Shown here piece after piece: positions 1 to 33,386 of a DNA stretch of 33,386 nucleotides (its first letter is position 1; the number at the start of each line of letters is the position of its first letter). The position numbers and the translations under genes are program-made. Source of the stretch: a virus; the IMG/VR virus record IMGVR_UViG_3300050343_000301, positions 1 to 33,386 of that record, one strand, 5' to 3'. Under the pieces are notes generated by a model. That model was not told where the DNA came from. It worked only from the letters and a program-made list of their open reading frames with translations, and ran no database searches.

Positions 1-462
1 TTATCTAATGTCAAATTCACGTATACCTTCAGACCTTCTCGACTTCAGGGCGAACGTTTTAAACATCTCTCGCTTACCTTTTCCATCTTCGATACCATTG
101 AGTACTATAATTGGTTTTGTTTCGTCTGAGGTGATTAAAATGATTTTAGACAACCCGACTAACCTATATAGAAATGGTTCATACAATTGAACGTCTTTTA
201 TTCTAAAGTATTGTATCTCTTCTGTATTCACGTTTAATATACCCCTTCTCTCAATAACGGAATCTGAGGTATATGTCCATGACCAAAAGTATAGGTCAAC
301 TACATGGTATAACCATATTACCAAAGGGATTAAACCAAATTCTGGTGAGAAATATGTTACACCTATGGCCAATACAAACCAATGTATTTTTATCCATTGT
401 GATGGTTTATCGACTGACGATCCATTTAAATTTGTTTGAAAACTATTTGTGTTATTAATCAT
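1..462 (-). CDS. PH-domain (bPH2/YdbS-like) membrane protein
   Basis: A complete 153-residue protein whose stop codon is the first three bases of the window. Residues about 23-62 form two closely spaced hydrophobic segments, likely a membrane hairpin. They are followed by a bacterial PH-like segment containing SDSVIERRGILNVNTEEI and KDVQLYEPFLYRLVG, which resembles the bPH2/DUF304 proteins of bacterial membranes (YdbS/YdbT type). The start overlaps the end of the upstream nucleotidase gene by four bases, so the two are probably translationally coupled. Its role in a phage is unknown; modifying the inner membrane is only a guess. Fold assignment is fairly confident, function is not. Confidence 0.6.
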   Translation of the reverse strand: MINNTNSFQTNLNGSSVDKPSQWIKIHWFVLAIGVTYFSPEFGLIPLVIWLYHVVDLYFWSWTYTSDSVIERRGILNVNTEEIQYFRIKDVQLYEPFLYRLVGLSKIILITSDETKPIIVLNGIEDGKGKREMFKTFALKSRRSEGIREFDIR

Positions 463-944
463 AATCCTAATTTTTCTAATTCAATTACGGTAGTATCAAA
501 ATCTTTATGTAAAATACCTATACCACCATTAGATATCCACTGTTCTATATTAGAATCCCTATCATCAATTAATATACAGTCTTCACCCGCATACTTCTTT
601 TTATTGTTTGAGTACTCCAATAGAAGTGGTACTCCCGGTAACTCTCTATTAACCCAAGAGTTTTTACCTTTTCTAGATCCGTATCCGTTACGAGATGGGG
701 AGGACAATAGTACGGGATAGTATTCTTCAATATAGGACCATAATTTTTTACCGTCCTTCATCCATTCTAAATTGTCCCAAAACTCTTGACCTTTTTCATT
801 TATGGGGTTCCAAAATTCAGGTGTGGTGTGCCACTGACCTGATATATCTAAACCTGTGAGTTCTAAGTAACCCTTCTCGAAATCGACAAGAACACCATCC
901 ATATCACAGAATATTTTGTATCTAAGATTATTAAATAATGTCAT
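459..944 (-). CDS. 5'(3')-deoxyribonucleotidase-like HAD phosphatase
   Basis: A 161-residue HAD-superfamily protein. The nucleophile motif DMDGVLVDFE lies at residues 14-23, with D14 and D16 as the expected nucleophile and acid/base aspartates. The SSPSR segment in mid-protein fits motif II, and ILIDDRDSNIEQW near the C-terminus fits the metal-binding motif IV. Size and motif spacing match phage and bacterial NT5C-type 5'(3')-deoxyribonucleotidases, which dephosphorylate deoxynucleoside monophosphates. A nucleotide-pool role would fit with the thymidylate synthase at 12995-14017. It sits between a small membrane protein gene and the PH-domain gene, both nearly touching it. Substrate specificity cannot be read from the sequence. 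Confidence 0.78.
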   Translation of the reverse strand: MTLFNNLRYKIFCDMDGVLVDFEKGYLELTGLDISGQWHTTPEFWNPINEKGQEFWDNLEWMKDGKKLWSYIEEYYPVLLSSPSRNGYGSRKGKNSWVNRELPGVPLLLEYSNNKKKYAGEDCILIDDRDSNIEQWISNGGIGILHKDFDTTVIELEKLGL

Positions 945-945
945 T

Positions 946-1056
946 TTAAAAATGTGTTAAGTATATTCCCGTAGTAAAAACCGTAAGTAGTGTAACTCCC
1001 ACACCTATTACGAACCCTTGTAGTTTTGGATTTAAATCTTCGAATTTTGGTATCAT
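946..1056 (-). CDS. small single-pass membrane protein
   Basis: A 36-residue reading frame beginning MIPKFEDLNPKLQG. It is followed by one hydrophobic stretch rich in G, V, L and T (about residues 15-33) and ends TGIYLTHF. The ATG overlaps the stop of the upstream gene as ATGA (1053-1056), and the stop lies one base before the nucleotidase start. This spacing is typical of a real coupled gene. It probably sits in the inner membrane with a short N-terminal tail. No family was recognised and no function is proposed. Confidence 0.55.
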   Translation of the reverse strand: MIPKFEDLNPKLQGFVIGVGVTLLTVFTTGIYLTHF

Positions 1057-1340
1057 GATTTTTTTATTTTATTAATTAAACTTGTAATTTCATCTTCACT
1101 TATATATCCGACTACATCATCATCATGAAACTCGTCATAGAATTCCCTTGTGAACTCACCATCTCTAAAAATGGCAATCTCATAAGAATCGTATTCAAGT
1201 GGATGTGATAGGTTAGCTCTCGGTGAACAGTAGAAAAACTGACCACATACAATGGAGATATCTATATTATCTTTAATGTTAGTTTTGGATTTGAATCCAC
1301 CTACTTGGTGGGGTTCGAATTGAATTTCTTTAATTGTCAT
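1053..1340 (-). CDS. hypothetical phage protein
   Basis: A 95-residue acidic protein starting MTIKEIQFEPHQVGG and ending EDEITSLINKIKKS. It has no signal peptide or membrane segment, and I recognise no catalytic motif. The middle (SIVCGQFFYCSPRANLSHP) contains two cysteines, and the C-terminal part looks helical. It is the first gene after a 90-base gap following the 577-residue gene and is coupled to the small membrane protein by an ATGA overlap. It is probably a real gene because of the overlap and full-length open frame. Function unknown. Confidence 0.6.
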   Translation of the reverse strand: MTIKEIQFEPHQVGGFKSKTNIKDNIDISIVCGQFFYCSPRANLSHPLEYDSYEIAIFRDGEFTREFYDEFHDDDVVGYISEDEITSLINKIKKS

Positions 1341-1430
1341 GATATATAATTTTTACCTTTATACTGACAAAGATAATAATTATTTTATTATATACAACTA
1401 AATTCTAAGAATATTTTTAGAATATACTAA

Positions 1431-3164
1431 TTATTCTTCCATAAGGGGTTCCATGGAAATGTATTCTTTCACTTTCTCAATTGAGATAGTACCTGTGTAT
1501 CGTTCTCTTTTTTGTTCACCTTTCTCTTCGATTATAACCTCTACAGGTACACCATTCTTTTCACAATCGAATTTATCTTGTATTGTTACCTGTACATGTT
1601 CGTTATTAAAACGGTATATTGTATTATAACCACCATATTTTTTAAAATACTTATTTAGTATTTCTTGTAACTCGTTTCTTGATTTTTCACATTCGGGATG
1701 TGATTCAAATTCTTCTTCTAATTTAGATGAGTAACCCTCGATATGGGTTTCCATATCTTTAAGTGATACTTGTTCTAATGGAATTTCCCACATTGGGTTC
1801 TCGTACTCATAGTTAAGATCTTTACTATCAACATATGCATCAAATAAACTCTCACAATCGGTTATTTGTGTAATATTTTCTTTGGATATAAACAGAGCTA
1901 ACCTCATTACCGGTATGTATATGTCATGACTATTACGATCTTCATCAATGTCTATATATTTCGTTATCTCATTCTCTTTAACTTCATTTGCAGACCTAAC
2001 ACCCTCCTCATTTAATTGTGAGTATTCATCTGCAAGATCATTGATAAGTTCATCAAAATACGTAAAACTTATTTTCTTAATAAATTCATCACGACTGTTT
2101 GCATAAGGGATATAATTTTTATCGTAGAATGCTTCGAGTATTGGTGTTAATATTTCTTTTTGCTGATCTTCGTCAGTATCTGTTATGTCACTCCTAAGGT
2201 ATTCCCCGTGATCTGAATAATGACCTGAAGCGGACTTATACCCATCTAACGCATATTTTGTCGTTTCAACGTCATCACCTATCTCACTAAGTGTAAATAT
2301 TATTCTATTATTGTCTCGTTGATCCGACGACACATCTAATACATTACCGTCGTTAATAAATGACCCCTCATTTAGTTTTTCAATAAGTTCGTCACCATTG
2401 TTATTAATTAGTATTTCTACCAACTTATTGTCGGTGTCCCCAATCTCTTTTTCAGTTAATGTGGCCACATCCACATAACCTAAGAAATCCATTCTATCTA
2501 ATTCAGTACTGTCGACTGGTGTATCATCAAACAATGATGGGAAGAAGTATTTTGTAACTTCCCTATGTTTGTTAAAGAAATCTGAAGTGGAAATTCCTCT
2601 ATCCGCGGGATTCATAAATTGTTTAGTTTCAAAATGGAATTGAAATTTCTGTGTTGGTTCGTCCCTTTTCACAATAACATATAGACTTCCTTTGTTATTA
2701 TGTTGTGAGAAGTGGTTACTACGACCTTTATATTGGTCATTCGTCGAATATGGTCCCCAAGCAGTACACCATTGTGTTCCGTGACCTAAGTAAGCGGCAC
2801 CCTTTTCAGTTGTTGGTGTGTATATGATCCATTTCTCACCACTCATTAATAGTTTATGATCAGAATCAGTTAAAGTATTAACCACATCAAAATAATTACG
2901 ATCCCCATCCTTAACATAGTATTTCTCCACGAGGGTATATAGGTCACCGAATTCTTTTACTTTGTTCACATCAACAGGTACTTGGTGTTTGTAGACTAAC
3001 GTAAGGTACTCTTTTGCCTTTGGGTAATCCTCTGGTTTTAGTTTATTCGATTTAAACATTTTAATAAGTAACTTAGCGTACTTACCAATCTTTACTATCT
3101 CGTAGTCTTTTGGTATTTCTTTAAGTTTTGTTTTGGGATCTAAACTTATTATGTTAAGAAACAC
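1431..3164 (-). CDS. large phage protein with WCTAWG motif; internal head protein candidate
   Basis: The uninterrupted frame gives 577 residues from a GTG at 3164, but coding sequence clearly continues upstream. The same frame stays open to about 3240 and reads ELIETIYELILEARPKEIY, with no ATG. Removing one G just after the ATG at 3253-3255 would give a normal start, MRLIETIYELILEA, so a one-base insertion near 3250 is likely. The N-terminal third contains GEKWIIYTPTTEKGAAYLG and TQWCTAWGPY, typical of a family found in marine phages and loosely similar to the Cys region of PcfJ-like proteins. The rest is highly acidic. The N-terminal helix ending LILE/A resembles a T4 capsid-targeting peptide with a prohead-protease site. 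Function unknown. Confidence 0.65.
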   Translation of the reverse strand: MFLNIISLDPKTKLKEIPKDYEIVKIGKYAKLLIKMFKSNKLKPEDYPKAKEYLTLVYKHQVPVDVNKVKEFGDLYTLVEKYYVKDGDRNYFDVVNTLTDSDHKLLMSGEKWIIYTPTTEKGAAYLGHGTQWCTAWGPYSTNDQYKGRSNHFSQHNNKGSLYVIVKRDEPTQKFQFHFETKQFMNPADRGISTSDFFNKHREVTKYFFPSLFDDTPVDSTELDRMDFLGYVDVATLTEKEIGDTDNKLVEILINNNGDELIEKLNEGSFINDGNVLDVSSDQRDNNRIIFTLSEIGDDVETTKYALDGYKSASGHYSDHGEYLRSDITDTDEDQQKEILTPILEAFYDKNYIPYANSRDEFIKKISFTYFDELINDLADEYSQLNEEGVRSANEVKENEITKYIDIDEDRNSHDIYIPVMRLALFISKENITQITDCESLFDAYVDSKDLNYEYENPMWEIPLEQVSLKDMETHIEGYSSKLEEEFESHPECEKSRNELQEILNKYFKKYGGYNTIYRFNNEHVQVTIQDKFDCEKNGVPVEVIIEEKGEQKRERYTGTISIEKVKEYISMEPLMEE

Positions 3165-3216
3165 ATTCCATTCTATATCTGAATAGTATTTTTTGTATAT
3201 TTCTTTTGGTCTCGCC

Positions 3217-3619
3217 TCAAGAATAAGTTCGTAAATTGTTTCTATTAACTCTCATCCCTCTCAATCTATAATCGTACTCGACCTCTCCCAATCTTTCGTT
3301 AATCATGTCGTTAACGTCCTCGTTACTAGCATCTCCTTGAATATCTATCATCAGGACTAAACTTAGGTGAGTCGTAAGTGTTTTTATAAAACATTTCCTC
3401 GAAATAACATTTAGGGTCGTACCCACAATCCTCGTCCATTTTATCTATCACGTCTACATCATCGACATCTTGACCTAACATATCCATCATTGTTGAGAAT
3501 TCTACTTTAAGTGTAACCCCTTCATGGTCAAAACTTTTTATATCCCCATATTCCATCAAACATTCTCTTAATTGGTCTTTTAGGTAATTTACATAATCGT
3601 CTGCCTGCGCACTACTCAA
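3217..3619 (-). CDS. hypothetical acidic protein, frameshifted
   Basis: Two overlapping reading frames appear to be one gene. The first runs from a TTG at 3619 (MSSAQADDYVNYLKDQL) to a stop at 3326, and its last residues look like out-of-frame sequence. The second carries on sensibly as DIQGDASNEDVNDMINERL and ends at 3217. Deleting one base near 3350, in the GATGATAGATATTC stretch, joins them into SPDDDIQGDASNED. The combined product would be about 130 residues, strongly acidic and soluble. The start is uncertain because TTG is weak and no ATG is available. The family is not recognised. The downstream end overlaps the probable true start of the next gene. Confidence 0.45.
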
Positions 3620-3628
3620 ACTATTCCC

Positions 3629-4096
3629 TTAGAATACATTTTTAATGTGGTCTTCAGTGTCGTACTGTTCAATTAAGTCCTGTAAAGTCTCTCCCTCATG
3701 GTCCTCCATTTCCTTACCTTCCCTCTTAATTAGTTGATTGACGAAACCTTTAATTGTCTCTTCATTTTCGGGACTTAGATAATAATCTAAAACTGACTCC
3801 CAATCTCCATCGTAATAGTGATTTTCATAAATATCGAAAGTATCACCATCTAATATGGTTTCAAAAAGTCCAATGTCGACTTTTCTATTATCTTTAGTTG
3901 TGTAACTACGTATGTTGTAGTCACCACCAACATAGTCACCAATATCTTCAGGACTTATATGTATCTCAAAATCAAACACACCGTTCTCCGCACCTAAAAC
4001 AAACCTAACTCTGTTTTGGAAAAAATCAGGTTTACGTTTTATAATTGCCTGAACTTTTTTAGAGCTCAGTTCTTCAAAAAGAGAAGATAACTTCAT
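3629..4096 (-). CDS. hypothetical acidic phage protein
   Basis: A 155-residue protein starting MKLSSLFEELSSKKVQ and ending IEQYDTEDHIKNVF. It is very acidic, with many D, E and Y residues (for example DIYENHYYDGDWESVLDYY). There are no membrane segments or known catalytic motifs. The short N-terminal amphipathic helix with FEEL is reminiscent of the capsid-targeting helices suggested for other proteins here, though less clear. An element TATTTAT lies four bases upstream of the ATG, and a strong terminator hairpin separates the gene from the one upstream. It is the first gene of its transcription unit. Function unknown. Confidence 0.6.
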   Translation of the reverse strand: MKLSSLFEELSSKKVQAIIKRKPDFFQNRVRFVLGAENGVFDFEIHISPEDIGDYVGGDYNIRSYTTKDNRKVDIGLFETILDGDTFDIYENHYYDGDWESVLDYYLSPENEETIKGFVNQLIKREGKEMEDHEGETLQDLIEQYDTEDHIKNVF

Positions 4097-4100
4097 ATTG

Positions 4101-4107
4101 ATAAATA
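4101..4107 (-). promoter_or_regulatory. TATTTAT element upstream of 4096 gene
   Basis: Read on the minus strand this is TATTTAT, four bases before the ATG of the gene starting at 4096. The same heptamer sits at matching positions before several other genes here. It may be a promoter box or a translation-enhancing AT-rich sequence. Confidence 0.3.
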
Positions 4108-4124
4108 GTTTGATTTTAAATAAG

Positions 4125-4145
4125 AAACCCCACTGTGTGGGGTTT
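4125..4145 (-). terminator. rho-independent terminator (perfect 9-bp stem)
   Basis: Perfect inverted repeat AAACCCCAC-TGT-GTGGGGTTT: a nine-base-pair stem with a three-base loop, immediately after the stop of the gene at 4149-4418. On the minus strand it is followed by a T-rich stretch, as expected for an intrinsic terminator. The stem's own A/T ends could also allow weaker function on the other strand. Confidence 0.85.
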
Positions 4146-4148
4146 ATA

Positions 4149-4418
4149 TTACTTATTTATTTTGAATACTGTTGGTGATTCCGATCCGTCGTCTTTAAAG
4201 ACAAAATAATTACCTTTATCATCTTTACCCAATCTAAGTGGGACACCATCTTCGTCACTTTCTACACTCTCAGGTTCGTCACCCATTTCTTCAGGACCTT
4301 CTTGACCCATTTGCATTATCTCAGGATCTGTGGAACCCTTCCACTCTTCTTGTTCGTTAATTACGTCTTGAACTAACTTCTCAAGATCCTCTTGTTTTAA
4401 TTTAATGACTTTTGACAT
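4149..4418 (-). CDS. small acidic protein with N-terminal capsid-targeting-like helix
   Basis: An 89-residue protein. The N-terminus KLKQEDLEKLVQDVINEQ is an amphipathic helix of a type that recurs at the ends of many marine phage proteins. It resembles T4 capsid-targeting peptides that are cut by the prohead protease after (L/I)-x-E; here INE/Q would be the site. The rest is acidic and probably disordered up to residue 60, then ends with a short segment, GKDDKGNYFVFKDDG, that looks like a beta-hairpin. It is followed directly by a strong terminator and preceded by a TATTTAT box 15 bases upstream. Packaging into the head is an inference from the N-terminal helix alone. Confidence 0.6.
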   Translation of the reverse strand: MSKVIKLKQEDLEKLVQDVINEQEEWKGSTDPEIMQMGQEGPEEMGDEPESVESDEDGVPLRLGKDDKGNYFVFKDDGSESPTVFKINK

Positions 4419-4430
4419 AATAATAGTTTA

Positions 4431-4973
4431 CTAATAAATATCTAAATCTTTTAAAAAGGGAAGTAATAAATCCTTTTTACTTATTTTGGGGTTACGATCT
4501 ACGTTCCATTCTATTTTAAGATCGGGATCGTTATAAATTATACCACACTCACTATCCTTATTGTATTGATTATCAACTTTGTATTGGAATACCGCCGATG
4601 ATTGTGTTGAGAATCCATGTGCACATCCTTTAGGTACAAATACGGATTTAACATCGTGTTCATCCAACTCAACCGTAACCACCTCACCATAAGTGTCAGA
4701 TGTTTTTCTAATATCCACAATCACATCTGTGACTTTACCATGGATACATCTTACTAATTTAGATTGTTCGAATGGGGGTTTTTGAAAATGTAGACCCCTT
4801 ATAGTGTTCCTTTTTGAGAAGGATTCGTTTTCTTGAACTATTTGGAAGTCTAACCCTGTTTGGTTGTTAAAATAATCCACATTAAAAGGTACGGAGAAGT
4901 GTCCTCTTTCATCGAAATACTTATCATACTCAATTATGTAACAATCTTTTATTTTGGTCTTAGAAACCCTCAT
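4431..4973 (-). CDS. rfbC: dTDP-4-dehydrorhamnose 3,5-epimerase (RmlC-like)
   Basis: A 180-residue cupin-fold epimerase of full family length. RmlC (RfbC) enzymes epimerise dTDP-4-keto-6-deoxy-glucose at C3 and C5 on the route to dTDP-L-rhamnose. Visible motifs are NTIRGLHFQKPPFEQSKLV, with the catalytic-type His at residue 62, Arg59 and Lys72. Further motifs are VFVPKGCAHGF around residues 112-121 and FQYKV with Tyr131. The start overlaps the upstream small gene by 14 bases. Neither RmlA, RmlB nor RmlD is in the window, so the enzyme either uses a host intermediate or works with the sugar-modifying genes at 16531-22588. The name fits well; the exact sugar substrate may differ. Confidence 0.88.
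   Translation of the reverse strand: MRVSKTKIKDCYIIEYDKYFDERGHFSVPFNVDYFNNQTGLDFQIVQENESFSKRNTIRGLHFQKPPFEQSKLVRCIHGKVTDVIVDIRKTSDTYGEVVTVELDEHDVKSVFVPKGCAHGFSTQSSAVFQYKVDNQYNKDSECGIIYNDPDLKIEWNVDRNPKISKKDLLLPFLKDLDIY
4434..4440 (-). promoter_or_regulatory. TATTTAT element upstream of 4418 gene
   Basis: Minus-strand TATTTAT (in the context GATATTTATTAG) lies 15 bases before the ATG of the gene starting at 4418, at the very 3' end of rfbC. Same heptamer as before several other genes; function unproven. Confidence 0.3.
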
Positions 4974-5160
4974 TCAACTTATTTTGAATCGACCCATTTA
5001 ACTCCGTATAGTATATTTTTATTAGTTCGGAGTCCTCACCCATTTTGGTGAAGTGACTAAGAAAAAGATTTACGTAATTTGTGGCTCCTTTGATTTGTTC
5101 CTTAGTGTGACAACTATCAATAACCTTCAACGCCTTTTTATATGTTTTACTTAGACTCAT
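4960..5160 (-). CDS. small helical phage protein
   Basis: A 66-residue protein beginning SLSKTYKKALKVIDSCHT and continuing with predicted helices (GATNYVNLFLSHFTK, then ELIKIYYTELNGSIQNKL). Small proteins of this pattern, KALKVIDSC followed by a tyrosine-rich helix, recur in marine T4-like phages, but I know of no assigned function. The start overlaps the end of the 85-residue gene upstream by four bases, and its end overlaps the start of rfbC. The three genes form one unit. Confidence 0.6.
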   Translation of the reverse strand: MSLSKTYKKALKVIDSCHTKEQIKGATNYVNLFLSHFTKMGEDSELIKIYYTELNGSIQNKLNEGF

Positions 5161-5414
5161 AAACTTTCCTCTATAGTGTGAATATATAGTGGGGTATTTT
5201 CACCCACATAAGCGTTAAGTACATTAAAGTCTAAGTGTTCAATTGCGTCTTCATGTGATAGACCTTCCTCTAAAAGTACTTCCACCATTTTAGAAATGTC
5301 GTAGATTAATTTACCACTGAGTGGTTCTAAACCAATAATTGCATCATCAAAGCCGTCGGCCTGAAGAACTTCAAGTTCGGGAAATTGGTCATGTATTTTT
5401 TCAATATTACTCAT
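5157..5414 (-). CDS. hypothetical acidic protein
   Basis: An 85-residue acidic protein starting MSNIEKIHDQFPELEVL and ending NTPLYIHTIEESL. There are no cysteines, membrane segments or motifs I recognise. It heads the rfbC unit and is coupled to the next gene by a four-base overlap. A TATTTAT heptamer abuts the ATG directly (5415-5421). Function unknown. Confidence 0.55.
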   Translation of the reverse strand: MSNIEKIHDQFPELEVLQADGFDDAIIGLEPLSGKLIYDISKMVEVLLEEGLSHEDAIEHLDFNVLNAYVGENTPLYIHTIEESL

Positions 5415-5452
5415 ATAAATAATATACGAATAATATTTTAATAAATCAAATA

Positions 5453-5596
5453 CTAAAGATGTTTGTCTTTTATTAGTTGGACAAAACTATTAGTTAGGTT
5501 CTCAATACTTGTTTTATCTTCCGTAGAGGATTTATCAATAATTGGTCTGATTTGATTTTTATTGTTATAAAGGGTATTTTTATTTACTTCTGACAT
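5453..5596 (-). CDS. small hypothetical protein
   Basis: A 47-residue open frame starting MSEVNKNTLYNNKNQI, polar and lysine/asparagine-rich, ending FVQLIKDKHL. It fills most of the gap between the 683-residue gene and the rfbC unit, and a single ATG begins it. There is no overlap with a neighbour to confirm it, so it is supported only by position, the absence of anything else in the gap, and normal-looking composition. Function unknown. Confidence 0.4.
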   Translation of the reverse strand: MSEVNKNTLYNNKNQIRPIIDKSSTEDKTSIENLTNSFVQLIKDKHL

Positions 5597-5614
5597 AATA
5601 ACTTAGTTTTTAAT

Positions 5615-7666
5615 TTATTCTTTACCTGCACCATCACCGCAAGATCCGGCGTTAAATGTACCTCCCTCACAACGGGGCGCCGAACCGCAACAATCTATGA
5701 ATCCACGGGAGTCATCACACTCACCCATGGCATAAACACATGGATTAGTACAATTACAATTGACCCATTCTAGTTGTTTATAGTAACACCCACACCCAAT
5801 CACTTCTTTATTGTGATGAATAACACTTTGTGTAGGGGTTTCAGAACTATCTGTTCTGAAATAGTAATCTACCTCTTCGACATCTATACTATATGCAACT
5901 TCATGGACGTACCTATAACCCATAGAAACTATCGTTTCGGGAATAAGGTTCCCCCCACTTAATTCTCTTGTTATTACTTTACACCCAACCAATAAATTAT
6001 CCGCAATCATGAATCGATACAAGTCCTCATTTGGTCCTGATGAAAGGATTTGACTTCTACCTAAAAAGTTATATGTTTTACCCCCACTTAAGGTTATAAT
6101 GTGTTCAAAAAATCCCGACCCTTCGGAAATAATACTATCAGTACTAACTGAAGTATCGGTGAGTCCACTTACGTAGGTAATAATTTTAAAATTGGTAATT
6201 TTAATATTTGAATCCTGAGTAATAACTTTTAATACAAAAGAACTAAAAGTGTTTGAACCTTGAGATGGGATCTCAATAGAATATTTACCACCCTCACCAC
6301 TAACTGTAATTAAATCAGTATTATATCTAGGTAACGTATCATCATCACCATTTCCGTTATGATTATATGGGTTATTCTCAAATATGAATTTAACATCAAT
6401 TGACCCTTCACAAGATGCATTAAATGTTAATTTACCACCCTCTTGAAAGGTAACATTTGACAATTCACTATTGGTATTTGCAAAACCACCCCATTCGTTA
6501 GATGTAGTTGGGTTATTATATGTTGGATCATAACCTTCTTCTTTGGTATAAGACATGCCCCCAAATGGACCATCAAATACGGGTGAATATATTATATTGC
6601 TACTATTTAAATCATCTATATTCGAAGAAAAATTAACATGGGATTCGTCATCAGGTCCTAATCCCGATAATATCACACTTGAGAGGTTATCACCTACTTT
6701 AAGATCTTTTAGTTTAACTAATGAACCATCACTTTTTTTAACATTATCGTTTTCAGATCCAGTATAAAGTTTCGTAGCTGCCGTTGACCCTGTTTTTTGT
6801 AAGTACTTAGGTCTCTCCCATGGAGATAGTTCATTTGTTGCATCATCGTAATCCACAGCATCTGTTATTGGTAACCTATTAGAATGACAGAATACGTCGA
6901 ACGGATTTAAAACTGACAGGTCACTTCCGTATAGTATTGTAATATGTCTGTACGTTTTTAATTTACCATCAATTAAATCGTTAGTGTTACAAATATATTC
7001 CTGAAGTAATTCATTACTATTTAATCCGTTTTTAAGTGTGTTTAATTCCTCAACACTATTAATTCTATATACTTTAGGATAATTTCCATAGTTGATCGTA
7101 GGATACCTTTCCTTAATAATAAAGTTAGGATGGTTACCATTGTTTGTTATCGTCGTACCTATAGTATCTACACTAATTTCATTCCCGTCATTAAAAAATA
7201 CGTTAGGTAATGAGTTAGGATTACTGTCAGATATCAATTTTAGAAACCCAAAATTATCTTTACAGTATGATTCATCAACTAAAGCATTGTCGTCATATGC
7301 AATTCTTAAGATTAATTTATCATTTGCATCCTCGATCAATGGTAAAGACCCATCTTGATTTTGAGAGATAAAACTAACACTATGAGTTTCACCATAAATA
7401 TTAGATAACATATGACTAATCTTTTGATAAGAAGAATTACCGTCATGTTGTTTGTCTAACCCATCTTGTAAGAAGTTAGAACCTAAAGGATCTATAATGA
7501 CAATACTTGTTATGTTATTATCTAAAAGAAACTGATCAAATACGGACTTGTTAAAATAGTCTTCGGCTCTTGCAAATGAAGGTAAGACAGAAGTGTTACT
7601 TTCTAAGTGTCTAAAATTACCGTTATTATCTTTAAGGTAATCATTACCTACCAAAACTGCTCTCAT
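5615..7666 (-). CDS. mosaic protein: ATP-grasp-like, Hint-like with inserted beta-sandwich, Cys-rich tail
   Basis: A 683-residue protein that reads as a mosaic. Residues about 180-260 (FIIKERYPTINYG, SVEELNTL, LLQEYI, TYRHITIL) look like an ATP-grasp core. Residues about 305-333 (GSLVKLKDLKVGDNLSSV) resemble block A of a Hint (hedgehog/intein) domain. Residues about 575-620, with EVAYSIDVEEVDYYF and SVIHHN, resemble the Hint C-terminal block. Between the two Hint-like parts lies a beta-rich segment, about 395-498, resembling a carbohydrate-binding sandwich. The last 60 residues carry about a dozen cysteines (GCGCYY, WVNCNCTNPC, DCCGSAP). The usual N-terminal Cys of a splicing intein is not evident. 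The gene overlaps the upstream zinc-ribbon gene by four bases. All domain names are motif-based and tentative. Confidence 0.6.
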   Translation of the reverse strand: MRAVLVGNDYLKDNNGNFRHLESNTSVLPSFARAEDYFNKSVFDQFLLDNNITSIVIIDPLGSNFLQDGLDKQHDGNSSYQKISHMLSNIYGETHSVSFISQNQDGSLPLIEDANDKLILRIAYDDNALVDESYCKDNFGFLKLISDSNPNSLPNVFFNDGNEISVDTIGTTITNNGNHPNFIIKERYPTINYGNYPKVYRINSVEELNTLKNGLNSNELLQEYICNTNDLIDGKLKTYRHITILYGSDLSVLNPFDVFCHSNRLPITDAVDYDDATNELSPWERPKYLQKTGSTAATKLYTGSENDNVKKSDGSLVKLKDLKVGDNLSSVILSGLGPDDESHVNFSSNIDDLNSSNIIYSPVFDGPFGGMSYTKEEGYDPTYNNPTTSNEWGGFANTNSELSNVTFQEGGKLTFNASCEGSIDVKFIFENNPYNHNGNGDDDTLPRYNTDLITVSGEGGKYSIEIPSQGSNTFSSFVLKVITQDSNIKITNFKIITYVSGLTDTSVSTDSIISEGSGFFEHIITLSGGKTYNFLGRSQILSSGPNEDLYRFMIADNLLVGCKVITRELSGGNLIPETIVSMGYRYVHEVAYSIDVEEVDYYFRTDSSETPTQSVIHHNKEVIGCGCYYKQLEWVNCNCTNPCVYAMGECDDSRGFIDCCGSAPRCEGGTFNAGSCGDGAGKE

Positions 7667-7938
7667 ATTAATGTGTTTTTAACTTTTGTTTTAAAGTGTC
7701 CTCGATCTATTTCACTCCATTTACCTTTTGGACACTCATCCCCTTTATTAGTAAATATCTTACCATGTATAAAACAACCACAAGCACCACAACTACAAAA
7801 ATTATCCTCAACACTACCCTTAAGAAATTCACATCCTTTACAAATTTCTAATCTTTTTAGTGCCAGATCTTTTTGTTCTATAGTTGGGCTAATTTTTATT
7901 TTATACGCCTCAAGTATCTTTTTAAAATCAATCTTCAT
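7663..7938 (-). CDS. Cys-rich zinc-ribbon-like phage protein
   Basis: A 91-residue protein with an N-terminal helix (MKIDFKKILEAYK) followed by a Cys-rich core. The core has CKGC near residue 34-37, CSCGACGC near 48-55, and CPKGKW near 70-75. The pattern, with a closing CP.GKW, is common in small zinc-ribbon-like proteins of T4-like marine phages. A zinc-binding fold is likely; a role in DNA or RNA binding is only a guess. It overlaps the 683-residue gene by four bases. A TATTTAT element sits four bases before its ATG. Confidence 0.65.
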   Translation of the reverse strand: MKIDFKKILEAYKIKISPTIEQKDLALKRLEICKGCEFLKGSVEDNFCSCGACGCFIHGKIFTNKGDECPKGKWSEIDRGHFKTKVKNTLI

Positions 7939-7942
7939 AACA

Positions 7943-7949
7943 ATAAATA
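7943..7949 (-). promoter_or_regulatory. TATTTAT element upstream of 7938 gene
   Basis: Minus-strand TATTTAT in the context GATATTTATTGTT, four bases before the ATG at 7938. The same spacing is seen before the genes starting at 4096 and 32374. Confidence 0.3.
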
Positions 7950-7962
7950 TCTGTTTAAAATT

Positions 7963-8082
7963 TTAATAGATAATTTTAGGTGTGGGTTTAGGTTTCCCAC
8001 ATGAACCACATGTTTCTCTTGTGCCCGAATTAAGAGCACCACAACCACAGTTCCAAGCCATGTCCACCATACCACCTATCAT
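7963..8082 (-). CDS. RanBP2-type zinc-finger miniprotein
   Basis: A 39-residue frame starting MIGGMVDMAWNCGCGALN and ending KPKPTPKIIY. The segment W-x-C-x-C-x3-N-x6-C-x2-C (WNCGCGALNSGTRETCGSC) matches the RanBP2-type zinc-finger spacing almost exactly, with one residue rather than two to four between the first two cysteines. The ATG overlaps the stop of the upstream gene as ATGA (8079-8082), which favours this start over the internal Met. Such fingers bind single-stranded RNA or protein in eukaryotes; its role here is unknown. Confidence 0.55.
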   Translation of the reverse strand: MIGGMVDMAWNCGCGALNSGTRETCGSCGKPKPTPKIIY

Positions 8083-8288
8083 CGTACTATTCTAAATGAT
8101 TTAATGGTATCACACAGGGTACAAATTATTGTATCTATTCTACCTCTTACACAGGAATCTTGTTCCCAAAGTTCTACATGATTTTTATCGGTGTCGCAGT
8201 TACACTTACCGACCTCAGTACAGTCAACAGAATTCCACTTTTTAAGTTTTGGATCTATTAACCATTCTTTTCTTAATAAACTTACCAT
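8079..8288 (-). CDS. small Cys-containing phage protein
   Basis: A 69-residue protein starting MVSLLRKEWLIDPKLKKW. It contains six cysteines as DCTEVGKCNC, DSCVRG and ICTLCDT. The last CxxC pair with the earlier CNC suggests a small metal-binding fold. It is the first of three consecutive Cys-rich genes (this one, the RanBP2-like miniprotein and the zinc-ribbon protein) downstream of a terminator. Function unknown. Confidence 0.55.
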   Translation of the reverse strand: MVSLLRKEWLIDPKLKKWNSVDCTEVGKCNCDTDKNHVELWEQDSCVRGRIDTIICTLCDTIKSFRIVR

Positions 8289-8342
8289 ACTTTTAATTTT
8301 ATTATTAATATAAGGATATTTTTACAATATATCAACTAAATG

Positions 8343-8374
8343 AAAAAAGGGACCCAATTTACATTGAACCCCTT
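8343..8374 (-). terminator. rho-independent terminator after the 525-residue gene
   Basis: On the minus strand a 12-base-pair stem with a four-base loop (AAGGGGTTCAAT, GTAA, ATTGGGTCCCTT, using three G-U pairs in RNA) is followed by a run of Ts. It lies about 30 bases after the stop of the gene at 8404-9981. Confidence 0.75.
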
Positions 8375-8403
8375 AATAGTTTTGAATAGAACCAAAACCA
8401 ATA

Positions 8404-9981
8404 TTACTTCTTGTTTATTGTTTTCTTTATGATGTCTTTTATCTCTTCTTCATTTAACCTCATATCTGCGGTATCCACATCCTGTCTTGTCATTTGAGAC
8501 CTTTTGGCCGCCAAATGGAATTGTTTCTTACCACCCATTTCTTTCTTGAAGTTATCTAAAATTTCTCTTAGTCCTTGGACAATGTTAACATCTGTTAATG
8601 GGTGATTATCTCCTGTGTCCCCACCAACAATTTTACCGTCTTGTTCTTTATCTACTTTACCATCAAAATCCTTTTCTTCACTTAAATCAACATCAACAAA
8701 AAGATTTATTGATACATCCTCATCCTTGAATATTTTTCTTGCTACTCTATCAGTAGGTAATTTCTTTGCGTATTCAACGGTATAGACTAATTCCCATCTA
8801 TATCCAGATGTCATCTCACCTTCACCCTGAGCAATACCTTTTATTTCTAAATCAGATGATACCATTACTGAAAAATCTTCTTCATTTGGAAAATCACCTC
8901 TATCTAATTTGAATATAGGTGTTTCACCGTATCCAGCACCTTGTTGAGTAAAACGTGTTTTAGACCAATTAGAATATCCTGAATTGTATTGTCTTCTTAA
9001 ATGACGTGATTCTTTTGGGTTGTACTCGTCACTTTCAAAATACTCAGGTGTTCTACCTTTCATAACCGTTTTCCTTGTGGTATTTTGGAACTCTTCCTGC
9101 GTTTTATATAAATTTATATTGTGTGATTGGAATGTAATCTCCTTATCATTTACTTCACTGTATTTATTTCTGTGTTTTGGATTAAGTATAACTATTTCAG
9201 GTAAACTTATTCTCTTTAGTGTGTTTACAAAATCTTCATCATCAACCAACTCATCTTTTAAGACAGAATTAAATGTTCTATTTATCTTCTCTCTAGTATA
9301 TGTTGTTCTACTTCCTGAGGCGTCTGGTACTTGATCTGCGTTATCAAAACTAACCTCATCTCCATCTTCACCAGGAATAGGTTTTACACCATCAATATCC
9401 CTACCTCTTGGTTTGTAGGCCGGACAGTTCTCCTCTTTTAGTTTAACTTTACCAAACTTCTCTTTTAATTTACCAACCAAATCAGGATGTTTTTCTGTTA
9501 ATTCATCCCACTCACAAGTAAATATAATCGGAGTAACCTCCCCATTATCGTATCGGTACCACCCAACATGTTCTATTGGTTTACCCTCATTATCTGTTTC
9601 AAACATTGCCGTCCAAGGAGCAATCACTTCTTTCTGATCCACACCCGATACTGTTTGTTCACTCTTATTGTCATCAACAATAACATCACCAGCCTGTATT
9701 TGAGTTACCTTAACAGTAGTCTTATTTTCCCCGTCAACTTTTATAACTGATTGAGATGTACTATATGTCATCTCCTCACCATTATCTAAAGTTAAAACAA
9801 TTTTTTTAGATTTTTTTGTGGGTTTACCTGGCTCAACTTCTTTCTTTGGTAGTTGGTCTGGTCTTAATGGCATTTCATCTAACTCCTTAGATTCATCGAA
9901 ACCTTTATACCCAGGTCGTCTTATGGTGGTTAGATTCTCACCAATCAGAGTTAAAATATCTTTTTTGCTTAATTCTTCCAT
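8404..9981 (-). CDS. large hypothetical phage protein with helical end motifs
   Basis: A 525-residue hydrophilic protein. It has a short N-terminal helix (ELSKKDILTLIGENL) and a C-terminal helix (MRLNEEEIKDIIKKTINK), both of the type seen repeatedly at termini of marine phage proteins. A proline-rich linker near residues 36-55 follows the first helix. A beta-rich part (EMTYSTSQSVIKVDG, QIQAGDVIVDD) and a long charged central region come next. No enzyme motif or signal peptide was found. It stands alone in its unit, with a TATTTAT box 16 bases upstream and a terminator downstream. It is probably a structural or internal virion protein, by context and composition only. Confidence 0.6.
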   Translation of the reverse strand: MEELSKKDILTLIGENLTTIRRPGYKGFDESKELDEMPLRPDQLPKKEVEPGKPTKKSKKIVLTLDNGEEMTYSTSQSVIKVDGENKTTVKVTQIQAGDVIVDDNKSEQTVSGVDQKEVIAPWTAMFETDNEGKPIEHVGWYRYDNGEVTPIIFTCEWDELTEKHPDLVGKLKEKFGKVKLKEENCPAYKPRGRDIDGVKPIPGEDGDEVSFDNADQVPDASGSRTTYTREKINRTFNSVLKDELVDDEDFVNTLKRISLPEIVILNPKHRNKYSEVNDKEITFQSHNINLYKTQEEFQNTTRKTVMKGRTPEYFESDEYNPKESRHLRRQYNSGYSNWSKTRFTQQGAGYGETPIFKLDRGDFPNEEDFSVMVSSDLEIKGIAQGEGEMTSGYRWELVYTVEYAKKLPTDRVARKIFKDEDVSINLFVDVDLSEEKDFDGKVDKEQDGKIVGGDTGDNHPLTDVNIVQGLREILDNFKKEMGGKKQFHLAAKRSQMTRQDVDTADMRLNEEEIKDIIKKTINKK

Positions 9982-9997
9982 TAGATTGTTTTTATAT

Positions 9998-10004
9998 ATA
10001 AATA
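9998..10004 (-). promoter_or_regulatory. TATTTAT element upstream of 9981 gene
   Basis: Minus-strand AGTATTTATATATAAAA, 16 bases before the ATG at 9981, in a clean 44-base intergenic gap. It is a plausible promoter box for this single-gene unit, on the basis of recurrence before other genes. Confidence 0.35.
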
Positions 10005-10025
10005 CTTTATTTATTGGTTTAAACC

Positions 10026-10355
10026 TTATAAACTAAAACTTTCCCCACATCCACAGGTTCTCGATGCATTTGGGTTGATCCATTCAAACCCTTTACCGTT
10101 TAATCCCCCTTGGAAATCTAACACTGTACCCGCTAAATAAAGTAATGAAGGTTTATTAATGACCACCTTGATTGCATCCACTTCAAATACACTATCTCCC
10201 TCATTTATCTTATCGTCAAAATCCATTTCATATTGCAAACCACTACAACCGCCACCACTTACACCAACCCTAAGGTTGTGAGTGTCAGGTGTTATACCAC
10301 CTTCCATCATTAAACCAACTATTTTTTCTATTGCTATTTCTGTTACGTCTACCAT
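10026..10355 (-). CDS. IscA/ErpA-type iron-sulfur carrier (HesB family)
   Basis: A 109-residue A-type Fe-S carrier of normal length. The three conserved cysteines are present: Cys37 in GGGCSGLQYEM and Cys101 and Cys103 in RTCGCGESF at the C-terminus. The motif FEWINPNASRTCGCG is typical of ErpA/IscA/SufA proteins, which pass Fe-S clusters to apoenzymes. HesB-like genes are known in several marine phages. In this window it could supply the clusters needed by the radical SAM and U32-like proteins at 26517-28548, but no physical link supports this. It has a short gap on both sides. The specific paralogue (IscA, SufA or ErpA) cannot be told apart. Confidence 0.9.
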   Translation of the reverse strand: MVDVTEIAIEKIVGLMMEGGITPDTHNLRVGVSGGGCSGLQYEMDFDDKINEGDSVFEVDAIKVVINKPSLLYLAGTVLDFQGGLNGKGFEWINPNASRTCGCGESFSL

Positions 10356-10382
10356 ACTATAAAATATACGAAAAATAAAAAT

Positions 10383-11813
10383 TTATATCAAATCATACTT
10401 TTCTTTAACCCACTTTACTTTGTCAAAGTTACCCATACGTTTGTTGAGTGTGTCTATTGCACTTTTAAAATCGGAAGGTGTCGGTGAGTTTGCCTTACCA
10501 TAACACATGGTTTTCTTACCTTTTCTATATTGAACATCCACCCATCTTTTTCCCTTCCTTAAAGAGATAAATATTGATGCAATCCCATGTGCGAACTGAT
10601 TACCCATACAATTTTTCATTATGTGTCCCTCAACTTTAAACTCCTCTTCTTTAGATAAGACTTTGGGTTGGTATACCACATCACCAACCTTGATAGGTTG
10701 TTCAACATATTTAACGAAATCTTCGGGGAAAAGATATCTAACCCTATATCCTTTCTGTAGGTATTTTCTTAAGGATTCCCATTCCTCAAATAGTGTATCC
10801 AATTCTGAATCTGTTGTTGCGGTAAACTTTAATTCAATTCCCCTTTTTTCGATCTTGTTTCTTAATTCAAATAAACGATACAAGGACATTATTAATGTCC
10901 CGTCTGATGTTAAATCTGTGTTTAATCTTAAACCTTCTTCTTCCCACCTTTTAATTAACTTAACCATGTTTCTCTTTTCGGTCTCATTTTTTAGTGGGTG
11001 AACTTTTCTATTGGGTGGTGACTTATAACAATGTAAATGCCAATCAATTTTATTCATGTAATCGATATAGTTATCACCGAATAACTTACTAAAATAATTA
11101 AGTGATTTAATTATTATCGGCATCCCCTCATCATTGTTATTTATTGAACCTATAAATTGTCTATTTTTTATTCCATACTGTTCTAAAACAGCGGGTACAA
11201 ATTTACGATCATTGTTTTTTAGGTATTTTTGTTTTGGATAATCCTCTTGGATGTCGATGTATATTAGATCGTGACCTTTGATATTTTTTTTATCTAAATG
11301 AAAATCAACAATTAGATCGTACAAAGGATCTATCTCGACTTTGTGGTATCCTTTTTTTGATAGATATTCGTCTTTTATTCTTGGTTGAATTATTTCCCTT
11401 ATTAAATTCCACGCTTCCTCTGTTTTTTTTCTGTACCTAACACCCCAATTAGAACCTTTCTTAGATCCTCCGAAGAACCCCACACTAGTAATGTCTTCTA
11501 ATTGTGAGAACTTATTTCTATGATCTCTACCATTTGATGATTTGTTACCACCTAAGAACCCTTTGTTTGTGGTTTGAGTGAAGACACGAAAGTCAGAACT
11601 ATTTAGGTCTATTGATAACCTGTGTTCTGTTTCGACACGTCTCTTTAATTCGAACTCATTCTGATTACTCTCGTCGAACCTCATATATGTGAATAGATAT
11701 GAAAGTTCAAGTATTAAAGTATCATCATAATGATATATGTCAATAGAACATTTCTCCTGACATTTACCTTTATCTGTTTTCTTGTTTTGTTTGTAATTGA
11801 ATACCTTCTCCAC
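10383..11813 (-). CDS. PcfJ-like protein
   Basis: A 476-residue protein. The last 120 residues carry the PcfJ-like signature: EEEFKVEGHIMKNCMGNQF, then IASIFISLRKGKRWVDVQYR. These correspond to the conserved His-Cys-Val/Met and S-L-R positions of PcfJ-like proteins from phages and plasmids. The N-terminal 350 residues are charged and not assigned, with Gly-rich patches (GFLGGNKSSNGRD, GFFGGSKKGSNWG). PcfJ-like proteins are common in phages, but their biochemical role is not established. The ATG lies at the edge of an 85-base divergent gap that it shares with the plus-strand gene at 11899. Confidence 0.7.
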   Translation of the reverse strand: MEKVFNYKQNKKTDKGKCQEKCSIDIYHYDDTLILELSYLFTYMRFDESNQNEFELKRRVETEHRLSIDLNSSDFRVFTQTTNKGFLGGNKSSNGRDHRNKFSQLEDITSVGFFGGSKKGSNWGVRYRKKTEEAWNLIREIIQPRIKDEYLSKKGYHKVEIDPLYDLIVDFHLDKKNIKGHDLIYIDIQEDYPKQKYLKNNDRKFVPAVLEQYGIKNRQFIGSINNNDEGMPIIIKSLNYFSKLFGDNYIDYMNKIDWHLHCYKSPPNRKVHPLKNETEKRNMVKLIKRWEEEGLRLNTDLTSDGTLIMSLYRLFELRNKIEKRGIELKFTATTDSELDTLFEEWESLRKYLQKGYRVRYLFPEDFVKYVEQPIKVGDVVYQPKVLSKEEEFKVEGHIMKNCMGNQFAHGIASIFISLRKGKRWVDVQYRKGKKTMCYGKANSPTPSDFKSAIDTLNKRMGNFDKVKWVKEKYDLI

Positions 11814-11898
11814 ACCAATAATTTAGGTGAAAAAAAAATAATTGTGTAGTGTTATTTTAGTAATTTATATAGGTATTTATAATAATATTTATAAAATT
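11814..11898. promoter_or_regulatory. divergent intergenic region
   Basis: AT-rich gap between the PcfJ-like gene (minus) and the small gene at 11899 (plus). On the plus strand it holds two TATTTAT copies, at 11874-11880 and 11886-11892, the second six bases before the ATG. Both directions must start here or read through from elsewhere. Confidence 0.4.
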
Positions 11899-12102
11899 AT
11901 GGCATCAAATAAAATTAAACCTTCCTCTAAAGAATACATGAGAGATTCTAAAGGTAAAATAATGAACAGTAAATGGTATTATAAGCACTATACTACTGAC
12001 AATACTTCCACTGAAGAATTAAAAAAACTGTACGAATCTCCCTCATATAACAAAAAAAAGAATATAATTAAGAAAGAACTTATAAAAAGAGGGGTTCTAT
12101 AA
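11899..12102 (+). CDS. small basic phage protein
   Basis: A 67-residue lysine-rich protein starting MASNKIKPSSKEYMRDSKG and ending KKNIIKKELIKRGVL. The frame is open further upstream, but the Met at 11899 follows the AT-rich leader and starts the conserved-looking part. Proteins with the pattern KPSSKEYMRDSKGKI and TSTEELKKLYESPSYNKKKN recur in marine T4-like phages with no assigned function. The basic charge would allow nucleic-acid binding, which is a guess. It is an isolated plus-strand gene between two minus blocks and its end overlaps the Smr gene end by six bases. Confidence 0.6.
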   Translation: MASNKIKPSSKEYMRDSKGKIMNSKWYYKHYTTDNTSTEELKKLYESPSYNKKKNIIKKELIKRGVL

Positions 12103-12330
12103 CGAAAAATAGTTAACTATTATTTCACCCATATTGTGTGATGGTACTACGTAACTAAAACCGTGTGTTTCACATATACGGATAACCCCATCTCTCATGG
12201 GTTTACTATTACCGGTGATTATTGTTAGACTGAACGTTCCACTATTAGATCTGATTAATAACTCATCTTCAACAAGAATGAACGCTTCCGTTCGGTTTAG
12301 CCCATGTAAATCAATAACATTACTTCTCAC
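12097..12330 (-). CDS. Smr-domain protein
   Basis: A 77-residue protein made almost entirely of an Smr (small MutS-related) domain. The N-terminal IDLHGLNRTEA matches the conserved D-L-H-G motif, and SLTIITGNS is the second conserved strand and turn; the usual TGxG is TGNS here. Smr domains are often nucleases or RNA/DNA-binding modules. Whether this reduced version keeps nuclease activity is uncertain. It is the last gene of the minus-strand thyA cassette and overlaps the chorismate mutase-like gene by 11 bases. Confidence 0.8.
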   Translation of the reverse strand: MRSNVIDLHGLNRTEAFILVEDELLIRSNSGTFSLTIITGNSKPMRDGVIRICETHGFSYVVPSHNMGEIIVNYFSL

Positions 12331-12619
12331 CGATTATTCTTTTCTGATCTTTTATTGAGTACTCAAATATTAGGTTGTATATATCTTTAAGTAATTGTGG
12401 TGGCAGACCATCATCATTACATTTAGTTTCAAGTCTTCCATAAATTTCTTCTTTACGTTTCTCACACATATCCGTAACATGGTATTCTCTTTTTAACTTA
12501 CCTATTAGGTTAGTATCCTTAAATCTTTTTTTGATAGAATCATACAATACATCATCAAAAACATCAATCTTTCTTCTTAATATGTCTAAACGAAAATTAT
12601 AATTATTCTTTTGGTCCAT
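12320..12619 (-). CDS. chorismate mutase-like protein (AroQ class)
   Basis: A 99-residue all-helical protein of normal AroQ length. Aligned without gaps to my recollection of the E. coli P-protein mutase domain (offset four residues), Arg15, Arg32, Lys43, Arg55, Ser88 and Gln92 match Arg11, Arg28, Lys39, Arg51, Ser84 and Gln88. Two active-site positions differ: the Asp48 position is Cys52 and the Glu52 position is Lys56. Chorismate mutase converts chorismate to prephenate in Phe/Tyr synthesis. The changed residues may lower or alter activity. It overlaps the thioesterase and Smr genes. The fold call is good; true mutase activity is uncertain. Confidence 0.7.
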   Translation of the reverse strand: MDQKNNYNFRLDILRRKIDVFDDVLYDSIKKRFKDTNLIGKLKREYHVTDMCEKRKEEIYGRLETKCNDDGLPPQLLKDIYNLIFEYSIKDQKRIIGEK

Positions 12620-12995
12620 ACTTGTTTCTTACTTTTTCTGAGATAGGTACTGAATCCCCATTTTCGTCGACTCTAACAAACCTAATATTAGTTTGTAGTA
12701 TAACTGTTTGACTACCTGAATATACGTTATGTGCTCTCGCCTCTAAGTAAAATGTGATTGAAGTGTTACCAACGTGAACAACATCTCCATAAATTTTGAT
12801 CAGTTGTCCCTCTTTAGCGGGTTTCTTAAATAGACATTTATCAATCATAACAGTAACCATTCTTGGTGTGTCACATATTTCCATGGCGTAGGCAGCACCT
12901 GCGGCATCTAACCATGCTAATAGTTTACCTCCAAATAGGTTTGCGTGAAATCCTAAATCAGATTTCTTTATTGGGTGTGTTGTTATTAATTGCAT
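12603..12995 (-). CDS. acyl-CoA thioesterase, hotdog fold (YciA-like)
   Basis: A 130-residue hotdog-fold protein of YciA/acyl-CoA hydrolase type. HANLFGGKLLAWLDAAGAAYA (residues 17-37) carries the N-x2-G-G and the catalytic-type Asp30. VTVMIDKCLFKKPAKEGQLI and IKIYGDVVHVGNTSITFYLE follow in the order usual for the family. Such enzymes hydrolyse acyl-CoA to free acid and CoA in the cytoplasm. The ATG overlaps the thyA stop by one base and the end overlaps the chorismate mutase-like gene by 17 bases. A phage use could be membrane lipid or CoA-pool adjustment, which is a guess. Confidence 0.85.
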   Translation of the reverse strand: MQLITTHPIKKSDLGFHANLFGGKLLAWLDAAGAAYAMEICDTPRMVTVMIDKCLFKKPAKEGQLIKIYGDVVHVGNTSITFYLEARAHNVYSGSQTVILQTNIRFVRVDENGDSVPISEKVRNKYGPKE

Positions 12996-14017
12996 TAGTT
13001 ACTAAGGGGTGCTTTAATTGTGGGGTGAGAATGATAGTGTAGTATTTCATAATCAAATTCACCGTTCAGTATATCTGAACTTTTTAATTTTAGTTTTGGT
13101 AAAAATTTGTGTGGTTCTCTTTTTAGTTGTTCTTCCGCTTGAAGTATATGGTTCTTATATAGATGTACATCACCTAAATTTCCTATTAACTCACCAGGTA
13201 TCATACCAACTTCGTCAGCCAATAATAATAATAACATACCATAAGATGCAATATTGAATGGTAATCCTAAAAATGTATCCACACTTCTCTGACTCCACAT
13301 TAGTGAGAGTGATCGTTTAGGTATCCCCATTGAATCTAAATGTTCATGAAAGTAATCCGAAGATTTAGATATCTTACCTTTATTCATATAATCTATTCTC
13401 TCGTCCAAACCTAACTCTCGAGTATATACTTGGAATCCATAATGACAAGGTGGTAGCACCATTTTATCTAATTCTCCAACATTCCAAGCACTCACCATAA
13501 GTCTACGCGAATCTGGATTTGTCTTTAACTCTTTGATTAAATTTGAAATTTGATCTACATAATATGGGTTAACTTCACTGTCATATCCAAACCAATTTCT
13601 CCATTGTTTTCCATAGATTGGTCCTAACTCACCCCATTGGTCTCTGAATTCTTTATCTTCCCCAAAGTCCTCCATAAACTCCTCCATGGTGAGAGGTTCA
13701 ATAGTATCATCATCTTTAAAGTTATAATTATAAATGTTTAGGTAATTCTTGTATGCGTCACCATTCCAAATCTTACAACCGTTATCTACCAAATATTTGA
13801 TATTAGTATCTCCCTTTAAAAACCACTTTAATTCCGTCATGACAGATTTTATCGCCATTTTCTTAGTGGTTAGTAGTGGAAACCCGTCGCTCATATTATG
13901 ACGTATTTGTCTACCGAATAAAGATAATGTTCCTGTACCTGTACGATCTTTTTTCTCAGTACCGTGATGTAAAACGTTTTCTAATATACCGAGATACTGT
14001 ATGTCTAATTTATTCAT
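12995..14017 (-). CDS. thyA: thymidylate synthase
   Basis: A 340-residue ThyA-type thymidylate synthase that methylates dUMP to dTMP using methylene-tetrahydrofolate. The catalytic Cys191 lies in LPPCHYGFQVY. Phosphate-binding arginines appear as DRTGTGT near the N-terminus (Arg25) and DSRRLMVSAWN (Arg171-172), and QRSVDTFLGLPFNIASYG carries the conserved Asn. It is longer than the 264-residue E. coli enzyme because of insertions near residues 92-130 and 200-235, which are also known in other ThyA proteins. It follows the GNAT-like gene by six bases and leads into the thioesterase. Supplying dTTP for phage DNA synthesis is the expected role. Confidence 0.97.
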   Translation of the reverse strand: MNKLDIQYLGILENVLHHGTEKKDRTGTGTLSLFGRQIRHNMSDGFPLLTTKKMAIKSVMTELKWFLKGDTNIKYLVDNGCKIWNGDAYKNYLNIYNYNFKDDDTIEPLTMEEFMEDFGEDKEFRDQWGELGPIYGKQWRNWFGYDSEVNPYYVDQISNLIKELKTNPDSRRLMVSAWNVGELDKMVLPPCHYGFQVYTRELGLDERIDYMNKGKISKSSDYFHEHLDSMGIPKRSLSLMWSQRSVDTFLGLPFNIASYGMLLLLLADEVGMIPGELIGNLGDVHLYKNHILQAEEQLKREPHKFLPKLKLKSSDILNGEFDYEILHYHSHPTIKAPLSN

Positions 14018-14023
14018 AACTAA

Positions 14024-14554
14024 TTATTTTATAAAATTATATGTTTTCCAACCCAACCTATAGTACAGAATAGATGCTCGTCTATTCCAATCATCGGTCA
14101 CACCATACATGGATTTTATTCCTCTGTCACTCTCTTCTTTAAAGAACAAGTAACACATAGAATATCCCGAATTATTAGGTCTATCATCTTTATCCAAATT
14201 CACAAAACATCCACCCAAATAAGTTTCATCATCTCCTAGTTCTTGATCAATATCAATCCAATTATACGTAAAATTAGGATTACCCCAATTCCACCCTATA
14301 CACCTATCTTTATAGTAAAATAAATAAGTGTACGATTTCGATTCAAACCTTTTAATAACCGTTTCCACTGTCGGTGCATCTACCCAATCAGGAATTTGTT
14401 TTATAATTAGGTTGGAGACTTCCCTAATATCATCAATATATGTTTTGTAATTATTTATATCAACGTATTGAAGGGAATAATATGGTGAAGGGTTATGTGA
14501 CGTTAGATCCCCATCAACCATTCTGTACTGTACTATTTTATTTACGTCTACCAT
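14024..14554 (-). CDS. GNAT-like acetyltransferase fold protein
   Basis: A 176-residue protein. The C-terminal GVTDDWNRRASILYYRLGW has the N-x2-A-x2-Y-Y-x-L-G-(F/W) ending typical of GNAT N-acetyltransferases. Preceding strands (YLFYYKDRCIGWNWG, ETYLGGCFVNLD) fit the fold. The acetyl-CoA loop (Q/RxxGxG/A) is replaced by a less standard segment near SDRGIKSMYG, so catalytic activity is uncertain. The start overlaps the DUF2805-type gene by 17 bases. Substrate unknown. Confidence 0.55.
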   Translation of the reverse strand: MVDVNKIVQYRMVDGDLTSHNPSPYYSLQYVDINNYKTYIDDIREVSNLIIKQIPDWVDAPTVETVIKRFESKSYTYLFYYKDRCIGWNWGNPNFTYNWIDIDQELGDDETYLGGCFVNLDKDDRPNNSGYSMCYLFFKEESDRGIKSMYGVTDDWNRRASILYYRLGWKTYNFIK

Positions 14555-14771
14555 TAAAGGTTACTATCCAACTATTTCTGATTTTTAGATTTGAATCTAT
14601 TTGATTCACTGATGTCTTAGTATGTTTTGTCTTTCTACCCTGTACTCTTTCTCTCCACATCTTAAATGATGAGTCTTTCATATGAGTTCTCATTATCTTA
14701 CGAACCTCGTTCTCTTTGATACCGAACTGATATTCTATGGCCTCGAAGGGAGTTCTATCTTCCCAAGCCAT
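14538..14771 (-). CDS. DUF2805/TIGR03643-type protein
   Basis: A 77-residue basic protein starting MAWEDRTPFEAIEYQFG, with ENEVRKIMRTHMKDSSFKMW and ERVQGRKTKHTK. This is the pattern of the TIGR03643/DUF2805 family of small bacterial proteins, common in marine bacteria, whose function is not established. The first helices look like a helix-turn-helix. The family normally ends soon after the GRKTKH motif. Here a further 25 residues follow and overlap the next gene, so the C-terminal extension may reflect a lost stop or an indel. Confidence 0.7.
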   Translation of the reverse strand: MAWEDRTPFEAIEYQFGIKENEVRKIMRTHMKDSSFKMWRERVQGRKTKHTKTSVNQIDSNLKIRNSWIVTFNGRRK

Positions 14772-14801
14772 TTCTATTATCCTATCTATAGTCTTCTATC
14801 C

Positions 14802-15371
14802 TCACTTTAAATCTTTTCTAATATCTTCTTTTACTACTCTTAAGTATTTTGCTCTTTTCTTTTTATCTACAAATGGTACAGACCAGAATTGTTTCGTTTT
14901 TAACCAACGAGATATATTCCATCCAAATACAAATGTGTACACTCCCATTACTAATCTTAACTTAACTGAATTAAGATATAAAGTAACAACAGGTAACATC
15001 GGTGCTCCATGTGTAATATAAGTTCTAACTTTCTTATCACTAAGAAATGGTTTTGGATAAGCATACTTACCAAACAAGGTACAAACTTATATGCAAATCC
15101 TGGTGTAAGAACTTCATCAAAAAATGTTTCTGTTTTAGGAGTAAGTCTAAACCACCATACTGGTGATACAAAATAAATATGAGTTGACCAAGTAACTAAT
15201 TTTTTATATGATTTAATTAACTCGGTTCTATCACGATGTAGTTTATCATCATATAAATCTATAACCTCAAAATTTTCTTGTACTTTTTTAATTGTCTTAT
15301 AATAGTTTTAAAAATACCATTATAACAAAATGATTTTTGGTCAGGATGTCCACGGCATATTTAGATTACTA
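14802..15371 (-). pseudogene. broken flavodoxin-fold NAD(P)H oxidoreductase
   Basis: Pieces of one Flavodoxin_2-type NAD(P)H-quinone oxidoreductase lie in different frames. They read RGHPDQKSFCYNGIFKTI, then FEVIDLYDDKLHRDRTELI, VSPVWWFRLTPKTETFFDEV and LTPGFAYKF, and after a shift near 15080 GKYAYPKPFLSDKKVRTYIT. The last piece ends at 14802. There are at least two frameshifts (near 15290-15310 and 15080). No start codon is in frame, because the first strand of the fold is missing. The fragment begins exactly where the upstream methyltransferase stops, suggesting a deletion that removed the end of one gene and the start of the other. It may be decayed or, less likely, an assembly error. Confidence 0.7.
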
Positions 15372-15917
15372 CTAAATGTTTTTTACAAACATATCTCTTG
15401 GGTAGAAACCTAAAGAATATGCCATATTCATAACCATAACATGACTGAAGTGTTGTTTACCTCCAGAAACGGTGTCTTGACATTTCATTACCACAAACCC
15501 ATCTTTCTTAGTTAGTCTGTATAGTTCTTTTAGTGTATTATAATAATTTTCTTTTAAATCATTATATGTTCCGTAACCCTCGAACCTTTTTGCAATGATG
15601 GAACTATTAGGTCCATTTTTCTTATAACCTTTACCACTACCAACAATAATAAATGGTGGGTCGTACATTATCGCACTCATTGATTCATTTTCAAATGGGA
15701 GGTTCTCGGAATCAGACTGAATTACATGTTCGTAATGTGGGATTAAATCTGTCTTATGTGTTGGGTCTGGTAGTCCTTTCCAAAAATTACCCTTAGAGTA
15801 CGTACAATCCAAATCAAACTTCTCAATACCATATAGATGCATAATATTAGTTATGGTTTCAAAATTAGAGTTATATACACTCTTCACCATTTTAAAATCT
15901 TTTTGTACTTCTTCCAT
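15372..15917 (-). CDS. DNA methyltransferase (N4/N6 type), probably C-terminally truncated
   Basis: A 181-residue class I SAM-dependent methyltransferase. YDPPF at residues 85-89 is the catalytic DPPF motif of N6-adenine or N4-cytosine DNA methyltransferases. LKENYYNTLKELYRLTKKDG and FVVMKCQD are the downstream strands. The protein ends at FYPRDMFVKNI, right after the point where family members normally continue with one more strand and a basic tail. Loss of about 25-30 residues is likely. The stop lies directly against the broken flavodoxin-fold gene. It is the first gene of its minus-strand block. DNA specificity cannot be read. Confidence 0.72.
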   Translation of the reverse strand: MEEVQKDFKMVKSVYNSNFETITNIMHLYGIEKFDLDCTYSKGNFWKGLPDPTHKTDLIPHYEHVIQSDSENLPFENESMSAIMYDPPFIIVGSGKGYKKNGPNSSIIAKRFEGYGTYNDLKENYYNTLKELYRLTKKDGFVVMKCQDTVSGGKQHFSHVMVMNMAYSLGFYPRDMFVKNI

Positions 15918-16102
15918 TCTATTTGAGTTTGATTATAATAAAATATACAGAAAATAAATGAGAAAAGAAACCCCCCAACGGAAATAAAACAAAACTTTTG
16001 TTTATGTTAACTATTGATTATTACTATAGAAATATTTATACTGTATAAAAGTATCGTTACTTTTTAATAAAACCGAATAATTATTATAAAACACTTTATA
16101 TT
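15918..16102. promoter_or_regulatory. divergent intergenic region between the two halves of the map
   Basis: A 185-base AT-rich gap from which minus-strand genes run left and the glycan island runs right. On the minus strand TATAAT lies about 20 bases before the methyltransferase start and could be a -10 box. On the plus strand TATTTATA (16033-16040) precedes the small gene by about 60 bases. No clear operator, hairpin or gene was seen. Confidence 0.4.
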
Positions 16103-16228
16103 ATGGGATGTGGATGTAAAAAAAAGAAGACACAACAAACAACTAATGAGACTACAACTAAAACTATCCAACAGGGACCAAACAGTCCTATTATAGTTAA
16201 GGTTGAGGAGGCTAAGAAAAATTCGTAA
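16103..16228 (+). CDS. MGCGCKKK small protein
   Basis: A 41-residue frame starting MGCGCKKKKTQQTTNETT and ending IVKVEEAKKNS. Two N-terminal cysteines are followed by a lysine run and a Thr/Gln-rich polar stretch. There is no signal peptide long enough for a lipoprotein, so the cysteines are more likely metal-binding or a redox pair. Small MGCGCKKK proteins recur in marine phages without an assigned function. It is followed by its own strong terminator, which supports it as a separately transcribed gene. Confidence 0.55.
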   Translation: MGCGCKKKKTQQTTNETTTKTIQQGPNSPIIVKVEEAKKNS

Positions 16229-16257
16229 CTCACAGACGTGAAGTTATAAATCCACTA

Positions 16258-16293
16258 AATGCCACAGTATTAACCTACCGTGGTATTTTTTTG
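16258..16293 (+). terminator. rho-independent terminator after the MGCGCKKK gene
   Basis: AATGCCAC pairs with GTGGTATT (one G-U pair), with a smaller inner GTA/TAC stem, followed directly by a run of Ts. It lies 30 bases after the stop codon at 16228 and before the ribbon-helix-helix-like gene. Confidence 0.8.
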
Positions 16294-16326
16294 ATATAAA
16301 TTATATATATAGAAATATATACAAGT

Positions 16327-16530
16327 ATGAGTAAAGCAAAGACAAAGTTAACTACAGTTAACGTTATAGAAAACACTTACAAACAATTCAGAATCAAAAC
16401 AATAGAGACTGACGGACTCAACTTTCAAAAATTGGTAAATCGTTCTTTAGATTTATATAACACTAATGAAGAGTTTAGAAGTTTGATTGATAGTCATAAT
16501 GTATTAGCCGTTAGTGGTTCAAGATTTTAA
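16327..16530 (+). CDS. ribbon-helix-helix-like small protein
   Basis: A 67-residue protein starting MSKAKTKLTTVNVIENTYKQ. A short strand (KLTTVNV) is followed by two helices (NTYKQFRIKTIETDG and FQKLVNRSLDLYNTNEEF), a layout compatible with a ribbon-helix-helix DNA-binding fold. The pattern TTVNVIENTYKQFRIK recurs upstream of glycosyltransferases in marine T4-like phages. The stop codon touches the ATG of the first glycosyltransferase. It could regulate the island, but this is inferred only from fold and position. Confidence 0.5.
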   Translation: MSKAKTKLTTVNVIENTYKQFRIKTIETDGLNFQKLVNRSLDLYNTNEEFRSLIDSHNVLAVSGSRF

Positions 16531-17913
16531 ATGAGTATGAGTAAGAAAAAGATTTTACTTTTATCTGATGACATGAGAATGACATCAGGTGTGGCGACCA
16601 TGTCAAAAGAAATGGTCATAGGTAGTGTGGATAAATTTGATTGGGTTCAGTTGGGTGCTGCTATAAAACACCCTGAGTTTGGTAAAATTGTTGATCTTAA
16701 TTCCGATGTACGAAATAAAACAGGAGTAAAAGACGCAAGTGTAAAAATATATCCCTCAAACGGTTATGGTAATATTGAGAGGTTACGGGAATTAATTTCA
16801 ATTGAGAAACCTGACGCAATTTTACATTTTACTGATCCACACTATTGGCAATGGTTATACGACAGTGAGCACGAAATAAGACAACAGATCCCCATTTTCT
16901 TTTACCATATATGGGATGACTTACCAGATCCTTATTATAATAGGGATTACTACGAATCTTGTGATTGGTTAGGTTGTATTTCAAAACAAACCTATGGTAT
17001 AGTTAATAGGGTTGGTATGTCAAATAGGGAGGTCACTCATAAACCATTGAAGAAGTGGCAAGTCAGTTATGTACCTCACGGTATAAATCCTGAAACTTTT
17101 AAACCTGTAGAGGTTGATGATGAAATGAGGAAATTTATACACGGCGACAAAGACTATGATTTTATATTGTTCTTTAATAATAGAAATATTAAACGTAAAC
17201 AACCGTCCGATGTAATATACACATACAAAACATTTTGTGACACACTTACTGAAGAAGAATCAAGTAAATGTTTACTCCTAATGCATACGAGGTCTATAGA
17301 TAAAAACGGAACTGACTTAGTTGCGGTCGTTAATGAGTTGTGTCCTAAGTATGATGTAAAATTTACTAACGACAAGTTTGATCAGGACAAGTTAAATAGA
17401 ATTTATAATACAGTTGATTGTACTATTAACATTGCAAACAATGAAGGTTTTGGTTTGACCACTGCCGAATCTGTAATGTGTGGTACTCCAATAATAGTAA
17501 ATGTCACTGGTGGATTACAGGACCAGTGTGGATTTGAATTGGATGGTAAGTTAATAACGGCCGATGACTACATAGAGATAGGTACACTCCATGACCCTAA
17601 GAAGTGGGAAGGTAAAGTTACTCATGGTGAGTGGGTAAGTCCTGTATGGCCAGCATCAACAACACTAAATGGGTCAGTTAATACCCCTTATATTTTTGAT
17701 GACCGTATTAATCACTATGATGTTGTTTCTTCTATAAGAGAAATGTACAATTTAGGTAGAGATGAAAGAAAGAGACGAGGACTCGTAGGAAGAAAATATA
17801 TGGTAAAAAACTTCTCAACTAAGACTATGTGTAATTCATTAGTTAAAGGTATTGAGAAATCATTATCCAAATTCACCCCTAAGAATAAATTTGAATTATT
17901 TAAAATAACATAA
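16531..17913 (+). CDS. GT-B glycosyltransferase (GT4-like)
   Basis: A 460-residue GT-B-fold glycosyltransferase. The C-terminal half has NEGFGLTTAESVMCGTPIIV, the E-x7-E nucleotide-sugar motif of GT4 enzymes, preceded by DFILFFNNRNIKRKQP, the usual start of the donor-binding domain. The N-terminal acceptor domain begins KKILLLSDDMRMTSGVA. Either of two Met codons (residue 1 or 3) may be the start; the first directly follows the stop of the previous gene. It would transfer a sugar from a nucleotide donor in the cytoplasm, to a host glycan or a phage component. Donor and acceptor are unknown. Confidence 0.88.
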   Translation: MSMSKKKILLLSDDMRMTSGVATMSKEMVIGSVDKFDWVQLGAAIKHPEFGKIVDLNSDVRNKTGVKDASVKIYPSNGYGNIERLRELISIEKPDAILHFTDPHYWQWLYDSEHEIRQQIPIFFYHIWDDLPDPYYNRDYYESCDWLGCISKQTYGIVNRVGMSNREVTHKPLKKWQVSYVPHGINPETFKPVEVDDEMRKFIHGDKDYDFILFFNNRNIKRKQPSDVIYTYKTFCDTLTEEESSKCLLLMHTRSIDKNGTDLVAVVNELCPKYDVKFTNDKFDQDKLNRIYNTVDCTINIANNEGFGLTTAESVMCGTPIIVNVTGGLQDQCGFELDGKLITADDYIEIGTLHDPKKWEGKVTHGEWVSPVWPASTTLNGSVNTPYIFDDRINHYDVVSSIREMYNLGRDERKRRGLVGRKYMVKNFSTKTMCNSLVKGIEKSLSKFTPKNKFELFKIT

Positions 17914-17927
17914 TTAAAAACTACAAT

Positions 17928-18140
17928 ATGAATCAAAAATTAATAGAAATGTTAAGGACGAGTGCGTTGGCAGAGAAATCAAAGGCACTCTTAACTTTAG
18001 ATCTTTTAGGAACTAAAGGGTCGGGTATCGGAGATCACTCAACAGGTGACTTCTATAAAAACGCAGAAGAGGCATTATCAATGCTGGTAGATGCTGACGA
18101 TAAATTATCAACATTGGATAAGTATTTTCCAATAGATTAG
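17928..18140 (+). CDS. small protein conserved among phage glycosyltransferase genes
   Basis: A 70-residue protein with a Lys/Leu-rich N-terminal helix and the distinctive segment GSGIGDHSTGDFYKNAEEAL. The same pattern appears between glycosyltransferase genes in marine T4-like phages, suggesting a linked role. No catalytic motif is recognised. It is 14 bases after one glycosyltransferase and 16 before the next, inside the same transcript. Confidence 0.6.
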   Translation: MNQKLIEMLRTSALAEKSKALLTLDLLGTKGSGIGDHSTGDFYKNAEEALSMLVDADDKLSTLDKYFPID

Positions 18141-18156
18141 GTTTATTTAAAATTAT

Positions 18157-19422
18157 ATGATTAAACAGAAACTATTATTTAGAGGACCAATTAAGACCTT
18201 AAGTGGTTATGGTTCTCACTCAAGAGATTTGTTAAAGTCCTTATATGATATGGACTCATTTGACATATACATTGACAGTTGTAATTGGGGTAAGACCCCC
18301 ATGACTGCTTTAGAACCCGAGGTAAATTTATTTCACACTTGGATAGAGGAAAACATTGTAAGTAGTTTAGATTTCATACCTGACGTGTATATCCAAGTGA
18401 CCGTACCTAATGAATTTCAACGGAAAGGTAAGTATAATATTGGTGTCACAGCGGGGATAGAAACCACCGCAGCACCTAAGGAATGGATAGATGGGATAAA
18501 TAGAATGGATAAGGTTATAACCACATCCACCTTCTCAAGAGATGTTTTACTACAAACCGTCTATAACGAAACAGATAAAGTAACGGGTAAGTTAATCTCT
18601 CAACATAAAATAAATGTAGATTTAGAAGTTCTTCATGAAGGTGTGGATACTTCAATATACTATGAGAAAGAATCAGACTTAGAGTTAGACTTAGAAGATG
18701 ATTTTAATTACTTATTTGTTGGTCATTGGTTAAAGGGTGACATCGGACAAGACAGGAAAGACGTAGGTATGTTAATTAAGTGTTTCTGTGATTCGTTTAA
18801 CGGTGTTGATGATTCTCCTGGATTAATTTTAAAGACATCCAGTGCTAACTTCTCAATTAAACAAAGGGAAGTGATGAGAAAGAAAATACAAAGGATTACA
18901 TCGTCTTATAATAGTCCACCGAAAATTTACTTATTGTTTGGACAACTCACCGATAATGAGATGAATGACTTATATAACCACCCTAAGGTAAAATCAATGG
19001 TAACTCTAACAAAGGGTGAAGGATTTGGAAGACCCCTGTTAGAATTTTCTATGACGGGTAAACCGATAATTGCATCTAATTGGTCGGGTCACAAAGATTT
19101 CCTGCCAATGGATAAGGCAATAATGTTAGGTGGTAAGTTAACCAACGTACATGAGAGTGCCTCAGATGATTTCATACTTAAAGAATCTAAATGGTTTACA
19201 TGTAATTACGGTGAAGTTGTTGAGGTGTTTAAAATTGTGAAAGACAAGTATGAAGAGTTCTTAGAAAAGTCTAAACTTCTTAAAGAAGATAATGAAAGTA
19301 ACTTCTCTTTAGAATCAACGACAGTCAAGTTTAAAGATATTTTAAAATCAGTAATAATAAACGCGGTTAAACCGAAGAAAACTAAATTGGTTTTACCTGA
19401 ATTAAAAAAAATAGAAGAATAG
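18157..19422 (+). CDS. GT-B glycosyltransferase (GT4-like)
   Basis: A 421-residue GT-B enzyme. KGEGFGRPLLEFSMTGKPII is the E-x7-E donor motif. FNYLFVGHWLKGDIGQDRKD begins the C-terminal domain, and LRFRGPIKTLSGYGSHSRDL-like sequence at the N-terminus (LLFRGPIKTLSGYGSHSRD) fits the acceptor domain. It is a distant paralogue of the 16531 enzyme rather than a duplicate. It is followed by the SDR epimerase one base after its stop. Sugar and acceptor are unknown. Confidence 0.88.
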   Translation: MIKQKLLFRGPIKTLSGYGSHSRDLLKSLYDMDSFDIYIDSCNWGKTPMTALEPEVNLFHTWIEENIVSSLDFIPDVYIQVTVPNEFQRKGKYNIGVTAGIETTAAPKEWIDGINRMDKVITTSTFSRDVLLQTVYNETDKVTGKLISQHKINVDLEVLHEGVDTSIYYEKESDLELDLEDDFNYLFVGHWLKGDIGQDRKDVGMLIKCFCDSFNGVDDSPGLILKTSSANFSIKQREVMRKKIQRITSSYNSPPKIYLLFGQLTDNEMNDLYNHPKVKSMVTLTKGEGFGRPLLEFSMTGKPIIASNWSGHKDFLPMDKAIMLGGKLTNVHESASDDFILKESKWFTCNYGEVVEVFKIVKDKYEEFLEKSKLLKEDNESNFSLESTTVKFKDILKSVIINAVKPKKTKLVLPELKKIEE

Positions 19423-19423
19423 T

Positions 19424-20272
19424 ATGAAAATATTAGTAACAGGTGGGAATGGATTTATTGGTTCCAACCTAATTGGTAGGTTACTGAGTGAAGGACATGA
19501 GGTGTCTTCAATTGATAATTTATCCACGGGACTAAAGGAATATGAAATAGATGGGTGTAATTACCATTACAATGATATTGAACAAATCGATTTAGTAGGT
19601 GGTGATTTCGACCTATGTTATCATTTAGCGGCACTGTCGAGGATACAACCCTCGTTCGACGATCCTACAGAAACATTTAGAGTTAATGCGGGTGGTTGTC
19701 AGTTAGTTGCAGATTGGGCTAAGGATAATAATATTAAAGTTGTTTACGCGGGATCGTCTTCAAGATGGTGTAACCCTCAAACCTCACCATACGCAACATA
19801 TAAAAGTACAGGTGAAGACATATTCAAGATGTATCGTACCGCTTATGGTTGTGATTTTGAAATCTGTAGATTTTACAACGTATATGGTCCAAACGAATTA
19901 GTGGACGGTACGTGGGCTGCAGTGATAGGTATATGGAGACATCAGGTTTCTAACGGGGAACCTATTACAATAGTTGGTGATGGAGAACAAAGAAGAGATT
20001 TCACACATGTTATTGATATTGTTGAGGCACTTTATAAAGTGGGTACAGGTAATGAGAAACATGAAGATGCGTGGGAATTAGGGACAGGTATGAATTATTC
20101 AATAAATCAGGTTTACAATATGTTTATTGAAAGATTCGGTGATCATCCAAAAGTCAATATCCCTGACCAACCAGGTAATTATAGATCTACTAAAAGAGAG
20201 AATGATGATACTTTAGATAAATTGGGGTGGTCACCTAAAGATAGATTAGAAGATTACATAAAAACTCTGTAA
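19424..20272 (+). CDS. NAD-dependent nucleotide-sugar epimerase/dehydratase (extended SDR)
   Basis: A 282-residue extended short-chain dehydrogenase. The NAD-binding TGGNGFIG lies at residues 6-13. The catalytic SSS (111-113) and Y123-x3-K127 (SPYATYK) are in place, and RFYNVYGP and GDGEQRRDFTHV follow as in UDP-glucose 4-epimerase-like enzymes. It would interconvert a nucleotide sugar, giving a donor for the neighbouring glycosyltransferases. It is somewhat shorter than GalE (about 338 residues) because of a trimmed C-terminus. Exact substrate unknown. Confidence 0.9.
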   Translation: MKILVTGGNGFIGSNLIGRLLSEGHEVSSIDNLSTGLKEYEIDGCNYHYNDIEQIDLVGGDFDLCYHLAALSRIQPSFDDPTETFRVNAGGCQLVADWAKDNNIKVVYAGSSSRWCNPQTSPYATYKSTGEDIFKMYRTAYGCDFEICRFYNVYGPNELVDGTWAAVIGIWRHQVSNGEPITIVGDGEQRRDFTHVIDIVEALYKVGTGNEKHEDAWELGTGMNYSINQVYNMFIERFGDHPKVNIPDQPGNYRSTKRENDDTLDKLGWSPKDRLEDYIKTL

Positions 20273-20902
20273 ATGAAAATTAGTTACGCAATAACTGTCT
20301 GTAATGAATTCGAAGAAATAAAACGTCTCGTTGAGTTTCTACTTAGGACCAAAAGACCTAAGGATGAAATAGTTGTTTTATACGATCAGAAAAATGGTTC
20401 CGAAGAAGTATCGGAATGGTTAGTCAAACATAATAAGTTACCTAACTTTCAAATGTGGAGAGGTTTCTTCGATGGTCATTTTGGTGAGTGGAAAAATACA
20501 CTTTCAGATTATTGTAATGGTGATTACATTTTTCAAATTGATGCGGATGAAATACCTCATTTAAATTTAATTAACTATCTACCGACGATACTTGAGTCGA
20601 ACCCTAAAAACGAAGTATTCTTAATTTCGAGAGTAAACACTGTTGAAGGTTTGACGGACGATCACATTAAAAAGTGGGGTTGGAACGTAAACTCTAAAGG
20701 GTGGGTAAATTTTCCTGACACTCAGACAAGAATATGGAAAAAAGAAAGTAGGATAAGATGGTACGGTAAAGTACATGAAAGGTTAGTAAACTATAACACA
20801 TATACTAACTTACCTGAGGATGAAACATTTTCACTCATACATCATAAAGATATTAAAAAACAAGAAAGACAAAATAATTATTATGACGAACTACAAAGGT
20901 GA
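20273..20902 (+). CDS. family 2-like glycosyltransferase
   Basis: A 209-residue GT-A-fold protein. MKISYAITVCNEFEEIKRLV is the typical GT2 first strand, and GDYIFQIDADEIPH carries the D-x-D metal site. TRIWKKESRIRWYGKVHERL resembles the end of small GT2 enzymes that act in lipopolysaccharide assembly. The start directly follows the SDR stop. The next gene starts within its last 20 bases. Acceptor unknown. Confidence 0.82.
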   Translation: MKISYAITVCNEFEEIKRLVEFLLRTKRPKDEIVVLYDQKNGSEEVSEWLVKHNKLPNFQMWRGFFDGHFGEWKNTLSDYCNGDYIFQIDADEIPHLNLINYLPTILESNPKNEVFLISRVNTVEGLTDDHIKKWGWNVNSKGWVNFPDTQTRIWKKESRIRWYGKVHERLVNYNTYTNLPEDETFSLIHHKDIKKQERQNNYYDELQR

Positions 20903-21488
20903 TTTAATTGTAAGTAGGTATGAGGAGGACATATCTTGGTTATCAGAGTTTTCTGATTATAGAATTTTTTTATATAATAAGGGGGAACCTATTGAAGATT
21001 CGATTAATTTACCTAACGTTGGTCGAGAAGGTAACACGTATCTAACTCACATAATAAAAAATTATGATAATTTAGGTGAATGGGTATTATTTACTCAAGG
21101 ACATCCATTTGATCACGTTAAAGATTACAAAGAGGTTTTAAAAGAGTTTCCAAACACAAATAGATCGGTGGTTTTTGAAAAACCTAATCAATCACTATTT
21201 TTTAGTAATAGTCATCATTATAAAAGAGTTATACATTCAAAACCAAATGGTTTACCACATCACGGTGGTATGGATATAAATGGTGTTTGGGTAGAACTAT
21301 TTGAAGACCCACCCCTTGAACTATACCCATTTACCGCTGGTGCAATATTTGCGGTTAGTAGAGATACAATCAGAATGAGAAGTGTAGAGTTTTATAAAAG
21401 GGCTAACGAATTGTGTGTTGATGTAGGATTAGGTCCGTGGATCTTCGAACGACTATTCATTTCAATATTTGATGATACTAATAAATAA
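20883..21488 (+). CDS. DUF3431-like protein
   Basis: About 201 residues from the ATG at 20883 (MTNYKGDLIVSRYEEDISW). The frame is open 63 bases further up, but that part overlaps the GT2 gene and looks non-coding. NVGREGNTYLTHIIKNYDN, VLFTQGHPFDHV and FTAGAIFAVSRDTI match the DUF3431 pattern, which is found next to glycosyltransferases in marine phages and in fungi and bacteria and is thought to be glycosyltransferase-related. Its end shares one base with the ATG of the next gene (TAATG). No catalytic role is established. Confidence 0.7.
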   Translation: MTNYKGDLIVSRYEEDISWLSEFSDYRIFLYNKGEPIEDSINLPNVGREGNTYLTHIIKNYDNLGEWVLFTQGHPFDHVKDYKEVLKEFPNTNRSVVFEKPNQSLFFSNSHHYKRVIHSKPNGLPHHGGMDINGVWVELFEDPPLELYPFTAGAIFAVSRDTIRMRSVEFYKRANELCVDVGLGPWIFERLFISIFDDTNK

Positions 21489-22588
21489 TGGACATATCTT
21501 TAGTACTTGCTGTTTTTAATAACTTAGACTATACTAAGAATACCTATGAAAGGGTTAGGGATATTTATCCTGACGCACCTATGGTTATTAGTAGTGGTGG
21601 TTCTACGGATGGTACATTAGATTGGTTACAATCTTTGGATGATGATAACCTTTCCTTTATACATGATGACGACCAATTAACTTTCTCAGACAATTATAAT
21701 TCGGCCATAAAGTTAGTTGATACCGATAAGTTGGTTTTGATTCATAATGATATGGTGATCGGTAAGAATTTTTTAGAGAATCTATCGGAACTGATTGATG
21801 AAAAGTCTCTTATCACGTATACCACTATCGAACCCCCAATTTTTAAAGGACATAAAAGACCTGGTAAAGTTATATTAGAATTGGGTAGAGGATTTAACGA
21901 TTTTAATTATCACTTATTTGACCAATACGTTGACAAAGTTAAGGAAAGAAAGGACTTAGTTAATGGGGGTACATTTTTTATGTCGGGTTATAAGAAAACA
22001 TTTATTGATGTTGGTTTATTTGATGGTTTTACTTTTGATCCTTTTTTCTGTGAAGATGATGATTTCATTATTAGAGCCAAATTAAAAGGTTACTTACTTA
22101 AAACAACAGAATGTGCTGTAGTATATCATTTTGTTTCTAAAACAAGTAGAGTGTTGAGGTCTGAAGAAAGTAAATTAAGTGAACACAGAAACATACGTAA
22201 CTTTATACGTAAATGGGGTATCACAATACCGACATTCAACGAACTGTATTATTGGGAAGATGAAATTTTTAATTACCCAACGTTTAATATGGGTATCGAA
22301 TTGAGGAGTGACAAACACCTATATAAGTTGGAACCTTATTTTGATAAATTGTATTTAGGTGGTACCGCACCCACCGAATATATTGCGAATGAACAACCTA
22401 ATACTAATTACGATTTAAGATCTAAATTTTTATTATGTGATGTTGTAGACGTGATGATTATTGAGACCGAATTAATGAACGAGGAAGATCTTCATATAAT
22501 AAACAAAATCCGATTATCAATTCCACACTACGATGTAGGAGAATATCAAATCGGAAATTTGAAAATCATAATTAAAAAGAAGGTTTAA
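21488..22588 (+). CDS. family 2 glycosyltransferase
   Basis: A 366-residue GT2 enzyme. DISLVLAVFNNLDYTKNT opens the GT-A fold, SSGGSTDGTLDWL is the conserved donor-side motif, and LVLIHNDMV gives the metal-binding segment. FMSGYKKTFIDVGLFD and FFCEDDDFIIRAKLKGY match the acceptor side with an E-D-D motif. The last 110 residues are an extra domain not assigned. It is the final gene of the plus-strand island and is convergent with the minus-strand gene at 22590, only one base away. Confidence 0.85.
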   Translation: MDISLVLAVFNNLDYTKNTYERVRDIYPDAPMVISSGGSTDGTLDWLQSLDDDNLSFIHDDDQLTFSDNYNSAIKLVDTDKLVLIHNDMVIGKNFLENLSELIDEKSLITYTTIEPPIFKGHKRPGKVILELGRGFNDFNYHLFDQYVDKVKERKDLVNGGTFFMSGYKKTFIDVGLFDGFTFDPFFCEDDDFIIRAKLKGYLLKTTECAVVYHFVSKTSRVLRSEESKLSEHRNIRNFIRKWGITIPTFNELYYWEDEIFNYPTFNMGIELRSDKHLYKLEPYFDKLYLGGTAPTEYIANEQPNTNYDLRSKFLLCDVVDVMIIETELMNEEDLHIINKIRLSIPHYDVGEYQIGNLKIIIKKKV

Positions 22589-22589
22589 A

Positions 22590-23033
22590 CTACCCCACTA
22601 AATTAAATAAGATATTGTATTGGTCTTTTGTTTTACCTGCATCTTTAAGGTCGTCCTTAGTGATTACTGGGTGATCCAATTCTATCTCTTTAGTAAGTAA
22701 CTTATTATATTCATTTAAGAATTCTACATACTTAGGATTTTTAACCGTTTCAGTTTTCTTCCCTTTCTTTTTTTCTATTGTTGGTGTTATTTGTACACCA
22801 CCTTCTTCTGTTTTCTCACCAAACTTTTCAATTAGTTCGTTTCTTAGTTCATCAACTTTACCTCTTTCATCTTTTAATTTCTGAGAGAGTTCTCTAAGTT
22901 CATACTTCAATAAGATTGATAGTGGTTGTGCTGCAAAACCTTCATAGATTACTTCACCGTTTTGAGGATTAGTATACCCATTTATTTCTGCGTCCAATTG
23001 TAGGATTTGATCGATTGTTAACTTTGTTGACAT
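22590..23033 (-). CDS. coiled-coil phage protein
   Basis: A 147-residue charged protein starting MSTKLTIDQILQLDAEING. Residues about 40-75 (LKYELRELSQKLKDERGK) look like a coiled coil, and a lysine-rich linker follows (KKKGKKTETVKNPKY). Similar small proteins occur in marine phage genomes near structural genes with no function assigned. It follows the permease gene by 24 bases on the same strand, so it may be co-transcribed with the receptor operon. Confidence 0.55.
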   Translation of the reverse strand: MSTKLTIDQILQLDAEINGYTNPQNGEVIYEGFAAQPLSILLKYELRELSQKLKDERGKVDELRNELIEKFGEKTEEGGVQITPTIEKKKGKKTETVKNPKYVEFLNEYNKLLTKEIELDHPVITKDDLKDAGKTKDQYNILFNLVG

Positions 23034-23057
23034 AATGTTATTTTTTAGAAATATAGT

Positions 23058-24074
23058 TTATTTAATTGTAAAAGTCAAGTCTAAAGAACTATAGACTATC
23101 ATAATTATTACCCAAACCGAAATGGATAATAAATATTTTTTAATTGGAGTACCAAAATACTGTTGTCCAATATATATACATTTGTGTGTTGGAGATAAAA
23201 GGTAACCTGAATAACACATGGTAAATAAGAATAGAAAATATTGTATTCCCATAATGGAGGTCACTAATGAAACTATCCCTGCGTACTTCCCCGATGACCC
23301 TAATAGAAAAGAACCGATAAAACATAACGTACCAACTAAGAGTATATTATGGTCGGATGTAACCCCTCCTAAATTAGTCTTTATTTCATTACCATATAAT
23401 GAAATAAGATTAGAAACAATAATCACAATACCCACACTTAAAACTAATCTCCATCTAACGTGTTTTAATAATTTACCCCACGAATTGGAGTAACTTACTA
23501 AGTAAAGGGTGAATCCACAAAATAAAGGTAAATAACGATCCGTTAGACCCGCCAATACTAATGTTAGTATGAAGGGTAGGAATATTGAATATATGTTCTT
23601 ATAATTGACCTGATGATGTTTTGGTATTTCAATGTTTCCGTCTTGGAATTTGTAAATGTATACACCTATTACAAGTATAGATATTATAAGTAATGGATAC
23701 ACCATACCCATTAATTCACCATACGTAACACCTAAAATGGCCATAGGTATTATGACTGTTTTTTCTAATGGTGACCATATGTAATAATGGTGTGTTGATA
23801 GATAGTCAATTATTCCGTAATTTTCTCTCCCTTGTTTATCTTTGGGTGCAACGGTGTCGAGTATACCCGCTGAAACCGCAACCCTACCAGGTATGGGTAA
23901 TACCCCACCAAATAAAGATATTAAAAATAAGACGACCTTCTTGGATTTAACTGTTTTTAGTATTAAACTAAATACATCTACCAAATACCCTTTCTCTTTT
24001 AAAATACCCGTTATAACCATTATAAATGAAAGGTATATAAGGAAATGTTGGTTATTTAATATTACATCTATCAT
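23058..24074 (-). CDS. DUF401-type inner-membrane permease
   Basis: A 338-residue protein with roughly nine or ten hydrophobic segments (for example FLIYLSFIMVITGIL, VLFLISLFGGVLPIPG and LLIISILVIGVYIY). SLFGGVLPIPGRVAVSAGIL and the later TSIMGIQYFLFLFTMCYSGY match the repeated halves of DUF401 family membrane proteins, thought to be transporters. The substrate is unknown. The start overlaps the TonB-dependent receptor stop by four bases, so an outer-membrane receptor and an inner-membrane permease are translated as a coupled pair. It is unusual for a phage. The transport direction cannot be inferred. Confidence 0.72.
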   Translation of the reverse strand: MIDVILNNQHFLIYLSFIMVITGILKEKGYLVDVFSLILKTVKSKKVVLFLISLFGGVLPIPGRVAVSAGILDTVAPKDKQGRENYGIIDYLSTHHYYIWSPLEKTVIIPMAILGVTYGELMGMVYPLLIISILVIGVYIYKFQDGNIEIPKHHQVNYKNIYSIFLPFILTLVLAGLTDRYLPLFCGFTLYLVSYSNSWGKLLKHVRWRLVLSVGIVIIVSNLISLYGNEIKTNLGGVTSDHNILLVGTLCFIGSFLLGSSGKYAGIVSLVTSIMGIQYFLFLFTMCYSGYLLSPTHKCIYIGQQYFGTPIKKYLLSISVWVIIMIVYSSLDLTFTIK

Positions 24075-25828
24075 AAATTCATTTTTAAATTGAACAACAC
24101 AGACCTCTTAGGTAAGTCTGTTGATGATCCGGTTATTCTACTTTCATTATTTAGAATATTATAAACGGATACTCCCAAATTAATAGGATTATTTTTATGT
24201 TTAAATAACGTATGGTCATAACCTACAGAGATTATGTTCACTCCCTTGTTGTGGGCATACTGTCTAACATCATTCAAATCGTTTTCAGATAGTTCATCGT
24301 CTTTAATTTGAAATGACCAATCTACCCACAAATTATCCTTACTTATTTTAACGTAGGTTCTAAATGGAGAAACTTTGTTGATTGGTTCATCTGTCGATGT
24401 TTTACCATAAACATATTCTAACCTAGACTTAAGACTAATACCCTTATTAAGTAGGTTATCTTTATTAAACCCCACATTTGATGACCATACTTTTATTTTA
24501 CCTTGATTTACTGTTTGGATGGTATCTGAATTAATGAATATGGTACTTATTGCATCATTCAATAATCTATAATTAAAGTCCACATAGAAACCCCTATTCT
24601 TATATCCAACCCTATATGAGTCTGAGTTTTCCTGTTTAAGATCAGGATTAGGTAGTTGCTCGGCCTTACCCGTTGTAATAGATTGTTTTACCATAAGGTA
24701 GCTAGGTGCATTTAAAGACCTTACATAACTTCCAAAGAAACCCTTCTTACCTATAATCAAGGAACTTTCGAATCCACTGAATGGTTCAATATCTGTAATC
24801 TTTACTGTCTTGTATCCACCACTTACAAACACATTAAACCCTTTAAGTTTTATATCCCACCTAAGTCCTTGTTTGAATGTTTTGTAAAGGTCATTAGGGA
24901 CATAATCAACACCTTCAGTTTGGTAATCAATATGTTCAATTACATTAGATGTATATAGTTCAAGATTATCACTAACCATATATTCACCATTTATAGTGAA
25001 CGAATTTAATCTACTTTTTATTCTTGTTGTTTTGTTGAGTATATTTTCTGAGAAGTTTTGATATGCAAAGTTTACTTTTAGATCCTTATAATCGTACTTA
25101 TGATTAAGTAAAATATATCTCTGTAATTCCCACGTATAGATTTTAGGATCTTGGAAACCATTTATTCTTTCACCACCATTCCATTTATCGGTTCTCTCTA
25201 AATCGTTGGATTGGGTGAAGAGAAAAGTAGTTTTATTTTTATTAGACCATTGATACTCAGTGATTAATGAATTCTGATTATAAGAACTGTGTGGTATCTC
25301 ACCACCCACAGACCTTACATTATCGTTTATAATGCTATTAACCGCAATACCAAACTTACCTTCTTTGTAAGAAATATAATTAGTTGTTCCATTTACACCA
25401 CCATCATAAGATAGTTTTATTGATGATGAGTCGATACCTAACTCTCTATTAATTGTACCACCTATATTACCTCCATCACTAATCCTTATTCTCTTAGTGA
25501 AATTCATAGGTACCCACCCAAAGTATTGATTAGGTCCCGTTCTGAATAATGCACTATTAAACCTTATATCGTTTATGACTTGATCGACTTGGTTACCTGT
25601 GAATCCACCTAAGAAAGGACTTAGTTGACCCGGACTTGTCTGTTGTAATTGTATTGACCTTTCATATATCTTAGGTTCGATATATACTTGTCTAACTTGG
25701 TAGTTAGTTCCTGCAACCACGACAACCTCATCTAAAGTCTTTACTTTTAGTGTATCTACTTTGGTTTGAGAGTATCCTACATTACAAAATAGTAGTGTGA
25801 TTACTATGTAAAAAATAAACTTTCTCAT
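24071..25828 (-). CDS. TonB-dependent receptor-like outer-membrane protein
   Basis: About 585 residues from the Met at 25828; a longer frame adds 12 residues before the signal peptide. MRKFIFYIVITLLFCNVGYSQ is a clear signal peptide. LKTLDEVVVVAG-like sequence (KTLDEVVVVAGTN) is the Bacteroidota-type start of a TonB plug domain, and QVDQVINDIRFNSALFRTG and RIRISDGGNIGGTINRELG continue the plug. The remainder is alternating aromatic/polar beta-strands typical of a barrel, with INLGVSVYNILNNESR near the end as in many TonB receptors. The plug and barrel are short for the family. No separate TonB box or carboxypeptidase-like domain was seen. Substrate unknown. Confidence 0.82.
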   Translation of the reverse strand: MRKFIFYIVITLLFCNVGYSQTKVDTLKVKTLDEVVVVAGTNYQVRQVYIEPKIYERSIQLQQTSPGQLSPFLGGFTGNQVDQVINDIRFNSALFRTGPNQYFGWVPMNFTKRIRISDGGNIGGTINRELGIDSSSIKLSYDGGVNGTTNYISYKEGKFGIAVNSIINDNVRSVGGEIPHSSYNQNSLITEYQWSNKNKTTFLFTQSNDLERTDKWNGGERINGFQDPKIYTWELQRYILLNHKYDYKDLKVNFAYQNFSENILNKTTRIKSRLNSFTINGEYMVSDNLELYTSNVIEHIDYQTEGVDYVPNDLYKTFKQGLRWDIKLKGFNVFVSGGYKTVKITDIEPFSGFESSLIIGKKGFFGSYVRSLNAPSYLMVKQSITTGKAEQLPNPDLKQENSDSYRVGYKNRGFYVDFNYRLLNDAISTIFINSDTIQTVNQGKIKVWSSNVGFNKDNLLNKGISLKSRLEYVYGKTSTDEPINKVSPFRTYVKISKDNLWVDWSFQIKDDELSENDLNDVRQYAHNKGVNIISVGYDHTLFKHKNNPINLGVSVYNILNNESRITGSSTDLPKRSVLFNLKMNL

Positions 25829-25864
25829 AGATTTTAATTTAGATAAAATATAAATAAAAGTCAA

Positions 25865-26530
25865 CTATTTTTCTATAAGAAATATACCAATTCCGTTCCA
25901 AAAATCTTCCATATCTTCACCCTTTGTAAAGATTTCTTTTTGATGTGATACAAACAATTTTTCCTCGTCTATGATTCTATAAAGTGCGCCACTATCCCAA
26001 TTCCAATCGTCCATTATCAGTATTGTCTTGTCTGAGAATTGAGGGATTAATTTTTTAAGTGTAACATACTGATCGTGAAACTTAGTGTCCCCATCATAAA
26101 AAACAATATCTAATTTAGGTAGTTGGGAATAATCAAAGGTTGTATAATCTGTTTTGTATATATCCAACCTATCGGGATCCCCAAACCGCTTAACATTATC
26201 TATGAAGTTTTCCTGTGGTGTTACATCTAACCCTTGTTTTAAGTACGATGCCAATTTTTGACTAACACCCATCGGCATTAAGTTAGGTGATGCGAAGTTA
26301 TCAATACCTATAGCGTGTAGTTTATCATTATTATAAATGGCGGAACAGAACGTTGCACCTCTAAAAACACCAACCTCTAAATACGTCCCCTCTATTGAAC
26401 ATATGTTGTTGAGTAACGATCTTACTTTGTTACTTGTAATTCCGTGAATATTCAATACATCTTGGTTAAGTTTAGATACTTCTCTTTCACCCCACCTAAT
26501 TGAGTCGTCTATGTGTTTAATTAGATCCAT
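25865..26530 (-). CDS. class I SAM-dependent methyltransferase (TylF/MT24-like)
   Basis: A 221-residue methyltransferase. GTYLEVGVFRGATFCSAIY carries the E-x-G-x3-G SAM-binding motif, HAIGIDNFASPN the acidic loop, and LDIVFYDGDTKFHDQYVTL the metal/substrate-side D-G-D motif of TylF-like and methyltransferase-24 enzymes. Such enzymes often O-methylate sugars or small molecules. The start overlaps the U32-like gene by 14 bases and the receptor gene begins 36 bases after its stop. Substrate unknown. Confidence 0.82.
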   Translation of the reverse strand: MDLIKHIDDSIRWGEREVSKLNQDVLNIHGITSNKVRSLLNNICSIEGTYLEVGVFRGATFCSAIYNNDKLHAIGIDNFASPNLMPMGVSQKLASYLKQGLDVTPQENFIDNVKRFGDPDRLDIYKTDYTTFDYSQLPKLDIVFYDGDTKFHDQYVTLKKLIPQFSDKTILIMDDWNWDSGALYRIIDEEKLFVSHQKEIFTKGEDMEDFWNGIGIFLIEK

Positions 26531-27557
26531 TAAGTTTTCTTTTTTTGTGTTCCGACACTATATCACAGTAGTTACAATCCCAACACTGAAATTTACATTT
26601 CTTAATTTTCTTTCTCCACCCTCTCAACTCTTCGTATGGTACACCATCTAAATATGTTTTAGAGGATGACGACAATACCTCTTTACCTTTGGAATATGAC
26701 TCAATAATTTCCATGGTTTCGTTAAGTCTATCAAAACTATCTCTACCATGCATTTTAAAAACGTCAACATGGTTCAGGTATTCATTGAACTCCTCTTTGA
26801 ATGGAGGAATTGTTGCGGTTTTAAAAAAGAATGCATCAACCTCGTCTTCCCATTTGTGTTCACAAGTTACTTTAGATATTTCATGGTGAAAGTATGGTAA
26901 TTCGTTTGGTTTTCTTAAGTTATTGTATGAGTAGTGTTCATCCATAACGGGACACCTACCTAAACAACCTTCATTAGTTAGTAATGCAATTTCAATATAC
27001 CTACCGTGTTTCTGTTGAAACATCAGTTGTGCCCTTCTAATATTTTTCAATTCTTCCACATCCCTCATTAGTATTCTGTCCACATTAATATAATCAAAAC
27101 CTTGTTCGGCGGAATACCAAAAATCTTGTGCGGTATTAACCTTCCTAAGTATAGTATTTTTAATATGCATCTCAGGAAAATGATCCTTTAGACCCATAGC
27201 AACCCAATGACCATGAGGAATTGTCATAGACCTTAACCCTTTCTCATAAAGAGGTTTTAAATTATCAATAAAGAGTTTATAGTTTTCATGTTTTGGTGAT
27301 ACGTTGAAGTTATTAAAGGTCGCACTTACTTTTATTCCCAACGATTCTTGTATCATCATTGCGTTTTCAAAAACAGAGTTTCTATCATTATCATCTATGA
27401 TTGACCCCATTGCGTCTTGAGTAAATGGGGGTATCCTACACGTGAAATATATATCATAAATCCAATCCTTATGTTCCTTTAAAAAAGGATAGAACACATG
27501 TGTGAACGCTTGTTCACTTAACATTGGATTTAACGGTATTGAAAAAATCTTACTCAT
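26517..27557 (-). CDS. U32-peptidase-like TIM-barrel protein with Cys clusters
   Basis: A 346-residue protein. LLTNEGCLGRCPVMDEHYS (Cys198, Cys202) is the U32/UbiU-UbiV-type motif after a TIM-barrel-like series of strands. Cys232 and the C-terminal cluster CKFQCWDCNYC (Cys321, 325, 328, 331) suggest one or two Fe-S clusters. U32-family proteins include oxygen-independent hydroxylases (UbiU/UbiV) and RNA-modifying RlhA rather than true peptidases. It overlaps the radical SAM gene by eight bases and the methyltransferase by 14. The two Fe-S proteins probably work on the same substrate. Function not assignable. Confidence 0.65.
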   Translation of the reverse strand: MSKIFSIPLNPMLSEQAFTHVFYPFLKEHKDWIYDIYFTCRIPPFTQDAMGSIIDDNDRNSVFENAMMIQESLGIKVSATFNNFNVSPKHENYKLFIDNLKPLYEKGLRSMTIPHGHWVAMGLKDHFPEMHIKNTILRKVNTAQDFWYSAEQGFDYINVDRILMRDVEELKNIRRAQLMFQQKHGRYIEIALLTNEGCLGRCPVMDEHYSYNNLRKPNELPYFHHEISKVTCEHKWEDEVDAFFFKTATIPPFKEEFNEYLNHVDVFKMHGRDSFDRLNETMEIIESYSKGKEVLSSSSKTYLDGVPYEELRGWRKKIKKCKFQCWDCNYCDIVSEHKKRKLNGSN

Positions 27558-28548
27558 TCTCTAAACATCCCCCACATATTCCATTACATTCAGTCTTGTA
27601 AAAAACACAATCTAAACAGTCTTGTGGTATTTTATAATTTTTATGATTATCTCTATAAAGGTCATCGAACTCATCTCTTAGAGTTAATATATTATTTTCT
27701 CCTGAAATTTTCAATACATTATCTATCTTAACTTTATCTTGTAAAGGATAACAATGAATAGATGAACCATCAGGAAAAATATCTAATGGCATAAACCCAC
27801 ATATCTTATCGTACCCTTTTACTTTAAAAGTAGCGAAGTCGAATGAGTTTTGTATAATTGATTCTTTTGTTTTACCCTCCCATAAACATGGTGGTACTTG
27901 ACAATCAGATGTAACCCTTATATTGTTGTACATCCCAAATTTAAGTATCTTGGTAACCTCCTTACCCATCTCCTTATTATTAATTAGATAGGTACCGGTT
28001 AGATCTAAACCTAACCTTATTGCATTTAGTTTACCATCTAACGCATGGTACAACCACTTTATGTAATCATACATTTTTCTTTCTTCCCAATCTGACGATA
28101 GTGTTAGTGCAATGAATAATCTTGGATTTTCTTCAAAACCCCACGTATTGGCATACGCCGTGTAGAGTGATAGATAATTCTTTTTAAATAGATTTAATCT
28201 ATTCTTTTCATCTAACTCCGCACCATTAGGTAGGACCCATTGAATATGTCTTATATTAGTGGTTATGTAATCTAATGTTCTCTTACCAAATAATAAGTTA
28301 CTTACAAGATTAACTTTATAACCTCTAGAGATTATATAATCCATTAGTCCAATAAAGTTTGAATGTTGTGTCGGTTCACCACCTAAAATGGTAACCTCTT
28401 CTCTAGAACCTTTTACGTCAAAGTGGTCAAGTAGTTCACCAACCTTTTCTATTGACATTTCACCAAGAGTGTGTTTTAGTCTTGCATCTTCTTTTGTAAA
28501 ACAGAACGAACAACCTTTAGCACATGTACCATTTATTGCTAAATTCAT
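27550..28548 (-). CDS. radical SAM protein with SPASM-like domain
   Basis: A 332-residue radical SAM enzyme. CAKGCSFC at residues 9-16 is the CxxxCxxC cluster motif, and VTILGGEPTQH is the GGE motif. The C-terminus has an SPASM-like arrangement: CGFMPLDIFPDGSSIHCYPL, then DCLDCVFYKTECNGICGGC with five cysteines for auxiliary Fe-S clusters. SPASM enzymes usually modify peptides or proteins, or act on enzyme-bound groups. It is the first gene of the five-gene operon leading to the TonB receptor and permease. No precursor peptide was recognised nearby. Reaction unknown. Confidence 0.88.
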   Translation of the reverse strand: MNLAINGTCAKGCSFCFTKEDARLKHTLGEMSIEKVGELLDHFDVKGSREEVTILGGEPTQHSNFIGLMDYIISRGYKVNLVSNLLFGKRTLDYITTNIRHIQWVLPNGAELDEKNRLNLFKKNYLSLYTAYANTWGFEENPRLFIALTLSSDWEERKMYDYIKWLYHALDGKLNAIRLGLDLTGTYLINNKEMGKEVTKILKFGMYNNIRVTSDCQVPPCLWEGKTKESIIQNSFDFATFKVKGYDKICGFMPLDIFPDGSSIHCYPLQDKVKIDNVLKISGENNILTLRDEFDDLYRDNHKNYKIPQDCLDCVFYKTECNGICGGCLENE

Positions 28549-28558
28549 TTAGTTATTT

Positions 28559-29301
28559 TTAGAAATCTATCTTCAGTGTCAGTGGGGTTGTCTCAATTTC
28601 CTCATCAATCTTTTGTTGTCTACTCATACCTACACCAAATTTCTCATGTCTTACTCTGTGACAATCCGCTATAGTGTTACAATTTTTAACTTTTGTTTCT
28701 AAAAGTTGTTGTTCAAGAAGTAGTGTTGCTAATTTTGTGTTATATGTCGTAACATTAGATATAATCTTATCCACCAATACCTGTTTGTCGATACCCCTAC
28801 CACTTGAAAGTATGTCTATCACAGGTGTCGAGTAGTTACTGTTCTCTTGATATGCGAACGCCTCTCTCTTCTGTTCCTCCCACGTATCTTTCTCTAAATC
28901 AGATGCATCAACCATAAGATCTTTATACCTCGTAAAGAATCTATCTGCAATAACCTTTAGAAGAACCGCCTTATTAAAATCAACACCCAATTGTTTGTCC
29001 TCATCTGTAAGTGTGTATTTAACTTTTTCTTCTTCAGTTTCTGAAGACTCAGCTAAAACAGGTACCATCATCCATCATTGATGAATTTGTTCTTATACTT
29101 ACATAACTTTTATATATGTCCGCAAAAATAAAACCTTTTCCAACGTCCTCAGTTATGACAGACGCATTAAACTTATCCAAATCTAATCTCATGTCATCAT
29201 ATATATCTTCAATACGACCGTAGTAATAATTCATGTAGGATCCAACAACTCTGATGTATCCAGGTATTTCACCAGTTTATTTTAAAAATAATATGTCTCA
29301 T
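28559..29301 (-). CDS. virion-type phage protein, frameshifted
   Basis: One gene in three frames. The ATG at 29299-29301 overlaps the upstream stop (TAATG) and reads MRHIIFKI. After a one-base shift near 29270 it continues TGEIPGYIRVVGSYMNYYYG and DMRLDLDKFNASVITEDVGK. After a second shift near 29065 it continues VPVLAESSETEEEKVKYTL to the end, GMSRQQKIDEEIETTPLTL. Joined, it is about 245 residues, mostly helical and charged. The pattern resembles conserved marine phage structural proteins, but no name is assigned. The shifts look like small insertions rather than decay. Confidence 0.5.
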
Positions 29302-30026
29302 TATAAAAGTTTTTCAGTATCAGGTTTATCTGCCTTACCCAACTTAAGTTGATTTCTCAACGATTCTTCGATTGAGAAACTATTTGTGGTCGCGTTAGAC
29401 ATTAGTTGATTAATGTTCTTATCTATAAATACTGTGTAAGAGGAAGCAAGTGATAAAACTTGTTTCTGTTGTTCGGCCCGACATCATTAAAATAGAGTCT
29501 AAATTACCTGTACCCACTCTACCATACGATATCATATCTAACATGGCTTGTTTTGCCATTCTGACTGTCCAATACTCATGTTCAAATTTATCTTCTAAAT
29601 CTTTATTACCAATGACATCTATTAAGTTAGATCCGTCAGGTAGTTTGGCGTCATCGGTATCTAAGAAATCTTTTATTAGATCAACAAACCCTTGTCTCTC
29701 GATATATGCGGTCCTTTAGGTTTCTTTTAAACTTTCTAAGATCAATCCTCATATCGGCAATATTAAGATCAACCAATTGTTTTCTTTTCGGATCAGTAAG
29801 AAATTCTTTACTCTCCTCTTGTATCTGTATTTCTAAATCTTGTTTTTGTACAGTGTACTCTAAATGTTCCACCGCATCTTCACGACCTCTAAGTTCGAGT
29901 AACCACTGTTTTAGTTTTGCCATATGGGGTTATTTGTGCTCCCCCAACAAAAGTTTCTGCCTTATATCTTGGTAGTGCGAACGACACCTGTTCCGCTATT
30001 TCTATGAGTTTAGAGTTTGCACCCAT
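29301..30026 (-). CDS. conserved virion-type phage protein, frameshifted
   Basis: One gene in several frames. It reads MGANSKLIEIAEQVSFALPR, ETFVGGAQITPYGK, then after a shift near 29930 KLKQWLLELRGREDAVEHLE and, after one near 29700, ERQGFVDLIKDFLDTDDAK and HEYWTVRMAKQAMLDMIS. After one near 29475 it ends EQQKQVLSLASSYTVFID and KPDTEKLL at 29301. Removing one base in AAAA, one in ATATAT and one in GGG restores a single frame of about 240 residues. An upstream ATG at 30051 would give MKTLNTKE with one more insertion, so the true start may be there. The pattern is typical of marine T4-like phages. Confidence 0.55.
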
Positions 30027-30112
30027 CTCTTTCGTATTTAAAGTCTTGCATATAATAAAATTTTACTATAATATAAGTATAAAAAAAGTATTAAATAAAG
30101 TGTAAAATGGTA

Positions 30113-31228
30113 TTATTCTCTCCAACCACAATGACCTGAAGATGTACCCCGCATTCACTGCTGGTGGGAGACCCGCCGGATTTAAAACACCTGTGTCTGT
30201 TTGATAATACATCTTCCAACTATCGTTATTTTGAAGACTACTACCATAACAACCTAACATGTATTGCCAATCCTGTCCCATTGCGAAATTCTCTTCACCA
30301 CAATTAGATCTTAACTTAGAAACATTACCAATATTGGTATCTGTAGATGTATCCCATCTTCTCAAATTGTAACCACCTTGGTAAGATCCCTCATTACCGG
30401 CATAACCCTTACCAACTTTAGACGCAATACCTTTTTGTTGTCCGTGCTGACCATGAACTTGATGAACTTGATATAGTCTCCGTAGAGAATTCCATTTTTA
30501 TACTACTTGTACTCCATCCATATCCATGGGTTTCATTACAAAAAGAACTCGCTCCACCACTACTACTTATCGAGGTTACCCCGTAGTTTGTTATTGTCGT
30601 TTCATTACTTAAATTAAATTTATCTACCTCAGTTCTGTTACCCGCAAAAATCCAAGCAAACTCATGTTCTTTCCACATGGTTCCACAATCGGACCTACTA
30701 TATTGTAAGTCGTGGTTAGATTGGTGTGCATAATTAGTATCGGTCATCATGTTAACCGCCGAAGTTGTGTTACTATGTAGGGTTGTTGGTCCTTTGTGTG
30801 CACTATCGGTGTTTACGGACCACATATAAAAATATAGATTTACTACACGCACCTGAAGTATAGTTTGCAGGGTAATCTAATAACTCACCAATGTGAGTTG
30901 TCTGATCGGTTGCGTTGGTTGCCTTGTGTACATTCTTCCAAGGTGAACTTGATTTGTATCCACCAGCCATATACGAATAATTAATTATTTGTCTGTACTT
31001 AAAGTTAGTTCCTTCATTCTGTTGTGCCGATATTCGTTCCCAACCATTTTCTATATTTGAAACACCAGTATAAACCATAAGGTAACTTGTGTGTTCGGAT
31101 GATTCTTCTAAGAATAGAGAACCAGATAATGGGTTCGACGGTCTCTGTGACTTAACACCTTTTGGTGGTCTTGCAGTGACTCTGTCCACTTTAAGTGAAC
31201 CACTAACGGACATATTTTCGTATATCAT
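30113..31228 (-). CDS. propeller-like virion protein, copy 1, frameshifted
   Basis: Starts MIYENMSVSGSLKVDRVTAR and ends TSSGHCGWRE. The reading passes through at least three frames, shifting near 30840, 30450 and 30140. Blade-like repeats are visible: KNVHKATNATDQTTHIGELL, DYPANYTSGACS, EFAWIFAGNRTEVDKFNLSN and QDWQYMLGCYGSSLQNND. The motif of a short strand, gap, T-x-V-x-K-F-N-x-x-N-E-T recalls Kelch-type beta-propellers. Joined it is about 370 residues. It is probably a tail fibre or other surface virion protein. Copies 2 and 3 follow upstream with 12-base gaps. Confidence 0.55.
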
Positions 31229-31240
31229 ATTCTTTTTATT

Positions 31241-32374
31241 TTATTCTCTCCAACCACAATGTCCAGAGGAAGTCCCCGGGTTTACCGCGGGATTTAAACC
31301 TGTAACACTTGTAGTTCCTGTGTCTGTTGCGTACGTGAATTTCCACGAATTATTATTTTGTAAACCATTATAATTACCTAACATATACTTGCCAATCCTG
31401 ACCCATAGTAAAGTTTTCTTCACCACAATTTCCGTCAGGTTTCACGACGTTACCAATATTTGTGTCTGTTTGATTACTCCATCTTCTCAAGTTGTAACCT
31501 CCACTATATGAACCTTCATTACCGGCATAACCTTTACCAACTTTAGAACTAATCCCTTTCTGTTGTGAGTGATTACCCCCAACGATCCGAGGTTGCAAAT
31601 GTTTCAGTTGCGAAGTTTAGTTTAAACACCAGCACTTGAAGTCCAACCATAACCATGAAGTTCATCTGAAAATGCGGAACCACCGTCACTACCGTTTATT
31701 GTTGTTAATGTATATGCGGTATGTAAAGATTCCGTGGTTAAATTAAATAACTCAACAGTGGCACTGAACCACCACTAAAAAGATATGCCATTTCTGTTTC
31801 CTTATGCATCGTACCTAAATCACTTCTTGCTATAGTTAGTATCCATCGCCGCAGTATGTGCATAGTTGGTGTCGGTTACCATATTTATCGCAGATGTATA
31901 TGTACCATGTACATTACTCGCACTCTTCCATGCACCATCATTATTAACAGACCATACGTAGAAAATAGTTCTACTACACGCTCCTGAAGTATATGATGCA
32001 GGATAATCCAACAACTCACCCAAGTGTGTTGTCTGATCTGTAGAGTTTACCGTCTTGTGTACGTTCTTCCAAGGTGAACTGAGGATTTATACCCTCCCGC
32101 CAGATATGAGTAGTTTATTATCTGATTGTACCTGAAACTCGTTTTACCAAAATTACTTTGATTCGCAATTCTCTCCCATCCACCATCGTTTCCGTTACCC
32201 GTGTAAACCATCAGAGAAACTATTGTCAAAAACTACCCGAGGTCGTCATTTCTAAGAACATAGGGACCCTTTTTCTGGTGAGGAAGGTCTATCCGCCTTT
32301 GCAAACCTGAGGGTGGTCTTGTTAGGTCCTTGTCCTCTTAACGACCCACTAATTTCTAAATTTTCAAATATCAT
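31241..32374 (-). CDS. propeller-like virion protein, copy 2, frameshifted
   Basis: Starts MIFENLEISGSLRGQGPNKT and ends TSSGHCGWRE, clearly homologous to copies 1 and 3 over most of its length. At least four frame changes are needed (near 32240, 32080, 31830 and 31400). A two-base difference against copies 1 and 3 is visible directly near 32085, in the conserved stretch that encodes the start of the GGYKSS motif. Conserved segments include MGELLDYPASYTSGACS and VSNVHGTYTSAINMVTDTNY-like sequence. A TATTTAT box lies four bases before the ATG. Likely a virion surface protein. Confidence 0.55.
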
Positions 32375-32378
32375 ATCT

Positions 32379-32385
32379 ATAAATA
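32379..32385 (-). promoter_or_regulatory. TATTTAT element before propeller copy 2
   Basis: Minus-strand ACTATTTATAGATATG: the heptamer is four bases before the ATG at 32374, within the 12-base gap after copy 3. Same spacing as before the 4096 and 7938 genes. Confidence 0.3.
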
Positions 32386-32386
32386 G

Positions 32387-33386
32387 TTAATTTCTCCAAC
32401 CACAATGTCCTGATGATGCACCTGCGTTAACACCTGGTGCTAACCCTGCAGGATTTACCGTACCCGTATCTGTCGTATATGAGAATTTCCAACTTGTATT
32501 TGTTTGACCTGTACCATCGTATGTTGCTAACATGTATTGATGGTCTTGTCCTAATGTGAAGTTCTCTTCTCCACAATTTTGCATGGGGTTTAGGTACATT
32601 ACCTATATTGGTTTCAGTAAAGACGTCCCACCTTCTCAAATTGTAACCCCCATTATATGTACCTTCATTTCCACAATACCCTTTACCAACCTTAGAACTT
32701 ATCCCTTTCTGTTGTCCACTAGACGCCCATGAGGATGCCCTTGTCTCGAACACATCAGTAGCAAAGTGACATTTGTTTCCACTTTCAGAACCGTACCCGT
32801 AACCATAATTTTCATCAGAGAATCCTGATGAACCTAATGTACTCGTAATGGATGAATGTTGTTGTTACATATGGTGACCCACCAGGATAATAAGTGGTAT
32901 ACATTGTCTCATTTGTTAAATTGAATTTCTCTACTGTTGCTACCGATCCACCAAAAACATACGCAAACTCCGTTTCCTTAAACAGGGTTCCGCAATCATC
33001 CCTCGCATTTAATAAATCCCACTTAGATTGGTGGGCGTATGTTGTTTCATTCACCATATCAATACCTGATGTGTGTGTTGAGTGTATTGTTAGTTGCGCC
33101 TTTATGACCACCATCCGTATTTGTTGACCATAAGAAATAATTTAGTTTTACTACACGCCCCTGAGGTATAGTTTGCAGGGTAATCTAATAACTCACCTAA
33201 GTGAGATGTTTGGTCGGTTGCGTTAATTGTTTTATGTACATTCTTCCAAGGTGAACCTGACTTATATCCACCTGCCAAATATGAATAGTTTATTATTTGT
33301 CTGTATTTGAATCCTGTTCTGTCAGTATCTTGCGAACCCACTGGTTCCCAACCATCATCATAATTAGATGAACCAGTGTATGTAAC
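32387..33386 (-). CDS. propeller-like virion protein, copy 3, partial and frameshifted
   Basis: The 3' part of a third paralogue; the start lies beyond the window. It ends SSGHCGWRN, like the other copies. Reading needs frame changes near 33110, 32830 and 32580. Conserved segments include RQIINYSYLAGGYKSGSPW, LGELLDYPANYTSGACS and EFAYVFGGSVATVEKFNLTN. Its DNA matches copy 1 closely in the segment for LGELLDYPANYTSGAC, which suggests recent duplication or gene conversion. A virion surface role is inferred. Confidence 0.55.

Follow-up and report, generated by a model that had tools for sequence, protein, structure and literature searches.

What could a phage gain by carrying genes for proteins of both membranes of its host? 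The question is raised by two genes of the virus record IMGVR_UViG_3300050343_000301, which has 33,386 bases and was analysed over its whole length (hereafter, the window). Both genes lie on the minus strand, a point on which the sequence-only reading that drew attention to them was silent, and they overlap by 4 bases at 24071-24074:

23058-24074, minus strand: DUF401-type inner-membrane permease, 338 aa, PHROG 14035 (Pfam and PHROG matches, alignment, hydrophobic segments)
24071-25828, minus strand: compact TonB-dependent receptor (TBDR), 585 aa (N terminus hydrophobic, followed by a TonB box and a shortened plug; 22 barrel strands predicted)

The receptor gene runs from an ATG at 25828 to a stop at 24071, and an alternative in-frame start, a TTG at 25864, is possible. 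With both open reading frames, the overlap and phage-like neighbours in place, the claim of the sequence-only reading that such a pair lies inside a phage contig was confirmed. Phage-like surroundings had also been claimed, and neighbours on either side of the pair do match PHROGs; the genes around the pair are:

21488-22588, plus strand: convergent glycosyltransferase gene, which closes the conserved block (domain match and comparison)
22590-23033, minus strand: downstream neighbour, 147 aa, weak match to PHROG 1401 (5e-6)
25865-26530, minus strand: upstream neighbour, methyltransferase-like, matching the C-terminal part of PHROG 1458
26517-27557, minus strand: upstream neighbour, matching the N-terminal part of PHROG 1458
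27550-28548, minus strand, as the pair: radical SAM protein, in the conserved neighbourhood

A PHROG 1604 match falls on 28559-29071, and thymidylate synthase and phage glycosyltransferases are found farther from the pair. In cyanophage S-H25, an undivided gene of the PHROG 1458 family lies two genes before a lone permease. The 147-aa downstream gene is kept with either of the two outer-membrane partners described below. A radical SAM-like gene, identified by eye, was also seen in L205, L206, L208-L211, L217 and L218, and by the same means was not seen before the pair in L212-L216. The pair is located in phages according to the virus record, its phage neighbours and structural genes (tail-sheath or connector genes) in some of the related records; the carriers are T4-related phages. 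The tail sheath family PF04984 was found in 1/10 and 4/10 of the related records searched whereas the records of L005, L012, L013, L020, L021, L023, L130, L131, L133, L205, L206, L208, L212 and L217, which may be fragments, gave no match to it; the T4 capsid family PF07068 was matched by none of 10 records but also by none of the controls, and is therefore uninformative.

The pair could in principle stem from a chimeric assembly that joins phage DNA to flavobacterial chromosome, and at its right end (29-33.4 kb) the window does show many frameshifts when compared with a homologous phage record. Unless one error is common to all the contigs, this explanation is contradicted by recurrence of the junction in other viral contigs, and we regard its probability as negligible. 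The sequence-only reading had proposed a search of related phage contigs, and the same pair was found in seven further viral contigs; from 21.4 to 29.1 kb, the alignment with each of L014, L015 and L016 runs without interruption (L014 and L015 may be one virus). At the contig level, these results contradict both of the findings that had been named as fatal to the pair, namely a break at the operon edges and a flavobacterial chromosome lacking phage homologues. Furthermore, the phage-type permease was present in 0/150 genomes from the family to which a Flavobacteriales MAG belongs (a search with no positive control), and DUF401 scored above the cut-off in 3/296 genomes of the phylum of that MAG, as partial matches only.

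The permease matches Pfam DUF401 (PF04165; E 3e-13, 50.3 bits, gathering score 24) and PHROG 14035 (2.7e-80), whereas its match to TIGR00529 (E 4e-18), at 65.9 bits, lies below the cut-off of 378.4. It also has a weak, sub-threshold match to CitMHS, which is near the DUF401 family; we take DUF401 and CitMHS to be members of the ion-transporter superfamily. Unlike DUF401 at large, the phage permeases share the motifs HHYYxWSPLEK and SPxHKC, present in each of the 13 rows aligned. In the parts of the literature returned by a whole-word search for DUF401, and in that on phages and DUF401-like proteins, no function was found for the family. A tblastn search of 50,697 phage records with the permease matched 9 Synechococcus phage records. 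Because neither outer-membrane partner was seen at 57 of the 80 viral permease loci kept, the permease does not need such a partner and can stand alone. The genes that adjoin lone permeases are varied (identified by eye); in named phages, endonuclease V, tail-fibre-assembly-like and transaldolase genes are near it.

The receptor was more difficult to classify. On the window protein, Pfam Plug (PF07715) gave a match below the gathering score (E 0.014), Pfam contained nothing else above threshold and no PHROG matched; Pfam and PHROG searches with its relatives in L205, L212, L213 and L214 also gave nothing above threshold. Homologues were therefore collected instead. By blastp, the receptor matched two cellular receptors of 744 and 689 aa nearly end to end (23% identity, E 6e-20 and 1e-17), and further cellular receptors over parts of the protein, mostly the plug region. 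Compact TBDRs that are 42-53% identical to it were found in 14 more viral contigs, compared with about 23% over the full length for the cellular receptors. Two features are evident in the alignments:

25718-25735, minus strand: TonB-box-like motif LDEVVV, receptor residues 32-37
25472-25666, minus strand: plug core (residues 55-119), where the match to Bacteroidota receptors is best

A motif of this kind is a TonB box in TBDRs; judged by motif and alignment, the relatives have LKEVVVV or LxPVxV at this position. Over the plug core the receptor is 42-43% identical to the two cellular receptors, and it shares with TBDRs the plug-core motif GNQ, then IR.N, then R.GPNQY. The stretch before the plug core and the GSxxYGSDALGG loop are shortened, such that the plug is about 28 residues shorter than that of the 689-aa cellular receptor of L181 (18+2+8 alignment columns).

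The N terminus of the receptor is hydrophobic by eye, with a helix predicted at residues 2-14. The AlphaFold2 model is weak (mean pLDDT 51.7, with residues 1-132, which include the plug, below 50), and 22 long strands were counted in it. When this low-pLDDT model was compared with the PDB using Foldseek, the 50 matches listed were all TBDRs by name, with haem and iron receptors among them. The TonB box and the 22 strands counted in the weak model are features of ChuA/ShuA, BtuB, FrpB, FecA and their kin; a difference is that none of the genes flanking the window receptor was recognised as receptor-like, SusD-like or ABC. Overall, a TBDR with a compact plug, as had been proposed, is favoured by the TonB box, the shortened plug, the blastp matches and the Foldseek matches, although Pfam Plug is matched only below threshold.

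A comparison with sister phages showed that the TBDR gene alone has been exchanged, at gene boundaries, for a gene encoding an unrelated protein of 285 aa:

24057-25834, minus strand: segment not shared with sister phage L010, which has the gene for the 285-aa barrel in its place (blastn; the edges coincide with the receptor gene)

The flanks of this one-gene swap are 98.2 and 96.8% identical (blastn), and the alignments of the window with L018, L020 and L025 are interrupted at almost the positions found with L010. The 285-aa protein is predicted to be a 12-strand barrel (model pLDDT 89.5) and begins with a TonB-box-like motif. In an alignment of the barrel family, for which 10 phage rows and 33 of the 44 cellular loci were used, the motif, in a pattern defined after the sequences had been inspected, occurs in 34/43 rows, versus 9.6 ± 2.6 in shuffles, and a strict form in 21/43 rows, versus 0.12. 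The 9/43 rows without the motif include L137 and L141, both of which have an adjoining TonB gene. The cellular relatives belong to Planctomycetota, Verrucomicrobiota, Myxococcales and other groups, and a TonB-type gene is their direct neighbour at 11/42 loci; seven of these genes were compared with Pfam TonB_C and matched at E 1e-18 to 8e-27. The permease was not found in the flanks of any of these 42 loci (33 with at least 900 bases on both sides), which indicates that the pair was assembled in phages; the receptor was not found in six genomes that contain barrel relatives. Neither the receptor nor the barrel gave a tblastn match in the 50,697 phage records, and therefore both outer-membrane proteins are known here, in phages, from metagenomic viral contigs only.

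A TonB drive is not known for the nearest solved folds of the barrel, which are the channels and exporters FapF, COG4313, KdgM and NanC. Sequence searches of the PDB with single proteins found nothing, and profile searches gave nothing usable (two nanobodies at E 0.4-0.6, no match, and one invasin at E 0.007). By way of its model, the barrel resembles the 12-strand barrel FapF (5o65_C, Z 23.9) and the COG4313/Phenol_MetA_deg channels (4rl8_C, Z 22.1, rmsd 2.7, 214 residues aligned); three phage proteins scored 19.1-21.9 bits against Pfam Phenol_MetA_deg (PF13557), below the gathering score of 22. As regards an N terminus inserted in the barrel lumen, a mark of the COG4313/Phenol_MetA_deg channels, residues 51-82 of the model, which precede strand 1, are confident, and the alignments with FapF and 4rl8 begin at residues 49 and 70, respectively. 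Unlike the COG4313 and FapF channels, the barrel has a TonB-box-like motif and, in some cells, an adjoining TonB gene; the word TonB is absent from the COG4313 structure paper (PMC4493636).

Pairing with the permease was consistent for both outer-membrane proteins. The permease adjoins the TBDR in 21 of 22 TBDR contigs (the window included) and the 12-strand barrel in 24 of 26 contigs, the remaining one and two, respectively, being cut by a contig end; many of these contigs are near-copies, and so the counts overstate independence. All four gene arrangements occur: TBDR then permease in the window lineage, L205-L212 and L217, permease then TBDR in L213-L216, barrel then permease in 23 contigs, and permease then barrel in one contig, L131. 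Hence two unrelated outer-membrane proteins with TonB-box-like motifs adjoin the permease, each in both gene orders, and the coupling of outer and inner membrane proteins is stronger than could have been known from the window. In a tree of 44 permeases, selected by hand to thin out near-copies, the partner labels need 5 changes when gene order is ignored. Close pairs of all three genes have dN/dS values of 0.03-0.14 over the whole gene, which is purifying selection (pairs >75% identical with pS >0.01; some yielded no value, dS being saturated).

We therefore propose, with a probability of roughly 60%, that the pair is a phage-encoded, trans-envelope uptake pathway that is driven by host TonB and has exchangeable outer-membrane parts. 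During infection the phage would make the outer-membrane receptor, which would dock through its TonB box to the host TonB-ExbB-ExbD and pump a solute in short supply as far as the periplasm. From there the permease encoded beside it, assumed to be a secondary transporter of the type found in the ion-transporter superfamily, would carry the solute on into the cytoplasm, so that receptor and permease would presumably handle one substrate. The outer-membrane part could be either the compact TBDR or the small 12-strand barrel, and phages that have only the permease, such as the Synechococcus phages, would rely on host porins. Our leading guesses for the substrate are a chelated metal, foremost iron, and a small organic anion. 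The lead to iron comes from the haem and iron receptors among the structural matches and from L213, in which the pair is followed by a ferritin/Dps-like gene (E 2.8e-23) and then by phage connector genes, and L214-L216, which contain ORFs like this gene. It is only a lead because the ferritin-like gene is limited to one lineage (3/25 records; the 22 without it include some fragments).

Three other explanations were weighed against this uptake pathway. The varied genes beside lone permeases would fit a common, permissive cargo slot near structural genes, in which two auxiliary genes came to lie without a joint function; we consider this rather unlikely, given that pairing recurs with two unrelated proteins, each in either gene order, and that such a permease is absent from the flanks at the 42 cellular barrel loci, which places the assembly of the pair in phages. 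It is about as unlikely, or slightly more so, that the outer-membrane protein serves in superinfection exclusion or receptor replacement, by altering the surface, occupying TonB or replacing the receptor of competitors, with the permease as a co-transcribed passenger. The present data lend no support to a block of superinfection as such. Next to related permeases, however, the outer-membrane gene has undergone more than one exchange, a behaviour that genes altering the cell surface may show, and there are precedents: the lambdoid phage PA-2 reportedly encodes the porin Lc, and Llp of phage T5 is said to block FhuA, with a FhuA-Llp structure among the Foldseek matches of the receptor model. On the other side, only two kinds of partner were seen, the outer-membrane genes are under strong purifying selection over the whole gene in close pairs, and the permease, which superinfection exclusion leaves unexplained, adjoins an outer-membrane protein in 45/45 contigs in which the junction is visible, whichever of the two unrelated proteins it is and in either order.

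The least probable of the three is export, in which barrel or receptor and permease would secrete a compound and the TonB box would only gate the channel. The nearest solved fold of the barrel is an amyloid exporter, FapF, and DUF401 transport could run in either direction, but the TBDR that occupies this place is from a family of importers, and the COG4313 channels were proposed to be uptake channels (PMC4493636).

A further proposal is more tentative than the uptake pathway itself. The 12-strand partner and its cellular family may be a second class of TonB-dependent outer-membrane transporter, not built from 22 strands, which phages exchange one-for-one with a TBDR before the same permease to do the same job; we think this possible, although the odds are somewhat against it.

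Phages carry single nutrient-uptake auxiliary genes, for example cyanophage PstS. Such a gene is like the pair in that it would raise the nutrient import of the host, but PstS-type genes supplement a host transporter, whereas here the phage genes would cover both membranes. TonB-driven transporters are commonly viewed as 22-strand barrels. The sequence-only reading knew of no described phage system of this make-up. For the pair this holds within the literature passages returned by searches on phage-encoded receptors and porins, which contained nothing comparable (two papers mention TonB, in a different sense); a lone phage TBDR has been reported, a putative SusC-type TBDR of megaphage Mar_Mega_1 (PMC9723777). 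It shares with the window receptor its location in a marine phage genome, and it was suggested to raise nutrient uptake; it is an annotation only, and the passages of that report that describe it mention no paired permease or exchange of partners (PMC9723777).

Because nature has already swapped this single gene, the needs of the shared permease can be tested cleanly. Were the uptake reading true, a virus would re-plumb the nutrient import of its host, rather than metabolism only, through a route that crosses both membranes, draws on host TonB and is maintained by purifying selection in T4-related phages. Should the small barrel prove to be TonB-dependent, the 22-strand view would have to be revised, and a function could be assigned to a cellular family that is so far uncharacterised.

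The receptor and permease genes of the pair were read as two ORFs in the window, a virus record of 33,386 bases, overlapping by 4 bases.

24071-25828 (ATG at 25828), minus strand: receptor ORF, 585 aa
23058-24074, minus strand: permease ORF, 338 aa

The sequence-only reading had described a TonB-dependent receptor (TBDR) followed, with a four-base overlap, by a DUF401-type permease, and both ORFs, the overlap and the DUF401 match were found. The permease passed the Pfam gathering score for DUF401 (E 3e-13) and is a member of phage protein family PHROG 14035 (2.7e-80); the motifs HHYYxWSPLEK and SPxHKC were common to 13 aligned permeases. The receptor gave a sub-threshold match only to Pfam Plug; among 296 genomes from the phylum of a Flavobacteriales MAG, 18 had matches to the receptor at E <=0.001, nearly all partial. 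A blastp search of the ORFs of this genome set aligned it nearly end to end with two cellular receptors (744 and 689 aa; E 6e-20 and 1e-17; 23% identity); its alignments with other cellular receptors there were partial and covered chiefly the plug region. A multiple alignment showed the TonB box LDEVVV and the plug core, with a plug about 28 residues (18 + 2 + 8 alignment columns) shorter than that of L181, the 689-aa receptor, which agrees with the proposed compact plug. In the suggested structural check for a plug-barrel fold, 22 long strands were counted in the AlphaFold2 model and the 50 matches listed by Foldseek against the PDB were all TBDRs, judged by their names, but the model was weak (pLDDT 51.7) and left the plug unresolved. 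The 585-aa protein is taken here as a compact TBDR.

The partner of the permease differs between related phages. A permease scan gave 19 loci, of which 7 have a TBDR before the permease, as in the window, and 12 have instead a protein of 285-293 aa, with the same kinds of genes on both sides of the replaced gene. Comparison of the window with L010, one of the latter sister phages, showed 98.2% identity at 29100 to 25835 and 96.8% at 24056 to 21401, with permeases 98% identical; the sole differing segment, 24057-25834, is the receptor gene. The outer-membrane gene is thus an exchangeable module. On a tree of 44 permeases, picked to thin near-copies and built by a quick method with long-branch warnings (above all for L131), the partner labels require 5 changes ignoring gene order and 6 counting it; if starred branches only are counted, the barrel needs at least 3 changes and the TBDR at least 2. 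The lone permeases form one group. By eye, a promoter-like GTTGACT...TAAAT is kept 5′ of both alternative genes (window 25829-25866; barrel-type sisters L010:7106-7155 and L020:7103-7155).

Profiles of permease, barrel and receptor were run over the viral loci collected. The compact TBDR was present in 22 distinct contigs, window included, and was adjoined by the permease in 21, and the 12-strand protein in 26, adjoined in 24; with many near-copies among the contigs, independent lineages are far fewer. The three exceptions (L218, L127 and L132) stop at the contig edge. Both gene orders exist for both partners, the permease preceding the TBDR in L213-L216 and the barrel in one contig, L131. The pairing of the outer-membrane partner with the permease is strict. 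The 80 permease loci retained of 281 comprised 7 with a TBDR, 15 with a barrel, 57 with neither (some of which also end near the permease gene) and one (L050) that could not be judged; no outer-membrane protein was recognised by eye among the neighbour genes of the 57.

With an alignment of the window receptor and four cellular receptors (A7) as query, 21 viral loci were recovered, of which 14 were new (42-53% identical); the viral receptors make up a phage clade. In the aligned rows the TonB box is LKEVVVV in L205-L212 and LxPVxV in L213, L214 and L216, and these group-specific boxes may reflect adaptation to different hosts. For close pairs, dN/dS was 0.05-0.14 in receptor genes, 0.03-0.12 in barrel genes and 0.03-0.10 in permease genes; no value was obtained where dS was saturated.

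A phage/host assembly chimera is ruled out, because the same pair recurs in seven other viral contigs, with receptors 99-100% identical to that of the window and the permease adjoining in each, and the neighbours are phage-type. The recurrence in related contigs and the phage-like surroundings had both been raised by the earlier reading; the neighbours match PHROG 1458 (two pieces, just upstream), PHROG 1604 and, weakly, PHROG 1401. Cyanophage S-H25 carries an undivided PHROG 1458 gene two genes before its lone permease; the gene that separates them encodes endonuclease V. PHROG 1417 is another shared family. Records that hold a tail-sheath family member are those of L052 (barrel), L211, L214 and L216 (TBDR) and L089 (lone permease), the positives being 1/10 and 4/10 of records searched, the remainder of which may be fragments; L005, the closest tested record to the window, gave no sheath match. 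L213 has head-tail adaptor and head-closure genes downstream. These relatives, together with the shared families, suggest that the window lineage is T4-like.

Other features of the neighbourhood were observed. At 25865-28548 a radical SAM protein lies next to the PHROG 1458 N-part and a methyltransferase-like C-part (S-H25 has the two parts as a single gene); these genes are possibly a modifying enzyme set. Glycosyltransferases, a nucleotide-sugar epimerase and a DUF3431 protein are encoded at 16531-22588 on the plus strand, convergent with the pair. Two phage groups encode, near the pair, a small protein (110-116 aa) that looks membrane-like and has the motif YWTNYN, at L212:4257-4589 and at 3537-3887 in each of L213, L214 and L216; the two tested had no Pfam match. 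At the right end of the window (29066-33386), many small shifts break the reading frames when these are compared with the longer homologous ORFs of phage record G450 (L221), and the sequence there seems rich in indel errors; the region of the pair is intact.

We propose that both proteins would be made by the phage during infection, that the outer-membrane partner, energised by host TonB, would load the periplasm with a solute, and that the permease would carry it inward; beyond the genes, their homology, pairing and selection, we infer all of these steps. Where the outer membrane already passes the solute the permease alone would be enough, which may hold for the hosts of lone-permease phages. 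The partner swap implies either that the TBDR and the barrel carry one and the same solute or that the permease has a broad specificity. As an alternative, superinfection exclusion by the outer-membrane part is possible, but it gives no account of the permease. A putative SusC-type TBDR is already in print for megaphage Mar_Mega_1 (PMC9723777). No phage receptor-permease pair was found in literature searches by title and abstract beginning, whose coverage leaves out most subscription journals.

As to the solute transported, the two SPxxK-like permease motifs would fit a ligand that is anionic or chelated. The TBDR of L213 is followed by a ferritin/Dps-like gene (6849-7286, E 2.8e-23), which precedes connector genes; similar ORFs occur in L214-L216, and the family was detected in 3 of 25 records searched (L213, L214 and L216, with L215 outside that search). 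Iron is the first candidate, not a conclusion. DUF401 exceeded the cut-off in 3 of the 296 genomes, all as partial matches, and 2 of 14 control genomes matched; as it is rare and partial in that phylum, recent gain of the permease from a Flavobacteriales-type host looks unlikely.

For the 285-aa alternative partner, structure prediction gave a high-confidence 12-strand barrel (pLDDT 89.5), in which residues 51-82 also have confident positions, ahead of strand 1. Its best solved structural matches were FapF (Z 23.9) and the COG4313 channel 4rl8 (Z 22.1), followed by KdgM, NanC and autotransporter barrels. In PMC4493636 the N-terminus is described as occluding the COG4313 lumen, and the word TonB does not appear. 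Scanning of cellular genome contigs with the barrel gave 44 loci (best segment 26-60% identical) in Planctomycetota, Verrucomicrobiota, Myxococcales and others, by record title. Among 43 aligned barrel rows (10 phage and 33 cellular), a TonB-box-like pattern lies between signal peptide and barrel in 34/43 rows (shuffled mean 9.6, maximum 18 in 2,000) and its strict form in 21/43 (mean 0.12, maximum 3); because the pattern was written after viewing the sequences, effect size weighs more than p-value. The nearest relative found, which shares about 60% identity with the phage protein, is at L134:6001-6864 in a Sphingobacteriales MAG contig, and is either truly cellular or phage DNA in the MAG; the contig stops 343 bases past it, and a following permease is possible.

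In 11 of the 42 cellular loci with a barrel-profile match, the barrel has a TonB-type gene as its direct neighbour, in the same orientation.

L137, L139, L141, L146, L150, L151, L152, L165, L166, L169, L171: cellular barrel loci with an adjoining TonB-type gene

In a twelfth, L136, it lies 5 kb away. Seven of these genes served to build the TonB-type profile and so match it by construction; Pfam TonB_C gives independent confirmation of them. Two of the seven, in L137 and L141, accompany barrels that lack the motif pattern. Neither the permease nor a compact TBDR was found in the flanks of the 42 loci; in 33 of them each flank reaches 900 bases or more. The cellular 12-strand barrels with a TonB-type neighbour are a candidate new bacterial family of TonB-dependent outer-membrane proteins, independent of phages.
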